In this document: piece by piece, positions 1 through 38,131 of the stretch | Layout: every line of letters begins with the position of its first letter | How positions within the stretch are numbered: position 1 is the first letter of the stretch | Source: a virus | Reading direction: 5' to 3' (one strand) | IMG/VR virus record: IMGVR_UViG_3300027749_000248 | Location: 1 to 38,131 of that record | Length of the DNA: 38,131 nucleotides | The notes under the pieces: model-generated | The model's database searches: none | Told to the model about the DNA's origin: nothing | Seen by the model: only the letters and a program-made list of their open reading frames with translations | Translations under genes and position numbers: made by a program

Positions 1-169
1 TTTCGTCTGACTGATCAAAAGATTCTTCATCAATTTCTTCGTTGTATGTAAACTCAGCATCGGTCGGAATACGCCAATCATACTTGTTATTATAGGTCAT
101 GGTAGCACAATATAACCAAGCTTTGTTGTACGACATCTTAAAATCAGATAGTGGTGCTATTTCAATCAT
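1..169 (-). CDS. DUF1566-like small protein (3' end outside window)
   Basis: The visible N-terminal 56 residues start MIEIAPLSDF and contain KAWLYC, a YNNKYDWRIPT stretch and an acidic tail. This is the same layout as the array at 3002-5698 (AWLYC then DWRMPT), so it is another member of that family. The start is supported by AGGAG seven bases upstream. DUF1566 is related to the Lcl C-terminal fold and has no enzymatic role known to me. The C-terminal PVRD motif would lie beyond the window. It is separated from the main array by the 705-2990 genes and a long non-coding leader. Confidence 0.75.
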   Translation of the reverse strand, partial: MIEIAPLSDFKMSYNKAWLYCATMTYNNKYDWRIPTDAEFTYNEEIDEESFDQSDE

Positions 170-191
170 AATTTCTCCTAATTAGGTATAA

Positions 192-205
192 AGGACTAAA
201 GTCCT
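192..205. repeat. Perfect 6-bp hairpin with 2-nt loop
   Basis: AGGACT, loop AA, AGTCCT. On the minus strand it lies in the leader just upstream of the ribosome binding site of the gene at 1-169, so it could affect that gene's translation. It has no T-tract on either side. Confidence 0.5.
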
Positions 206-296
206 AAATTATAATAATTTTATATTCGTTGGCACTCATATCAATTATTATAATTTTATTTTTCTTTTATTTCATTTTGTTAGATTTAGAAGTCAT

Positions 297-316
297 ATTG
301 GCCCGCAAAGGCCAAT
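297..316. repeat. Perfect 7-bp hairpin ATTGGCC/GGCCAAT
   Basis: Arms 297-303 and 310-316 with loop CGCAAA. No poly-T follows on either strand, so it is not a classical intrinsic terminator. It sits in the non-coding interval and may be part of a structured RNA. Confidence 0.5.
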
Positions 317-659
317 GGAACATTTGTTGAGTTTCTTCATGTCTTAGCATTAGAGCATTACAGAGGCGGTCATCCGGTACCTCGAGCTCCGTCCTGGTTT
401 TTATATGACGGCGGACTAATTATACAATGCTAACCATATAATCAGTCGTAAGGGTGTTACCCTTTCTTTTAACCTTATGTGTACAGCGGGGCCATAACCT
501 GTAATAAGTTTTGTAAAAGGTACATCTTATATTCATCCAAATGGGTAGGTGGTTATGTCGTTGCTACAGTTCAACAATTCCATCACTGTGATACATCTGT
601 CCAGTTATAGGGCGCATAGATAATACAGTTTGCGCGACACCTGCTGTAGTTATGCGTAC

Positions 660-688
660 ACTATACAATGTTTATAACAGAATGTCAA
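660..688 (-). promoter_or_regulatory. Sigma70-type promoter into non-coding interval
   Basis: On the minus strand TTGACA (688-683), a 17-nt spacer and TATAGT (665-660). Transcription would start near 653 and run through the non-coding interval towards the DUF1566-like gene at 169. Confidence 0.6.
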
Positions 689-704
689 GTGGTATTTTTA
701 CCAA

Positions 705-1589
705 CTATGATTGGTCTGGTTTATTGAAATGCGTTGAAAGAGATTGGTCTACATAGTTATATGGTTCTTCACGTGGTGCAGCTCGTTTCAAATAACGATG
801 CGCAGGATCTATTTTATCGGTATGAGAGAGCATTGCACTGTGTGTTCCAACATTGTTAGAACTAGCCTTAAACATCTTGTCTTCAACAAAACTAACATAT
901 TGAACTTGCGGATTGTTTTCAATAAACTGATTAATGATATTACCTAAGAATTGAATACACTGAGAATAGGCTGCAGGATCAAATGGCATTTTCTGTTTGC
1001 CTGTACCATAGTAATGTTTCCAATCAGCTGTAAACAATCCTCCAGACTGCTGAGTATCATCTTTAAATAAACCCGGATTATCGTATTGAGGGAAGTCACT
1101 CCATAAACTACTAGGAACAATACCTAATGGTTCAGATACAGTTACAAAGTAGACTGGGTATCTTTTATCTTTTATGATTTGATTGTAGCTTTTATAAATG
1201 CCTCGGGCTGCATTAGCCCACGGTTTAGTTTTTCCACAAGGAACAAATGCTACCATTTTATATTCCGGTGGCACTTTGTGATGAACAATCTCTTGATGCC
1301 ATTTGGCAATTTCTGGATGTTTAAACAGAGCAAGAGTTTCACCCGGGGTATATGCAGTAAGAACTGGATCAAGTGTAGGGTTGCTTGCTAAACTGCGTTG
1401 CACTAGCCATTTGCGGAACTGAGGCCACATTTCTTTTGAAATGTATCTAGGTTGCCCTAATTGATCAATTTCAACTTGACTAAGATTAGCAAATGCCTGT
1501 TGTTTGTCTTCTTGACTAATGTCTGTTGGCGGTACTATGCTTTTAATAGATGGCTTTGCCGCTTCAACAATAAATTCTTTTGCTCTCAT
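705..1589 (-). CDS. DUF5591/ArcS-like protein with head-targeting-like N-terminus
   Basis: A 294-residue protein. Around residues 110-175 it has FVPCGKTKPW followed by VTVSEPLGIVPSSLW and a FPQYDNPG stretch. This order (PC-x-K-P, then S-PLG-VP, then P-YD) resembles the DUF5591 domain of archaeosine synthase/TGT-related proteins. I base this on motifs alone, and the function in a phage is unknown. The start MRAKEFIVEA resembles T4 capsid-targeting sequences, with an I-V-E cleavage-type site after residue 9. The first 19 coding bases are identical to those of the gene at 30318. A late-type octamer lies 20 bp upstream. Confidence 0.6.
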   Translation of the reverse strand: MRAKEFIVEAAKPSIKSIVPPTDISQEDKQQAFANLSQVEIDQLGQPRYISKEMWPQFRKWLVQRSLASNPTLDPVLTAYTPGETLALFKHPEIAKWHQEIVHHKVPPEYKMVAFVPCGKTKPWANAARGIYKSYNQIIKDKRYPVYFVTVSEPLGIVPSSLWSDFPQYDNPGLFKDDTQQSGGLFTADWKHYYGTGKQKMPFDPAAYSQCIQFLGNIINQFIENNPQVQYVSFVEDKMFKASSNNVGTHSAMLSHTDKIDPAHRYLKRAAPREEPYNYVDQSLSTHFNKPDQS

Positions 1590-1608
1590 TGTATATCCTC
1601 ACAAGTAT

Positions 1609-1616
1609 TATTTATT
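1609..1616 (-). promoter_or_regulatory. T4-late-like promoter octamer AATAAATA
   Basis: On the minus strand AATAAATA, one mismatch from the T4 late consensus TATAAATA, followed by 19 nt and the start codon at 1589. The interval contains GAGGAT as a ribosome binding site. It separates the tagged gene 705-1589 from the upstream operon. Confidence 0.55.
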
Positions 1617-1644
1617 CGTGTATATAGTTACAGCAGCGGATAAC

Positions 1645-2262
1645 TCATTTGGGCATCTGGGTGGTTTTAAGTTCTCGACTGCTGATGGCGAATACTCTAT
1701 GTTGGCTGTCTGCGTGTGTGGTCCAAACATACTTACCGTAGTGATCAACTTGGCTAGCATCATGTAGTTGATGTAGTTGCTCTTGTTTGAAGTCCGCATA
1801 GTATACTTTGAGTCCGCGTTGGAATGCTCTGTGCAGTTGCTTTAACCAGAACTTACGTCCTAGGGGGGTTTGTTCATTGTCTGCTACTACAGTAAAGTAA
1901 TCTTCTACGAGTTGGTCGAATAGTCTGCTGGCGAGATCACCTAGCTGGCTGCGATATTTCGGGTCTTGCCATACCCAGCGTTGCACTGCGTGGTCGCCGA
2001 GGGGGCGCAGGTTGTCACGTTCATATTCCATTAAGTATACTATGCGTTCGTCATCAGGTTGACCTTGGCTATGCACTGCCATGTATACGTAGTGTACACT
2101 GTTATCACCTTCATACAGAGTGATCTCTGGAGTTAGCTGTTCTATGGGTTCGCAGGTTCTTTTATACTTTAAAAACAGTTGATGGTTCTTATCAGGGTCT
2201 GCGGTTCTAGGTGTAACTGGTTCGATGATTTGACTCATCTCTGTGATTTCGTTGATTTTCAT
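1645..2262 (-). CDS. GNAT-like acetyltransferase fold protein, tagged N-terminus
   Basis: A 205-residue protein starting MKINEITEM, a short tag with an I-T-E cleavage-type site. The centre reads VQRWVWQDPKYRSQLGDLAS, then DYFTVVADNEQTPLGRKFW and a RAFQRGLKVYYADF strand. This resembles phage GNAT-like proteins with a position-of-substrate helix and a DxxQTxxG segment. The acetyl-CoA loop is not textbook, so catalytic activity is uncertain. Its start overlaps the stop of the upstream SGNH gene by 4 nt (ATGA), so the two are probably co-translated from the late promoter at 2996. Confidence 0.55.
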   Translation of the reverse strand: MKINEITEMSQIIEPVTPRTADPDKNHQLFLKYKRTCEPIEQLTPEITLYEGDNSVHYVYMAVHSQGQPDDERIVYLMEYERDNLRPLGDHAVQRWVWQDPKYRSQLGDLASRLFDQLVEDYFTVVADNEQTPLGRKFWLKQLHRAFQRGLKVYYADFKQEQLHQLHDASQVDHYGKYVWTTHADSQHRVFAISSRELKTTQMPK

Positions 2263-2990
2263 GTTAATTGTTCCGCAAAGTGTTGAGCGATATATTTTGT
2301 AGTGTGTCTTCCAGGATGCATTTGATCTCGAGCAAAGTCAGTAGCGTTGAACAAAGGGCAATTTTTAAATAGCTCTGCAGTAGCGTTGAACAAAGTTCCT
2401 TCTAGGTACCGTGTTCGATCAGTCCACAGTTGTTGGCTAATCTTGCGATGTATTAATGCAGAAACAGATGGGTTATTATTCCGTAACCATTCATTATAAT
2501 AATTAAGTTTATGATCCCAGGGTCCTATGCAACTGGCCATATTGCCATCAAATAAAATAGTCCTTTCCGGACTAGTCCAAAGCTGTATCACTGCATACGG
2601 ACATGGGTATGCAGATAAAATAGTAGAGTTATATGTAGCATGCTGGATAGAACTACCAGCAACACCCAGATTGATCACTGGGCGATTGATTAGCATCGAT
2701 AACTGGCTGCTAATCGTATGCTCGTCAGTTATACCTGTACCAAATGCGTTGGAACAACCGAATACAACAACTGAGTCTTCCCAATCAACTGTACTAAACT
2801 CTGCGGTTCGATATCCGTTAGAGTTAAGTGTGTATGTAACAGGATTGTGTCGATAATACCAATCATCAGGTTGGGTTTTTAAGTTCTTTTCAAAACAACG
2901 TTTTGAATCAGTGCTGCTAAAATGGTTGCTGTGTGCGTTTAATTCTACCGGTAAAAACTCGTTGTTTAGAATAGTATTAATGATATGCAT
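2259..2990 (-). CDS. SGNH/GDSL-type hydrolase
   Basis: A 243-residue protein. Block I is VVVFGCSNAFGTG (nucleophile Ser in G-C-S-N), followed by VINLGVAGSSI for the oxyanion Gly region, and DQMHPGRH near the C-terminus supplies the Asp/His pair. An upstream NSNGYRTAEF stretch is common in phage SGNH proteins. Such enzymes deacylate or esterify glycans or lipids; the substrate is unknown. A longer frame reaches 3056, but the late promoter octamer at 2996-3003 lies inside that extension. I therefore place the start at 2990, five nt after the octamer with no Shine-Dalgarno, suggesting a leaderless mRNA. Confidence 0.75.
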   Translation of the reverse strand: MHIINTILNNEFLPVELNAHSNHFSSTDSKRCFEKNLKTQPDDWYYRHNPVTYTLNSNGYRTAEFSTVDWEDSVVVFGCSNAFGTGITDEHTISSQLSMLINRPVINLGVAGSSIQHATYNSTILSAYPCPYAVIQLWTSPERTILFDGNMASCIGPWDHKLNYYNEWLRNNNPSVSALIHRKISQQLWTDRTRYLEGTLFNATAELFKNCPLFNATDFARDQMHPGRHTTKYIAQHFAEQLT

Positions 2991-2995
2991 GCAAA

Positions 2996-3003
2996 TATTT
3001 ATC
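2996..3003 (-). promoter_or_regulatory. T4-late-like promoter octamer GATAAATA, leaderless type
   Basis: GATAAATA overlaps the TGA stop of the upstream gene 3002-3214 and is followed by exactly 5 nt and then ATG at 2990. In T4 the octamer spans about -13 to -6, which would put +1 at the A of the start codon. Confidence 0.55.
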
Positions 3004-3214
3004 AGATGTCTCGCACGGGTACAACATACCAAGGTTGATCCATGTTGTAGCCGCATTCTGCATTATAGTCAACCCAGGTTCCGTTTTTACTACAGTGATC
3101 GTCATGTCTAGGCATGCGCCAGTCCTTGTGGCCACGATGTTCGAGCATTAGGCAGTACATCCATGCTTGATGGAAGTTTAGTTTGTCTGGGCTTACGGGT
3201 GCGTGATGTACCAT
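3002..3214 (-). CDS. DUF1566-like array member (most downstream)
   Basis: 70 residues: HQAWMYCLMLEHRGHKDWRMP in the first half and WYVVPVRDI at the C-terminus. This is the family pattern of aromatic-rich helix (AWxYCLxLxxxGHKDWRxP), a variable loop with Cys and Trp, then PVRD. The loop has extra cysteines not seen in neighbours. It is the last array gene before the late promoter of the SGNH gene. No Shine-Dalgarno other than AGAGA, contributed by the 3' codons of the preceding gene. Confidence 0.75.
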   Translation of the reverse strand: MVHHAPVSPDKLNFHQAWMYCLMLEHRGHKDWRMPRHDDHCSKNGTWVDYNAECGYNMDQPWYVVPVRDI

Positions 3215-3217
3215 ATA

Positions 3218-3469
3218 TCATTTCTCTCTTCTTACTGCTAGTGCAGGCCATTTAATTACGTTAGGGTGTGTGCTAACAAGGTATAGTTGTATGTTGGTCT
3301 CGTCATCTTGATCTATTTCAGACCAGACACCGGGTATGCCATATATCTTTGTTTCTAGTTGCGTAGGCATACGCCAATCTTTACGACCGGCATAGTCCAG
3401 GGTTATGCAGTACAGCCAGGCCTCACTATAGGTCATGCTGTGTTGAGTAACTAGGGCAAATTCAAGCAT
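3218..3469 (-). CDS. DUF1566-like array member
   Basis: 83 residues with EAWLYCITLDYAGRKDWRMPT at the centre. Unlike its siblings it ends ALAVRREK instead of PVRDI, so the C-terminus has diverged. The central 73 bp is 69/73 identical to the gene at 3917-4126, while the flanks differ, implying recent duplication or gene conversion. The start at 3469 overlaps the upstream gene's 3' end by 8 nt. Confidence 0.75.
   Translation of the reverse strand: MLEFALVTQHSMTYSEAWLYCITLDYAGRKDWRMPTQLETKIYGIPGVWSEIDQDDETNIQLYLVSTHPNVIKWPALAVRREK
3363..3435. repeat. 73-bp near-identical core repeat, copy 1
   Basis: Matches 4029-4101 at 69 of 73 positions; all four differences are transitions. It covers the AWLYCITLDYAG-KDWRMPT coding core only, and the sequence outside diverges sharply. 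Confidence 0.8.
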
Positions 3470-3695
3470 CGTTGTCTCTCACTGGATAGCATGAAAACGT
3501 TGCGGTTGGATAATCTAGTATGTATCTTTCATTTTCAACCACCCATACTTCAACTTCAGAAATTGTTTCAAAAATTGTTTCACTAGCAGTCGGCATACGC
3601 CAATCTTTATGGCCATCATAGTCTAGGGTCAAGCAATACATCCAAGCATCGTCCCACGTTGCTTTAGCATGCCGAGGTCCAAATTCAATTGACAT
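3462..3695 (-). CDS. DUF1566-like array member
   Basis: 77 residues: DDAWMYCLTLDYDGHKDWRMP, an acidic variable middle with VWVVENERY, then CYPVRDNDA. The PVRD motif is followed by three extra residues, which lets the next gene's ATG sit inside the AACGATGCT codons. It starts one base before the end of the upstream gene's stop codon region (3696). Confidence 0.75.
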   Translation of the reverse strand: MSIEFGPRHAKATWDDAWMYCLTLDYDGHKDWRMPTASETIFETISEVEVWVVENERYILDYPTATFSCYPVRDNDA

Positions 3696-3920
3696 TTATA
3701 TATCTCTCACTGGTATTACACATCGAACCAATCTTACTGTTTGCTGTTCAGCAATAAAGTTAGCATACCATACGTGCCCTTCAAAAAACAAGTCGCTCAT
3801 ATATTCCTGAAATGACGGTAATCGCCAGTCTTTATTGTTATCATAATCTAATGTTAACACATATAGATAGGCCTCGTCAAGTGAAAGTTCAGTTTCAATT
3901 TTAGGAGCTCTTTCGATCAT
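3696..3920 (-). CDS. DUF1566-like array member
   Basis: 74 residues starting MIERAPK, with DEAYLYVLTLDYDNNKDWRLP and the C-terminus IPVRDI. The frame is open to 3983. I prefer the start at 3920 because it forms the ATGA junction with the preceding gene and matches the MI-RAP starts of the siblings. The first Cys of the YC pair is replaced by Val, the only member with this change. Confidence 0.75.
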   Translation of the reverse strand: MIERAPKIETELSLDEAYLYVLTLDYDNNKDWRLPSFQEYMSDLFFEGHVWYANFIAEQQTVRLVRCVIPVRDI

Positions 3921-4126
3921 ACGTCTCTTATCGGTATTACGCCCATAGAAACTTGGTAGGTTATTCTTCGTTCTACATACCAACCTCTATGCGGTAAATC
4001 ATTATAGCGGTAAATATATTCTATACTTGTAGGCATACGCCAATCTTTATGACCAGCATAGTCCAGGGTTATGCAGTACAGCCAAGCCTCATTATAGGTC
4101 AAGAGATCCGATATTGGCCCTATCAT
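3917..4126 (-). CDS. DUF1566-like array member
   Basis: 69 residues: NEAWLYCITLDYAGHKDWRMP, a GWYVERR segment and the C-terminus IPIRDV. Both ends use ATGA overlaps (3917-3920 and 4123-4126), so it is translationally coupled on both sides. Its core DNA is nearly identical to that of the gene at 3218-3469. Confidence 0.75.
   Translation of the reverse strand: MIGPISDLLTYNEAWLYCITLDYAGHKDWRMPTSIEYIYRYNDLPHRGWYVERRITYQVSMGVIPIRDV
4029..4101. repeat. 73-bp near-identical core repeat, copy 2
   Basis: Partner of 3363-3435. Neighbouring array genes lying between the two copies are much more divergent, so exchange between non-adjacent copies is likely. Confidence 0.8.
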
Positions 4127-4350
4127 ACGTCTCTCACTGGCAGGGCGAACAACCGGCTTTTCGGGTGCATGTCAAACTCATCTAGCACAGGGTACCACAT
4201 GTCAAACCAACACTGCTCTTCCATGTGCATGTATTCACCAACTGTGGGTAATCGCCAATCATGCTTGTTATCGTGAGCTAAGGTCATGCAATACATCGTG
4301 GCCTCACTAAAGGTCAGTTGATGTTTAGTCATCGGGGCTTTTTCGATCAT
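4123..4350 (-). CDS. DUF1566-like array member
   Basis: 75 residues starting MIEKAPM, with SEATMYCMTLAHDNKHDWRLP, CWFDMWYPVLDEF and the C-terminus LPVRDV. The frame runs back to 4377, but the ATG at 4350 forms the ATGA junction with the upstream gene and aligns with the family start. GTGAGAGAC encoding the upstream V-R-D supplies the ribosome binding site. Confidence 0.75.
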   Translation of the reverse strand: MIEKAPMTKHQLTFSEATMYCMTLAHDNKHDWRLPTVGEYMHMEEQCWFDMWYPVLDEFDMHPKSRLFALPVRDV

Positions 4351-4565
4351 ACGTCTCTCACCGGACACACCGGACACACATTGCTTGCAAAAAATACTTC
4401 TTCATCTTCGTACCAAGATGCTACTGGAATATCCGGTGCTTGTGCATACTCGTGTTTAGTAGGCAATCGCCAATCCTTATAGCCTTTATGGTCTAGGGTT
4501 AAACAGTACAACCATGCCTCGTCATAGGAAAACGGGCAAGCCGGCCGCGGCGCACGATCAATCAT
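4347..4565 (-). CDS. DUF1566-like array member
   Basis: 72 residues: MIDRAPRPAC, DEAWLYCLTLDHKGYKDWRLP, ASWYEDEE and CPVCPVRDV. The start overlaps the end of the unrelated gene 4558-4818 by 8 nt. This junction lacks the VRD-encoded ribosome binding site because the upstream gene belongs to another family. Confidence 0.75.
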   Translation of the reverse strand: MIDRAPRPACPFSYDEAWLYCLTLDHKGYKDWRLPTKHEYAQAPDIPVASWYEDEEVFFASNVCPVCPVRDV

Positions 4566-4818
4566 TGTACACCCTAGTCGAATGTGTTATCAATAGCACA
4601 AAATACTTCTTTTCGTTATGCACTGTTATATGCGATCCCGAAAATAAAAACTCTACACCATACTTTTCTAATAGCCAATCTGGAAATATTTCTTTTAATG
4701 GTTCAACTGACAGGAGTTCATGCTTGGGCTCTTTGATAAATTCGACCCAAGCATTTTGCAACACAGTTAGCATTTGTCGATCAAATGACTCAGTGTCCTG
4801 CCATTTGATCACCCTCAT
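4558..4818 (-). CDS. Unknown small protein related to gene at 8668
   Basis: 86 residues. The C-terminal half, FPDWLLEKYGVEFLFSGSH then KKYFVLLITH, resembles FPNWLQREYGLKM and KRFMVFQIKH in the gene at 8668-8904. Less strongly it resembles ILNQAILEQHGV in the gene at 9139-9372. It is therefore a relative of the WF-x-L-x-W family placed inside the DUF1566 operon. The start overlaps the upstream stop by 4 nt (ATGA at 4815-4818). No function is known. Confidence 0.65.
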   Translation of the reverse strand: MRVIKWQDTESFDRQMLTVLQNAWVEFIKEPKHELLSVEPLKEIFPDWLLEKYGVEFLFSGSHITVHNEKKYFVLLITHSTRVYND

Positions 4819-5192
4819 AGTTTTAATGTTTCCCAGACTGCCAACTTGTCTAGCTGTTTATCAAAGCCAGGGTATACTGCACTTAATTCTTCTTTGAGGT
4901 TTTTGCTTTCTATTAATCCATCAAAGACTGCAACTGGTTCATAGCCGTGCTTGATCTTTTTGTTGATAAATCCAGCAACCATACCAACATTTCTAAAGAT
5001 ACCATCTACGTTATTCCAAGCAGGACGTTGATACCCTTGCCTAACCAGAGTGCGCAATTTGCCGTTGCGTCGGCCCCACAAAAACAGATAGTCGTAGATG
5101 CCGCCATACTTTGGGTCTGGCCTAAGCTCAATTACTGCCCACACGGTTTCAACTTTTCCAGTTGTCTTTAATCCTGCAAATGTAATTTTCAT
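4815..5192 (-). CDS. Unknown protein, possible WGR-like domain
   Basis: 125 residues. Residues about 17-50 read WAVIELRPDPKYGGIYDYLF then LWGRRNGKLRTL, which resembles the WGR signature (a strand, then WGR-x-G). WGR domains bind nucleic acid ends in PARP-type proteins, but similarity here is short and untested. The C-terminal half is Lys-rich with YEPVAVFDGLI. It is embedded in the array with ATGA junctions on both sides, and its ribosome binding site is GAGAGA from the V-R-D codons of gene 5189-5428. Confidence 0.6.
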   Translation of the reverse strand: MKITFAGLKTTGKVETVWAVIELRPDPKYGGIYDYLFLWGRRNGKLRTLVRQGYQRPAWNNVDGIFRNVGMVAGFINKKIKHGYEPVAVFDGLIESKNLKEELSAVYPGFDKQLDKLAVWETLKL

Positions 5193-5428
5193 ATATCTCT
5201 CACCGGTATTACCATATCAGGTCTATTAGTTTCGTAATCGTCATCATCGTAAGCATCCTCGTTGCACCATCCGACACCGAATGGTCGTGTGCTACTATAT
5301 ACATCACCGAACTCATCCCACGTAGGCATTCGCCAATCCTTGTGGTTATTGTATACCAATGTTAAACAATACAGCCATGCAAGGTCGTAGGTTAATGCAG
5401 TGTATGTTCGTTGGGCATGTTCAATCAT
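5189..5428 (-). CDS. DUF1566-like array member
   Basis: 79 residues starting MIEHAQR, with DLAWLYCLTLVYNNHKDWRMP, a very acidic loop (DAYDDDDYE) and IPVRDI. The ATG at 5428 is chosen because it overlaps the TGA of the upstream remnant (5425-5489) as ATGA. The longer frame to 5455 would enter the remnant. Confidence 0.75.
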   Translation of the reverse strand: MIEHAQRTYTALTYDLAWLYCLTLVYNNHKDWRMPTWDEFGDVYSSTRPFGVGWCNEDAYDDDDYETNRPDMVIPVRDI

Positions 5429-5489
5429 AAATCTCTCACTGGTATCACATACCATGCTCTACAGCTGTTGGTGCTATTTCAATATTCAT
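5425..5489 (-). pseudogene. Deleted DUF1566-like array remnant
   Basis: Only the two ends of an array gene remain. Positions 5489 down to about 5460 encode MNIEIAPTAV, a family N-terminus. In a shifted frame, GCATGG to the stop encodes AWYVIPVRDL followed by TGA, a perfect family C-terminus that still forms the ATGA junction with the next gene. The whole AWxYC...DWRMP core is gone. An in-frame reading from ATG gives only 14 codons before TGA. This is a footprint of gene loss in the array. Confidence 0.75.
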
Positions 5490-5698
5490 TTTATGTCCTT
5501 TACAGGTCTGCAGTAGTGCTTACGTTTAGTGATCTCAGCATCTTTGAACCAAGCCTCACCGTCGATATATTCGTAGAATGTCGGTAGTCGCCATCCTTTT
5601 CTGCCCTCATAAGAAAACCAAAAGCAATAAAATAATGCATCTTCGTAGGTCATCTTTTCAGTGGATCTTGGACCGTGAATAACTGTTTTAGCTGCCAT
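5486..5698 (-). CDS. DUF1566-like array member (first gene of operon)
   Basis: 70 residues: DALFYCFWFSYEGRKGWRLP, EAWFKDAE and the C-terminus RPVKDIK. It is divergent, with KGWRLP in place of KDWRLP and VKD in place of VRD. It is the first gene after the consensus promoter at 5731-5759. Its AAGGAC (K-D codons) serves as the ribosome binding site for the following MNIEIAP remnant. Confidence 0.75.
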   Translation of the reverse strand: MAAKTVIHGPRSTEKMTYEDALFYCFWFSYEGRKGWRLPTFYEYIDGEAWFKDAEITKRKHYCRPVKDIK

Positions 5699-5730
5699 AT
5701 TAGTACACTCTTAAAATTAATAATGCACAA

Positions 5731-5759
5731 ATTATACAATCAAGACCGATGCATGTCAA
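5731..5759 (-). promoter_or_regulatory. Perfect sigma70 consensus promoter for DUF1566 operon
   Basis: On the minus strand TTGACA (5759-5754), 17-nt spacer, TATAAT (5736-5731). It probably drives the operon from 5698 down to about 3002. The divergent late octamer at 5763-5770 abuts its -35 box. Confidence 0.8.
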
Positions 5760-5762
5760 CCA

Positions 5763-5770
5763 CATAAATA
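5763..5770 (+). promoter_or_regulatory. T4-late-like promoter octamer CATAAATA, leaderless type
   Basis: CATAAATA, then 5 nt, then ATG at 5776. The spacing is identical to that before the paralogous SGNH gene at 2990. Confidence 0.55.
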
Positions 5771-5775
5771 CAAAC

Positions 5776-6315
5776 ATGAACACACAAAATTTATTACCAT
5801 TTATGCCCGGCACAGTTGTTACTAACATAGATACTAGCGCATGGGAAGACTCAGTTGTTGTATTTGGAAACATTGATCAAGATGAATTAAGAAACTTTGA
5901 ATCCTTAGGTATACCGGTGATCGGCATTAGCTGCCCGGGTAGCTTTGAGTTCCAAATGCATAACAATTTAATACTTGCTGAATATTATACTACTCCGCTG
6001 GCAGTTGTCAATATTTGGGGAGACATGGATAATCTAACATATTACCACGACGCTGATTTAAAAGAAGATTGGGTACAGCATTTAACAGAGCGTAATACAG
6101 GTGGCCTATTAGACCGCTGGCTACGCGGAAGTTTTAATCGTAATCTACATAACTATTTTAATGCGCTTGCAGTTAAACAGGTTTGGTATCGTACCAAATA
6201 TTATAGCTGTTCAACTTTTGAAAGTGTGAGTGAAGTTATTAAATGTGACTTTGTTGAAGAATGGTTTGTAAATAAAGCAAGGGTAGAATTTGGGTCTCTA
6301 ACTAAAAACATCTAG
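5776..6315 (+). CDS. Degenerate SGNH-hydrolase-like protein
   Basis: 179 residues. SAWEDSVVVFGNIDQDELRN aligns with DWEDSVVVFGCSNAFGTG of the gene at 2259-2990, but the G-C-S-N nucleophile is replaced by G-N-I-D. The later IGISCPGSF keeps the shape of the second block, and the C-terminal D-x-x-HPG is absent, so it is probably not catalytic. The frame is open from 5749, but that start precedes the late octamer. The ATG at 5776 matches the leaderless arrangement of the paralogue. Confidence 0.7.
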   Translation: MNTQNLLPFMPGTVVTNIDTSAWEDSVVVFGNIDQDELRNFESLGIPVIGISCPGSFEFQMHNNLILAEYYTTPLAVVNIWGDMDNLTYYHDADLKEDWVQHLTERNTGGLLDRWLRGSFNRNLHNYFNALAVKQVWYRTKYYSCSTFESVSEVIKCDFVEEWFVNKARVEFGSLTKNI

Positions 6316-6324
6316 CTAGAGACC
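6293..6324. terminator. Hairpin spanning stop codon, terminator-like
   Basis: GGTCTCTA (6293-6300) pairs with TAGAGACC (6317-6324), extended by CTA/TAG after one mismatch. It covers the TAG stop of gene 5776-6315, between convergent genes. There is no T-tract, so the terminator role is uncertain. Confidence 0.4.
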
Positions 6325-6335
6325 TAGTTACCCAC

Positions 6336-6482
6336 TTACGCATGCCACCATACAGGCGGCGTTGAAACAAAATAGCCTACAAACATTAGCCAGATTAGGC
6401 CAATGAATACGCTAACTCCTACATAATGTAACAGCTTCTCGGTTGTGATTGTTGCTAATTCGTGTTTAATTAAATTTAACAT
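6336..6482 (-). CDS. Small single-span membrane protein
   Basis: 48 residues starting MLNLIKHELATITTEKLL, then one hydrophobic segment VGVSVFIGLIWLMFVGYFV and a short TPPVWWHA tail. A ribosome binding site AGGAG lies upstream, and a sigma70 promoter with an inverted repeat in its spacer is at 6519-6547. Small membrane peptides like this are common in phage early regions; the function is unknown. Confidence 0.7.
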   Translation of the reverse strand: MLNLIKHELATITTEKLLHYVGVSVFIGLIWLMFVGYFVSTPPVWWHA

Positions 6483-6497
6483 ACATTATTCTCCTGT

Positions 6498-6527
6498 GTG
6501 TATACTGTATATATGCTTAGTATACAC
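6498..6527. repeat. Inverted repeat GTGTATAC/GTATACAC over -10 region
   Basis: Perfect 8-bp arms 6498-6505 and 6520-6527 with a 14-nt gap. The right arm overlaps the -10 box of the promoter for 6336-6482, so this may be an operator. Confidence 0.5.
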
Positions 6528-6547
6528 TGGTTTTCAGTGAAAATCAA
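6519..6547 (-). promoter_or_regulatory. Sigma70-type promoter with palindromic spacer
   Basis: On the minus strand TTGATT (6547-6542), 17-nt spacer, TATACT (6524-6519). The spacer is almost filled by the inverted repeat CACTG-GTTTT-CAGTG (6525-6539), a plausible repressor site. Confidence 0.6.
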
Positions 6548-6594
6548 TAGGTTAACAGTAAATTAACTATTAACAAATAGTAAACAATCGACTA

Positions 6595-6780
6595 CTATTT
6601 AATTAGTAACAAATCATCAACAACAAGCGCAGGTGCACCGTGATAGTTGTATTTAAAATGCGTAAATGCTTGTCGAGGTGTTGGCCCTCGACCTGTTGTA
6701 GATCCTAGCTTGCAGTACCATGTCCCACGTGTTTTAAAAAGTTTTGGTCTTTGTGTTACTTCTTGCCTATTATCATCCAT
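6595..6780 (-). CDS. Unknown 61-residue protein
   Basis: Residues 11-40 read RPKLFKTRGTWYCKLG and TTGRGPTPRQAFTHFKYN, a basic strand-turn-helix shape that often occurs in small nucleic-acid-associated phage proteins; this is weak. It overlaps the 3' end of the methyltransferase-like gene by 25 nt. No clear ribosome binding site is visible. Confidence 0.5.
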   Translation of the reverse strand: MDDNRQEVTQRPKLFKTRGTWYCKLGSTTGRGPTPRQAFTHFKYNYHGAPALVVDDLLLIK

Positions 6781-7325
6781 CGGTTAAATCCCCAGTCTTC
6801 ATAGTCTATTCTAATGTTTCCTTGGAATAATATAGTATCCAAGGGGTAGTCTGCAAGCAGTTCATGTTCGCTCTGATGACAAGAATGATGGTCATCATGC
6901 GGCATGTTTGTGCTTTGTAACGCTACTATAGTGCCTTTTGGAATACGTGTAAACCACGTTTGATCCTCGATATGCTCTACAGAAGTGTTAATTATTATAT
7001 CAGGATAGTCATCAAATTCAAGTTGATTAACGTCAAGTGTCGATGCTTTAAACTGCCACCCTTGCCATTCCCACAGATTGTTAATCTTATCTGCAATAGG
7101 TTCAACGTCGGGGTCGATGTCATAGCTGCGTACTTCACGTATTGGGATATTTCCACGTATGCGTAGGATAAGGTTAGTGACCCCATACCAGCCGCCTAGT
7201 AAACAAATGTTGTAGCCCCCAGGTGGAGGTGTATCTAGGACTTGCTCTAACTGCGTCACCAGCCAGAGTTTGCTCTGCATCTGCCCTGAGGCAAATGCGT
7301 CGAGTGCAACTAAATCGTATTTCAT
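6756..7325 (-). CDS. Class I SAM methyltransferase-like protein
   Basis: 189 residues. YNICLLGGWYGVTNLIL (about residues 38-54) resembles a motif I glycine loop, and VRSYDIDPDVEPIADKIN supplies the acidic end of the second strand. IIINTSVEHIEDQTW fits motif IV. This matches a Rossmann methyltransferase, but the target (DNA, RNA, protein or sugar) cannot be read. It is the second gene of a three-gene minus-strand operon that starts at 7526. Confidence 0.65.
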   Translation of the reverse strand: MKYDLVALDAFASGQMQSKLWLVTQLEQVLDTPPPGGYNICLLGGWYGVTNLILRIRGNIPIREVRSYDIDPDVEPIADKINNLWEWQGWQFKASTLDVNQLEFDDYPDIIINTSVEHIEDQTWFTRIPKGTIVALQSTNMPHDDHHSCHQSEHELLADYPLDTILFQGNIRIDYEDWGFNRWMIIGKK

Positions 7326-7328
7326 AAA

Positions 7329-7526
7329 TTATTGGTCAAAAATAATGGCGTAGCTTAATGTACTAAAAGGTTCTAATATATACTCTTCAGCTTCATCTTG
7401 AGTGTCAAATGAATCTAGGTCACAACATCTATCATTGTATTTAAATACGTGAATACGACCATCTTCGGTTTGTGTAACGCTAACTCCGTGTGTTCTAAAT
7501 TGAACGTGGTACAGACTTTGATACAT
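7329..7526 (-). CDS. Unknown 65-residue protein
   Basis: Residues 1-60 alternate strands and charged turns (YHVQFRTHGVSVTQTEDGRI, then FDTQDEAEEYI). The DTQDEAEEYI helix resembles small phage proteins that pair a strand with an EAxxYI helix. A near-perfect ribosome binding site, AGGAGGT, precedes the start. First gene of the operon running to 6595. Confidence 0.6.
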   Translation of the reverse strand: MYQSLYHVQFRTHGVSVTQTEDGRIHVFKYNDRCCDLDSFDTQDEAEEYILEPFSTLSYAIIFDQ

Positions 7527-7564
7527 GATTAACCTCCTGACTATATAAGTATATATCTTTTTTC

Positions 7565-7593
7565 TTGCATCAACTGCAAATAGATAGTATACT
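7565..7593 (+). promoter_or_regulatory. Sigma70-type promoter for nucleotidase gene
   Basis: TTGCAT (7565-7570), 17-nt spacer, TATACT (7588-7593). The -35 lies in the small inverted repeat TTGCA-TCAAC-TGCAA, and CAACTGCA (7571-7578) recurs in the operator-like repeat at 8160. Confidence 0.65.
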
Positions 7594-7637
7594 ATAAAAA
7601 CGTAGGCAAGTCAAGCCTTATTAACTCAAAGGAAATT

Positions 7638-8129
7638 ATGGACATTTATTTAGACGTAGACGATGTAGTAGCAGATTGGATGGCTTATGCCCGTGTGTTT
7701 TTTAAACGCAACTTTCAGGTCGGAGAACGCCTACCGCCTACCGAATGGTCTAGGCTCAAAGACGATCAACGCATGTATTCCAAGCTTGAGCTTAGGGCAG
7801 GTGCAGTTGAGCTTGTTGATTGGTGCAGAGAGTATCGCGATCGCACAGGCGCCGGTTTATACTTTTTAACTGCAATACCGCGCAACAATGATATGCCATG
7901 GGCAGTGCAGGATAAAGTGCTATGGTGCCAAAAATACTTTCCAGACGTGCCGATGTTCTTAGGGCCACGCTCACACGAGAAGGCTGATAGATGCACACCC
8001 GGAGATATACTAATCGACGACCGTACGTCGAACTGTGAGGACTGGGTAGAGGCAGGAGGCAGGGCACATATTTATAGAGATTGGGATGCCTGCAAGCTTT
8101 GGCTAGAACAGGAACTAGGGCAAGATTAA
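7638..8129 (+). CDS. HAD-family 5'(3')-deoxyribonucleotidase-like
   Basis: 163 residues. DVDDVVADW at residues 6-14 is the HAD nucleophile motif D-x-D-x-V. FLTAIPR supplies the motif II Thr, and DILIDDRTSN near residue 130 supplies the acidic motif IV. The size and the D-D-R-x-x-N ending fit the NT5C-type nucleotidases found in T4-like phages, which would dephosphorylate nucleoside monophosphates during DNA precursor turnover. AAAGGAAA precedes the start. It has its own early-type promoter. Confidence 0.8.
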   Translation: MDIYLDVDDVVADWMAYARVFFKRNFQVGERLPPTEWSRLKDDQRMYSKLELRAGAVELVDWCREYRDRTGAGLYFLTAIPRNNDMPWAVQDKVLWCQKYFPDVPMFLGPRSHEKADRCTPGDILIDDRTSNCEDWVEAGGRAHIYRDWDACKLWLEQELGQD

Positions 8130-8138
8130 TTAACCAAC

Positions 8139-8171
8139 AACATGCAGTTGACATCTTAACAACTGCATGTT
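8139..8171. promoter_or_regulatory. 12-bp perfect inverted repeat over promoter (operator candidate)
   Basis: AACATGCAGTTG (8139-8150) and CAACTGCATGTT (8160-8171) with a 9-nt spacer. The repeat covers the -35 box and reaches the first base of the -10 box of the promoter at 8148, an ideal position for a repressor. Confidence 0.65.
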
Positions 8172-8176
8172 ATACT
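8148..8176 (+). promoter_or_regulatory. Sigma70 promoter, leaderless type
   Basis: TTGACA (8148-8153), 17-nt spacer, TATACT (8171-8176), then five nt and ATG at 8182. The transcript would begin at or next to the start codon. Confidence 0.75.
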
Positions 8177-8181
8177 CTATT

Positions 8182-8448
8182 ATGAAAAAATTTAACGTTC
8201 CAAATATTTCAAACGTGTACAGACTTAATAGAAGCAACGACAATGTAGTGTACGCTGTTGATGCGCGTGTCATGGAAATGGATAAGAATTTCTTTGGATG
8301 GGCACCTTATACCATGTGGTGTGTTGAATCGTTTGGTAAAAGTCAATATGAAAAACGATGGTGGTGTAAATTAACCGAAGCGTCAACAATGACATACTAT
8401 TTTAAAAGGCAAGCAGAAGCAAATTGGTTTGTATTGAGATGGAGTTAA
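8182..8448 (+). CDS. WF-x-L-x-W family small protein
   Basis: 88 residues ending FKRQAEANWFVLRWS, the signature of a family of small paralogues here (F+xxxxAxWFxLRW). The N-terminal half has Trp and Tyr-rich strands (WAPYTMWCVESFGKSQ). The ATG at 8167 in the same frame lies inside the -10 region, so the start is 8182, with no ribosome binding site. First gene of a plus-strand run of paralogues. Function unknown. Confidence 0.7.
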   Translation: MKKFNVPNISNVYRLNRSNDNVVYAVDARVMEMDKNFFGWAPYTMWCVESFGKSQYEKRWWCKLTEASTMTYYFKRQAEANWFVLRWS

Positions 8449-8639
8449 TAACATTCGACATCAGAAAGTTTCCGAGGTTTAGGAGAATCTGCATGGCACT
8501 ATGGGCAGTTGAAAATCAAAGACATGTTGACACGTTTAACCAATATGGTTTTAAAACTGCAACTCCTGTGCTAACATCTGCATGGGAATGGCAATTATCC
8601 GAACAAGAATACACTTGGTTTGCATTGACTTGGTCTTAA
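8439..8639 (+). CDS. WF-x-L-x-W family small protein
   Basis: 66 residues: a basic N-terminal helix (IRKFPRFRRICMALW), FNQYGFKTATP, and the C-terminal signature EQEYTWFALTWS. The ATG is formed inside the AGATGG codons for R-W of the preceding gene, giving a 10-nt overlap; the same trick recurs at 9363. Function unknown. Confidence 0.65.
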   Translation: MELITFDIRKFPRFRRICMALWAVENQRHVDTFNQYGFKTATPVLTSAWEWQLSEQEYTWFALTWS

Positions 8640-8667
8640 TTTTAATTTTTACAATAGGTACATAATA

Positions 8668-8904
8668 ATGAAAGTTGAAGTAAAAACAGAAAATGCTGCA
8701 CATTATCGCAATGCATTATTAGCTGCTAGAAATGACGAATTCCTAAAATCCAATAATGCTGCCGGCATGACATTTCCTAATTGGCTACAAAGAGAGTACG
8801 GTCTCAAAATGTTAAAAAACGACGACGGCTACTATACTATGAGTTATGAAGTCGTCGAACCAAAACGTTTTATGGTTTTTCAAATCAAACATTACAGTGC
8901 ATGA
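8668..8904 (+). CDS. Unknown small protein, relative of 4558-4818
   Basis: 78 residues. RNDEFLKSNNAAGMTFPNWL and REYGLKML followed by KRFMVFQIKH align with the minus-strand gene at 4558-4818. The last strand replaces the WFxLRW signature with FMVFQIKHY. It sits between two signature members, so it is probably a divergent relative. Confidence 0.65.
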   Translation: MKVEVKTENAAHYRNALLAARNDEFLKSNNAAGMTFPNWLQREYGLKMLKNDDGYYTMSYEVVEPKRFMVFQIKHYSA

Positions 8905-8929
8905 AATACACTAAAGACCTTGTTAATAA

Positions 8930-9139
8930 ATGAGATTTGAACTTACTGAAGATTTTGAGTTAGACGATAAACTGTGCTATTTTGCAGTAGTTGACCAATA
9001 TCCAGATAGTATGCTCTATGATGAGATGCGTGAATGGTGTGATGCTACATTTATCAAACATCAGTGGACTGTCGGTACTTGGACCTGGGCATTTGAAAAA
9101 GAACAAGATCGCACTTGGTTTATATTGAGGTGGGGGTAA
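8930..9139 (+). CDS. WF-x-L-x-W family small protein
   Basis: 69 residues. A helix LYDEMREWCDATF, Trp-rich strands (QWTVGTWTWAFEKEQ) and the signature DRTWFILRWG. The EM+xWC helix is shared with the genes at 11232 and 13268. The TAA overlaps the next ATG by one base (TAATG). Confidence 0.7.
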   Translation: MRFELTEDFELDDKLCYFAVVDQYPDSMLYDEMREWCDATFIKHQWTVGTWTWAFEKEQDRTWFILRWG

Positions 9140-9372
9140 TGAATAACGTGCTAGTGCTCGCTTACCTGTGGAAAGATTGCCCAGAGTATTGGAAGAACTT
9201 TGTAAGACACACAAGAAAAAGTACTACTCAAAAAGATATATCTGATATATTAAATCAAGCTATTTTAGAGCAGCACGGAGTGTATGTAAACTCCAGAAAC
9301 GAAACACAAAAAAGTTTTGTAATCTTTAAATCTGCTGCATACAAAAATTGGTTTTTATTGAGATGGGAATAA
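9139..9372 (+). CDS. WF-x-L-x-W family small protein
   Basis: 77 residues ending FKSAAYKNWFLLRWE. The middle, ISDILNQAILEQHGVYV, resembles FPxWLxxxYGV in the genes at 4558 and 8668, so this member bridges the two subfamilies. The frame opens at 9115, but the TAATG coupling supports 9139. Confidence 0.7.
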   Translation: MNNVLVLAYLWKDCPEYWKNFVRHTRKSTTQKDISDILNQAILEQHGVYVNSRNETQKSFVIFKSAAYKNWFLLRWE

Positions 9373-9572
9373 AAGAATTTAATCTTATGCTATATAAAGA
9401 ATTTCACGAGCTGTGGAAAAATGAACCAAGTGGACAATTTAGAGGTGATGAATTTCTACGCAACCAAGGTTTTAAATCTGCAAAATATAATCAACCAAAA
9501 GGACGATGGGAAATGGACAGCGAAGATTACTTCCTATTTTACTTTTTCTGGGGGAACAATGAAACCAATTAG
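9363..9572 (+). CDS. WF-x-L-x-W related protein (FFWGN subtype)
   Basis: 69 residues: LYKEFHELWKN, DEFLRNQGFKSAKYNQ, RWEMDSED and FYFFWGNN. It is a close paralogue of the next gene. The start ATG is nested in the AGATGGGAA codons (R-W-E) of the gene at 9139-9372, overlapping it by 10 nt. Confidence 0.7.
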   Translation: MGIKEFNLMLYKEFHELWKNEPSGQFRGDEFLRNQGFKSAKYNQPKGRWEMDSEDYFLFYFFWGNNETN

Positions 9573-9759
9573 TCTTCAGCATTATACAGAATTTCATATT
9601 TATCGGAAAGGAATAGGCAGGCATGCACTAAAAGCCGACGAGTTTCTGCGCGAGCAAGGTTTTAAGTCTGTAAGCTATAACCATAAATGCGATCATTGGG
9701 AAATGGACGACGAGGATCACGATATGTTTCATTTTTTCTGGGGTAATAGAAAAGAATGA
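9559..9759 (+). CDS. WF-x-L-x-W related protein (FFWGN subtype)
   Basis: 66 residues: HYTEFHIYRKG, DEFLREQGFKSVSYNH, HWEMDDED and FHFFWGNR, aligning along its length with the gene just upstream. This is a tandem duplicate. GGGGGAAC, which encodes part of the FFWGNN end of the preceding gene, is its ribosome binding site. Confidence 0.7.
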   Translation: MKPISLQHYTEFHIYRKGIGRHALKADEFLREQGFKSVSYNHKCDHWEMDDEDHDMFHFFWGNRKE

Positions 9760-9965
9760 AAATAACTAAAATGCCATTTGAGCAAAACACAGTAATACTT
9801 AGTAACCCAGCCACCCAGCCACCGTTGACACTACAGGAGTTGAATAAGGTCGAAGAGTGGTTGCACGAAAGAAAAATTGAATATACAATGTATAGGGGTG
9901 GAATATTATCATTTCACAACAGTAAGCACCTAAGTTGGTTTTTACTAAATTGGTTAGGAAAATAA
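9756..9965 (+). CDS. WF-x-L-x-W family small protein
   Basis: 69 residues: LQELNKVEEWLHERKIEYTM, a RGGILSF strand and the signature NSKHLSWFLLNWLGK. It overlaps the upstream stop as ATGA. This is the last member of the contiguous run; others lie at 11232, 13268 and 17705. Confidence 0.7.
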   Translation: MKITKMPFEQNTVILSNPATQPPLTLQELNKVEEWLHERKIEYTMYRGGILSFHNSKHLSWFLLNWLGK

Positions 9966-9967
9966 CA

Positions 9968-10315
9968 ATGCTCGAATCATTATCAAACAACTCAAAACAC
10001 ATAATTGCATCAGGAGATGGAAGCAGCTATCCCACTGTTGCACCACCAGTTACATCATGCAATCACTTCCACCAAGGCGATGTACGATTCGTCAACGGTG
10101 CTCATGAAGTATGGAATGGTTCAGGATGGCAGAGAATTATCGGACACTGCGGCACTATTGGGCTAACCGCAAACGCAGATTTGGCTATATCATGGGCAAT
10201 CCAAAAAATGCAAGAAGAAAAAGAATTAGACGCGCTATGCAAAGAATTCCCTGCATTAGACAAAGCTCGTCGTAATTTTGAAACAGTTAAACATTTTGTG
10301 AGTTTAGATCAATAA
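9968..10315 (+). CDS. Conserved phage-type hypothetical protein
   Basis: 115 residues. HQGDVRFVNGAHEVWNGSGW is a GDVR...VWNGSxW motif, then a helical half ADLAISWAIQKMQEEKELDA and LCKEFPALDKARRNFE. This architecture is one I associate with hypothetical proteins of T4-like marine phages; no biochemical role is known. The frame opens at 9935, but the start after the upstream stop is preferred. TAATG couples it to the next gene. Confidence 0.65.
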   Translation: MLESLSNNSKHIIASGDGSSYPTVAPPVTSCNHFHQGDVRFVNGAHEVWNGSGWQRIIGHCGTIGLTANADLAISWAIQKMQEEKELDALCKEFPALDKARRNFETVKHFVSLDQ

Positions 10316-10665
10316 TGGATAATCAAATAATTGCGCTTGTGTTGTTGTTAGTTAAACATTGGTACATCGATTTTGTTAATCAAACCAATGACGAAGTGCA
10401 TCACAAAGGAATCTACGGTAGTTGGATCGGCGTAAGGCACAGCATTAAACAAGCAATTCCTACTGCAGTTATTATGTTATTGTTGACAACACCCGAATAT
10501 GCTGCTATAATAGCTTTACTAGATTTAGTAACACACTATCATATCGATTGGATCAAACGAAACTATGGTAATCAGGACATACGAGATCCACTGTTTTGGA
10601 ATCATTTAGGGCTAGATCAACTAGCACATCAACTCTGTTACATTTATTATATAATAATAGTATGA
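10315..10665 (+). CDS. DUF3307-like membrane protein
   Basis: 116 residues. HWYIDFVNQ, EVHHKGIYGSW, two hydrophobic segments (TAVIMLLLTT and YAAIIALLDLV), HYHIDWIKRNYG and LGLDQLAHQLCYIYYIIIV. The spacing of HHKG, H-x-x-IDWIK and DQ-x-x-H matches the DUF3307 family found in phages and bacteria. It is probably an inner membrane protein. A consensus promoter is embedded in its coding region. Confidence 0.65.
   Translation: MDNQIIALVLLLVKHWYIDFVNQTNDEVHHKGIYGSWIGVRHSIKQAIPTAVIMLLLTTPEYAAIIALLDLVTHYHIDWIKRNYGNQDIRDPLFWNHLGLDQLAHQLCYIYYIIIV
10483..10511 (+). promoter_or_regulatory. Intragenic perfect sigma70 consensus promoter
   Basis: TTGACA (10483-10488), 17-nt spacer, TATAAT (10506-10511), inside gene 10315-10665. 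It could give extra transcription of the genes from 10662 on. A chance match is possible inside coding sequence. Confidence 0.5.
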
Positions 10666-10943
10666 TTAAATTAAACTTCGAAATAATGAATCCGTGGGCC
10701 AGTAACGGATTCGAAAATTTGTTTTGGCGAGGCGGATCTTTTACAAAACACAAACACTGGGAAGTAGAGCTATACACTAATAGGGACGTGCTAGTCGGCA
10801 TTGACCTAGATCTGCAGTGGTGGGGTCACGACCATGCCGGTGCAAAATTAAAACTAATGCTAGCTGGCGTAGAGTTATACATTAACATATACGACAGTAG
10901 ACATTGGAATCACTCAACTAGATCATGGCAGAAATACGAATGA
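10662..10943 (+). CDS. Unknown 93-residue protein
   Basis: Starts MIKLNFEIMNPWASNGFEN, then GSFTKHKHWEVELY, LVGIDLDLQWWGHDHAGAKL and MLAGVELYINIYD. The pattern suggests a beta-rich sandwich with conserved WWGHDHAG, reminiscent of hypothetical proteins in other large phages. ATGA overlaps on both sides fix the start at 10662. Confidence 0.65.
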   Translation: MIKLNFEIMNPWASNGFENLFWRGGSFTKHKHWEVELYTNRDVLVGIDLDLQWWGHDHAGAKLKLMLAGVELYINIYDSRHWNHSTRSWQKYE

Positions 10944-11230
10944 CAGAAGTTAAACAACGTAAACCGCGCACTAAGAAAGAACCAATAGTGCATCGTGACT
11001 TTTTAGATAGACCAATTGCACTTGGCGACTTTGTTGTACTATGTTCTTATAATAAAATGAAGCTAGCCAAAGTTATTAAGGTAAATCCAAAAACTATTAG
11101 ACTTAGATTTATTTCTGAGCCAAGACGTCCGTGGATGAGTCGAGAACTAATTAAATCACCTAGTGAAGTAACAGTAATCGAAAACAGTCCGCACATTTCG
11201 ATGTACATTCTGCGCAACGTTGGGAGTTAA
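10940..11230 (+). CDS. Unknown basic protein, SH3-like
   Basis: 96 residues starting MTEVKQRKPRTKKEP. LDRPIALGDFVVLCSYNKMK and LAKVIKVNPKTIRLRFI look like an SH3/KOW-type barrel (GDFVV, then K-V-I-K-V-N). I choose the start at 10940 because it makes ATGA with the upstream stop; an in-frame ATG at 10925 is the alternative. Function unknown. Confidence 0.6.
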   Translation: MTEVKQRKPRTKKEPIVHRDFLDRPIALGDFVVLCSYNKMKLAKVIKVNPKTIRLRFISEPRRPWMSRELIKSPSEVTVIENSPHISMYILRNVGS

Positions 11231-11231
11231 C

Positions 11232-11462
11232 ATGGAACAGTGCAAAGTTGGATTATTTAATCTTCCTGGTGTATCGTTTAAAAAATCTGATATTCCTCCA
11301 GAGGTTATTGATGAAATGAAAGCATGGGCCAAAGAATCTCACTGCGGAATGTATATGACTGACACCTTATGGTCGTTTAAAACAGAAGCACAGCGTGATT
11401 GGTTTGTCCTAAGATGGGGCGACCAAATTATAAAATTTACACCCACAGACGAAAATAAATGA
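11232..11462 (+). CDS. WF-x-L-x-W family small protein
   Basis: 76 residues. IPPEVIDEMKAWAKESHCGM, LWSFKTEAQRDWFVLRWGD and an extra C-terminal IIKFTPTDENK. It shares the EMKAW helix with the gene at 13268 and FxTEAQ with the gene at 17705. The 3' end overlaps the thioesterase start by 4 nt. Confidence 0.7.
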   Translation: MEQCKVGLFNLPGVSFKKSDIPPEVIDEMKAWAKESHCGMYMTDTLWSFKTEAQRDWFVLRWGDQIIKFTPTDENK

Positions 11463-11815
11463 AACATCACAAATTAGTATTAACCAGTCACCTTAACCAT
11501 TATGGGTTTTTATTTGGCGGGCAAATGTTGCACTGGATTGATTCAGTGGGCTACGTATCTGCCAATTACGAGTTCCCCGGATACGAGTTTGTTACAAGGG
11601 GATTAGACAGCGTATCGTTTACAAAGCGTGTGCCAGCAGGTTCTATTTTAGAATTTGATGCAGTACTTGTGCGCAAAGGTAATTCGTCAGTTACGTTTAA
11701 AATCGATGTGTATTGTGACGATAGATCAAATCCACGCGAACATGCGTTTAGTACTAACATTACGTTTGTTAGTATTGATAAGAACGGAAACAAACGCGAG
11801 CTAACTGAACAGTAA
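11459..11815 (+). CDS. Acyl-CoA thioesterase, hot-dog fold (YciA-like)
   Basis: 118 residues. NHYGFLFGGQMLHWID at residues 13-28 is the hot-dog thioesterase signature N-x-x-G-x-x-FGG-x-x-L-x-x-x-D. TRGLDSVSFTKRVPAGSILE and SVTFKIDVYC give the remaining strands. Such enzymes hydrolyse acyl-CoA to free acid and CoA. The length is normal for a single-domain member. It could alter host fatty-acyl pools or membrane lipids during infection; that role is inferred. Confidence 0.8.
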   Translation: MKHHKLVLTSHLNHYGFLFGGQMLHWIDSVGYVSANYEFPGYEFVTRGLDSVSFTKRVPAGSILEFDAVLVRKGNSSVTFKIDVYCDDRSNPREHAFSTNITFVSIDKNGNKRELTEQ

Positions 11816-11816
11816 A

Positions 11817-11849
11817 TGTAGCGGAATAGTTTGATCATATTCCGCTACA
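11817..11849. terminator. 12-bp perfect hairpin between convergent genes
   Basis: TGTAGCGGAATA (11817-11828), 9-nt loop, TATTCCGCTACA (11838-11849). The position between convergent genes at 11815 and 11857 suggests a bidirectional transcription end or mRNA 3' protection. It has no T-tract on either strand. Confidence 0.6.
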
Positions 11850-11856
11850 AATCTAC

Positions 11857-13158
11857 TTAAGGTTTAGGAAATGGTTGGAGAGTACCGTTTATGTTTTGGC
11901 CTGCAAGAAATTGTAAAGATTTAGGTGATTGCGTTTTTATATACGCAATAGTCTCTGGTCTTAGATAACCCAATATATACATCTGTTGCGGAGAGTGGTG
12001 TGCAAGTTTTAACTCAACTTTTGGATCAAGATGTTTAGGATCAACCAGTCTTAGCATCGATTCAAACCCTGTTCTACGACCTATTACGATATCTGCAAAC
12101 ACATCTTGTGCAACAGGATCTTGTGCATAATTAGAAAATAAATCCCTATCGTTCAAAAATGCAAGTTCCAGTTGGTCTTTCGTCGGGTGAGGAATTGTTT
12201 TAATAAAACTCGGTTTTGCAACAATTACAGCATCAATCTGTTCAGCAGTCGGGTTACTAATAAATTGCAGGAATTCAGGATGTGTTGCGAGATAATCATT
12301 TTGGAAAAGTGGATCCATGTTTTTCATATCTTCTGGTTTAATATTTTTAGTGTACGTTCTAAGTAAGTTATGAAAACTTCTGTCAGAAAAATCGTTATGT
12401 TGAGTTCTATCAAAGAAATGAAGTAATGCATATTCAATTTCTGGATCACGTTTACCAGTGTAAGCATGACGATTAATAGTTAGCTTGTCAATGATTGTAT
12501 CATTATATGTTTTTGTTTTTTGTTCTTCAGGTGGTTCTACTTCAACATTATCAATATTGCGATTGTTAAGTGCAGCACGAATAATTTCGTGTGCAGGTAC
12601 TCCAGTTTCTTCTAAGAATTGTTCTGCTGTTATTGGATCATCTGATGCAGTAAACAATTCAACACTGGTCGGATGATTTCTATAAAATGCAATTGCCCAC
12701 ATATCATCACCGTCACCGTCGCCTTCGTAGTTAAGGAAACAATAGATTAAAATTACACCTTTTCCAGTGTATTCTTCCCAATACTTGTGTTCTGCTTTAG
12801 TAGTACACCAGTCGCTGTGCCTACCAATATTAATACTGGCATTTTTGTTTAATGGCATAACCCCGGTAATGTTATTGCGCTCGAATACCGTTACAGCATC
12901 TTCTTCTCGTTTTACTAATTTCTTTTTCTGTGTTTTACTTTGTTCTTGCGATTTATCAAATACGTATCTTTGGAATTCATACCAACCTTTTTTACGCCAT
13001 GCATCGATATTGCGCTCTGCACCTTGTACCTGGTTGCGATCAACAAGTTGTCTATACTTGCTAATCATATCTTTTACCTGTTCCGGTCTTCCATATTTTG
13101 AAAAATCAATTTGGGCTTCTTTATACCCGTCAATTAAAAATAATTCTCTTAAAAACAT
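11857..13158 (-). CDS. Unknown large protein with helical repeats, late-expressed
   Basis: 433 residues starting MFLRELFLIDGYK, weakly similar to the tagged N-termini. Residues about 105-150 hold INIGRHSDWCTTKAEH and WEEYTGKGVILIYCFLN, a W-C-T...Y...G-x-L-Y pattern seen in phage proteins of unknown role. The C-terminal half has helical repeats, for example ISNPTAEQIDAVIVAKPSF and IPHPTKDQLELAFL, resembling DUF4116 repeats. It is a lone minus-strand gene with a late-type promoter. It could be a packaged effector; this is inference. Confidence 0.65.
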   Translation of the reverse strand: MFLRELFLIDGYKEAQIDFSKYGRPEQVKDMISKYRQLVDRNQVQGAERNIDAWRKKGWYEFQRYVFDKSQEQSKTQKKKLVKREEDAVTVFERNNITGVMPLNKNASINIGRHSDWCTTKAEHKYWEEYTGKGVILIYCFLNYEGDGDGDDMWAIAFYRNHPTSVELFTASDDPITAEQFLEETGVPAHEIIRAALNNRNIDNVEVEPPEEQKTKTYNDTIIDKLTINRHAYTGKRDPEIEYALLHFFDRTQHNDFSDRSFHNLLRTYTKNIKPEDMKNMDPLFQNDYLATHPEFLQFISNPTAEQIDAVIVAKPSFIKTIPHPTKDQLELAFLNDRDLFSNYAQDPVAQDVFADIVIGRRTGFESMLRLVDPKHLDPKVELKLAHHSPQQMYILGYLRPETIAYIKTQSPKSLQFLAGQNINGTLQPFPKP

Positions 13159-13189
13159 CGTTGTTCCTTTCTTTTTAGAGTGTATTCTA

Positions 13190-13197
13190 TATTTATT
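13190..13197 (-). promoter_or_regulatory. T4-late-like promoter octamer AATAAATA
   Basis: On the minus strand AATAAATA, followed by about 31 nt and the start at 13158, with AAAGGAAC as ribosome binding site. Confidence 0.55.
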
Positions 13198-13210
13198 GAT
13201 AAAATATCAT

Positions 13211-13239
13211 TTGACATTTAAATATTTTATGTTTATAAT
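13211..13239 (+). promoter_or_regulatory. Perfect sigma70 consensus promoter
   Basis: TTGACA (13211-13216), 17-nt spacer, TATAAT (13234-13239), upstream of the gene at 13268. Confidence 0.8.
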
Positions 13240-13267
13240 ACTTGCTAACTTAACGAGAACTACAGCC

Positions 13268-13501
13268 ATGCATAGAGTAAGATTGCCGCGCACAGAATCA
13301 TCCTGGGCAGAAATAGAAGAAATGAAAGACTGGTGCCGATATAATATTGGCCCAGGACGAGATCCAAAAACCAATCAGGTTAATTGGCAAACACGAATTG
13401 GTTATCGATATTTTATGGGGTTCTTAAACTCTCAGCCAATTGCGTTTTATTTTAAAGAGCCCAAACACGCAACATTGTTTACCCTTCGTTGGTATTATTA
13501 A
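13268..13501 (+). CDS. WF-x-L-x-W family small protein (divergent)
   Basis: 77 residues. SSWAEIEEMKDWCRYNIGPG carries the family helix, and FKEPKHATLFTLRWYY is a variant of the signature with LF for WF. The frame is open far upstream, but the consensus promoter at 13211-13239 fixes the gene start near 13268. Confidence 0.7.
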   Translation: MHRVRLPRTESSWAEIEEMKDWCRYNIGPGRDPKTNQVNWQTRIGYRYFMGFLNSQPIAFYFKEPKHATLFTLRWYY

Positions 13502-13509
13502 AATAGTTA

Positions 13510-13538
13510 TTGACATTGTATTACTTTGACTATACAAT
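13510..13538 (+). promoter_or_regulatory. Sigma70-type promoter
   Basis: TTGACA (13510-13515), 17-nt spacer, TACAAT (13533-13538). An inverted repeat TTGTAT (13516-13521)/ATACAA (13532-13537) spans the spacer and -10. Confidence 0.7.
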
Positions 13539-13567
13539 ACATATATACATAACTAACAGGACACACA

Positions 13568-13750
13568 ATGAATATATTTACAGCAACACAAGTGGCTTTT
13601 ATCGTATTAAAGGTACTAGACTTAATTGATTGGCCGTGGTGGGAAGTGTTTATTCCAACCTATGCTGGTTTTGGAATTGCACTAATTGCAGTTACTGGGA
13701 TTTTTATAATTAACAACTACGACGAATACAAATATCGGAGAAAAAAATGA
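13568..13750 (+). CDS. Small membrane protein
   Basis: 60 residues with hydrophobic segments around ATQVAFIVLKVLDLI and FGIALIAVTGIFIINN, and a basic tail KYRRKK. Ribosome binding site ACAGGAC. ATGA overlap with the next gene. It belongs to a cassette of small envelope proteins (13568-14553). Confidence 0.65.
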   Translation: MNIFTATQVAFIVLKVLDLIDWPWWEVFIPTYAGFGIALIAVTGIFIINNYDEYKYRRKK

Positions 13751-13989
13751 CTTTAAAACAAACAAACAAAAACAAAACAAAACCCGAAGTAACAGCAACT
13801 GTTGAAACAAAAGTTGATCCAGAATGTTGCGGCCAAGGATGTAATGATCATGAGAACAGAGTACGAGGTATCACTCCAGTTCCAGTAGAAAAATCATGTA
13901 AACTAGATAATCAAATTGTAGTTGGATTTATCTTAATTGTAAGCGGTGTGTTCTTACTACTTAACGCTTTTGTTTTTCCCTTACTTTAA
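13747..13989 (+). CDS. Small protein with C-terminal membrane anchor
   Basis: 80 residues. The N-terminal half is Lys/Thr-rich, then ECCGQGCNDHENRV carries a C-C-x-x-x-C cluster, and the C-terminus IVVGFILIVSGVFLLLNAFVF is one membrane span. The Cys cluster could bind metal. No function known. Confidence 0.65.
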   Translation: MTLKQTNKNKTKPEVTATVETKVDPECCGQGCNDHENRVRGITPVPVEKSCKLDNQIVVGFILIVSGVFLLLNAFVFPLL

Positions 13990-14001
13990 TCGGAGAATTA
14001 T

Positions 14002-14553
14002 ATGAAACAATCTACATTAGTATTAGCCGTTGCAGTTTTGATTTCGTTGACTGCTTGTGGTGAAAGTGCCGAAGAAAAGCAGGCTCGGTTGTTTAAAGAA
14101 CAACAGGCTCAAATCCAGCAACTTCAAGCCCAGCAAGTACAGCAACAACAATATCAGCAGCCACAGCAATATGCACCGCAGCCTCAAGTTATTCAACAGC
14201 CTGCAGCTCCTGTTATAGTACAGGCCCCACACCAAGACAACACCTTAACTAACTTAGCTACTGGTGCGTTGATCGGACACGCATTGTCAGGTGGGTTTAA
14301 TGGTGGCAGTAATAGCGCACCGGCTGAACGTGTTGTTGAGAAAACAGTTATTGTAAACAACCATGCAGCACCAACGCCTGTTGCACCAATTACTACTGCA
14401 CCTACGCCTGTTACTCCAGTTGCTCCTAAGACGTCTGCAATGGATATGAACAAGCTGTCACAGTCTGCAAAGTATGCACCACCTACTGTACCAGTAGCTA
14501 GGCCAGCTAGCAGCATGAACATGAACCGTTTATCATCTTCAGGTAAACGGTAA
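14002..14553 (+). CDS. Gln/Pro-rich lipoprotein
   Basis: 183 residues. The signal sequence ends with the lipobox L16-T17-A18-C19. A Gln-rich low-complexity stretch (residues 32-65) follows, then TNLATGALIGHALSGG, a glycine-zipper-like segment, and a Pro/Ala-rich linker with two near repeats around MDMNKLSQS and MNMNRLSSS. It is probably attached to the host outer or inner membrane. A role in blocking superinfection is possible but not shown. Confidence 0.75.
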   Translation: MKQSTLVLAVAVLISLTACGESAEEKQARLFKEQQAQIQQLQAQQVQQQQYQQPQQYAPQPQVIQQPAAPVIVQAPHQDNTLTNLATGALIGHALSGGFNGGSNSAPAERVVEKTVIVNNHAAPTPVAPITTAPTPVTPVAPKTSAMDMNKLSQSAKYAPPTVPVARPASSMNMNRLSSSGKR

Positions 14554-14562
14554 TATCAACTA

Positions 14563-14638
14563 CTGCCTGTAGCGTAAAGGATATCGCATTCCCCTCCTAA
14601 GGGAAAGACTGCTGGTTCGAGTCCAGCTAGGCAGGCCA
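14563..14638 (+). tRNA. tRNA-Arg(CCU)
   Basis: Acceptor CTGCCTG pairs with TAGGCAG, discriminator G and encoded CCA (14636-14638). The anticodon stem is TTCCC/GGGAA with loop CTCCTAA, so anticodon CCT reads AGG (Arg). The T arm GCTGG-TTCGAGT-CCAGC is perfect. The D stem has three pairs (GCG/CGC). It lies between two protein genes in the small-gene operon and is the only tRNA I found. Confidence 0.93.
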
Positions 14639-14658
14639 ATTTTAATTTTGAGAAACGT

Positions 14659-14781
14659 ATGAAACTTGCATTAGCAGTAATTGGAACATTTGCACTAAGT
14701 TGGCAAATCGTTACTTTCGCATTCGAGCATTATCATCTAATACCACCAGAACAAATTAACGCTACAAAGGAGTTAACATAA
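14659..14781 (+). CDS. Very small membrane peptide
   Basis: 40 residues: MKLALAVIGTFALSWQIVTF followed by a polar tail with EHYHLIPPEQIN. One hydrophobic N-terminal segment, either a signal anchor or a membrane span. TAATG couples it to the next gene. The ribosome binding site is weak. Confidence 0.55.
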   Translation: MKLALAVIGTFALSWQIVTFAFEHYHLIPPEQINATKELT

Positions 14782-15059
14782 TGGCTCACAAATTTGTAAA
14801 TGATTTACGCAAAGGTGATGTAGTTGTTGTTGAAACCGGAGTTCTTCAAGTAATCAAGGACATTCACCCTGCAGGAGGTAAGAATGTAGCGATTGAGCTT
14901 AACAATGACACTACAATGATTGTAGGCCTAACTACGTTAGTACCAGTAGTAGCGAGCAAAGTTGACACCAGCTTATCGGTCGACGAAGTGTATAACATGG
15001 TACTAGACGACAGAATGTCGTTGACCGAATTTACTGTGTGGGTCACTGCACAAAAATGA
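14781..15059 (+). CDS. Unknown small beta-rich protein
   Basis: 92 residues. LRKGDVVVVETGVLQVIKDI resembles a small SH3-like barrel, then TTMIVGLTTLVPVV, and a helical end VDEVYNMVLDDRMSLTEF. The ribosome binding site AAGGAG is strong. ATGA overlap with the next small gene. Confidence 0.65.
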   Translation: MAHKFVNDLRKGDVVVVETGVLQVIKDIHPAGGKNVAIELNNDTTMIVGLTTLVPVVASKVDTSLSVDEVYNMVLDDRMSLTEFTVWVTAQK

Positions 15060-15196
15060 TTAGTAAACGCACGCTAATCGAAATTCTAGTGTTACTAGCA
15101 ATCTTTATGTATGCTACTACTTCTTACGAGTATGAACTTATTCCGGCGCCCGGAGTTGTCGATATGGGCAATGGTTTATACTTATACACAATTTAA
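15056..15196 (+). CDS. Very small membrane peptide
   Basis: 46 residues: MISKRTLIEILVLLAIFMYA is a basic-then-hydrophobic N-terminus, followed by TSYEYELIPAPGVVDMGNGL. It resembles 14659-14781 in layout (membrane segment then ELIP/HLIP). The start overlaps the upstream TGA as ATGA. Confidence 0.55.
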   Translation: MISKRTLIEILVLLAIFMYATTSYEYELIPAPGVVDMGNGLYLYTI

Positions 15197-15203
15197 ATAT
15201 CAG

Positions 15204-15232
15204 TTGCTTTCTACACAATAGTTTGCTATAAT
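15204..15232 (+). promoter_or_regulatory. Sigma70-type promoter
   Basis: TTGCTT (15204-15209), 17-nt spacer, TATAAT (15227-15232). A direct repeat CTACACAA occurs at 15211-15218 and 15233-15240, flanking the -10 box. Confidence 0.65.
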
Positions 15233-15262
15233 CTACACAACTTAACACAACAGGAAAACAGT

Positions 15263-15682
15263 ATGGGATATAGAAGCGATGTTGCTATTACAATCTACGG
15301 TAATAGTGAAAAATTAAAAGCAGTTAAACAATATGCAGATGACGAGTTGGCAAAGTTATCAGACGAAGAACAAGCAGCAGTATTGGAGCAGTTTGAAGAT
15401 TCAGAAGAAGATACGCAGCGAATGGTTTGGAACATTGATGACGAAGATGAAGAAGACCGTGCATTTTTCTTTTTTGCAACCCATGTTAAATGGTACGACG
15501 GTTATGTAGTAGTTAATTACATTAATTCAATTTTCAATTACGCTGAAGAAATTGCAGAAGACGGTGATGAATTTTACGGTGAGCATGTCAGGGTCGGTGA
15601 AGATATGACTGATAACCAAATTGATACTTTTGGTGCTGCTGACTATCGTCGTTTAGACATTTGCAGATCAATCGAATACTAG
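15263..15682 (+). CDS. Acidic conserved hypothetical protein
   Basis: 139 residues starting MGYRSDVAITIYG, a beginning I associate with small acidic phage and bacterial proteins of unknown function. Residues 28-65 are strongly acidic. FFFFATHVKWYDGYVVVNYI is a beta-hairpin region, and DYRRLDICRSIEY closes it. Ribosome binding site AACAGGAAA. Confidence 0.65.
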   Translation: MGYRSDVAITIYGNSEKLKAVKQYADDELAKLSDEEQAAVLEQFEDSEEDTQRMVWNIDDEDEEDRAFFFFATHVKWYDGYVVVNYINSIFNYAEEIAEDGDEFYGEHVRVGEDMTDNQIDTFGAADYRRLDICRSIEY

Positions 15683-15748
15683 TCAGCCGCATCAACCTTA
15701 GGTGCTGAGCCTAAATTCTTTAACTTCTAACCAAAATGGAACAATAAT

Positions 15749-16249
15749 ATGCCAACACTTAAAGATTTTTTCGAAATTATCGATTACCGCGTCACTGAAG
15801 GTGGAAAGTTCATGTGGTCATGCTACGGGCCGAATACTTATGTTATCGATTCCGATAATGAAGACCATTCAACCGTAAGTGTCATATTTGATACAGAAAC
15901 ACAGCAAATATACCAAATTGAAGCACACGACTATGACAACCAACGTGCATACCGCTGGTCGCATCCATTCTATGACGATCTAAGACTAGCCGAAGCGGCT
16001 CAACGAAACGTCAACGATAGTCAAGCATGGGATGATGTCAACTTTATCGAATTAAGTGAAATCAGTGACTTTACTAGAAAAGCATCTGCAATCGCACGCA
16101 ACAAACCCTATGACACACTGGTTTCGATCAAGCTAGACTTGCCCGATGATATCGTGTTTAAATTAATGTTACAAGCACACGAAGAAAACATTACATTTAA
16201 CGAGTTAGTCGTGCGCATTATACGGGAGTATATTGATAATCATGGTTAG
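15749..16249 (+). CDS. Protein with C-terminal ribbon-helix-helix-like domain
   Basis: 166 residues. The last 45 residues, VSIKLDLPDDIVFKLMLQAH and ITFNELVVRIIREYI, follow the ribbon-helix-helix pattern (strand, D-L-P-D, helix, turn with N-E, helix). The N-terminal 115 residues are acidic and aromatic (EGGKFMWSCYGPNTYVIDSD) and may bind a ligand or partner. Possible DNA-binding regulator; the binding site is unknown. Confidence 0.65.
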   Translation: MPTLKDFFEIIDYRVTEGGKFMWSCYGPNTYVIDSDNEDHSTVSVIFDTETQQIYQIEAHDYDNQRAYRWSHPFYDDLRLAEAAQRNVNDSQAWDDVNFIELSEISDFTRKASAIARNKPYDTLVSIKLDLPDDIVFKLMLQAHEENITFNELVVRIIREYIDNHG

Positions 16250-16418
16250 AGTCATATTGCTATTTGTATTAGTGTTTGTGGGTTTTTATGCGGGCATACA
16301 CTCTCTACAAAAATTATCCAAACTCGAAGCAATTAGCTTGACAAAACTCATTGCTTATAGTACACTATGTACAGTTTTAACCACAGGCGTTTTATATTTA
16401 ATTGTAATCTTATTTTGA
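16242..16418 (+). CDS. Small membrane protein
   Basis: 58 residues with two hydrophobic segments, VRVILLFVLVFVGFYAGIHS and LIAYSTLCTVLTTGVLYLIV, split by a short basic/polar helix. The start overlaps the upstream gene by 8 nt. Immediately precedes the SPFH lipoprotein, so it may be a membrane partner. Confidence 0.6.
   Translation: MVRVILLFVLVFVGFYAGIHSLQKLSKLEAISLTKLIAYSTLCTVLTTGVLYLIVILF
16338..16366 (+). promoter_or_regulatory. Possible sigma70 promoter before SPFH gene
   Basis: TTGACA (16338-16343), 17-nt spacer, TACACT (16361-16366), inside the 3' part of gene 16242-16418. The -10 box is weak. Confidence 0.4.
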
Positions 16419-16425
16419 GGAATTT

Positions 16426-17217
16426 ATGAACAAAACTATTTTAGTTGCTACTATTGCTACTTTACTTGCAACTGGCTGTACTCGTATCGAAACCGGCCAC
16501 GTCGGTGTTCGCAAGAACTTTAGCAAACAAATTGAATTAACCGAATTGCAGTCTGGTACATTTAACCAAGTGTTAATTGGCGATGTAATTACTATTCCAA
16601 TTAAAGACGTAGCAGCAAGAGTCGAGGACTTAACTCCAGTTGCCAAAGATAACTCTACGATGAAAGACTTTGACGTGCAAGTTATCTACAATGTTAATCC
16701 GGCATCAGTTGCAGAGTTATACTCAACAAAGAACACATCATTTAACGCTTACGAAGATGGTGACACTTACTTAATGTACAACTACATTGTCAGTGCCGCA
16801 CGCAATGCAGTGTACAAATCTGCACGTAAGTATGATGCGCTAGATATGAACGATGCACGACAAGCAATCGAACAAGAAGTCAAAGACATCCTAGTACAAA
16901 CTTTACAAGAAGAAAAGTTAGCCGATGCAGTAACAATTAGTCAAGTGCTAGTGCGTAGTATTGTACCTGCTGATACCGTTGTAGAGTCTGCTAACAACTT
17001 AGTCAAAGCAAAAAATGCGTACAAACAAAAAGAGATCGAAGTGCAGACTGCTAAACAAGAAGCAGAACGTATTGCTGTTCTTAACTCAAACAAAGGTGCT
17101 GTAGAGTATATGAACGCAATGGCAATGATGAATATCTCAGAAGGTATCAAAGAGGGTAAAGTTAATACTATCATTGTACCTGCAAACTTTGACTCGTTAA
17201 TGTTAGGAAACAAATAA
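16426..17217 (+). CDS. SPFH/prohibitin-like lipoprotein
   Basis: 263 residues. A signal sequence with Cys18 after LATG marks a lipoprotein. VGVRKNFSKQIELTELQSGT and PIKDVAARVEDLTPVAKDNS are typical of SPFH/Band 7 domains, followed by a coiled coil rich in Ala/Glu/Lys (KAKNAYKQKEIEVQTAKQEA). SPFH proteins form ring-like membrane scaffolds that modulate proteases. Phage-encoded prohibitin-like proteins are known in aquatic phages. It could protect or remodel the host membrane. Confidence 0.8.
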   Translation: MNKTILVATIATLLATGCTRIETGHVGVRKNFSKQIELTELQSGTFNQVLIGDVITIPIKDVAARVEDLTPVAKDNSTMKDFDVQVIYNVNPASVAELYSTKNTSFNAYEDGDTYLMYNYIVSAARNAVYKSARKYDALDMNDARQAIEQEVKDILVQTLQEEKLADAVTISQVLVRSIVPADTVVESANNLVKAKNAYKQKEIEVQTAKQEAERIAVLNSNKGAVEYMNAMAMMNISEGIKEGKVNTIIVPANFDSLMLGNK

Positions 17218-17522
17218 TGTGGTGGGGCAAATCAGAAATGGCTAAGGAATCAAAAGCAGCAAACGAGTTAGATTATGATCTGCCGCTTTTTTTACCAACT
17301 AATAAACCAGATGCTACTATTATATTCAGTGTTGGTCGATCAGATGACGATCGAATAACGCTAACTATCGGTGATGCATACGGTTCTAAAACAATGTTAA
17401 TGACTCCTGTAGGTGTACGCAGGGTTGTTGCATTGTTAGATGCATCATTAATCGATGAAGATTACAACGAAGACTTTGAAGAAGTCGAGTTGCCAACCGA
17501 CGAAACTGTAGACGGGTGCTAA
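17217..17522 (+). CDS. Unknown acidic protein
   Basis: 101 residues. ATIIFSVGRSDDDRITLTIG and MLMTPVGVRRVVALLDASLI form a strand-helix core, and the last 25 residues are very acidic. TAATG overlap with the SPFH gene, and AGGAAAC acts as ribosome binding site; an in-frame ATG at 17238 is an alternative. Confidence 0.6.
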   Translation: MWWGKSEMAKESKAANELDYDLPLFLPTNKPDATIIFSVGRSDDDRITLTIGDAYGSKTMLMTPVGVRRVVALLDASLIDEDYNEDFEEVELPTDETVDGC

Positions 17523-17696
17523 ATGAGTGGCCCTGGGTTTATTGCAGTCCAACCGGATGAAGCCTGTGAAATGTGCGGCATGATATCAGAATGCCGCCCT
17601 TACGGTTCAAACGATGAAAATATTTGTTTCGACTGTGCAATGAAAGATGAAGAAACTACTTGCCAAAAGATGAATGCTTATATCTTTAACAATTAA
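17523..17696 (+). CDS. Small zinc-ribbon protein
   Basis: 57 residues. C15-x-x-C18 (CEMC) and C36-x-x-C39 (CFDC) form a four-cysteine zinc ribbon with two further cysteines at 24 and 47. It starts directly after the upstream TAA. Small zinc-ribbon proteins in phages often bind nucleic acid or host polymerase; no target is evident. Confidence 0.65.
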   Translation: MSGPGFIAVQPDEACEMCGMISECRPYGSNDENICFDCAMKDEETTCQKMNAYIFNN

Positions 17697-17704
17697 GGAA
17701 AACC

Positions 17705-17938
17705 ATGGCCTTTCGTAAAGTCAAAAAGAACAATAATGGTTTTCCTTATCTCATATCTATCAATTGGGTAGATACTCCTCAAGAACAAATCGATAATATT
17801 GTACAACAATGTACAAACATGTTTGGTCCCGTGAATGGCAAATGGGTTGTACAAATTACCGGAATTCGATTTCAAACAGAAGCACAATGCACTTGGTTTA
17901 CCTTAACCTGCGGTGATCTTTTTGTTGACAAACAATAA
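17705..17938 (+). CDS. WF-x-L-x-W family small protein (outlier)
   Basis: 77 residues. QEQIDNIVQQCTNMFGPVNG then KWVVQITGIRFQTEAQCTWF and TLTCGD. It keeps F-x-TEAQ-x-x-WF-x-L but has C in place of the final W. A consensus promoter for the next genes starts inside its 3' end. Confidence 0.7.
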   Translation: MAFRKVKKNNNGFPYLISINWVDTPQEQIDNIVQQCTNMFGPVNGKWVVQITGIRFQTEAQCTWFTLTCGDLFVDKQ

Positions 17939-17953
17939 AACAAACTGTATAAT
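17925..17953 (+). promoter_or_regulatory. Perfect sigma70 consensus promoter
   Basis: TTGACA (17925-17930), 17-nt spacer, TATAAT (17948-17953). Drives the cluster 17990-19831. Confidence 0.8.
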
Positions 17954-17989
17954 TGCTACATTCTTTATAAACTTTATTGAGGCTGTTAC

Positions 17990-18265
17990 ATGAATCCAAT
18001 ACAAACCGTGTTAGAACTAGTTGAAGCTATCGAAAAGCCAACTAGTTATTCTAGCGCAATGACATTAGCAAATGGTTACTTTGAACAAATGTACAAGAAT
18101 ACATGGAAGACTGCATTTGCCTTGACTATGACTACAGAGGATTTTGCTAAGTTAATTATTAAGGATTGTATTAGTACATGGTCGGCGATTGACAACGGTA
18201 ACTTAGTCGAAGGAACTGACTATTTGCCAAAAGCATTGTATAAACGATATGGACTTGAAAAATGA
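17990..18265 (+). CDS. Unknown helical protein
   Basis: 91 residues, mainly helical: TVLELVEAIEKPTSYSSAMT and TEDFAKLIIKDCISTWSAID. The 3' end overlaps the next gene by 4 nt. No motif recognised. Confidence 0.6.
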   Translation: MNPIQTVLELVEAIEKPTSYSSAMTLANGYFEQMYKNTWKTAFALTMTTEDFAKLIIKDCISTWSAIDNGNLVEGTDYLPKALYKRYGLEK

Positions 18266-18714
18266 CAGTATTTTACAAGAAACAAGGTAAACGTTACGTA
18301 GCAGTATCCGAGTATGATGCCGATTTATGCAATAGTTTTCCTTACGGCACTCATGTAGTAGTCTGCCAACCAAACAGCATGAGCAGACGATTTCAGGTTG
18401 ATCCTAACCTAGCACCTATGATCGGTGCTGCAAGGTATGCAGAGTCTGCTATGACAGATGCATTACAAAAGGCATCGATGTTACGACCAGCACGAGCGCC
18501 GTTGACTCCAGAACAATGGGAAAAGTGGAACGAGTTTAAGAAATCCATGGGTGACGATGTATACTATATAAACTACCCAAGTGCTGCAGATATCGTACGC
18601 GCAGGGCTCGATGCAATGCAAGAAGAAGCAGACAAACAACTAACCAATCCTGCAGTTAAGAAAGCGTGGGATTATTTTATGACGATTTCTCGTCTAGCCA
18701 AGGAGTATGAATGA
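18262..18714 (+). CDS. Unknown conserved-looking phage protein
   Basis: 150 residues. An N-terminal strand region YKKQGKRYVAVSEYD and GTHVVVCQPNSMSRRF is followed by helices (APMIGAARYAESAMTDALQK). PLTPEQWEKWNEFKKSMGDD and PSAADIVRAGLDAMQEEADK complete it. I do not recognise a catalytic motif. It is coupled by ATGA to the NADAR gene. Confidence 0.65.
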   Translation: MTVFYKKQGKRYVAVSEYDADLCNSFPYGTHVVVCQPNSMSRRFQVDPNLAPMIGAARYAESAMTDALQKASMLRPARAPLTPEQWEKWNEFKKSMGDDVYYINYPSAADIVRAGLDAMQEEADKQLTNPAVKKAWDYFMTISRLAKEYE

Positions 18715-19223
18715 ACAAACAATATACATTTTTTTGGAACGGACCATTATCACAATGGTACCAGAGTAATTTTAAAGTAGGCGGGATAACGTTTAACACT
18801 GCTGAACAATATATGATGTATCATAAAGCAATGATGTTTGGCGATACTGCAATTGCCAAACAGATATTAAACACAGGCGATCCTAAAACGCAAAAAGCAT
18901 TAGGCAGGAAAGTAGCTGGCTTTAAAATGAGTGAATGGAACAAGCAGTGTATTCAAATTGTGTATCGTGGCAATCACGCCAAGTTTACACAAAACCAGTA
19001 TCTGTACAAAGCACTAATGAACACTGGTACTACTACACTAGTCGAAGCAAGTCCATTTGATACGATCTGGGGCATAGGCTTAGATGAAAAGACTGCACGG
19101 GTCACCCCGGAGGACGATTGGAAAGGTACTAACTGGTTAGGTCTAACATTAACCCAGCTACGCGAATTCCTTAAAGACGAAGAAGAAATCGAACGTAAAG
19201 AAAAATTAGCACAGGCAGCATAA
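18711..19223 (+). CDS. NADAR family protein (YbiA-like)
   Basis: 170 residues. FFWNGPLSQWYQSNFKVGGI, TFNTAEQYMMYHKAMMFGD and GFKMSEWNKQCIQIVYRGNH are the NADAR landmarks; SPFDTIWGIGL and WKGTNWLGLTLTQLREFL close the domain. NADAR enzymes cleave N-glycosidic bonds in riboflavin intermediates, and some remove ADP-ribose from guanine in DNA, reversing DarT toxins. In a phage, counter-defence or NAD-linked metabolism is plausible. Confidence 0.85.
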   Translation: MNKQYTFFWNGPLSQWYQSNFKVGGITFNTAEQYMMYHKAMMFGDTAIAKQILNTGDPKTQKALGRKVAGFKMSEWNKQCIQIVYRGNHAKFTQNQYLYKALMNTGTTTLVEASPFDTIWGIGLDEKTARVTPEDDWKGTNWLGLTLTQLREFLKDEEEIERKEKLAQAA

Positions 19224-19498
19224 TGAATATTAAAAAATGGTTACGTACATGGCTGACATCCGACTCGGACATTATAGGGGCTGCAATTTCTCCCTACGCT
19301 AACAACGACGTGCTAAATGATACACAGCCTACATTTAGATTTAGTGTGTACCATGCAGATGGTGGGAAAGTTGTAGAATTTAGACGAGAAAATAACAACG
19401 GCACACGGGCAGAAAATAATGTGTACATAATTAGCAAAGACGAAGACTTCGGTGATCGTATTGCTAAAATTTTAACAATGGAATCTTTGAGAAGGTAG
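19223..19498 (+). CDS. Unknown small protein
   Basis: 91 residues. KKWLRTWLTSDSDI, then TFRFSVYHADGGKVVEFRRE and NNVYIISKDEDFGDRI. A beta-rich core with a helical C-terminus DRIAKILTMESLRR. TAATG coupling to the NADAR gene. Confidence 0.6.
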   Translation: MNIKKWLRTWLTSDSDIIGAAISPYANNDVLNDTQPTFRFSVYHADGGKVVEFRRENNNGTRAENNVYIISKDEDFGDRIAKILTMESLRR

Positions 19499-19504
19499 AA
19501 TAGA

Positions 19505-19831
19505 ATGGGAACTTTAATTTTAATGTTTATTGCAGGTGGTGTAGTTGGTTGGTTTGTGCATTTATGGGTATTTAAATGGGCGTTTGAATCTGATCCGGAT
19601 CGTATTATCAATATGCTAATTTCAGTATCCGAAGGATACGAAGATGAAGACAATCCCAGTAACGGTGTAGTTGTTGAATCACACGGACCGTCATGGTTTG
19701 CATATTCCGAGCAGGGCAAGTTCTTAGCACAAGGAAAAAGTATTGCAGACGCAATGGATGCTGTTCAGGACAGGTTCCCACAAAAATTATTTCATCAAGT
19801 CGAAACAGTTGACAAGCCACTTGATGCGTAG
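19505..19831 (+). CDS. Membrane-anchored small protein
   Basis: 108 residues. The N-terminus MGTLILMFIAGGVVGWFVHL is a membrane anchor; the soluble part has SWFAYSEQGKFLAQGKSIAD and AMDAVQDRF, a strand-turn-helix like that of HicB-type small domains. The 3' end carries the next promoter's -35 box. Confidence 0.6.
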   Translation: MGTLILMFIAGGVVGWFVHLWVFKWAFESDPDRIINMLISVSEGYEDEDNPSNGVVVESHGPSWFAYSEQGKFLAQGKSIADAMDAVQDRFPQKLFHQVETVDKPLDA

Positions 19832-19837
19832 TATACT
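19809..19837 (+). promoter_or_regulatory. Sigma70-type promoter
   Basis: TTGACA (19809-19814), 17-nt spacer, TATACT (19832-19837), upstream of the FkbM gene. Confidence 0.8.
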
Positions 19838-19896
19838 AGTCTAATCTTAGTAAATGCTTAGGAAGAAAAGTATATATACTAAAAATAAGGACTCAT

Positions 19897-20943
19897 ATGG
19901 CACAGTTAGTAACAGCAACAATAACAGAACAAGAATTTAAAGAACAGTTTGGTTTTGACGAACCAAGTGGTTTGTTTAATGACAGCAAGTTTCGATTGGT
20001 AATTAATCGATTTGGTAGATGCTATTGGCTGTTGTCAATAGACAATTTACAAGGTCCGCGGTTTTCTGGTAACAATGTTTATTATCAAGGAAACAATGCA
20101 AGACTAGTTAGAACCGTGTATCCGCATGCACGTAGAATGATTGATGTGGGCGGCAATGTAGGCAATAACACTATTGCCTACAGCGAATGGGCACAGTTTG
20201 TAGAATCGTTCGAACCTACACCAACAACTTTGATAATGCTCAAAGCCAATTTAGAAATTGCACAGCGTAGTAACCTGCATGGCATATATTGGAAAGGCAG
20301 CAATGAGGAAGGTAGCCTGCATCGCGACACTACTGAAAACGTCAGTTGGTATCATTGGAAAGGCGTTGCCCAATCAATGAACTTAGTCGCACAGCCTACC
20401 ATACATGAAGTAGCAGCAACTAACCGTAACACAGGTACGATCCAAATACAAGATCATATCGAACACGGCGGCCACAACTTTACAATCTACGATGACAAGC
20501 AAATTAAAAAAGCAGTCAACGTTGTAGAAGTACCTTGCAGGACTATAGATTCGTATAACTTTGAAGATGTCGACTTTATTAAGATTGACGTTGAAGGCAG
20601 CGAGTTGTTTGTGATCGAAGGTGCAACCGATACAATTAACCGTTGTCGCCCTAGTGTGCAGGTTGAGATCGTACCCAAACAGTGCCAGCAGTACGGTTAT
20701 GAACCGCAAGCACTTTATGACTTTTTTGACAAACTTGATTACGTGTGCGTGTGTGCAGTTCGTAATCCTGCAAACAGAGATCAGCGCGGATTGTTCTTTG
20801 GTAAGAACATCGGCATGCAGCATAAACAAATTGCCAAATACATGGATCGATTGTTTGTGCCTAGAGAAGTACACGAAGCTACTGATTATGGTGCAATGAA
20901 ACAAACCGCAAACGAATTTGACAATCTATTCGATTTTACTTGA
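19897..20943 (+). CDS. FkbM family SAM methyltransferase
   Basis: 348 residues. MIDVGGNVGNNTIAYSEWA (near residue 80) is the SAM-binding loop, VESFEPTPTTLIMLKANLE continues it, and VDFIKIDVEGSELFVIEGA (near residue 226) followed by RPSVQVEIV is the FkbM C-terminal signature. FkbM enzymes O-methylate sugars or small molecules. The N-terminal 75 residues are extra. With the epimerase at 22814 it could modify a glycan, but the substrate is not readable. Confidence 0.82.
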   Translation: MAQLVTATITEQEFKEQFGFDEPSGLFNDSKFRLVINRFGRCYWLLSIDNLQGPRFSGNNVYYQGNNARLVRTVYPHARRMIDVGGNVGNNTIAYSEWAQFVESFEPTPTTLIMLKANLEIAQRSNLHGIYWKGSNEEGSLHRDTTENVSWYHWKGVAQSMNLVAQPTIHEVAATNRNTGTIQIQDHIEHGGHNFTIYDDKQIKKAVNVVEVPCRTIDSYNFEDVDFIKIDVEGSELFVIEGATDTINRCRPSVQVEIVPKQCQQYGYEPQALYDFFDKLDYVCVCAVRNPANRDQRGLFFGKNIGMQHKQIAKYMDRLFVPREVHEATDYGAMKQTANEFDNLFDFT

Positions 20944-20968
20944 CAACAACACAATTTTATAATATAGT
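20940..20968 (+). promoter_or_regulatory. Sigma70-type promoter
   Basis: TTGACA (20940-20945), 17-nt spacer, TATAGT (20963-20968). It overlaps the stop codon of the FkbM gene and drives 21005-22785. Confidence 0.7.
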
Positions 20969-21004
20969 TAAAACTTACTTAACAACAGGCTCAGGAGGCT
21001 TAAC

Positions 21005-22315
21005 ATGGCAAGATGGTATCACGACGAAATTAGAGACATATTCGGCGACGACTTAGACAGTATTTTAGGTCCACGCGCAAATCGACGTCCGATAGCTCAC
21101 GCAACCGATGCAGAAATTAAAAACATGCGCAAATGTATTAGAAAATTCAATGAGGGAGTAGTATTCACTAATAATCGTAAGATATTACCGTTTTTAGAAG
21201 CACTTAGATTAGTCCTTAATCATTTCCGTAGCAGCATTGATTCAGATACAAACAAACCAGTGTTATTCGGCTGGGACTTTGCAATGTTCGACCCTAATAA
21301 CGGTGTTAAAGGCATTGAATGGCATTTGCAATTGCCACTTATGTTAAATTATGATGCACAACGAAATATCGACGTGTTACATTTATTTAACTTATTAATT
21401 GATTTTGATCCTCAACTTGCATTTGGTGCGAAAGGCCGAAAAACTTCCCAAGGCGAACTAATAATAAATGATGGGCAGCATGGGTCACTTGTACTTGCAC
21501 TTGTAGGTTCAGAGCGTATACCGGCGATATACATCGAAAGTAACTTATCATATGTCGATCACAACCATTTTATCGGCTTTAACGGCGCGGCTTTGCAAGC
21601 CAACGATCATGATAACCACCGAAATATGGTACATCGCGCATGTGGCATGCTAGCTGCAAACCTTCCTATTAAGCACGAAGATCAAATTCATTATGATTTG
21701 CATCAAATACTTAATAGAGAATCTATTACTTTAGTTCCGCCACGTGGTAAAACTCCAGGTAATGGAGAAAGTAAACATACTACTAAATTCTTGGCATATT
21801 TTGACGAATATAACCAAGAAGTTTTTAAACGTGCAATACGCATTATGAGAAGTGCATGGCCAACTAAAAGTGTACCGCATGAGCCATTATGGGGTTTGTG
21901 TAAATTATTATCAGCACAGCTCGAAAACGATAAGAATCAACTTCGTAAAATTGATACTGCAATTGCACAAGCATTAGCCGAACGTTGGAACAAACCAGAA
22001 CAAGTATGGCCTGAAGTTAACTTATCAATTAAGCAACAATACCCTCTAACCAAATATAGAGACGCGGCAGAAACAAATACCGGTAATCGAGGATATTTAA
22101 TCGGTGCTGCTATTAAAAGCACAGTTGAAAACTTTGACTTGTATCTTACAAGTCAACCAGGTAGCCCGCGTGGTTTAGGAATAAGTTTATCACCTGTCAA
22201 ACGTGACGACGATTATGAGTTTTATCTTAATATGCCATTTATGTCAAGTAACGGTGATGTATTTGACATCAACGATTCTTTAGAATTTGACGAGGAAGAA
22301 GAAGAACTTGCATGA
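21005..22315 (+). CDS. ParB/Srx-like domain protein
   Basis: 436 residues. ELIINDGQHGSLVLALVGSE and RIPAIYIES near residues 150-178 match the ParB/DGQHR core, though the usual DGQHR arginine is Gly. FIGFNGAALQANDHDNHRNM follows. The remainder is helical, with an acidic tail DEEEEELA. Related proteins act as ParB-like nucleases or DNA-modification partners. ATGA overlap with the HNH gene suggests that the two work together. Confidence 0.65.
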   Translation: MARWYHDEIRDIFGDDLDSILGPRANRRPIAHATDAEIKNMRKCIRKFNEGVVFTNNRKILPFLEALRLVLNHFRSSIDSDTNKPVLFGWDFAMFDPNNGVKGIEWHLQLPLMLNYDAQRNIDVLHLFNLLIDFDPQLAFGAKGRKTSQGELIINDGQHGSLVLALVGSERIPAIYIESNLSYVDHNHFIGFNGAALQANDHDNHRNMVHRACGMLAANLPIKHEDQIHYDLHQILNRESITLVPPRGKTPGNGESKHTTKFLAYFDEYNQEVFKRAIRIMRSAWPTKSVPHEPLWGLCKLLSAQLENDKNQLRKIDTAIAQALAERWNKPEQVWPEVNLSIKQQYPLTKYRDAAETNTGNRGYLIGAAIKSTVENFDLYLTSQPGSPRGLGISLSPVKRDDDYEFYLNMPFMSSNGDVFDINDSLEFDEEEEELA

Positions 22316-22785
22316 TCGATCAAAGTGAGGTTTTAAAAATAGACGATCTGTTACTATCTCGAACCTACTGGCGTCACTATGACGCTAGTACGTATTTGCG
22401 AAATGACTTGTATGCTGAGTTTATCAAATCAAAAGATAAACCGGCAACACTTAAACGTATATGGGCAATTAACATGGGTCAAAAATGGGGATGTGATCCA
22501 GAGGAATTATGGTCAAAATGTGTTGATAGATGTCCAATTTTTGACACGCCATTAGATTACGGACTTGGTAAGAATACACTAGTCAGGAACAACAGTGGTG
22601 AAAATAATGACTGGTTTCGTCCAAGTGCCGATCATGTAGTAGCACGTAGTCACGGCGGCAGTTCAAACGATGTGTCGAATATTGTTGTAGTCAGTTTGCG
22701 TGCAAACACTCTTAAAAACAATATAAAGTCAGAGGAAGAACTTACTGCACTATTTGAAGGGATTAAAAGAGTTTACTTTTCATAA
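22312..22785 (+). CDS. HNH endonuclease-like protein
   Basis: 157 residues. SADHVVARSHGGSSNDVSNI has the HNH D107-H108 pair and the downstream Asn, then VVVSLRANTLKNN. C70 and C74 (KCVDRC) may take part in zinc binding, although a full CxxC pair set is lacking. It is coupled to the ParB-like gene, making a two-gene cassette. It could be a homing-type or defence nuclease. Confidence 0.75.
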   Translation: MIDQSEVLKIDDLLLSRTYWRHYDASTYLRNDLYAEFIKSKDKPATLKRIWAINMGQKWGCDPEELWSKCVDRCPIFDTPLDYGLGKNTLVRNNSGENNDWFRPSADHVVARSHGGSSNDVSNIVVVSLRANTLKNNIKSEEELTALFEGIKRVYFS

Positions 22786-22790
22786 GCGCC

Positions 22791-22798
22791 AATAAATA
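22791..22798 (+). promoter_or_regulatory. T4-late-like promoter octamer AATAAATA
   Basis: AATAAATA just downstream of the HNH stop codon, 15 nt before the epimerase start at 22814. Confidence 0.5.
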
Positions 22799-22813
22799 TT
22801 TAAGGGAGTGGAT

Positions 22814-23620
22814 ATGAAAATTCTAATTACAGGCCATAATGGATTTATTGGCCGCAACATGGCCGAGTGGATGACTGCAGAAGGATGGGACGTTACTGGC
22901 TGGGATTGGAAAGCCAACGAACTTCCTGATGTTAAACAATACCAATGGGTTATTCACTTAGGTGCAGTAACTGATCATTCAGATGCAGATGTTGACACAA
23001 TCATAAGCATGAACTATGAATTTAGTCAAGCACTGTTTAATGCGTGTAACAAGCACAAAGTACATTTTCAATACGCAAGCTCAAGTGAAGTATACGGTCA
23101 TACTAATAACTTTAGTGAGTTTGCGCCTTGTCATCCACAGACACCTTACGCATGGTCAAAATACTTATTCGACCGTTGGGTGTTACAACAATCACACAAC
23201 GCATTTGTACACGGGTTTAGATACTTTGATGTGTATGGCAAGTACATGTATTTGCAAAGTAACCAATCCAATATCATTCACAACTGGCAAGAAGAGGCTC
23301 GCAAAACGGGCGCAATATCTGTATGGGACAATGCCGATAGAGTAAAGCGTGATTGGGTATGGGTCGGTGATGTATGCAAACTGCATATTGATTTTATTAA
23401 AACAGTTAGAGGTTCCGGTTTATGGAATATAGGCTCTGGGCTATCACATAGTTACTTAGATGTAGCCGAAGCAGTTGCAGAACAAACTGATGCAGTAATC
23501 AAAGTTGTAGAATCAGAAAGTCTAGTAGTACGTGATAGAACCTGTGCAGACTTAACACATTTAAAATCAACAATTGGTAAGCGGCAATGGCTCAACATAT
23601 TTGAATACATCAACCGATAG
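22814..23620 (+). CDS. NAD-dependent sugar epimerase (HldD-like)
   Basis: 268 residues. GHNGFIG at residues 7-13 is the dinucleotide-binding loop, SSSEVYG the Ser of the active site and Y112-x-x-x-K116 (YAWSK) the catalytic pair. FRYFDVYG and RDWVWVGDV resemble ADP-heptose 6-epimerase (HldD) segments. It is slightly shorter than host HldD. A GTG at 22808 is possible, but AAGGGAG sits correctly for the ATG at 22814. It may alter LPS core sugars or a virion glycan. Confidence 0.8.
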   Translation: MKILITGHNGFIGRNMAEWMTAEGWDVTGWDWKANELPDVKQYQWVIHLGAVTDHSDADVDTIISMNYEFSQALFNACNKHKVHFQYASSSEVYGHTNNFSEFAPCHPQTPYAWSKYLFDRWVLQQSHNAFVHGFRYFDVYGKYMYLQSNQSNIIHNWQEEARKTGAISVWDNADRVKRDWVWVGDVCKLHIDFIKTVRGSGLWNIGSGLSHSYLDVAEAVAEQTDAVIKVVESESLVVRDRTCADLTHLKSTIGKRQWLNIFEYINR

Positions 23621-23628
23621 TATAAATA
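23621..23628 (+). promoter_or_regulatory. T4 late promoter consensus TATAAATA
   Basis: Exact TATAAATA directly after the epimerase stop codon, 20 nt before the tagged gene at 23649. It marks the start of the late block. Confidence 0.7.
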
Positions 23629-23648
23629 TAGTATATTGAGAGATCGCT

Positions 23649-24005
23649 ATGAGAGCAAATGAATTTATTAACGAAGATGCAATTGGTACTTCACCAAAGC
23701 GTCCTCGTAGAGAAGGAAGTCGACATAGCCGCGGACACGAGCCGCAGGCAAGATATACAGAAGTAGCTGTTAATGAAGAAGATGTTACCGAAGAGAAAAA
23801 AAGCACAACTGCAATTTGTAAAAGTTCTAAAACAAATGACCAGCTAGGTGCAAGCATGTTATCAAAATGCAAATCACTTGGTTTGCGTGCAAGAGAAGGT
23901 AACAAATCTCATTTAGTAAACGGTAAGCGTATCAAAGTTGGTGGTAAAAAGATCAAAGGAAAAGTACATGGCGGACCATTGCCAGACTGGGGTGAACATA
24001 AATGA
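23649..24005 (+). CDS. Basic tagged protein, candidate internal head protein
   Basis: 118 residues starting MRANEFINED, closely like the tag at 1589 and 30318, with an I-N-E cleavage-type site after residue 9. The mature part is basic (KRPRREGSRHSRGHE) and ends NGKRIKVGGKKIKGKVHGG, suggesting DNA contact inside the head. An exact late promoter lies upstream, and ATGA couples it to the transglycosylase. The role as an internal protein is inferred. Confidence 0.7.
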   Translation: MRANEFINEDAIGTSPKRPRREGSRHSRGHEPQARYTEVAVNEEDVTEEKKSTTAICKSSKTNDQLGASMLSKCKSLGLRAREGNKSHLVNGKRIKVGGKKIKGKVHGGPLPDWGEHK

Positions 24006-24817
24006 GATTTGACGAATTTAAACAATTAAACGAAGACGCTGGATTTTTCCTAGTAGTTCCAAAAGACCGCAGTTGTCCAGAAGTTGCAGACCTTCAAAAA
24101 GTACTAAAAGCGTTTGGTCACAGTTTAGGTCCGCCTGACGTCGACGGTGTTTTGGGTCGATATACTACAGCAGCACTTAAAGGCGCACAAGCAGAGATTG
24201 GGTTACCAGAGACCGGTGTGCCCGATGAAAAGACTATCGAGCTGTTAAACCTAGCATTAAGAGAAGTACCAGAAATCGCAACTAAGCTAACAAAAAGTAC
24301 AGTAGCTGATGTTAGATCAGCAAGTGGTGCAGACAATATCGATGTTAGCACTATACAAGATCCGGACTTTAATAAAAAGCTTGACAACATTGCAAATCAG
24401 TTAGGTGTTAACGCTAGCGACCTGTTAGCGATTATGAAACAAGAGTCAGGTGTTAATCCGCATGCACGTAATAAACAAGGCGGCGCAACTGGGTTAATTC
24501 AATTCATGCCTAACACTGCTAGACGATTAGGAACAACCACAGATGACTTAATAAAAATGACAGCAGTTCAACAGTTAGACTATGTTTATAAATATTTCAA
24601 AATGGTTGGCATTAGACCCGGAATGAAGCTAGGTGACTTATACATGGCAGTGTTCATGCCGAAATATGTAGGACACGGCGATACAACTGTATTAGGTGCA
24701 TCAGGTGCAAGTGGTTTCTCAGGTAAAGTGTATGCACAGAACAAAGGTTTAGATAGAAACAAGGACGGCACTATTACTATTGCCGATGTAAAAAATTCCG
24801 TAGCCCGCTTCGCATAA
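24002..24817 (+). CDS. Lytic transglycosylase with PG-binding domain and tagged N-terminus
   Basis: 271 residues. Tag MRFDEFKQLNED with an L-N-E site; a peptidoglycan-binding domain (about 26-88; VADLQKVLKAFG, then DGVLGRYTTAALKGAQ); an SLT transglycosylase domain with catalytic E148 in KQESGVNPHARN followed by GGATGLIQFMP. A calcium-type loop DRNKDGTITIADV ends it. It cleaves peptidoglycan. The tag suggests head packaging and delivery with DNA rather than use as an endolysin; a baseplate location is the alternative. Confidence 0.85.
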   Translation: MRFDEFKQLNEDAGFFLVVPKDRSCPEVADLQKVLKAFGHSLGPPDVDGVLGRYTTAALKGAQAEIGLPETGVPDEKTIELLNLALREVPEIATKLTKSTVADVRSASGADNIDVSTIQDPDFNKKLDNIANQLGVNASDLLAIMKQESGVNPHARNKQGGATGLIQFMPNTARRLGTTTDDLIKMTAVQQLDYVYKYFKMVGIRPGMKLGDLYMAVFMPKYVGHGDTTVLGASGASGFSGKVYAQNKGLDRNKDGTITIADVKNSVARFA

Positions 24818-24824
24818 TTAAATA
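24817..24824 (+). promoter_or_regulatory. Weak late-type octamer ATTAAATA, leaderless type
   Basis: ATTAAATA overlaps the stop of the transglycosylase gene and is followed by TAGA and ATG at 24829. Two mismatches from consensus make this a weak call; the spacing matches other leaderless candidates. Confidence 0.35.
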
Positions 24825-24828
24825 TAGA

Positions 24829-25377
24829 ATGAATATAACAGGAAAATTATTAATAGCACCACCATCTGTAAAAGGCAACTTTTGGTATAAAACAGTAGTT
24901 ATGATCACAGAGCATGATAAGGAAGGCAGCATAGGCATAGTATTAAACAAACGCAGCACTATGACAGTAAATGAGTTCGGACAAGAACTCGGGTACTATC
25001 TTAATCTGCCAGGCTACGTTTATATCGGAGGTCCAGTTAATCCCAAAAGTCTTAGTTTCTTACATACTAATGATTGGGCATGTAAGAACACGCTAAAAAT
25101 TAACGATGAGTTTTCAGTTAGCTCTGCAGATGATATCTTACCTAGACTTGCAGCAGGAGATTCTCCTCGTAAATGGAGAATATTACTTGGCATGTGTGGT
25201 TGGAGTCCAGGGCAATTGCATGATGAGATCAACGGTGCTCACCCTCGCACACATAGAGATAGTTGGTGTATCGCAACGCCGACTATTAAATTAGCATTTA
25301 GCAACGATAACAAAGAGCAATGGTCAGCAGCAATTGCACAATCTGCTGAAGACTTTGCTAAAAACATCTTGACATAG
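24829..25377 (+). CDS. YqgE/AlgH family protein (UPF0301)
   Basis: 182 residues. GKLLIAPPSVKGNFWYKTVV, EGSIGIVLNKRSTMTVNEF, YIGGPVNPKSLSFLH and RILLGMCGWSPGQLHDEI are the ordered landmarks of YqgE/AlgH. The length equals that of cellular members. Its biochemical role in bacteria is unclear (regulation of alginate in Pseudomonas). It has no ribosome binding site. Its placement between virion genes suggests late expression. Confidence 0.85.
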   Translation: MNITGKLLIAPPSVKGNFWYKTVVMITEHDKEGSIGIVLNKRSTMTVNEFGQELGYYLNLPGYVYIGGPVNPKSLSFLHTNDWACKNTLKINDEFSVSSADDILPRLAAGDSPRKWRILLGMCGWSPGQLHDEINGAHPRTHRDSWCIATPTIKLAFSNDNKEQWSAAIAQSAEDFAKNILT

Positions 25378-25397
25378 TTACTATCTTATAGTACAAT
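25369..25397 (+). promoter_or_regulatory. Sigma70-type promoter inside the late block
   Basis: TTGACA (25369-25374), 17-nt spacer, TACAAT (25392-25397), overlapping the stop of the YqgE gene and preceding the HNH gene. Confidence 0.75.
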
Positions 25398-25428
25398 ACA
25401 AATACATAAACAACCAACAGGAGTTTTT

Positions 25429-25941
25429 ATGGCAGACACCCTCGTTTTAAACAGCGATGGTATGCCAGTTAGTGTATTACCACTAAGCACAATCAGCTGG
25501 CAGGAATCCATCAAATATATAGTTTTAGATAAGGCCGATATTTTATTATGGCATGAGGACTGGATCGTTAGTTCAGCATCATGGTCAACTGCGGTCCCAT
25601 CAGTGATTATGCTTCGTGAATACATGAAACCAAAATCAACTCTGCGGTTCAGTCGATCAAACGTTTTCTTACGTGACGAAGGGAAATGTTTATATTGTGG
25701 AATTAGCTTAGAAAGCAGACATGCAACATTAGATCATGTGCATCCTGTGAGCAAAGGTGGTACAACAACTTGGGAAAACTGCGTAACTGCGTGCGGGCCT
25801 TGCAATGTTGCCAAGGGTGATAGGACTAAAATGAAACCTAAATTCAAACCTTACAAGCCAACTTACTATGAATTAGTAAATAAACGTAAGAAACAATATT
25901 TCAACGTTAAACACACAGCATGGTTAAATTTCATAGTATAA
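25429..25941 (+). CDS. HNH endonuclease
   Basis: 170 residues. C87-x-x-C90 (CLYC), D102-H103 (LDHVHPVSKGG) and C122-x-x-C125 form an HNH zinc-bound nuclease of the type common in bacteria and marine phages. The N-terminal 75 residues (NSDGMPVSVLPLSTISWQE) belong to the same family. Ribosome binding site CAGGAG. It has its own sigma70-type promoter, unlike neighbouring late genes. Confidence 0.88.
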   Translation: MADTLVLNSDGMPVSVLPLSTISWQESIKYIVLDKADILLWHEDWIVSSASWSTAVPSVIMLREYMKPKSTLRFSRSNVFLRDEGKCLYCGISLESRHATLDHVHPVSKGGTTTWENCVTACGPCNVAKGDRTKMKPKFKPYKPTYYELVNKRKKQYFNVKHTAWLNFIV

Positions 25942-26348
25942 AAAGAACCCTTTGGTTCATATTAGGTATATTAAGTGTAGGCATGGCGTATGTCGGTGTA
26001 GTGGTACCCGGCATACCTTACTCTACTTTTGTAGTATTAGCTGCATACTGTTTTGCTAAAAGCAGTCCAAAAATGCATGCATGGCTCTACTCTCACAAAC
26101 TATTTGGTCCATTCTTAATAGGGTGGTCTGAAAAGCGTATCTTCCCACAAAAGCTAAAATACTTTATGTTAGTCACGATGAGTTCAAGTTTAGTAATGAT
26201 GTGGTTCACTACACATAATATCAAAGCAATCATCTGGACAGGTGGATTTATGATACTTGTTGCAATATGGGCATGGCGTTATCCTCGTTCTGAAGAAGAA
26301 TATACATGCAGAATCACACAAGGCAAACGTATAGGATGGTTTAAATAA
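25920..26348 (+). CDS. DUF454 (YbaN-like) membrane protein
   Basis: 142 residues. TLWFILGILSVGMAYVGVVV then PGIPYSTFVVLAAYCFAKSS is the DUF454 signature. WLYSHKLFGPFLIGWSEKR follows, then two further membrane spans. It is an inner membrane protein of unknown role. The start overlaps the HNH gene by 22 nt, so it may rely on coupled translation. Confidence 0.82.
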   Translation: MVKFHSIKRTLWFILGILSVGMAYVGVVVPGIPYSTFVVLAAYCFAKSSPKMHAWLYSHKLFGPFLIGWSEKRIFPQKLKYFMLVTMSSSLVMMWFTTHNIKAIIWTGGFMILVAIWAWRYPRSEEEYTCRITQGKRIGWFK

Positions 26349-26351
26349 ATA
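26344..26351 (+). promoter_or_regulatory. T4-late-like octamer AATAAATA containing the stop codon
   Basis: AATAAATA includes the TAA stop (26346-26348) of the DUF454 gene; the secreted nuclease gene starts 19 nt later. Confidence 0.55.
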
Positions 26352-26370
26352 CACGACTATTGAGGTATTT

Positions 26371-27144
26371 ATGAAAACACTATTAGCATTATTATTACTT
26401 TTACCTAGTCTTGTACTAGCAAACTCTATCGATCAGCAGTGTCCGCAATTTGTAGTACGTGGTGCGCCTGTTAGTCCACTAGCAGACAATGCTACACAGT
26501 ATATATGTAAACAAAATTACGCAATCCATTATAGATTTGATACAAAAACTGCAGAGTATGTTGTAGAACATGTTACTAAAGAATCAGTGATCGGGCCTGC
26601 ACAAAGGGAAGACGACTTCCGTCCAGACCCTGCTATTGCAAAATCAAATCAATCCGTGTTATCGGACTATGCCGGACATCCATACGACCGCGGCCATTTA
26701 GCACCGGCCGGTGATAATAAACAAACTAAAGAAATAATGAGCGAAAGTTTCTTTTTATCTAACATGGTTCCGCAAACTCCAAATAACAACAGAGGCATCT
26801 GGAAACAACTAGAAACAGCAGTGCGTAATTTAGTTGTGGAAGGCAAAGACCTGTATGTTGTCAGTGGAACACATTATCAACCTGGATACTTAACTATCGG
26901 AAACAATGTCGGTGTACCTACCCATTTATGGAAAGTTGTTGTCGATAGAGGAAGCCAAACAGGTATTGCATTTATATTCCCAAACAAAGGTTTACCGGTT
27001 AAAGACTTACCTAAGTATGCAACATCGATTGCTGAAGTAGAAAAACTTACAGGTATAAACTTTATGCCCGAATTAACTCTAGAACAGCAGCTACAAGTCG
27101 AACAGGAATTTCATGTTATTGATTGGTTAGGATTAACTATATGA
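26371..27144 (+). CDS. Secreted DNA/RNA non-specific endonuclease
   Basis: 257 residues. The signal peptide MKTLLALLLLLPSLVLA is removed near Ala17. The NUC motif D106-R107-G108-H109 (YDRGHLAPAGDN) and FLSNMVPQTPNNN with N140 and E148 match the beta-beta-alpha metal nucleases such as Serratia nuclease. It would act in the periplasm or outside the cell, for example degrading incoming DNA of rival phages or host DNA at lysis. Late-type promoter upstream. Confidence 0.88.
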   Translation: MKTLLALLLLLPSLVLANSIDQQCPQFVVRGAPVSPLADNATQYICKQNYAIHYRFDTKTAEYVVEHVTKESVIGPAQREDDFRPDPAIAKSNQSVLSDYAGHPYDRGHLAPAGDNKQTKEIMSESFFLSNMVPQTPNNNRGIWKQLETAVRNLVVEGKDLYVVSGTHYQPGYLTIGNNVGVPTHLWKVVVDRGSQTGIAFIFPNKGLPVKDLPKYATSIAEVEKLTGINFMPELTLEQQLQVEQEFHVIDWLGLTI

Positions 27145-27374
27145 AAATAGAAGAACTTACTGAATCTCACAAAGATTTAGATAGATATACAGCGTATGCA
27201 AAAACACATTACAGTGAAACAGATCCAACTACTGCAGTATTACAATTATTAGTACGCAGTATTGAACACGGTAAATCAGTCGATGCTGAACAAACTGCAG
27301 CTATTAGGGAATTACAAAAAGAAGTAGAAGCGTTAAAAGGAGCTAACGCTTCTACCATAGCCCCTACTGTTTGA
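27141..27374 (+). CDS. Small tagged protein
   Basis: 77 residues starting MKIEELTESHKDL, with an L-T-E site after residue 8. The mature part is helical (AVLQLLVRSIEHGKSVDAEQ, then IRELQKEVEALKG), a short coiled coil. The ATG overlaps the nuclease stop as ATGA. Its 3' end overlaps the converging ALA synthase gene by 11 bp. Confidence 0.6.
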   Translation: MKIEELTESHKDLDRYTAYAKTHYSETDPTTAVLQLLVRSIEHGKSVDAEQTAAIRELQKEVEALKGANASTIAPTV

Positions 27375-28563
27375 TATCAAACACGATTTTTAGAGCATTA
27401 ATTAAATCTTCAATCATCCCATCGTCATGTAATGGTGTTGGCGCAAAACGCAAACGTTCCGTTCCTTGGGGCACGGTGGGATGATTTATAGCTTGAACAT
27501 AGATATTAAAATCATTTAACAAACGATCACTAATTTCTTTTGCTCTGGTCGCATCTCCTACTAGCACAGGTACAATGTGTGTTGTGCCATCCATTAATGG
27601 AATTCCAGCTTTTCTCATTCTGTGTTTTAATTTTCTAACACGATCTTGAAGACGTTCCCTAATTTCGTTATGCTCCTTTAGATACTTAACTGCTGCCAGC
27701 GCACCGGCACATGTAACTGGACTCATACTTGTTGTAAATATAAATCCTGCTGCAATGGATCGAATTGCATCGATCACAACTGCATCTGCTGCAACATAAC
27801 CGCCCTGGACTCCATACGCTTTACCTAAGGTGCCATTGACTATGTCGACCCTTCCTTGTAATTGTAATTCTTCGAGCTTTCCTGCCCCGTGTTCGCCGTA
27901 TAAGCCCACTGCGTGTACTTCATCTAAGTATGTAATTGCAGAGTATTGATCAGCTAAGTCGCAAATTTCTTTGATAAGACTTACATCTCCATCCATAGAG
28001 TAAATTGATTCAAATACAATACAAGGTACATTCTTGTTTGCTGCTGCACGTTTTAAACATTCTTCTAGGTCATCTAGATCATTATGCTTAAAAATTTGTT
28101 TAGCAGCCTTACTATGACTCATGCCTACGATCAAACTATTGTGATTTTTACTATCACTGATAAATTCAATATTAGGAATAATTTTTGCTAGCGCAATTAA
28201 ACTCCACTCATTCGCAACATACGCACTTGTAAACAACAATGCCCGTTCTTTTTTATGCAAAGATGCAAGTTCATATTCTAAAGCAACGTGATAATGACTA
28301 GTTCCGGAAATGTTCCTAGTACCACCAGAACCTGCACCTGTCATATCTAAAGCAGTATGCATCGCATCTAAGACAATTTTATGCTGTCCCATACCTAAAT
28401 AGTCGTTGCTACACCAGTTAACAATACTTTTAATAGAATACGGTCCATACCAAATAGAATAAGGAAACTTGCCGTTTTCACGTAGCACATCATTGAAGAT
28501 GCGATACTTGCCTTGTTGTTTAAGGTTTTGAATTAGTGTTGTAAATGTTTCGTGGTTAATCAT
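27364..28563 (-). CDS. hemA: 5-aminolevulinate synthase (C4/Shemin pathway)
   Basis: 399 residues, normal bacterial length. GTLGKAYGVQGGY holds PLP-lysine K248; the LGK form separates ALA synthase from KBL and BioF. D214 and H217 lie in YLDEVHAVGLYGEHGAG, and R21, T82 and N84 (GTRNISGT) match the succinyl-CoA contacts of bacterial enzymes. It makes ALA from glycine and succinyl-CoA, the first step of haem and tetrapyrrole synthesis. All key residues are present. The frame runs to 28617, but MINHETF at 28563 fits family starts. No ribosome binding site is visible. It is the only minus-strand gene in the late block. Confidence 0.92.
   Translation of the reverse strand: MINHETFTTLIQNLKQQGKYRIFNDVLRENGKFPYSIWYGPYSIKSIVNWCSNDYLGMGQHKIVLDAMHTALDMTGAGSGGTRNISGTSHYHVALEYELASLHKKERALLFTSAYVANEWSLIALAKIIPNIEFISDSKNHNSLIVGMSHSKAAKQIFKHNDLDDLEECLKRAAANKNVPCIVFESIYSMDGDVSLIKEICDLADQYSAITYLDEVHAVGLYGEHGAGKLEELQLQGRVDIVNGTLGKAYGVQGGYVAADAVVIDAIRSIAAGFIFTTSMSPVTCAGALAAVKYLKEHNEIRERLQDRVRKLKHRMRKAGIPLMDGTTHIVPVLVGDATRAKEISDRLLNDFNIYVQAINHPTVPQGTERLRFAPTPLHDDGMIEDLINALKIVFDIKQ
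27368..27383. repeat. 16-bp perfect palindrome at convergent stops
   Basis: TGTTTGATATCAAACA covers the stop region of gene 27141-27374 and the last codons of hemA. It may act as a bidirectional transcription end without T-tracts or as a protein site. Confidence 0.5.
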
Positions 28564-28571
28564 AGTACAGC

Positions 28572-28579
28572 TATTTAAT
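28572..28579 (-). promoter_or_regulatory. Weak late-type octamer ATTAAATA before hemA
   Basis: On the minus strand ATTAAATA, eight nt before the hemA ATG at 28563, back-to-back with the plus-strand octamer at 28580. Two mismatches from consensus. Confidence 0.35.
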
Positions 28580-28587
28580 AATAAATA
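28580..28587 (+). promoter_or_regulatory. T4-late-like octamer AATAAATA
   Basis: AATAAATA, 18 nt before the start at 28606, with AAGGAT as ribosome binding site. Confidence 0.55.
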
Positions 28588-28605
28588 TACGATAAGGATA
28601 CAAAT

Positions 28606-28989
28606 ATGAGAGTTCAAGATATAATCAGAAGTTTAATCGACTTTATCGACAATGTTGATTCAACGCATGTTGCACCGATTGATACAATTGATCACAAAGC
28701 AAGCCCGTTAACACATGCCGGGGATGACATAAATCGATTTAAACAAATTGTCGATTTAGCAGATAGCCCGTATAGACATGCATACACTAACGAACCAGTT
28801 CCGGCTTATGCTGATTTAGATTCGGTTACTATTCATGCAGGCGGTGGGATGAATGGCCCAAAACATCCTGCTGATATTAGAGTCAAAGATCCAAGTGCAT
28901 ATCCGCATTTAATAGATAAAGAAATAGAAGAACCAGTTTCAGCTCATCCTGAACATATTGTAATGATTAAAGCAATGAGGGGACAATAA
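28606..28989 (+). CDS. Putative virion protein
   Basis: 127 residues starting MRVQDIIRSLIDFIDN, weakly like the tags but without an (L/I)-x-E site. DINRFKQIVDLADSPYRHAY and YADLDSVTIHAGGGMNGPKH are Gly/His-rich; the layout matches structural-region proteins of T4-like aquatic phages as I recall them. TAATG overlap with the next gene. Confidence 0.6.
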   Translation: MRVQDIIRSLIDFIDNVDSTHVAPIDTIDHKASPLTHAGDDINRFKQIVDLADSPYRHAYTNEPVPAYADLDSVTIHAGGGMNGPKHPADIRVKDPSAYPHLIDKEIEEPVSAHPEHIVMIKAMRGQ

Positions 28990-29249
28990 TGTCAGCTAAC
29001 GGAATCGCATGGTTATCAACCAAAGAAGCAAAGCAAGCAGCTAAACTTGCATTAGCAAAAGCAAAACGTCAAGGTAAAACTGTAGCAGCTGATGGTACAG
29101 TCACTGGAAGTATAGATACTACTAAACAATATTATCGTACTAGAAACAACTACGATATTACGCAATTACCTACAAAATATAACGGTGACGGAATTACTGA
29201 CAATCCTAATGTAGGCGGTTTAGTAGAAGGCCGTCCTTGGACTACATAG
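28989..29249 (+). CDS. Putative virion-associated protein
   Basis: 86 residues. IAWLSTKEAKQAAKLALAKA is a Lys/Ala-rich helix; YYRTRNNYDITQLPTKYNGD follows, and VGGLVEGRPW ends it. Similar STKEAKQxAKLAL proteins occur next to tail genes in marine T4-like phages, to my recollection. It directly abuts the next gene. Confidence 0.6.
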   Translation: MSANGIAWLSTKEAKQAAKLALAKAKRQGKTVAADGTVTGSIDTTKQYYRTRNNYDITQLPTKYNGDGITDNPNVGGLVEGRPWTT

Positions 29250-30254
29250 ATGCCATACGTACACGATCGAAGTGATGTAAATATAAACAATTTGCATCAT
29301 GCAATGGAACTTGTAGGTGACTTGCCGCATGTTCGTGTTACATTAGGTGCTGATAATATTACAGTTACCGGTAGTGTTAACATTGCATCTGAAATTAAGA
29401 TTAACAATACTGAGTTACAAAGTATTCCTGTACATCTAACAGATGATCCGATTGCAGTAACTGGAACATTTTGGCAAACTACACAACCGGTTAGTTTAAC
29501 TACATTACCTGATAGCAGTGTATCAATTAAAGCAGGATCTAATCTAATTGGTAAAGTTGATGTAAACAACTGGCCGGCTACTCAACCAGTATCTATTGCA
29601 AGTATGCCAACTACCCCAGTTACAGGAACATTTTGGCAAACTACACAACCAGTTAGTGGAACAGTTACTATACAAGACAGTGGCGGAAGCATCACAGTGG
29701 ACGGTAGCGTAACAGCCACCATTACAGATGTTATCACAGTTCTTACGACTGAAGATGCCGGTAGTTTTTATGCGTTCAACAACCACGCTGCTAATTCCAA
29801 TCGTGGATGGACTATGGACGACACTATGCGTCCCGTGGTTAGTTTTCAAAATAGCAGTGCTAATACTGCAGACATGATCAAAATTGTAGAATATGAAATT
29901 GGTAACAACAATGCTAATCAAAGTACTATTATATATGAATGGTATGAAGGCCCACTAACTATCAGTGGTGCTGCAATACCTGCATGGACTACATTTGGTG
30001 TACACAGTCAATATCGTGTTTACCAAGATCGTTATTCAAGTAATCAGGGCAATACCTTTACAGTTCCAACCGGTAATGGTACTTACCTAAGACACAGTGG
30101 TGTTATCATTGGTAAAAATACTTCGGGTGACGAAGGCCCAGCAAACCTATATGGTGGCAGCAGTCCTAATATGCTAACCTTGTGCATGCGCCGTGTTGAC
30201 AATGCTACTAAATTAGATGTGTGGTTTGCATTTACTGTTAAAGAACTAGCTTGA
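29250..30254 (+). CDS. Virion structural protein with repeated beta motifs
   Basis: 334 residues. The N-terminal half has a recurring motif, PVTGTFWQTTQPVS, clear at two places, with weaker copies (WPATQPVSIASMP). The C-terminal half is beta-rich (TIIYEWYEGPLTISGAAIPA, then YLRHSGVIIGKN). The beta-repeat plus globular end fits a tail or capsid decoration protein. There is no enzymatic motif. Confidence 0.7.
   Translation: MPYVHDRSDVNINNLHHAMELVGDLPHVRVTLGADNITVTGSVNIASEIKINNTELQSIPVHLTDDPIAVTGTFWQTTQPVSLTTLPDSSVSIKAGSNLIGKVDVNNWPATQPVSIASMPTTPVTGTFWQTTQPVSGTVTIQDSGGSITVDGSVTATITDVITVLTTEDAGSFYAFNNHAANSNRGWTMDDTMRPVVSFQNSSANTADMIKIVEYEIGNNNANQSTIIYEWYEGPLTISGAAIPAWTTFGVHSQYRVYQDRYSSNQGNTFTVPTGNGTYLRHSGVIIGKNTSGDEGPANLYGGSSPNMLTLCMRRVDNATKLDVWFAFTVKELA
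29463..29494 (+). repeat. 32-bp in-gene repeat, copy 1
   Basis: GGAACATTTTGGCAAACTAC onwards; identical to 29625-29656 except one base. Encodes GTFWQTTQPVS. Confidence 0.8.
29625..29656 (+). repeat. 32-bp in-gene repeat, copy 2
   Basis: Offset 162 nt (54 codons) from copy 1, 31 of 32 bases identical. Suggests growth of the protein by duplication of a beta module. Confidence 0.8.
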
Positions 30255-30317
30255 TAACTATGAAAAAGAGCACAGCAGAAGCATTAAGATAAGTACAGTA
30301 TAGCTAAAGGATTTATA

Positions 30318-30593
30318 ATGAGAGCAAAAGAATTTACAATCAATGTACCCATTAACATTAAGATAAATGGTGATGGCGATCCTGAGATTGATGTAGCAGG
30401 CAACGACGATAGTGATCCAGATGAAAATCCAATCTTTGTTTCACCATTACAGCAAGAGTTAGAACTTAAGAAAGCTGATGCTGGTAAAGACAGTGCAGTT
30501 ATTGATAAAATAACAGCACCAGATGATATCGGCGAAGAACCCAACAACGAACTAAATCGGTTGAAACAATTATTGCAGCGGCATGCACAATGA
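30318..30593 (+). CDS. Acidic protein with MRAKEF start
   Basis: 91 residues starting MRAKEFTINV. The first 19 coding bases are identical to those of gene 705-1589, although no (L/I)-x-E site follows. The rest is acidic (DGDPEIDVAGNDDSDPDENP) with FVSPLQQELELKKADAGK and a C-terminal NELNRLKQLLQRH helix. Likely virion-associated. ATGA overlap with the zincin gene. Confidence 0.65.
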   Translation: MRAKEFTINVPINIKINGDGDPEIDVAGNDDSDPDENPIFVSPLQQELELKKADAGKDSAVIDKITAPDDIGEEPNNELNRLKQLLQRHAQ

Positions 30594-30991
30594 AAGTCAA
30601 AGAAATATTAACAGAAGGGCTAGCACACGACGAGGCTCAACTTATTATAGAAAAGTTTATCAAGTTTGCTGCTGATAACTTAAACCTGCAAGACTTGCCA
30701 GACATTAACTTAGTTACCGGGTCGAATCGTTCTGTAGAACAAAGTTCATTTGGTGGTTATGGTAATCGTAGCATTAACATATCAGTATCAAATAGACATG
30801 TCATGGATGTATGCAGAACATTAGCACACGAACTAGTTCATTACAGACAAGATCTAAATAATGAATTAACTAACGACAGCGGCCGTGACGGTAGTCCACA
30901 CGAAAACGAAGCTAATGCTCAAGCGGCTGTTATTATGCGCAAATGGGGTAAAATGCACCCTAACTTATTTGGCAAGCAGGCTATCGGCTAA
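30590..30991 (+). CDS. Tagged zincin-type metalloprotease
   Basis: 133 residues. Tag MKVKEILTEG with L-T-E after residue 9, then a domain with H80-E81-L-V-H84 (TLAHELVHYRQD) and a later Glu in SPHENEANAQAAVIM as probable third zinc ligand. This is the HExxH zincin arrangement in a very small protein. It might be packaged and act on host proteins after injection, or process virion parts. Normal ATGA coupling. Confidence 0.75.
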   Translation: MKVKEILTEGLAHDEAQLIIEKFIKFAADNLNLQDLPDINLVTGSNRSVEQSSFGGYGNRSINISVSNRHVMDVCRTLAHELVHYRQDLNNELTNDSGRDGSPHENEANAQAAVIMRKWGKMHPNLFGKQAIG

Positions 30992-31003
30992 GAGACAACT
31001 GTT

Positions 31004-31258
31004 ATGAGAAAAAGTACACGATCGATATTACAAGAACTTAGTGACATTGGCATCGGCAGAGATACCGACCTTGTCGTCGAAAGTCGAGGTTCTAACATCA
31101 TCCAAAGTGCAATTAACTTACTTGAAATGATTCGAGAAAACTACGACATGGAAACTGCTGGAGAATTAGAGCGCCGCTTTATTAACAGCATTAAAGCAGG
31201 GGACGGTGCAAAGTTTAAACGCGGTATTAAACGAATACAAGAAAGTAAAGAAAAATAA
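31004..31258 (+). CDS. Small helical protein, possibly tagged
   Basis: 84 residues starting MRKSTRSILQELSDIG, with an L-Q-E site after residue 11. VVESRGSNIIQSAINLLEMI then LERRFINSIKAGDGAKFKRG is helical and basic at the end. I associate this layout with hypothetical proteins near tail genes in T4-like aquatic phages. Confidence 0.6.
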   Translation: MRKSTRSILQELSDIGIGRDTDLVVESRGSNIIQSAINLLEMIRENYDMETAGELERRFINSIKAGDGAKFKRGIKRIQESKEK

Positions 31259-31345
31259 GATTCGAGCTATCTTTTCAAATCAAAAGCTAAATAATATTAC
31301 AAGCTCACAGAGTCGTGGGTAGAAAAGCATATAGGAGAATACATC

Positions 31346-31870
31346 ATGCCTTCATTAATCGGAACAGCAGTTACAGCTAACTATTTAAAAACAACCCCAA
31401 CAACACAATTTGGTACACGCGCATTACGTATCATTAAAATTACTGCAGGTACAGCAGGCGATAGCGATCTTGACTTTACAAGACAAGCGTTTGTAGTTAC
31501 TGGTGCAACAACAGGTGCGTTCACTGGAACATACGCTGACAGCGATAGTTATTACTCAGCAGCAGTTCGTGCAATTCAAACAGTTGCAGAAATTTATGCT
31601 ATTGGTCAACCAAATGCAACTGACTTTATTGCAGTAGTTGCGTATGATACAGGCAACGACAGCGGAACTGGTTCAAATGCAAACACTCAAGATAAAACTT
31701 GGTCTGATTTAGAATCAGCATTAACAGATGCATTGTCAGTTCGTTTAGGTGATAAAACACCTGTAGGAAGTGCTGGATTTGTTTATAACGGTACTGTTGC
31801 AGTAACAGCGATCGACGTAGCAGCAGGCGTAAACAACTTTGTTGGCGCTGGTCTTGGTACTCTTTCTTAA
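31346..31870 (+). CDS. Virion structural protein
   Basis: 174 residues. SLIGTAVTANYLKTTPTTQF then GTRALRIIKITAGTA, Thr/Ala/Gly-rich, with VRAIQTVAEIYAIGQPNATD and VNNFVGAGLGTLS. Low Cys and Lys, typical of abundant surface-exposed virion proteins. Ribosome binding site AGGAG. A strong terminator follows, so it probably ends an operon. Confidence 0.65.
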   Translation: MPSLIGTAVTANYLKTTPTTQFGTRALRIIKITAGTAGDSDLDFTRQAFVVTGATTGAFTGTYADSDSYYSAAVRAIQTVAEIYAIGQPNATDFIAVVAYDTGNDSGTGSNANTQDKTWSDLESALTDALSVRLGDKTPVGSAGFVYNGTVAVTAIDVAAGVNNFVGAGLGTLS

Positions 31871-31903
31871 TAGTTAACTATTAAAATTCTCAGGGATGGG
31901 ATC

Positions 31904-31935
31904 AAAGGGGTTCACTTTATGTGAGCCCTTTTTTT
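31904..31935 (+). terminator. Intrinsic terminator
   Basis: Twelve-pair stem (31904-31915 with 31921-31932, two G-T pairs), loop TTTAT, then a T run to 31935. It follows the virion gene ending at 31870. Confidence 0.88.
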
Positions 31936-31941
31936 ATGGCT

Positions 31942-31949
31942 GTTAAATA
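31942..31949 (+). promoter_or_regulatory. Weak late-type octamer GTTAAATA, leaderless type
   Basis: GTTAAATA, then CTAC, then ATG at 31954, directly after the terminator. Two mismatches from consensus; the position supports it. Confidence 0.4.
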
Positions 31950-31953
31950 CTAC

Positions 31954-32361
31954 ATGAACTATAAATTATACACACTTGTTGATATTACTCGTACTGGGCA
32001 GTATCGTGCCGAACCAGGTAAAGAATCAGCAAGATGGAAAGAGCAAAACTTTAACACTATTCTACAGACGTTAGGTCTTCGAGCAAATTTAGCATATTTC
32101 GAAAATCCTATTGTCACAGAAGTCCGAGGTAGTTTAGTCGGCTTCGACACGGAAGAAATTATTAGACTGTGGAGATTTGATTTTGCTACGGAACGTGAAA
32201 ACTTTTATGAATCTGAAGACGGTGATCCCGTTGGATTTTTAAAAGAGGATTTCGAACTCGTTCCGTTTATTCAGGGCTTAGATGAGCTACTAGAGCAGCA
32301 GCAAGCAGTGTTTATTACTTACGGTACGAATAAGAATATTGTTTTCCACAAAAAGCAATAA
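31954..32361 (+). CDS. Phage-type conserved virion-region protein
   Basis: 135 residues starting MNYKLYTLVDITRTGQYR, then KEQNFNTILQTLGLRANLAY and a RGSLVGFDTEEIIRLWRFDF segment. To my recollection, proteins with YTLVDIT...QNF-T-LQT-GLR are frequent near baseplate genes of T4-like aquatic phages; the function is unknown. An in-frame ATG lies at 31936, but the terminator T-run ends at 31935, so I place the start at 31954. Confidence 0.7.
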   Translation: MNYKLYTLVDITRTGQYRAEPGKESARWKEQNFNTILQTLGLRANLAYFENPIVTEVRGSLVGFDTEEIIRLWRFDFATERENFYESEDGDPVGFLKEDFELVPFIQGLDELLEQQQAVFITYGTNKNIVFHKKQ

Positions 32362-32364
32362 ATA
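32357..32364 (+). promoter_or_regulatory. T4-late-like octamer AATAAATA containing the stop codon
   Basis: AATAAATA includes the TAA stop (32359-32361) of the upstream gene; the next start is 24 nt further, with CGGAGA as ribosome binding site. Confidence 0.6.
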
Positions 32365-32388
32365 TAAAAAAGAGCTACGGAGAAGACA

Positions 32389-32643
32389 ATGGCTGCAGAG
32401 CGACGAAGAACAGCAAACCCAAGCGATATAGAAAAAAACAATTTAGAAAGCCACGTTGAATTGTGTGCATTGCGCTATCAAACTTTAGAAACTCGACTAG
32501 TCGGTATCGAAGACACTGTTAAAAAACTTGCTTCAAAACTTGACACTAAACATGCCGATATGAGTAAAGTAATATTTGGTGCTGCTGCAACTATTATTGC
32601 AGGCATTGCATCAGTAATAGTTACTATCCTAATTAAATTTTAA
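32389..32643 (+). CDS. Coiled-coil protein with C-terminal membrane anchor
   Basis: 84 residues. A helical segment HVELCALRYQTLETRLVGIE and VKKLASKLD, then a membrane span FGAAATIIAGIASVIVTILI. Helix plus C-terminal anchor resembles XhlA-type lysis accessory or holin-like proteins; this is tentative. One base separates it from the next gene. Confidence 0.6.
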   Translation: MAAERRRTANPSDIEKNNLESHVELCALRYQTLETRLVGIEDTVKKLASKLDTKHADMSKVIFGAAATIIAGIASVIVTILIKF

Positions 32644-32644
32644 C

Positions 32645-33352
32645 ATGCGATTTCTTGAATTATCAATACCTGCAATACCTTACAATGATACCCTTAATCC
32701 GTTATTATGGGAAGATGATCACTTAAAAACTGAAATACGATATAAATTAATGTTTATCGCCAAACATTTTGCACAGTTTTTAAATGTTTCAAATCTTAAC
32801 TTAGAAGATATTACAATTAGCGGAAGTAATGCAAGCTTTGGGTATTCAGATTATTCAGACATTGATTTGCACCTAGTTGTTAAGATGCCGCCGGATAATC
32901 CAGACCTTGCAGAATTATATAATGCTAAAAAGAACCAATACAACTTTAAATATGATTTAAGTGTCAAAGGCATTGCTGTAGAATTATATGTACAGGACGG
33001 TAAACAGCCGCATCAGTCTGCAGGTATATATAGTATATTAAATGACACCTGGGTAATCAAACCCAAACATCAAACACCAGTAGTCAAAGATGCCGAAGTT
33101 AAAAGCAAAGCGCGTAATTATGCAAGTAAAATTAATCAAGCATTGCAATCATCAGATTTAAAATCTGCACAGGAAACATTAGATGATCTATCACGTTTAC
33201 GCAAAGCCGGATTAGAACAAGGTGGCGAATTTAGTATCGAAAACCTAGCATTTAAATTATTAAGATCACGTGGCAAGATTGACAAATTAAGAAAACACGT
33301 TGACACACTACAAAGCAAAGAGCTTAGTCTCGGAGAAAAACATGAAGATTAG
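32645..33352 (+). CDS. Nucleotidyltransferase-fold protein
   Basis: 235 residues. G60-S61 then SDYSD72-I-D74-LHLVV is the polymerase-beta-type nucleotidyltransferase motif G-S-x(10)-D-x-D. VKGIAVELYVQD may carry the third acid. The last 90 residues form helices. The N-terminus MRFLELSIP resembles the tags, with a possible L-W-E site after residue 23. By analogy to the T4 Alt enzyme it could be packaged and modify host targets; this is inferred. Confidence 0.75.
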   Translation: MRFLELSIPAIPYNDTLNPLLWEDDHLKTEIRYKLMFIAKHFAQFLNVSNLNLEDITISGSNASFGYSDYSDIDLHLVVKMPPDNPDLAELYNAKKNQYNFKYDLSVKGIAVELYVQDGKQPHQSAGIYSILNDTWVIKPKHQTPVVKDAEVKSKARNYASKINQALQSSDLKSAQETLDDLSRLRKAGLEQGGEFSIENLAFKLLRSRGKIDKLRKHVDTLQSKELSLGEKHED

Positions 33353-33803
33353 AGATATCGTTGAGAACTGGCAGGTAGCAAGCTCAGATCAAAACGGGAT
33401 TAAAGCAATAGACCCAAAAACAAAAGCTGAATTAAGTTTACCAGCTGATATGCAACAATCATTACAATCAGATCCTTCGAACCCTAACAAGTTTACGCTA
33501 AACCCACAAGCAATTGCAAGTACAGATAACCCTGCACAGCAACAACACACTGGACCTGCAGTTGGAGCAGAGATCGAAATACCCATGGCAACTACTGAAA
33601 ACTCGGAAGAGGAAGAAGAAGCTGATTTAATTCCACACAATCATCCAGTCGGAGGTGACGGCGGAGATGATTTTGTTTTAGATGTTACTAATGGTAGAGA
33701 TCCAGATAGTTTCGAAAATCATGCTAAACATGCATACCAAGCAGTGAGTCACAGTGCATTACCAGAAGGGCTAGCTGCAATTATTAAGTTGTCAGGTCTA
33801 TGA
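33342..33803 (+). CDS. Acidic tagged protein
   Basis: 153 residues starting MKIRDIVENWQ, with an I-V-E site after residue 8. The mature part is Gln/Asn/Pro-rich then acidic (NSEEEEEADLIPHNH, GGDGGDDFVLD). Upstream codons are open, but MKIRDIVE at 33342, preceded by GGAGAAAA, is the clear start. Overlaps the nucleotidyltransferase gene by 11 nt. No catalytic motif. Confidence 0.65.
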   Translation: MKIRDIVENWQVASSDQNGIKAIDPKTKAELSLPADMQQSLQSDPSNPNKFTLNPQAIASTDNPAQQQHTGPAVGAEIEIPMATTENSEEEEEADLIPHNHPVGGDGGDDFVLDVTNGRDPDSFENHAKHAYQAVSHSALPEGLAAIIKLSGL

Positions 33804-34006
33804 AACTAAACGAGTTGATCGATAGTTTTGAAATTTGGACAACTAACGAAGAAGCAGTATTGTTGAAAAAATTAAAATACCCAGTTAAACTAGCCCAGCT
33901 AAACGAACATGATCAAGTCAGAGTTCAGGCGATGATTCGTAAAAGTTTGGTAACTAAAATAGGACACAAAGACCCTATGGTGGTTGCAAATGAAAGACCA
34001 AACTAA
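33800..34006 (+). CDS. Small protein with tag-like start
   Basis: 68 residues starting MKLNELIDSFEIW, similar to the tags though no clean (L/I)-x-E site. Basic C-terminus (VQAMIRKSLVTKIGHK). ATGA overlap with the gene before; the next gene starts inside its 3' end. Confidence 0.55.
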   Translation: MKLNELIDSFEIWTTNEEAVLLKKLKYPVKLAQLNEHDQVRVQAMIRKSLVTKIGHKDPMVVANERPN

Positions 34007-34430
34007 AACAATTAAAGAACTAGCAAGCTACTTTGATAAAGAATTACAAACAAAATTACCTATATCAGTATTACCAGATGGCTCATTAGTTTATAAAAAC
34101 TTTTTAGTAAGGCAATTAGACAATGAAAACTGGGGTGTATTTAATATCGAGTCTAAAGATTTAGTTAATCAATATTATTTAAAAAGTTGTGCGTTAGTTG
34201 CTGCAAAAGCATACAATTATAAACACTTTAACAAATATTTTGAAATTGAAAATTTAGATAAAAAATATCAAACAAATTACCATAACTTCCTAGTATTAAA
34301 GAACAATATTAAGTCAGTTAGTGATTCGGAAAAGTATCATGTAATGCTAACTAGGCTAGAAGAAAGTAGCCAACAAGCGTACTACTATAAGCAACTGATT
34401 TCTCGATTACTTCGTAGAACTTTTGTATAA
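33990..34430 (+). CDS. Unknown virion-region protein
   Basis: 146 residues. IKELASYFDKELQTKLPISV, then VYKNFLVRQLDNENWGVFNI and CALVAAKAYNYKHFNKYFEI. The C-terminal half is helical and ends RLLRRTFV. I do not recognise a family. The TAA stop lies inside the late promoter octamer of the next gene. Confidence 0.6.
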   Translation: MKDQTKTIKELASYFDKELQTKLPISVLPDGSLVYKNFLVRQLDNENWGVFNIESKDLVNQYYLKSCALVAAKAYNYKHFNKYFEIENLDKKYQTNYHNFLVLKNNIKSVSDSEKYHVMLTRLEESSQQAYYYKQLISRLLRRTFV

Positions 34431-34433
34431 ATA
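34426..34433 (+). promoter_or_regulatory. T4 late promoter consensus TATAAATA containing the stop codon
   Basis: Exact TATAAATA; its TAA (34428-34430) is the stop codon of the upstream gene. The next start is 30 nt downstream, with AAGGGAAA as ribosome binding site. Confidence 0.72.
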
Positions 34434-34463
34434 CGTAATAAGAAATAACGAAGGGAAACCATC

Positions 34464-35495
34464 ATGCAGATTAAAGATTTATCACAGCCTATAACTAGTA
34501 AAAAACTAAACGAAAGTTTAGCAAAAAACTTTGGTTATAAATTAAAATTAGAACAATTTTCAGACGTGCAATTAGAAGATGTGCGTAATAGACTTCGCAC
34601 TGAACTAAGCCAAATGGAAATGAACGAAAGCTACGACAGTATTTTAGAAAGCCCTGCTTATCAAAAAACTCGTGCATTATTAGACGTTGTTAACCAAGCG
34701 TTATCAGAACGCGAAATGAACGAATCATACGAGCAAGACGAAGTAACTGGCAAAGTTACCAGTAAAAAAGATTACTCAGGTAGTGCAGATTCTTCTAAAG
34801 CTAAAAAAGATAAAAAACCTAAAAAAGAAGTTAACGAAGCTGCATTAATTGCAACTATTCGTCAACGTGCAGAAGCGGCATCAATTCCAGCAAGTTGGAT
34901 TCAAAGTGCGTTAAATCGTATTCGATTAGGTGAATCGGACAGACAAGAATTAAAAGCAGAATTAAGATTGCGTTACGATCTTAATGAAGCGCAGGCAAGC
35001 TGGTTGCTAGTTGAAGGCGAAGAAACAAAAGCAGAGAATATCATCGCATCAAAAGACATGATTGACCGTATTACAGGTTGGTTAGAAGATGTTGCTGCAA
35101 TGAAATCAGAGCAGCTTTTAGAATTATTAGACTCTATAAGAGAACAACAAGGCAGCGATGTTGCCCAAAAATATCAAGATGCAGTTAAACCTGCATTAGA
35201 AGCAATCTATACAGCATTAGAAACAAGCCGTCAAGGTTTGTCACAAGGGCTTGCAGTTGTTTCAGGCAGAGAAGTCGAAACATTAGGCGCACCAGTAAGC
35301 GGCGCAATGGGCAGTGAAATGGGCAGTGAAATGGACGCAGCTTTAGGAGGTGAATCACCTGCAGGTCCAGAAGGTCCAGGTTTACCAGGTGGTGAAGAAC
35401 TTCCTCCTCCGTCTACTGAAGCGGGTCGTATGAAACGTGAAAGCGTCGAGTATAGCCGTAAATTAGGCATGTTGTTAAGCTCAAAAAAAAAGTAA
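34464..35495 (+). CDS. Virion/prohead-core-like protein, probable frameshift parent
   Basis: 343 residues starting MQIKDLSQPITSKKLNES, with several L-x-E sites (KLNE, ILESP, ALSERE). Two NES repeats (MEMNESYDSI, REMNESYEQ) precede a Lys-rich linker. The middle is helical (DMIDRITGWLEDVAAMKSEQ); the C-terminus is Gly/Pro/Met-rich and ends SRKLGMLLSSKKK. The many cleavage-type sites and helical composition suggest a scaffold or core protein. Nine A residues at 35483-35491 just before TAA form a slippery site for -1 frameshifting into the frame that ends at 35842. Confidence 0.7.
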   Translation: MQIKDLSQPITSKKLNESLAKNFGYKLKLEQFSDVQLEDVRNRLRTELSQMEMNESYDSILESPAYQKTRALLDVVNQALSEREMNESYEQDEVTGKVTSKKDYSGSADSSKAKKDKKPKKEVNEAALIATIRQRAEAASIPASWIQSALNRIRLGESDRQELKAELRLRYDLNEAQASWLLVEGEETKAENIIASKDMIDRITGWLEDVAAMKSEQLLELLDSIREQQGSDVAQKYQDAVKPALEAIYTALETSRQGLSQGLAVVSGREVETLGAPVSGAMGSEMGSEMDAALGGESPAGPEGPGLPGGEELPPPSTEAGRMKRESVEYSRKLGMLLSSKKK

Positions 35496-35534
35496 ATGAA
35501 TCAATCGAGCCTTTAGCGTTAAAGTTAAGGGCTC
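35483..35534 (+). promoter_or_regulatory. Candidate -1 ribosomal frameshift signal
   Basis: A-AAA-AAA and A-AAA-AAG heptamers in a run of nine A (35483-35491), one codon before TAA. It is followed after 15 nt by a 10-pair stem (35507-35516 with 35525-35534, two G-U pairs, 8-nt loop). A_AAA_AAG is the dnaX slip sequence. The spacer is longer than usual. Confidence 0.6.
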
Positions 35535-35842
35535 TTCAATCCGCTGCAAACCATCAACATTCACAAGCACCCTTAACATGGACTGCGATCAATAATATGA
35601 TTGGTCAAGGTGACACTGCTGCACCTTCAATTTCTTACGACGGATTTGCAAAAATTTGGAGAGACGAAGAACAGTTACCCCCAGAACAACAAACATTTCA
35701 TCACTTAGTTGATCGTTTTGACGGAGCCGGATTGGTTATTAAAACTGCAGCAAAAGATCCTACATCAGCAACACAACACAAAGAGCCAGAAGGTCAAGTA
35801 TCTAAAATGGCAAAACATTTCATTCATAAATCAAGAAAATAA
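35492..35842 (+). CDS. C-terminal extension reached by -1 frameshift
   Basis: 116 residues in the -1 frame, starting VNESIEPLALKLRALQSAA and containing YDGFAKIWRDEEQLPPEQQT and FHHLVDRFDGAGLVIKTAAK. It is open from the slip site without a stop, and no ATG, GTG or TTG occurs before 35597. That ATG has no ribosome binding site and would drop a coding-like stretch. VNES echoes the NES motifs of the parent. The alternative is a separate 81-residue gene from 35597, or an assembly indel in the A run. Confidence 0.65.
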   Translation, partial: VNESIEPLALKLRALQSAANHQHSQAPLTWTAINNMIGQGDTAAPSISYDGFAKIWRDEEQLPPEQQTFHHLVDRFDGAGLVIKTAAKDPTSATQHKEPEGQVSKMAKHFIHKSRK

Positions 35843-35871
35843 TTGACATCTGTTAGTATTAATAGTACAAT
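35843..35871 (+). promoter_or_regulatory. Sigma70-type promoter, near-leaderless
   Basis: TTGACA (35843-35848), 17-nt spacer, TACAAT (35866-35871). The ATG at 35880 is 8 nt after the -10 box, leaving a leader of only a few nt. Confidence 0.75.
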
Positions 35872-35879
35872 TAATAACT

Positions 35880-36599
35880 ATGACATTATTAACTAAAAAG
35901 TTTGATTATCAACAAATAAATAGAGAATCTGTAGAGGGCAAGCGATTGTATTCTTGCCCTGACGGTTCCAAAGTGCCATCTGTAACAACAATACTCGAAA
36001 AAACAAAATCAGAAGAATCTAAGGCTGCATTACAAAATTGGCGAAACCGTGTCGGTCACGTACAAGCACAACAGATTACCACAGAGGCAGCTAGTCGAGG
36101 CACTAGGATGCACAAGTATCTAGAAGATTACATCATCTCAGGAGAAGTAAGCACGCCCGGTACTAATCCATATAGTCACCAAAGTCATAAAATGGCTAAA
36201 CACGTTATCGAAAACGGATTAGTCAATGTAAATGAAATTTGGGGAGTAGAAGTTGGTTTGTATCATCCAGAAATTTATGCAGGTACAACTGACTGTGTCG
36301 GGTTACATCAAAACGAAGAGTCAATTTTAGATTTTAAACAATCAAACAAGCCTAAAAAACTCGAATGGGTCGAAGACTACTTCTTACAACTAACTGCATA
36401 CGCATTAGCACACAACGAAATATATAAAACAAACATCCGAAAAGGTGTTGTTCTTATGTGTGTCAAGCCGCCCGAGCTTAGTCCGTGTATATGGGGAGAT
36501 CCGCAGTATCAAGAATTTATCTTAGAGTCAAGAGACTTTGAATACTGGGAAAACAAATGGTGGGATCGAGTTGGAATGTATATCGAACGTTACAGATAA
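35880..36599 (+). CDS. PD-(D/E)XK family nuclease
   Basis: 239 residues. VPSVTTILEKTKSEE, H78 in RGTRMHKYLE, E124 in WGVEVGLYHP, D138 in GTTDCVG and D151-x-K153 in ILDFKQS, then WVEDYFLQLTAYALAHNEIY. This is the order of the Cas4/RecB-like exonuclease core (E, D, D-x-K, Q-x-x-x-Y), without an obvious iron-sulfur cluster. It could recombine or degrade DNA ends. It sits in the late block with its own sigma70-type promoter and no ribosome binding site. Confidence 0.85.
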   Translation: MTLLTKKFDYQQINRESVEGKRLYSCPDGSKVPSVTTILEKTKSEESKAALQNWRNRVGHVQAQQITTEAASRGTRMHKYLEDYIISGEVSTPGTNPYSHQSHKMAKHVIENGLVNVNEIWGVEVGLYHPEIYAGTTDCVGLHQNEESILDFKQSNKPKKLEWVEDYFLQLTAYALAHNEIYKTNIRKGVVLMCVKPPELSPCIWGDPQYQEFILESRDFEYWENKWWDRVGMYIERYR

Positions 36600-36602
36600 A
36601 TA
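36595..36602 (+). promoter_or_regulatory. T4-late-like octamer GATAAATA containing the stop codon
   Basis: GATAAATA whose TAA (36597-36599) is the nuclease stop codon. The next gene begins at 36621, after a CGGAGA ribosome binding site. Confidence 0.6.
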
Positions 36603-36620
36603 TATTAAACGGAGATTTTT

Positions 36621-37178
36621 ATGTTATCAGTATCAAGAATAAATGGCTCAGCAACTAAAGTCGGAACATTATACGACTTAAATGCTAAACTATATTTAAT
36701 TACAGTAAAAATTGCAGGAGGTACTGCAATTGATCTACAAACTGAAGATAGTTACATCAATGCAACTACTCAACTGGCAGACGGTGTGTTAGAAGCTATC
36801 GTAAAAGAAATTAACCCATTGGCTTACTGGTCACCTGCAGACAACTCAGGAAAGATCCATGTAGTTATGGATCAAGCAATCAACGATGCAGATGAATTGC
36901 GTACACGTATACGTCGTGCAGTTGGGTATAGAGTCGTAACTGCAACTACTAACAGTACAACTACATTGGCATACACTTCGGCTCTTGCAACTATGTTAGG
37001 TGCAGTTATAACAGGCCCAGGTATTCCAGCAGGAACAACTGTAGCAACAGTAAACGTTGGTACAAGTCTAATCCTATCGCAAGCAGCGACTACTTCGGTC
37101 ACTGGCGGATCTTTTACTATCGGTTTCGATATTACCGGTACAACTGTTACTGCTGCAAGTTCATTAACTGTAGCTTAA
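36621..37178 (+). CDS. Virion structural protein
   Basis: 185 residues. SRINGSATKVGTLYDLNAKL and AKLYLITVKIAGGTAIDLQT, then a Thr/Ala/Val-rich C-terminus (VTATTNSTTTLAYTSALATM, then GPGIPAGTTVATVNVGTSL). The second half resembles immunoglobulin-like or beta-helical surface domains of virion proteins. Ends with a clear terminator. Confidence 0.65.
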   Translation: MLSVSRINGSATKVGTLYDLNAKLYLITVKIAGGTAIDLQTEDSYINATTQLADGVLEAIVKEINPLAYWSPADNSGKIHVVMDQAINDADELRTRIRRAVGYRVVTATTNSTTTLAYTSALATMLGAVITGPGIPAGTTVATVNVGTSLILSQAATTSVTGGSFTIGFDITGTTVTAASSLTVA

Positions 37179-37183
37179 TCACT

Positions 37184-37213
37184 AAGGCCCTAGCATTTAA
37201 CTAGGGCTTTTTT
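37184..37213 (+). terminator. Intrinsic terminator
   Basis: GCCCTAG (37187-37193) pairs with CTAGGGC (37201-37207), extended by A-T pairs, then six T. It follows the gene ending at 37178. Confidence 0.88.
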
Positions 37214-37226
37214 ATGACTGAATAGT

Positions 37227-37234
37227 CATAAATA
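37227..37234 (+). promoter_or_regulatory. T4-late-like octamer CATAAATA
   Basis: CATAAATA, one mismatch from consensus, 20 nt before the tail gene start, with AAGAGGA as ribosome binding site. Confidence 0.6.
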
Positions 37235-37254
37235 TAGAATAAGAGGATTATTAC

Positions 37255-38131
37255 ATGGCAGTTTACCAAATTTCAAGAATTCAAGTACGTCGCGGCAGGG
37301 CTTACAGCAGTACAGGATTTCCGCAGTTAGCATCCGGAGAGTTAGGATGGGCAATTGATACTCAAGAGTTGTTTATCGGCAATGGTTCTGTTTCTGAAGG
37401 TGCACCTGCTGTTGGCAATACTAAACTTCTTACAACAAAAGATTTAACTACACAAAACTTATTCGATTCTCTCCAATACATTTATAAAGTCGACGATCCG
37501 TCGATCGGAACAGGTGCAAGTAACTCGTCAGTTGTGCGATTATTGCAAGCAAGATTAGACGATCGTGTTAACCTTACTGATTTTGGCGTAGTAGGTGACG
37601 GAGTAGTAGATGATACTATAGCAATCCAACGTGCAATTGATCAATTGTTTTTAAATGTTGTTAGCTCATCGAGTGAGTCTGCAGATGGCGTAAGATCAAG
37701 AATTATACTAGAATTGCCGGCTGGCATTTATAAGATTACAAACACCTTGTATATTCCTAGTTTTGCAACTCTTGTAGGTGCAGGTGCAAACAACACTATA
37801 CTTAGACATTCTGGATCTTCGGCTGTTATTCAATTTATCAACGACACGTCTACAACGACTGTTCGTAGCACAATTACATCAACGTTCTGGGTTAACCAGC
37901 CACGTTACATCACGTTAAAAGGGTTGTCAGTAGAAACTACATCTAATAACCAAAATGGTCTACAATTAGATTGTGTACGAAATAGTGTATTTCAAGATAT
38001 AGAAATCTCCGGAAACTGGGGGCAACTATTTAATGGTGCAAGTAAAGGTATTGCGCTAAACGCAGTATCCGATGCAATTACTTGTAGAGATAACACATTC
38101 GACAATGTTACAGTCAAGGGTTTTAGTTATT
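37255..38131 (+). CDS. Tail protein with pectate-lyase-like fold (3' end outside window)
   Basis: 292 residues visible. The start MAVYQISRIQVRRGRAYSST and QLASGELGWAIDTQELFIGN is the N-terminal module of tail proteins seen in tailspikes and tropism determinants. LTDFGVVGDGVVDDTIAIQR is the hallmark of pectate-lyase/GH28 beta helices, followed by LPAGIYKITNTLYIPSFATL. It probably binds or cuts a host surface polysaccharide. Incomplete, so receptor-binding parts are not visible. Confidence 0.88.
   Translation, partial: MAVYQISRIQVRRGRAYSSTGFPQLASGELGWAIDTQELFIGNGSVSEGAPAVGNTKLLTTKDLTTQNLFDSLQYIYKVDDPSIGTGASNSSVVRLLQARLDDRVNLTDFGVVGDGVVDDTIAIQRAIDQLFLNVVSSSSESADGVRSRIILELPAGIYKITNTLYIPSFATLVGAGANNTILRHSGSSAVIQFINDTSTTTVRSTITSTFWVNQPRYITLKGLSVETTSNNQNGLQLDCVRNSVFQDIEISGNWGQLFNGASKGIALNAVSDAITCRDNTFDNVTVKGFSY

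Follow-up and report, generated by a model that had tools for sequence, protein, structure and literature searches.

Results

Tagged Genes in the Window

The stretch of DNA analyzed here, hereafter the window, is a viral fragment of 38 kb (38,131 nucleotides) from IMG/VR, which we ascribe to a large phage of freshwater type. Two of its minus-strand genes, 705-1589 and 1645-2262, open with the same short N-terminal peptide, as an earlier note on this DNA had stated, and related starts are found on several plus-strand genes of the fragment (Table 1).

Table 1. Tagged genes, tag DNA, and candidate late promoters of the window (an arrow marks the predicted cut)
Feature	Position	Strand	Description
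Tagged gene 1	705-1589	minus	294 aa, starts MRAKEFIVEAAKPS; tag MRAKEFIVE↓A, then DUF5591/archaeosine-synthase (ArcS) domain, residues ~75-170
Tag DNA of gene 1	1563-1589	minus	codons 1-9, predicted cut after E9
Late-promoter octamer	1609-1616	minus	AATAAATA, 27 nt upstream of 705-1589; identical in G001
Tagged gene 2	1645-2262	minus	205 aa, starts MKINEITEMSQ; tag MKINEITE↓M, then phrog_1349-type protein
Tag DNA of gene 2	2239-2262	minus	codons 1-8, predicted cut after E8
Untagged gene	2259-2990	minus	4-nt overlap with the beginning of gene 2
Weak late-octamer candidate	2996-3003	minus	GATAAATA
Tagged gene MRANEFINE↓D	23649-24005	plus	TATAAATA 28 nt upstream
Tagged gene MRFDEFKQLNE↓D	24002-24817	plus	starts MRFDEFKQLNED; peptidoglycan-binding and SLT transglycosylase
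Tagged gene MKIEELTE↓S	27141-27374	plus	
Tagged gene MRAKEFTINVP	30318-30593	plus	lacks an L/I-x-E site around residue 9 (cf. T4 IPI, MKTFKEFTSTTT)
Tagged gene MKVKEILTE↓G	30590-30991	plus	metallopeptidase-like
Tagged gene MKIRDIVE↓N	33342-33803	plus	

As a loosely drawn pattern, M[KR]xx[ED][FILVM]...[EDN], the tag is carried by 8 of the 19 window proteins that start with M[K/R], well beyond the 0.4 expected from internal sequence (p 2e-9), and by 20 of 98 such proteins (1.6 expected on the same basis; p 2e-16) in G001, a 372-kb sister genome syntenic with the window. This pattern was composed after the N-termini had been inspected, and an independent test was therefore made on another collection, IMG/VR, which was scanned with the back-translation of a stricter peptide, M(K/R)AxEFIxEA, and, as a control, with the same letters after E and F had been swapped. 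The peptide was found in at least 119 stretches and the scrambled control in 5. Among the 119 stretches listed there are 123 copies of the tag, almost every one of which opens a reading frame, and the 118 tagged frames of at least 60 aa among these matches fall into 32 clusters that have no mutual BLAST similarity once the first 12 residues are removed. Since so short an N-terminus is common to 32 unrelated protein clusters, we read it as a sorting signal and not as a family trait. The tagged clusters include an ART-PolyVal protein (PF18760, 1.6e-28; contig G029), one with a ParB-like domain, and one with an SLT domain; by eye, others resemble GH19, metallopeptidase, and DNA-binding proteins, and the gene for one tagged protein adjoins the capsid gene in contig G036. 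The literature covered, which excluded most subscription journals and preprints, yielded no paper describing the tag in environmental phages.

A second N-terminal flavor, approximately M(F/I/L)LREL(F/Y), occurs in window gene 11857-13158 (minus), which has AATAAATA 39 nt upstream, and in G001 at 88833-89069, 1399-3168, and 315205-316524. It resembles the MELITELFDE of T4 Alt, and one such gene lies beside head genes. Several small proteins encoded between 8424 and 13501 (plus) have in common a WFxLRW-type C-terminus (TWFILRWG, NWFLLRWE, WFVLRWG).

The Two Minus-Strand Proteins

The label DUF5591-like, given earlier to the product of 705-1589, is confirmed by a true Pfam match to PF17884 (27.8 bits, cut-off 26). 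The protein also matches two ArcS profiles (NF053620, 1.9e-7; NF040592, 1.4e-6) at scores that do not reach their equivalog cut-offs (29.8 bits where 600 are required, and 27.2 where 440 are). A comparison with solved structures gave no convincing match, the best being a cytochrome P450 at E 0.74, and the model of the protein, built from four sequences with a mean pLDDT of 49, was left out of the fold search. In viral sequence its relatives are three close loci, L001, L002, and L003, and in all three orthologues the tag is kept; there are none among 50,697 phage records, and none was confirmed in the genome_contigs collection. No match to TGT or QueC was obtained in G001, which is possibly incomplete, or in the fragments G002 and G003. 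Because neither was found in G001, a phage-encoded 7-deazaguanine pathway is unlikely, and we have dropped DNA modification of that kind as a context for the ArcS domain. Directly 3′ of 705-1589, at 495-640 (minus), lies a Polynucleobacter-1 RNA (Rfam RF01718; 61 bits, gathering threshold 37), with a sigma-70 promoter close to consensus ahead of it (TTGACA at 688-683, TATAGT at 665-660, spacer 17). The stretch is nearly identical in the sister phage, and the RNA also occurs, in another context, in tag-bearing contig G029.

The label GNAT-like, applied earlier to 1645-2262, fares less well. No GNAT profile in Pfam or NCBIfam matches this protein, and its PHROG matches are phrog_1349 and phrog_3307, both function-unassigned families. 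MYST acetyltransferases head the list of structural matches to a low-confidence model (pLDDT 60), with Z ~6 over residues 17-120, and Foldseek for 1645-2262 returned nothing under E 0.1. We suspect an acetyltransferase-like fold; the MYST resemblance would be compatible with a GNAT fold. The 50,697 phage records hold no relative of 1645-2262, and a single viral contig, G029, does. There the relative begins MKLRELFNNEVLDE and its gene adjoins that of the tagged ADP-ribosyltransferase. Both proteins continue with MSxxIxPV; the phrog_1349 domain, that is, sits behind two different N-termini, each ending at E before this common stretch.

The untagged gene 2259-2990 is probably cotranscribed with 1645-2262. 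By eye its product resembles an SGNH-type hydrolase, and it has an EDSVVVFG stretch in common with the otherwise different product of 5749-6315 (plus). From 3002 to 5698 (minus) the window holds an array of small DUF1566-like genes with the motif KDWRMPT, of which G001 has dozens of paralogues.

Late Octamers and Gene Placement

Octamers of the late-promoter type cluster upstream of genes, mostly at a distance of 20-39 nt, and point with the genes far more often than against them (sense to antisense, 9:1 in the window and 59:17 in G001), and the nine promoter-positioned copies in the window all lie 20-39 nt from a start. The earlier note had placed both minus-strand genes downstream of such an octamer. 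For 705-1589 this is convincing, and the gene is supported as being of late type, on a strand of early type. For 1645-2262 a late promoter is doubtful, since the weak candidate GATAAATA is 741 nt upstream of it and stands just 13 nt before the untagged 2259-2990. The octamer is absent at the L002 and L003 orthologues of 705-1589, the former of which belongs to a series of tagged genes. Octamers precede 6 of 20 tagged genes in G001 as against 53 of 484 others (p 0.02), and the corresponding difference in the window is not significant; because the association with the tagged class is modest, we do not take octamers as proof. The placement of tagged genes on the strand opposite the structural block is the layout to be expected, since in T4 the genes ipI, ipII, ipIII, and alt are likewise found away from the structural block and on the minus (early) strand, with the head block on the plus strand.

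Resemblance to the T4 Capsid-Targeting Sequence

Direct comparison shows that T4 IPII and IPIII start with MKTYQEFIAE↓A and T4 Alt with MELITELFDE↓D, and a core alignment sets the EFIAE↓A of T4 against EFIVE↓A in 705-1589. An IPIII N-terminus of 10 residues suffices to direct foreign proteins into the head of T4; residues 4 and 7 matter chiefly for targeting, residues 8 and 10 for processing, and the T4 prohead protease gp21 cleaves after L/I-x-E (PMC9026906). T4-type capsid-targeting sequences are N-terminal peptides of ~7-19 residues that close with this motif, and both minus-strand tags do so (FIVE↓A in 705-1589, ITE↓M in 1645-2262); some window tags, such as that of 30318, lack a clear one. 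Short as the motif is, [I/L]-x-E falls at residues 8-11 of 52 G001 proteins where 20 are expected (p 2e-9).

The window, a fragment too short to be expected to hold them, has neither a protease nor a capsid gene. G001 encodes both a gp21-type protease (Peptidase_S77, 5e-26) and a Gp23 homologue (2e-80), together with homologues of gp20, gp17, and the late sigma factor gp55. A prohead protease is present in G001 and in five other tag-bearing contigs; Peptidase_S77 was matched in 6 of 50 tag-bearing records, most of which are short fragments, and in 4 of the 7 longer than 180 kb. T4 gp23 sheds a 65-residue propeptide at FLTE↓A, and in all six gp23-like capsid proteins from tag-bearing contigs an L-x-E↓S/T is conserved in alignment with that site (6/6). 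An I/V-x-E↓S also lies near the N-terminus of 5 of 6 proteases from such contigs.

Discussion

The short N-terminus common to 705-1589, 1645-2262, and many unrelated phage proteins is likely (we would put the probability at about 0.8) to be a capsid-targeting propeptide of the T4 type, by which the tagged proteins are docked in the head, cut, and ejected into the host. Because the tag so closely matches the one that T4 uses for loading its head and then clips off, the proteins that bear it are probably carried in the particle and injected. In the course of events that we infer, 705-1589 and probably 1645-2262 would be made late in infection, by late transcription of an early-type strand; the 8-9 residues at their N-termini would dock them into the prohead core; a gp21-type protease would then cleave behind the tag glutamate; and the freed proteins would remain in the DNA-filled head until they are ejected with the genome into the next host. 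Early in that infection the ArcS-type cargo of 705-1589 could modify a host nucleoside or tRNA, or counter a host barrier. The model we favor, an enzyme that is injected and acts on a nucleoside or tRNA of the host, is conjecture.

The tag differs from the T4 propeptide in its consensus, in the breadth of its cargo, and in the phages concerned, and these are what is new. With less assurance, though still on the favorable side of even, we propose that across a clade of large environmental T4-type phages one short N-terminal tag acts as a general cargo label, one that predicts from sequence alone a large and open-ended set of head-packaged, injected effectors, most of them without an assigned function. 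The predicted set would include an ADP-ribosyltransferase, acetyltransferases, metallopeptidases, cell-wall enzymes, and the ArcS-domain protein.

The earlier note took the tag to be moved or kept as a module of DNA, and the bases on which that view was founded are as described: 705-1589 and 30318 have their first 19 coding bases (MRAKEF) in common, and in 23649 a single one of these is changed. We nevertheless judge it very unlikely that the N-terminus is copied between genes as DNA, by recombination or gene conversion, and for the tag alone the idea is largely refuted. Codon usage by itself would give the same codons with a probability of ~8%. In the 123 tag copies among the matches listed, synonymous sites vary freely (GCA/GCT/GCC/GCG, GAA/GAG, TTT/TTC, ATA/ATT/ATC); tags of different genes on one contig agree at 21-25 of 30 bases, as random pairs do (23.2), and the DNA upstream of them, matching at 3-11 of 30 bases against 8.9, is unrelated. 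Between the window and G001 the tags agree with their own orthologues at 29/30, 24/30, and 30/30 bases and with the tags of other genes at 20-24/30. Because synonymous sites vary, tags on one contig resemble each other no more than random ones do, and each follows its own orthologue, the tag is kept as a peptide; with synonymous sites free and the tags staying with their own genes in the sister phage, the 19 common bases are no sign of DNA movement. A larger unit may have moved. Across window positions ~1-1634, which take in the late promoter, the tagged gene, the RNA, and the beginning of a DUF1566-like gene as one cassette, identity to G001 is 92% and breaks off immediately upstream of the octamer, compared with 66-84% in most syntenic stretches, and fourfold sites in this region are 77% identical against a median of ~48% elsewhere. 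Because 705-1589, its promoter, and its downstream DNA stand out in this way, whole-gene cassettes may be exchanged; a recent exchange is possible.

Two further readings accept a conserved peptide. The tag might be an amphipathic helix that directs proteins to a membrane or to another part of the virion, such as the tail or baseplate, and the cell-wall enzymes among the tagged proteins (SLT, GH19-like) are potential tail parts. We think this unlikely, since the glutamate that the tags conserve, with I/L two positions ahead of it, matches the site of the head protease, found also at the capsid protein boundary and, as I/V-x-E, near most protease N-termini, and the Alt-like ADP-ribosyltransferase is cargo that suits a head. 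Least probable of all, to our minds, is that the N-terminus has no common function and is merely inherited with each protein family. Gene-specific flavors of the tag are indeed kept in orthologues, but such inheritance would not put one tag on the 32 unrelated clusters among the matches listed, and tag and protein are separable: the cyanophage homologues of the 30590 metallopeptidase have another tag (MNYKQFLRE↓S, in B23) or none (in S-SRM01), the phage homologues listed for the SLT protein 24002 align only from residue 15 or later, and the phrog_1349 domain of 1645-2262 follows either of two N-termini that stop at the same glutamate.

If the tag is a packaging signal, injected phage proteins could be flagged straight from the sequence of uncultured viruses, and the proteins so flagged would be the likeliest first-contact weapons against host defenses. 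The same reading predicts a cut after the tag glutamate in dozens of proteins of unassigned function.

Four known systems invite comparison. The product of 705-1589 matches the domain of archaeosine synthase ArcS (NF053620, NF040592, and PF17884), an enzyme that in Thermococcus kodakarensis transfers lysine onto preQ0 (PMC11298593), but it has ~300 aa and a single ArcS region, scores far under the equivalog cut-offs, and comes from a phage in whose sister genome TGT and QueC were not found. The ART-PolyVal family belongs with the polyvalent proteins, which are predicted injected effectors (PMC5512222); the tagged G029 protein is a member of that family, whereas the tagged proteins in general are mostly single small domains and not multidomain giants. 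T4 Alt, a head-packaged ADP-ribosyltransferase, offers a packaged enzyme with a very short propeptide, encoded on the strand opposite the structural genes, and a related phage here has a tagged ADP-ribosyltransferase; phmmer found no Alt homologue in the window or the sister genomes, and the cargo of 705-1589 differs in being ArcS-like. The closest likeness is to the capsid-targeting sequence of the T4 internal proteins IPI, IPII, and IPIII. Both systems have an N-terminal tag of ~10 residues with M-K/R, an E-F core, and an L/I-x-E cut site, set before unrelated mature proteins whose genes lie on an early-type strand outside the structural block, where late promoters are expected. The consensus found here, M(K/R)(A/I/V)x(E/D)(F/I/L)(I/L)xE, is one residue shorter than MKTYQEFIAE, and it is carried by several genes per genome and by many more cargo families, which comprise enzymes and not just small basic proteins.

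Follow-up and report, generated by a model that had tools for sequence, protein, structure and literature searches.

Proteins of one phage that are not homologous to one another share a single short N-terminal segment. In the window, by which we mean the whole 38,131-nt stretch analysed, 11 of the 72 called genes begin with the consensus M-[KR]-x-x-[DE]-[FIL], fixed at residues 2, 5 and 6, against an expectation of 0.19 at the internal rate (p about 1e-16, a value that is optimistic, like the other window p-values, because the consensus was derived from the window itself). The common tag on unrelated proteins described in the first-pass annotation is thus real, and sharper than described. Among the 23 window genes with Lys or Arg at residue 2, the pair [DE][FIL] stands at residues 5-6 in 11, compared with a mean of 0.69 elsewhere (p 1.6e-11, or 4.6e-12 with the internal conditional rate); the independent replications in relatives, given below, weigh most. 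Genes were called with a simple purpose-written caller, and starts outside the window were taken as called. We judge it quite probable that the N-terminus common to these proteins is a T4-type capsid-targeting sequence (CTS), borne here by an expanded set of proteins. Packaging of the tagged proteins in the head seems well supported and cleavage at the tag is likely, while the tag presumably binds the scaffold and the cargo would be injected into the host with the DNA.

Seven of the 11 genes also carry an (L/I)-x-E triplet ending at residue 8-11. Five of these had been named in the first-pass annotation and were confirmed: a basic protein of 118 aa (23649..24005, plus strand; MRANEFINE/DAIG, the slash following the Glu of the triplet), whose body reappears in the relative G003 within a larger tagged protein, as its C-terminal domain; a peptidoglycan hydrolase with a PG_binding_1 and an SLT transglycosylase domain (24002..24817, plus; MRFDEFKQLNE/DAG); a 77-aa protein (27141..27374, plus; MKIEELTE/SHK); a small zinc metallopeptidase with HExxH, a further Glu and a minigluzincin-like fold (30590..30991, plus; MKVKEILTE/GL); and an acidic protein (33342..33803, plus; MKIRDIVE/NWQ). 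Two more genes of that earlier list fared differently. The gene at 34464..35495 (plus; phrog_14154, virion structural) has a conserved long variant of the tag, MQIKDLSQPITSKKLNE/SLAK, in which D/E at residue 5, L/F at residue 6 and LNE at 15-17 are kept in all the homologues listed; it is a remote homologue of gp247 of PA5oct, detected there by mass spectrometry (MS), and a tblastn search with it gave no match. The gene at 31004..31258 (plus), of the virion structural protein family phrog_11854, is untagged, since its conserved start, MRKSTRSILQEL, has no acidic-hydrophobic pair. The list was also incomplete, as two minus-strand genes fit fully, encoding proteins of 294 aa (705..1589; MRAKEFIVE/AAK) and 205 aa (1645..2262, phrog_1349; MKINEITE/M), and a third has a weaker variant (11857..13158, minus; MFLRELFLID, MFLRELFLIDGYKEA). 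The first of these is 97% identical to G001 321650-322540, which is identically tagged and matches DUF5591, and the G001 orthologue of the third starts MLLRELFLLNE/GYKEA.

Four genes that had been listed as looser matches do fit residues 2, 5 and 6, but none has (L/I)-x-E within the first 20 residues. They are 28606..28989 (plus; MRVQDIIRSLI), whose start is preserved in six relatives and whose body weakly resembles part of the MS-detected PA5oct gp335; 30318..30593 (plus), with the start MRAKEFTINVPIN, near-invariant among relatives; 33800..34006 (plus; MKLNELIDSFEIW), whose start is preserved in many relatives and which by eye resembles the virion structural protein gp046 of Atu_ph07; and a nucleotidyltransferase-like protein with a degenerate tag (32645..33352, plus; MRFLELS). 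The start of the latter varies across several orthologues, and distant ones (Cr30, S-CRM01, L036) have LxE-bearing starts of other lengths; its structure model was poor (pTM 0.52) and was set aside. Searched against phages at the near-DNA level, the window gave no match, and PADLOC found none for the cargo proteins tested.

The tag recurs in relatives of the phage, with about 14 to 26 tagged proteins in each. Among genes with Lys or Arg at residue 2, the consensus is found in 25 of 90 in G001 (372 kb; p 7e-17), 14 of 79 in G003 (p 2e-8) and 14 of 60 in G004 (p 1e-8). An (L/I)-x-E triplet lies within the first 20 residues of 21 of the 25 tagged G001 proteins, compared with 82 of 400 untagged ones (p 1e-10). 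We also searched blindly with an exact 21-mer coding solely for MRAKEFI. It gave 103 matches on 102 viral contigs, every one at the start of an ORF, and a codon-scrambled control 21-mer gave none. Residue 9, beyond the probe, is Glu in 92 of the 103 matches, or in 54 of 61 when only distinct N-termini are counted, and the residues after it vary. These ORFs comprise 16 architectures, with a skew to one protein family that accounts for 76 of the 95 closed ORFs. Among 13 large contigs with this 21-mer, seven have gp23, and exactly those seven have the protease. A second 21-mer, of the MKIKEI type, matched just 9 contigs, with a mixed result. In the zincin at 30590, the tag is strongly conserved despite predicted disorder (pLDDT under 50 at residues 1-7), with an entropy of 0.49 bits in the tag columns versus 1.78 bits in the linker.

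In form these N-termini match those of the T4 record, including the long IPI type: IPII and IPIII start MKTYQEFIAEA (for IPIII, as the first-pass annotation had it), Alt MELITELFDED, gp24 MAKINELLRES and IPI MKTFKEFTSTT, the last comparable to the tag at 30318, which lacks the triplet. The function and cleavage of the T4 CTS are documented (PMC3012670, PMC5694885), and it is sufficient for packaging a foreign protein (PMC3012670). As in T4 IPI-IPIII and Alt, which are cut by gp21, a 10-20-residue N-terminal segment with an acidic-aromatic or acidic-aliphatic pair and (L/I)-x-E precedes otherwise unrelated proteins (PMC3012670, PMC5694885). The differences are that the T4 internal proteins have K2/E6, whereas the spacing here is a fixed K2/E5, one residue shorter; that T4 has four such proteins, against 14-26 tagged genes per genome here by the strict rule; and that the cargo here is enzymatic and includes a class without the cleavage triplet. 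The giant phages SPN3US and phiKZ likewise package many proteins in the head and have a prohead protease, but their propeptides are mostly much longer and cut at another motif, unlike the short, T4-like ones here (PMC5694885).

No gp21-family protease is encoded in the 38-kb window, the record being a fragment from which the phage's own protease is missing. As in T4, however, a gp21-family prohead protease is present in G001-G004, PA5oct and Atu_ph07, and the relatives' head cassette, with this protease and gp23, follows the T4 gene order. A putative scaffold gene (G001 86110-87204), assigned by gene position and (L/I)-x-E content only, encodes 19 such triplets where 7.2 are expected, ranking first of 289, and (L/I)-x-E/G is preserved at the start of gp23 in G001, G010, PA5oct and RaK2. 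In PA5oct, 5 of 93 MS-detected proteins are tagged versus 2 of 352 others (p=0.005; n=7 tagged genes), in data that do not distinguish head from tail; taken by itself, the presence of (L/I)-x-E among the first 20 residues fails to distinguish detected from undetected PA5oct proteins (p 0.65). The gp21 family in T4 order and this MS enrichment support well the T4-type packaging that had been proposed for the set, with a reservation for the nucleotidyltransferase, whose tag-like start lacks the triplet and is variable. In Atu_ph07, where the spelling differs (M[KR]WxQLxE) and the motif was widened to Gln at residue 5, 16 of 26 tagged genes lie in three MS-rich clusters (p 3e-6 in a per-cluster test, a significance inflated by a tandem paralogous array; PMC6102473). 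RaK2 shares the protease family and the head cassette yet shows no enrichment of the tag; a gp21-family protease therefore does not imply the tag, and the trait is lineage-dependent. PA5oct, Atu_ph07 and RaK2, all with virion proteins identified by MS, have similar late gene blocks, with a primase-helicase and a homologue of 31004, and PA5oct and Atu_ph07 also have an exonuclease there.

The tag might instead be a docking peptide for another virion site (inner shell, portal, neck or baseplate), borne by structural proteins that retain it, with (L/I)-x-E as part of a binding helix. The four tagged window genes that lack the triplet would suit such a role, the PA5oct data would be compatible with either location, and some internal head proteins of SPN3US and its relatives are indeed unprocessed (PMC5694885). 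We nevertheless find this reading unlikely: the Glu is well preserved past the blind seven-residue match and variation begins after it, the triplet recurs at the gp23 start and is over-represented in the putative scaffold, several tagged bodies are enzymes, and the form is that of T4 internal proteins, Alt and gp24. Descent of all tagged genes from one ancestor, as diverged paralogues that kept an N-terminus with no targeting role, is less probable still. Atu_ph07 does have its tandem array of similar tagged proteins, and three window genes of the MRA(N/K)EF type are near-identical over their first 20 bases, but the bodies behind the tags fall into unrelated families (transglycosylase, zincin, GNAT, HicA-like, endonuclease VII-like and zeta-toxin-like), and zincin orthologues swap the spelling on the same body, MKVKEILTE for MRANEFLSE. 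Chance, or a generic N-terminal bias such as Lys or Arg as the second residue, AT-rich starts and early acidic residues, has a negligible probability. In its favour are the shortness of the motif, the K/R found at residue 2 in 23 of the 72 window genes and, in RaK2, 8 pairs at positions 5-6 where about 5 occur elsewhere. Against it, positions 5-6 exceed the others given K/R2 in four sequences, the blind 21-mer with its scrambled control excludes it, and the replications in relatives refute it.

Under the CTS reading, a segment of 8-11 N-terminal residues (extending to about 17 in 34464) would bind the prohead core beside the scaffold late in infection, and a mixed cargo of peptidoglycan hydrolase, zinc peptidase and basic and acidic proteins would be enclosed as the shell forms. 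A gp21-family protease, also processing the scaffold and gp23, would then cut after the Glu of (L/I)-x-E, so that the matured proteins would lie among the DNA and accompany it into the next host; the proteins at 28606, 30318, 32645 and 33800 may form a second class, with the targeting half and no nearby cleavage site. Together these observations suggest a large repertoire of infection proteins loaded in advance in this giant virus of bacteria and its relatives. A bolder extension, to which we give somewhat less than even chances, is that a T4-related giant-phage lineage made the CTS a general delivery label, with a spelling of its own in each lineage and attached to whatever domain is useful (peptidoglycan hydrolases, metallopeptidases, acetyltransferase, HicA-like, zeta-toxin-like and ADP-ribosyltransferase-like), so that each virion would deliver dozens of proteins, some keeping the label.

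Injected phage proteins matter in countering host defences, and to our knowledge few of them are recognised beyond T4-like coliphages. Read from sequence alone, the tag would yield lists of predicted injected proteins, many of no known function, from uncultured giant-phage genomes; it would be a testable loading code, apparently varying between lineages, and would point to short, T4-style propeptides in giant phages, in contrast to the long ones of SPN3US/phiKZ relatives. Head-packaged ADP-ribosyltransferases and polyvalent proteins are likewise predicted injected enzymes of jumbo and other phages, but those predictions are based on gene neighbourhood and domain fusion, and searching the two papers by term turned up no N-terminal tag (PMC9503650, PMC7824862). 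A late-promoter consensus, TATAAATA, was not supported, with 4 copies in the window against 4.6 expected. Two of the four copies lie just upstream of the genes at 23649 and 34464.

Translation of the named window genes gives a tag of fixed positions, M-[KR]-x-x-[DE]-[FIL], in which (L/I)xE, the candidate cleavage triplet, ends as a rule at residue 8 or 9. This consensus is matched by 11 of the 72 called genes, against about 0.2 expected from the internal rate. Among the 23 window genes with K or R at residue 2, [DE][FIL] occupies residues 5-6 in 11, while other positions average 0.69. The shared N-terminus described in the first-pass annotation stands, as a fixed-position consensus and not as the loose pattern first drawn, and its central idea of a tagged set packaged in the head is upheld with a corrected list of members. 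Since the consensus was read off the window itself, the weight of the argument rests on the tests in other genomes that are described below.

The tag behaves as a linear motif. In an alignment of the tagged zincin (window gene 30590), the tag columns are the best conserved, with an entropy of 0.49 bits as against 1.78 for the linker and 0.82 for the remainder, and orthologues exchange one spelling of the tag for another (MKVKEILTE vs MRANEFLSE) ahead of the same body. Despite this conservation, pLDDT in the structural model is below 50 for residues 1-7. The fold starts near residue 11 and is similar to that of the minigluzincins abylysin and selecase, with a best E of 1.4e-3. One basic domain is all that follows the tag in a window protein, whereas in the relative G003 it forms the C-terminal part of a bigger tagged protein.

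As a blind test, an exact 21-mer encoding MRAKEFI (ATGAGAGCAAAAGAATTTATT) was searched across viral contigs. It matches 102 contigs in 103 occurrences, and each of the 103 opens an ORF that either spans 60 or more residues or runs past the contig end; a control 21-mer with the same codons reordered had no match in viral contigs. Residue 9, which the search pattern does not fix, is Glu in 92 of the 103. The 95 closed ORFs fall into 16 architectures, one of which accounts for 76. The gp21 protease family was detected in 7 of 13 large contigs carrying the 21-mer, and the identical seven hold gp23.

Long-contig relatives, retrieved with nucleotidyltransferase and zincin queries, reproduce the pattern. 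G001 (372 kb), in which the majority of window genes located from 22.8 kb onward have homologues in conserved order, matches the consensus in 25 of 425 genes, 21 of them with (L/I)xE; G003 and G004 have 14 matching genes each, with the triplet in 11 and 10, respectively. Judged by similarity alone, the tagged cargo of relatives includes GNAT-like, HicA-like, DUF6321, endonuclease VII-like and peptidoglycan-binding proteins, together with weak metallopeptidase matches. One HicA-like protein, encoded at 246143-246385 of G001 (11183-11425 of locus L056), bears a tag of the capsid type (MRVSEILEGIELDEA). Amid the tagged genes of the window there is also a PLP-dependent enzyme (27364-28617, minus strand), 5-aminolevulinate synthase-like by eye, which is 75-83% identical in G003 and G004.

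The head cassette is absent from the 38,131-base window record. In G001 it follows the T4 order: portal, gp67-like, gp68-like, gp21-family protease, putative scaffold and gp23. Portal, protease and gp23 were assigned by profile matches, the 288-residue gp68-like protein and the putative scaffold (86110-87204) by position, and the 78-residue gp67-like protein by position and by similarity to gp333 of phage PA5oct, found at the equivalent place. The putative scaffold contains 19 (L/I)xE triplets, against 7.2 in shuffled sequences, and ranks first among 289 proteins in this respect. Near residue 18-21 of gp23, (L/I)xE|G, where the bar marks the proposed cut, is kept in G001, in the relative G010 and in phages PA5oct and RaK2.

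In T4 it is established that an N-terminal segment targets a protein and is then removed by the protease (PMC3012670, PMC5694885). The start given earlier for IPIII, MKTYQEFIAEA, agrees with the T4 record, where it is shared by IPII; IPI begins MKTFKEFTSTTTPVSTITEA, Alt MELITELFDED, gp24 MAKINELLRES and gp22 MLKEQLIAEA. Window tags differ from those of the T4 internal proteins in having one residue fewer ahead of the acidic residue; genes 30318 and 34464 resemble the longer form of IPI.

Evidence for a link between the tag and the virion comes from two phages with proteins identified by mass spectrometry (MS), PA5oct and Atu_ph07. PA5oct has a late block comparable to that of the window, with homologues of 31004 (a virion protein family lacking the tag), 31936, 34464 and 35880. 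Using a motif slightly looser than the window consensus, and MS flags taken from the record, motif plus (L/I)xE was found in 5 of 93 flagged proteins vs 2 of 352 unflagged (p 0.005). Most virion proteins of Atu_ph07 are reported to be encoded in three gene clusters (PMC6102473). When Gln is also allowed at residue 5 of the motif, 26 of its genes match, 24 with xxE, and 16 of the 26 lie inside those clusters (p 3e-6). For clusters 2 and 3 the borders used here are estimates, and much of this result comes from an array of about 11 tandem genes. In RaK2, which serves as negative control, enrichment of the tag was looked for and none was found. Packaging of the tagged proteins in the head is well supported and cleavage of the tag is likely; we infer that the proteins are injected.

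The Atu_ph07 array (NC_042013, 39484-50592, minus strand) encodes about 11 tagged proteins, mostly beginning MRWxQLxE. In many members a YRGM-type segment hints at ADP-ribosyltransferases; Pfam searches with three of the proteins gave no match. In the tagged cargo of this phage, similarity also points to a zeta-toxin-like domain and, weakly, to ART-PolyVal.

Two small proteins of G010, at loci L277 (451-858, minus strand) and L278 (508-855), carry a gp23-like segment (LPATIAKDIVGVQPMT and YPQLLAQSILGVQTMT), which corresponds to the gp23 region known as the Gol peptide in T4, joined to a domain whose last residues are WFxLRW or the similar WMTLKW. Their role might be that of a decoy or sensor, which is a guess. 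They apparently form one family with an array of small paralogues in the window (8167-13501, plus strand) whose C-termini read WFxLRW(G/S). A further tandem group of about nine small paralogues, with a DWRxPT motif, occupies 3002-5698 of the window on the minus strand.

Follow-up and report, generated by a model that had tools for sequence, protein, structure and literature searches.

Phage genes for 5-aminolevulinate synthase (ALAS) have been known as a kind since 2024, when Wegner et al. (PMC11480375) described them in marine and freshwater phage contigs, where they occur alone or together with hemO and pcyA/X. According to the sections of that paper covered here, the ALAS of phage CB_2 makes ALA and complements an E. 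coli ALA auxotroph, and many, although not all, of the viral enzymes (vAlaS) lack the haem-feedback residues, which are named there as H342 and C400 of the R. capsulatus enzyme. ALAS is also listed as a viral gene in the parts of PMC11549919 and PMC13390420 that were covered, the latter being a 2026 estuary study in which viral alaS was tracked; the tetrapyrrole terms that were searched for are absent from the main text of PMC7674155. A term search of the main text of PMC11480375 for DUF, AlgH, epimerase and HNH was negative, its covered sections do not mention promoters or leaders, and the TAAATA/leaderless geometry, the antisense back-to-back promoter and the DUF454 companion described below were likewise not found in them. 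The closest described promoters are the late promoters of T4, TATAAATA, and of cyanophages, NATAAATA, as given in the covered part of PMC2984593.

The ALAS gene analyzed here is carried by a water-borne virus of bacteria and lies in a stretch of 38,131 nucleotides ("the window" below), a 38-kb fragment that forms a virus record of its own, without a larger genome behind it. Like the published vAlaS (for example that of CB_2, as far as the covered sections describe them), it encodes a phage-borne Shemin-pathway synthase whose tree position is apart from bacterial ALAS, is about 55% similar to alphaproteobacterial ALAS, has lost the feedback residues and belongs to myovirus-type phages; its membership in vAlaS is taken from its clustering with 67 viral rows in our tree and from the features that it shares with the Wegner set as described. 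In all likelihood it is a phage ALAS of the vAlaS kind, free of haem-feedback residues and probably expressed as an independent, late, leaderless unit, which makes it a well-resolved addition to a phage gene discovered only recently.

The ALAS gene and its surroundings

The ALAS reading frame is intact (ATG start, 399 codons and a stop), and stop codons abound on the plus strand of this interval. Its protein scores 565.6 bits with the ALAS equivalog model TIGR01821 (cut-off 338.55), 326.5 bits with the KBL model (460 needed) and 318.5 bits with the BioF model (426.45 needed). The nearest solved structures are ALAS 7x98 and R. capsulatus ALAS 2bwn, both of which align over nearly their full length and have catalytic residues identical to those of the window protein. 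All six PLP-lysine and substrate residues named in the preliminary description (R21, T82, N84, D214, H217 and K248 in the protein's own numbering) are present, and T82/N84 align with T83/N85 of 2bwn in an alignment read by eye. By these comparisons the gene is a genuine, complete ALAS and not KBL or BioF, as the preliminary description had it, and its claim that the gene is phage-borne agrees with the virus record, the virion genes in the window and the viral clade in which the protein falls. In the same by-eye alignment H342 of the R. capsulatus feedback site corresponds to R340, and C400 has no counterpart; the only cysteines of the window protein are at positions 51, 169, 181, 201 and 285. 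Because both R. capsulatus feedback residues are absent, the window ALAS should escape shut-off by haem. The enzyme is predicted to be active, and ALA supply is very likely its role.

Relatives were collected from IMG/VR in two scans: 287 stretches encode relatives of the window ALAS and 554 encode relatives of a more distant ALAS query. The first set below is the best 80 of the 287 loci and the second set is 80 kept of the 554; both hold near-identical contigs, and two contigs of the second set (L303 and L304) are also contigs of the first. Table 1 lists the features of the window that bear on ALAS.

Table 1. Positions of ALAS, its neighbors and its putative control signals in the window
Feature	Coordinates	Strand	Basis
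NAD-dependent epimerase, conserved block gene	22808..23620	plus	PF01370 114.6 bits; 55 loci
Peptidoglycan-binding / SLT tail lysozyme	24002..24817	plus	PF01471, PF01464; phrog_196 baseplate hub
AlgH-like (DUF179)	24829..25377	plus	PF02622 112.3 bits; box 4 nt before ATG, apparent leaderless class
HNH endonuclease	25429..25941	plus	PF01844 52.9 bits
DUF454/YbaN small membrane protein, recurrent vAlaS companion	25920..26348	plus	PF04304 101.9 bits, cut-off 35.1
DNA/RNA non-specific endonuclease	26371..27144	plus	PF01223 167.9 bits
Small convergent gene, no named function, 11-bp overlap with ALAS 3' end	27123..27374	plus	ORF, relatives
Terminator-like hairpin, 14-bp stem, T-rich tail, directly behind ALAS stop	27323..27356	minus	folding
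ALAS (vAlaS/HemA), 399 aa	27364..28563	minus	TIGR01821, best PDB 7x98 and 2bwn, residues, tree
Back-to-back late-promoter-like boxes TATTTA-N4-TAAATA	28572..28587	both	sequence and relatives
Divergent 127-aa gene sharing promoter region, no PHROG	28606..28989	plus	ORF, relatives
Conserved backbone gene, 86 aa	28989..29249	plus	52 loci at E 1e-4

The window's virion genes include the baseplate-hub type lysozyme, a virion structural protein, a tail-spike like gene and phrog_11854. A T4-type Gp23 capsid protein is over its cut-off in 10 of 20 related large records; none was found in the window fragment. Many first-set loci (best 80 of 287) have the same gene order, epimerase, 118-aa gene, lysozyme, AlgH-like, HNH, DUF454, endonuclease, [ALAS], 127-aa gene and 86-aa gene. 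The preliminary description placed ALAS antisense within the late block. All named neighbors from 22808 to 38130 are on the plus strand, and when the first-set loci are oriented with ALAS on plus, the 86-aa gene is on the minus strand in 43/43 cases (at a stricter cut), the 127-aa gene in 18/18, the AlgH-like gene in 52/52, DUF454 in 56/56 and the epimerase in 55/55 (its weak matches, 22-26% alike, may include a different epimerase), with the HNH gene mixed in strand (42 and 18). Because nearly all conserved neighbors oppose ALAS in the first-set loci, its antisense placement is a kept feature of this group and not an accident of the window. The antisense part of the claim thus holds, and the late character of the block stands only as far as its late-type promoter motifs carry it.

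The preliminary description also suggested that late tetrapyrrole synthesis might feed haem or bilin production. Some vAlaS phages do carry hemO and a bilin reductase (PMC11480375, covered sections), whereas the 38-kb window fragment has neither a haem oxygenase (HemO) nor a bilin reductase gene. The bilin idea finds no support inside the window; among 51 records searched, the same nine carry both genes.

PADLOC returned nothing for ALAS, DUF454 or the AlgH-like gene, and a defence role for these three was dropped. Elsewhere in the window are a NADAR-domain protein (18711-19223; PF08719 174 bits, PADLOC candidate PDC-M42C) that is possibly involved in counter-defence or ADP-ribose metabolism, an SPFH/Band 7 membrane protein (16426-17217), an FkbM-type methyltransferase (19897-20943) and a tRNA-Arg with anticodon CCT (14563-14638).

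DUF454/YbaN as a neighbor of viral ALAS

DUF454 (PF04304) is over its cut-off in 38 of the 51 records, including the window, where it lies 1 kb from ALAS on the opposite strand. The first set (best 80 of 287) agrees with this arrangement, with DUF454 opposite to ALAS in 56 loci and unseen in 24. The second set, which was found with another ALAS itself taken from a DUF454 locus, has DUF454 on the same strand within 150 bp of ALAS, upstream or downstream, in 60 of its 80 loci (of the rest, 6 have it on the same strand farther away, 1 has it on the opposite strand and 13 show none, 4 of these having short flanks), or in 24 of 29 when loci are grouped into clusters of 95% ALAS identity. DUF454 is the immediate downstream neighbor of ALAS in 54 of these 80 loci compared with 11 for the next commonest gene, and the top upstream neighbor occurs in 17. 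It is therefore a recurring neighbor of the viral gene.

The same family sits beside a tetrapyrrole gene in bacteria. Of 80 Pseudomonadota genomes, 29 have DUF454 over cut-off, 6 have haem oxygenase and 3 have both; in two genomes (G291 and G295) DUF454 is adjacent to and on the same strand behind haem oxygenase in the layout TonB-receptor / haem oxygenase / DUF454, and these few cases may be one lineage since they share that layout. A genome in which DUF454 lies 4 kb from a Haem_oxygenas_2 protein (G253) was excluded as an unrelated setting. One Acinetobacter record has haem oxygenase followed by ybaN; the second ybaN of that record lacks a haem gene in its vicinity. In the covered parts of two papers, DUF454 and haem oxygenase are found near type 11 secretion genes in 118 and 137 of 1,111 cases (PMC12282271), and an Avibacterium DUF454 gene is up under iron limitation (PMC7970244). 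The phage arrangement resembles the bacterial operons in having DUF454 beside a tetrapyrrole gene and differs from them in that its partner is ALAS rather than haem oxygenase; the phage DUF454 proteins also form one clade of their own, apart from 20 bacterial rows, in which ALAS-linked and unlinked copies are mixed (tree thinned from 222 to 62 rows). DUF454/YbaN is thus a candidate partner with links to haem metabolism in both phages and bacteria.

DUF454 could nevertheless be a bystander, a gene of the same structural block that these viruses commonly carry whether or not ALAS is present, and to this we give not quite an even chance. ALAS is present in the surrounding stretch of only 27 of 80 DUF454 loci, and a search of whole records (mostly short fragments) for 43 of the other 53 found it in 2; many DUF454 copies lie beside ribonucleotide reductase and glutaredoxin-like genes, and in the window the two genes are on opposite strands. 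The frequency of close, same-strand spacing in the second set, both by locus and by cluster, the excess of DUF454 as the directly following gene and the position of the bacterial family directly behind haem oxygenase argue the other way. We tentatively propose, as an idea that may well not hold, that vAlaS and YbaN/DUF454 are an undescribed two-gene tetrapyrrole module in which DUF454 would handle haem, porphyrin or iron at the membrane, that the module would be expressed late from leaderless messages, and that leaderless late genes would form a true class among these T4-like phages. If true, that class would match hosts in which such messages are translated efficiently, Caulobacter being an example. 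Any joint function of the two proteins is an inference, though one that lends itself well to testing.

The AlphaFold model of the window DUF454 protein has a mean pLDDT of 79.7 and a pTM of 0.56. We assign no mechanism to it because a Foldseek search of the PDB with this model gave nothing useful (best E 2.5) and no solved sequence relative was found. A literature search for DUF454 together with phage returned two papers, neither apparently on a phage DUF454. DUF454 next to genes that look by eye like those for the ribonucleotide reductase small subunit, glutaredoxin-like and peroxiredoxin-like proteins was seen in L166-L172, L183, L188, L218, L229 and others.

Late-type promoter boxes and the predicted ends of the ALAS message

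Of the 73 window genes, 14 have a TAAATA in the 60 nt upstream of them, where 2.6 are expected from its density. At ALAS two such boxes stand back to back: on the minus strand 8 nt separate the box from the ALAS ATG, and on the plus strand 18 nt separate it from the start of the gene at 28606. When upstream regions of relatives are counted as one row per distinct upstream, from loci whose match starts near residue 1, this paired form is found in 44 of 51 in the first set, and a TAAATA lies 4-10 nt before the ALAS ATG in 46/51 (first set) and 26/43 (second set), compared with about 0.5 per set in letter shuffles; in the second set the box is within 60 nt in 27/43 and absent in 16/43. An SD-like sequence precedes ALAS in only 4/51 and 2/43 of these upstreams. 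In nearly every near relative the gap between box and ALAS start is 4-8 nt, in most cases with no SD. TAAATA is a putative promoter by its likeness to the T4 and cyanophage late promoters (PMC2984593, covered part): many window genes have an N/TATAAATA-like core 5' of them, although at the window ALAS the base before TAAATA is T rather than the A of NATAAATA, and, unlike in those systems as described there, the box is 8 nt from the ATG, an SD is lacking and two boxes are placed back to back.

Other genes of the same loci fall into two groups: those with a box at 4-9 nt (n=47) have no SD-like sequence (0/47, a near box itself occupying part of the SD space), and those with a box at 15-32 nt (n=98) have one in 74/98. 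In T4, transcription starts about six bases behind the late box. Messages with a box at 4-9 nt would for this reason be leaderless or nearly so, and the window ALAS, with its box at 8 nt and no SD, falls in this group. The AlgH-like gene is apparently a second constant member of the class; of its 31 upstreams in the first set 19 have a box, which in 18 lies 3-6 nt from the ATG, and an SD is present in 1/31.

An ALAS start or promoter elsewhere, with translation from a longer leader, is in our estimation unlikely. The window frame is open upstream as far as a TTG at 28617, but an in-frame stop lies within 60 nt in 41/51 and 40/43 upstreams of the two sets, an alternative in-frame start behind that stop is present in only 12 and 7, most ALAS ATGs have no SD-like sequence, and the pooled genes split by box distance as above. 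The ALAS mRNA is thus probably leaderless, judging from box geometry and lack of an SD. Its own T4-late-type box, set back to back against the box of the divergent gene, would start an essentially leaderless message and the hairpin behind the stop would end it in the window genome, which would make ALAS probably an independent transcription unit, predicted to be late in its timing. The hairpin has a folding energy of -18.9 kcal/mol (z -3.58). Terminator-like sites follow ALAS in 7/49 and 3/40 relatives (1.05 and 0.55 expected from shuffles), and a terminator was rejected as a general vAlaS feature; it is local.

Leaderless messages are frequent in Caulobacter, where they are translated well, hemE being one of them (PMC4117421, covered part). 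A leaderless class would suit, though not establish, an alphaproteobacterial host, and the predicted leaderless late messages may inform on hosts and on the timing of one metabolic gene. Leaderless phage transcripts are treated in PMC5312081 (as far as covered); the literature search for leaderless messages in T4-like phage late genes gave one paper, in which the term occurs in a reference only.

Distribution and phylogeny

Viral proteins in the first set are 74-100% identical to the window ALAS, among the best 80 of 287 loci, and related viral records reach up to 353 kb. The best bacterial identity among the copies compared is 58%, and 56% over 142 alphaproteobacterial genomes. No ALAS was found in 50,697 INPHARED records: 19 records matched, all at no more than 37% identity, and those matches that have a gene name are KBL or BioF, several of them on bacterial contigs filed as phage. 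Phage ALAS genes had been thought in the preliminary description to be reported from aquatic phages but rare; the report exists (PMC11480375), and rarity is true of isolates only, as the gene is common in IMG/VR. The annotated genes of INPHARED entries CAKLQH020000002.1, CAKLQH020000010.1 and AGRM01000003.1 look bacterial although these are filed as phage.

In an ALAS tree thinned of near-identical rows (262 to 130), the window protein falls in a viral clade of 67 rows (SH-aLRT 100), which is itself embedded in alphaproteobacterial ALAS. The bacterial rows were picked by two short peptide patterns and so are unevenly sampled, and Pelagibacter was not specially sampled; the fork that joins the viral clade with Caulobacterales is weak (SH-aLRT 87). 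The preliminary description took the gene to say something about host or gene source; on its own it does not reveal a host, and the covered sections of PMC11480375 propose both alpha- and gammaproteobacterial hosts.

That the window gene is another alpha-oxoamine synthase (KBL, BioF, serine palmitoyltransferase or autoinducer synthase) is extremely improbable: these share its fold family and the INPHARED matches at KBL/BioF level are about 26-37% identical to it, but its score falls well short of the KBL and BioF cut-offs and greatly exceeds the one for ALAS, and in the tree KBL and BioF lie beyond a long, well supported branch, so that a KBL or BioF identity was rejected and the phylogenetic check puts the gene with viral ALAS. 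A chance pickup of a host gene or an assembly artefact has next to no likelihood, since, although the carriers are all metagenomic records with none in INPHARED, contig L002 repeats most of the block at 92-100% protein identity (ALAS 99.7%; the exception is one 86-aa gene, 58% alike), the block is kept in tens of loci, and the viral ALAS proteins form one 67-row clade with conserved promoter geometry.

One viral ALAS stands apart from the main viral clade. It is that of L324 (a 208-kb, Gp23-bearing record; G080 contig, ALAS at 11469-12641), which is nearest to Caulobacterales ALAS, at 63% identity. A single viral clade is recovered in 12% of 200 bootstrap trees, and the AU test does not reject a single clade that includes L324 (p 0.497); L324 is a possible separate viral acquisition of ALAS.

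Follow-up and report, generated by a model that had tools for sequence, protein, structure and literature searches.

We identified at the 3' end of a virion protein gene of an uncultured phage a conserved junction that probably (we put the probability at about 0.72) programs a -1 ribosomal frameshift, so that the gene yields a 343-residue protein and a 459-residue form in which the same protein is tethered to a C-terminal extension. The gene is located in a window of 38,131 nucleotides, by which we mean the whole stretch of viral DNA that was analyzed. The features of the locus are:

33984-34430, plus strand: small upstream gene adjoining the parent gene (open reading frame), a context conserved in the clade
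34464-35495, plus strand: parent gene (open reading frame), 343 residues
35483-35491, plus strand: run of nine A (A9) with two tandem in-frame slip heptamers, kept in 73 of 73 non-redundant loci
35492-35842, plus strand: -1-frame extension of 116 codons and a TAA (open reading frame list, alignment, AlphaFold model)
35493-35495, plus strand: zero-frame TAA stop abutting the slip site, the same codon in all 73 loci
35497-35499, plus strand: third-frame (+1) TGA close behind the slip site, with a similarly close third-frame stop in nearly all relatives
35507-35534, plus strand: stem-loop with arms 35507-35517 and 35524-35534 and loop 35518-35523 (RNAfold, resampling, covariation)
35880-36599, plus strand: downstream exonuclease gene (PHROG 298, E 4.6e-54; 44% identity to the XaC1 exonuclease)

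The 3' end of the parent gene reads TCA-AAA-AAA-AAG-TAA, with the nine A at 35483-35491, a G at 35492 and the zero-frame TAA at 35493-35495. This is the sole run of A or T longer than 7 in the 38-kb window, and it holds two in-frame heptamers of the X_XXY_YYZ form: A_AAA_AAA (35483-35489) and A_AAA_AAG (35486-35492). The preliminary description of this DNA had named A_AAA_AAG as the slip site; the heptamer is present, but in tandem with A_AAA_AAA rather than alone. The -1 frame, shut before 35462, stays open from there until the TAA at 35840-35842. Its part beyond the slip site has 116 codons (35492-35839), the first ATG, GTG or TTG being the ATG at 35597. The sequence agrees on these points with what had been described: an A9 run before the stop, a -1 frame open for 116 codons and no start before 35597. 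The suggested echo of parent NES motifs in the VNES that begins the extension is not supported: the TAA stop dictates codon 1 (NTA) as well as the base with which codon 2 begins, and the Glu alone is conserved in the family. Long open -1 frames past stops are common in the window because its genes overlap; the case for recoding therefore rests on comparison across relatives.

Relatives were collected with the parent protein, which as a query matched 4 loci in IMG/VR; profiles from these gave 293 and 413 matching stretches, from each of which we took the best 80, some contigs coming up twice. The analyzed set comprised 133 IMG/VR loci from many metagenomes, the window included, and 73 after removal of near-duplicates. 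Among the matches listed, the junction (T/C)CA AAA AAA AA(G/A/C) TAA was present in 133 of 133 loci analyzed, and a single fused frame in none of them. Such an arrangement is not chance. The 73 non-redundant loci carry TCA...AAG (57), TCA...AAA (9), TCA...AAC (6) or CCA...AAG (1), which makes the run A9 in 64 and A10 in 9; A_AAA_AAA is invariant in all loci and A_AAA_AA(G/A/C) is found in 73 of 73. The -1 extension is open for 101-124 codons throughout the 133 loci and can be aligned in each of the 73. Mean pairwise identity among the first 52 representatives is 63% for the parent and 40% (minimum 19%) for the extension, whose alignment contains invariant or nearly invariant residues. Being alignable at this lower mean identity, the extension evolves as a real protein. 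Used alone as a query, it found no relatives in IMG/VR or in GenBank phages, because it diverges fast and its relatives are reached via the parent; the GTDB contigs searched held no relatives either. Some loci lie on contigs of up to 356 kb, and the clade appears to be a large uncultured phage group, mostly jumbo-sized, with T4-type capsids; 3 of 6 tested contigs have a T4-type gp23 capsid gene. The contigs without gp23 among those six may be incomplete. This comparative evidence supports the initial proposal that programmed -1 recoding joins a C-terminal extension onto a virion protein.

Codon choice at the junction is more constrained than the protein sequence requires. Of the 146 slip Lys codons (two per locus), every one is AAA, against a parent background of 66% AAA among Lys codons, and the Ser codon before the run is TCA in 72 of 72, against 33% TCA; Ser340 shows the largest excess of codon conservation in the parent gene. 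That the slip codons are invariant while synonymous choice varies elsewhere points to selection at the RNA level. In the third frame, all 73 loci have a stop no more than five codons in, and at 55 of them it comes one codon in; by a stricter measure, early third-frame stops are found in 69 of 73 loci versus about 60% expected from synonymous resampling. In 65 of the 73 loci, the third base of extension codon 2 is T. The early stop and this T could guard against wrong-frame products or provide a spacer of low structure. An upstream Shine-Dalgarno-like stimulator is absent in 69 of 73 loci and present in 4.

Downstream of the slip site, RNAfold predicts for the window an 11-pair stem with a 6-nt loop (-17.5 kcal/mol) that starts 14 nt past the slip site; a hairpin had been noted before, albeit as a 10-pair stem-loop 15 nt downstream. 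Its core has a z-score of -5.9 versus synonymous-codon controls. When 55-nt stretches of the extension were compared with synonymous resampling in the 73 loci, the mean z was -3.58 just past the slip site, where 84% of the loci were below -2, and about 0 from extension nucleotide 96 on. In a 64-sequence alignment, 74.7% of the cells of a 14-pair stem are paired versus 31-44% in slid controls, 50 cells have both sides changed versus 17 in shuffles, and the covariation score is 0.197 versus at most 0.132 in controls; the sequences are related, hence not independent trials, and the slid controls keep the same relatedness. RNAalifold gave no consensus on the whole mixed alignment, and the named structure was counted instead. 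A significant core hairpin is missing in 9 of the 73 loci. The downstream structure is under selection, and its stimulation of frameshifting is putative. The spacer to the hairpin core is 14 nt in 40 loci, 17 in 14, 20 in 1, 23 in 10 and 26 in 8, a distance both more variable and greater than the customary 5-9 nt; 3' stimulators that begin 12-15 nt from the shift site are a minority (PMC5009743). Eight loci (L076, L080, L124, L134, L136, L143, L146 and L152) carry a 12-nt insertion (VIQ.I.ES) between the slip site and the core, and this group has a strong hairpin (mean z -5.0) despite a 26-nt core spacer. Such a combination is hard to square with a canonical stimulator.

The same 459-residue protein could arise if RNA polymerase slipped on the run and added one A in some transcripts, producing an A10 mRNA, as has precedent in Thermus dnaX and Shigella spa13 (PMC5009743). 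We regard this as rather unlikely, though several features of the junction speak for it. None of the 73 loci departs from a run of exactly 9 or 10 A, the invariant third-position A of the TCA codon is superfluous for the A_AAA_AAG heptamer, and the early third-frame stops look as if products shifted by +1 or -1 needed quick termination. The invariant nine A's are, however, also explained by the tandem heptamer A_AAA_AAA. The hairpin weighs on both sides: its 14-nt spacer, looser than usual, keeps the polymerase in play, yet a selected, covarying structure 3' of the run cannot be nascent RNA during slippage. As the hairpin is still untranscribed while RNA polymerase is on the A-run, its selection favors slippage by the ribosome.

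The parent belongs to a family of virion proteins, with 51 of 52 parents matching PHROG 14154 ("virion structural protein," head and packaging). Its AlphaFold model (pLDDT 74, pTM 0.38) is all-helical, with a disordered linker at about residues 271-317 and a C-terminal helix at 319-342; against the PDB it returned helical-bundle matches only (best Z 9.3), which are uninformative. The extension was modeled at pLDDT 72, with residues 88-116 of low confidence, as a winged-helix-like domain at about residues 1-88, a low-confidence linker and a C-terminal V.KMAK motif. The topology of the model fits H-S-H-H-S-S and suggests a resemblance to a winged helix; matches to solved structures are weak (best VIA Z 5.7, rmsd 2.9 over 72 residues; no Foldseek match with E < 0.1). 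Pfam had no match for the parent or extension of the window and gave scattered weak hits in other extension members, and sequence searches of the PDB returned weak hits only, which we judged to be chance.

The commonest annotated frameshift in tailed phages is that of the tail assembly chaperone (PMC10885494), and a lambda G/GT-type role, in which the frameshift serves tail assembly and not the finished virion, had to be weighed. This reading is very improbable. The neighbors of the gene are the exonuclease and small genes, with no tape-measure gene; no tail assembly chaperone PHROG is among the parent matches listed, the family of the parent being assigned to head and packaging; and the parent homologue of phage CBB, CBB_298, was detected in purified virions. 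We rejected the chaperone on the gene context and on this virion mass spectrometry.

The CBB protein is one of a set of homologues in distant jumbo phages. A search with the parent-core consensus finds phages of the 121Q/RaK2 group and Atu_ph07, and hhalign aligns the parent with the RaK2/121Q gp27 family at 96.9% (E 1.6e-10); 121Q gp27 also matches PHROG 14154. In 121Q, XaC1, Vibrio 2.275.O, GAP32, RaK2, Munch, BF, Hallingskeid and CBB, a separate small gene, encoding about 107-118 residues and starting at an ATG of its own, comes next after the gp27 homologue, and an exonuclease gene comes after that. This order matches parent, extension and exonuclease in the window, the exonuclease serving as a shared syntenic marker. 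The virion proteins of CBB include CBB_298 (10 unique peptides, 35.8% coverage) and CBB_299 (2 peptides, 20%) (PMC5259590), which in the CBB record are the gp27-like and small-gene pair. Most likely the small virion protein of RaK2/121Q-like phages is made from its own gene. The closest relatives of the exonuclease outside the RaK2-like phages (023Pt_psg01 and DSL-LC04) have no annotated parent neighbors.

Is the extension a counterpart of this small protein? The sequence signal between the extension and the gp28 family (PHROG 15050) is weak (hhalign probability 13%, E 0.002), and none of the extensions matched PHROG 15050; the score of 23.1 exceeds those of all 100 column shuffles (maximum 20.7). 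The two agree in order, length and layout, with that of gp28 judged by eye from sequence: helix, strand, two helices, hairpin, linker and a C-terminal V..MA..A motif. Comparison with BFVD matched the parent model to proteins of RaK2 and Atu_ph07 and, weakly, the extension model to a 128-residue Atu_ph07 protein (E 2.4), 128 residues being the length of the gene directly after the Atu_ph07 parent homologue. We consider it likely that the extension is homologous to gp28. The presence of separate genes in both RaK2-like phages and Atu_ph07 suggests that the frameshift is the derived state, probably so on the distribution of the genes rather than on a rooted tree. Relatives with two genes, which had been named as grounds against recoding, thus exist among the distant RaK2/121Q-like phages but not in this clade.

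These phages, in expressing a protein of similar size from its own ATG, also raise the possibility that the extension is an independent gene translated from the ATG at 35597 or by re-initiation, with the open frame upstream being incidental. Two loci (L054 and L059) have an in-frame ATG overlapping the zero-frame stop (TAATG). Nonetheless, the first in-frame start comes late: 104 nt beyond the stop in the window, and over 180 nt beyond it in roughly a dozen loci. The ATG at 35597 is preceded by the conserved beginning of the domain (E..DPLV..L), and the invariant A9 is left unexplained; we consider an independent gene highly improbable. In L054 and L059, re-initiation at the TAATG might additionally yield the extension as a protein of its own. 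Finally, although homopolymers are error-prone in principle, we rejected an assembly or sequencing error (a true run of 8 or 10 A, as the preliminary description had cautioned) or a pseudogene as practically refuted, for the same run and frame relation recur in 133 loci, 73 of them non-redundant, from many metagenomes.

Under programmed -1 ribosomal frameshifting, most ribosomes would terminate at the TAA at 35493 to produce the 343-residue virion protein. Some would shift into the -1 frame at the A9 Lys codons, aided by the hairpin, and read 116 further codons to make the 459-residue form with its winged-helix-like domain. In E. coli, A_AAA_AAG is far more shift-prone than A_AAA_AAC or A_AAA_AAA (PMC5009743). 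Frameshifting would replace separate initiation and tether the domain to a sub-stoichiometric share of the parent subunits. We infer that the long form enters the virion, where its extension would play its role, and that the efficiency of slippage probably sets the copy ratio in the particle. A broader proposal, which we advance tentatively and hold to be possible rather than likely, is that a gene boundary was replaced by a cassette. A pair of virion genes, which RaK2-like and Atu_ph07-like jumbo phages have kept apart, would have been fused via a dual-use A9 (tandem heptamers and possibly polymerase slippage), a third-frame-stop guard and a distant hairpin, thereby setting the ratio at which a tethered DNA-binding-like domain occurs in the particle.

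Elsewhere in the window, a 417-residue class I/II aminotransferase (27364-28617, minus strand; PF00155, E 1.7e-65; no PHROG match) lies on the opposite strand within a plus-strand phage gene cluster and is a candidate auxiliary metabolic gene. An FkbM-type methyltransferase (19897-20943, plus strand; PF05050) and a nearby nucleotide-sugar epimerase-like gene (22808-23620; PHROG 540) may form a sugar-modification cassette. The window also encodes an SPFH/Band 7 domain protein (16426-17217, plus strand; PF01145, E 1.5e-16; PHROG 200, "lipoprotein") and a protein (24002-24817, plus strand) whose second half matches T4 baseplate hub (PHROG 196) and transglycosylase families.

Our literature search returned no report of this frameshift, the paper on jumbo phage PaBG mentioning dnaX frameshifting only, and we found no annotation of this recoding gene in the papers and databases searched. 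Ordinary gene calling stops the protein at the TAA, losing the extension, or starts the extension late. The locus brings to a large uncultured phage group a recoding gene that is very well conserved and encodes neither a capsid protein nor a tail chaperone. Its unusual features are the tandem heptamers in A9, the distant hairpin and a gene pair apparently replaced by recoding, and the cassette could be used to test the action of distant hairpins and nine-A runs as well as joint slippage by ribosome and polymerase.

Frameshifted, extended structural proteins are already known from gene 10 of T7/T3 and from Listeria phages (PMC5009743). As in T7/T3 gene 10 (10A/10B) and Listeria A118, A500 and PSA, one structural gene here would provide a short form and a C-terminally extended, frameshifted form. 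There the recoded genes are for major capsid or tail-shaft proteins and use different slip sites, whereas ours encodes a helical virion protein and has an A9 site and a winged-helix-like extension. The slip heptamer and 3' stem-loop are shared with E. coli dnaX and the A_AAA_AAG cassettes of the IS3 family; unlike these, the site described here has no upstream Shine-Dalgarno element, a hairpin at least 14 nt away and tandem heptamers in nine A's, and frameshifting here yields the longer of the two products, the reverse of the situation in dnaX. With Thermus dnaX and Shigella spa13 it has in common a slippage-prone homopolymer and two protein lengths, but here the downstream hairpin is under selection. 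The closest parallel in gene content is the gp27-gp28 pair of RaK2, 121Q, GAP32 and CBB, with a homologous parent, a syntenic small protein comparable in size and apparent topology, and the same exonuclease; these phages have two genes with their own ATG and no slip site, in contrast to one gene with a -1 frameshift. The comparison amounts to a natural experiment in which seemingly the same two products are made via two genes or via one frameshifting gene.
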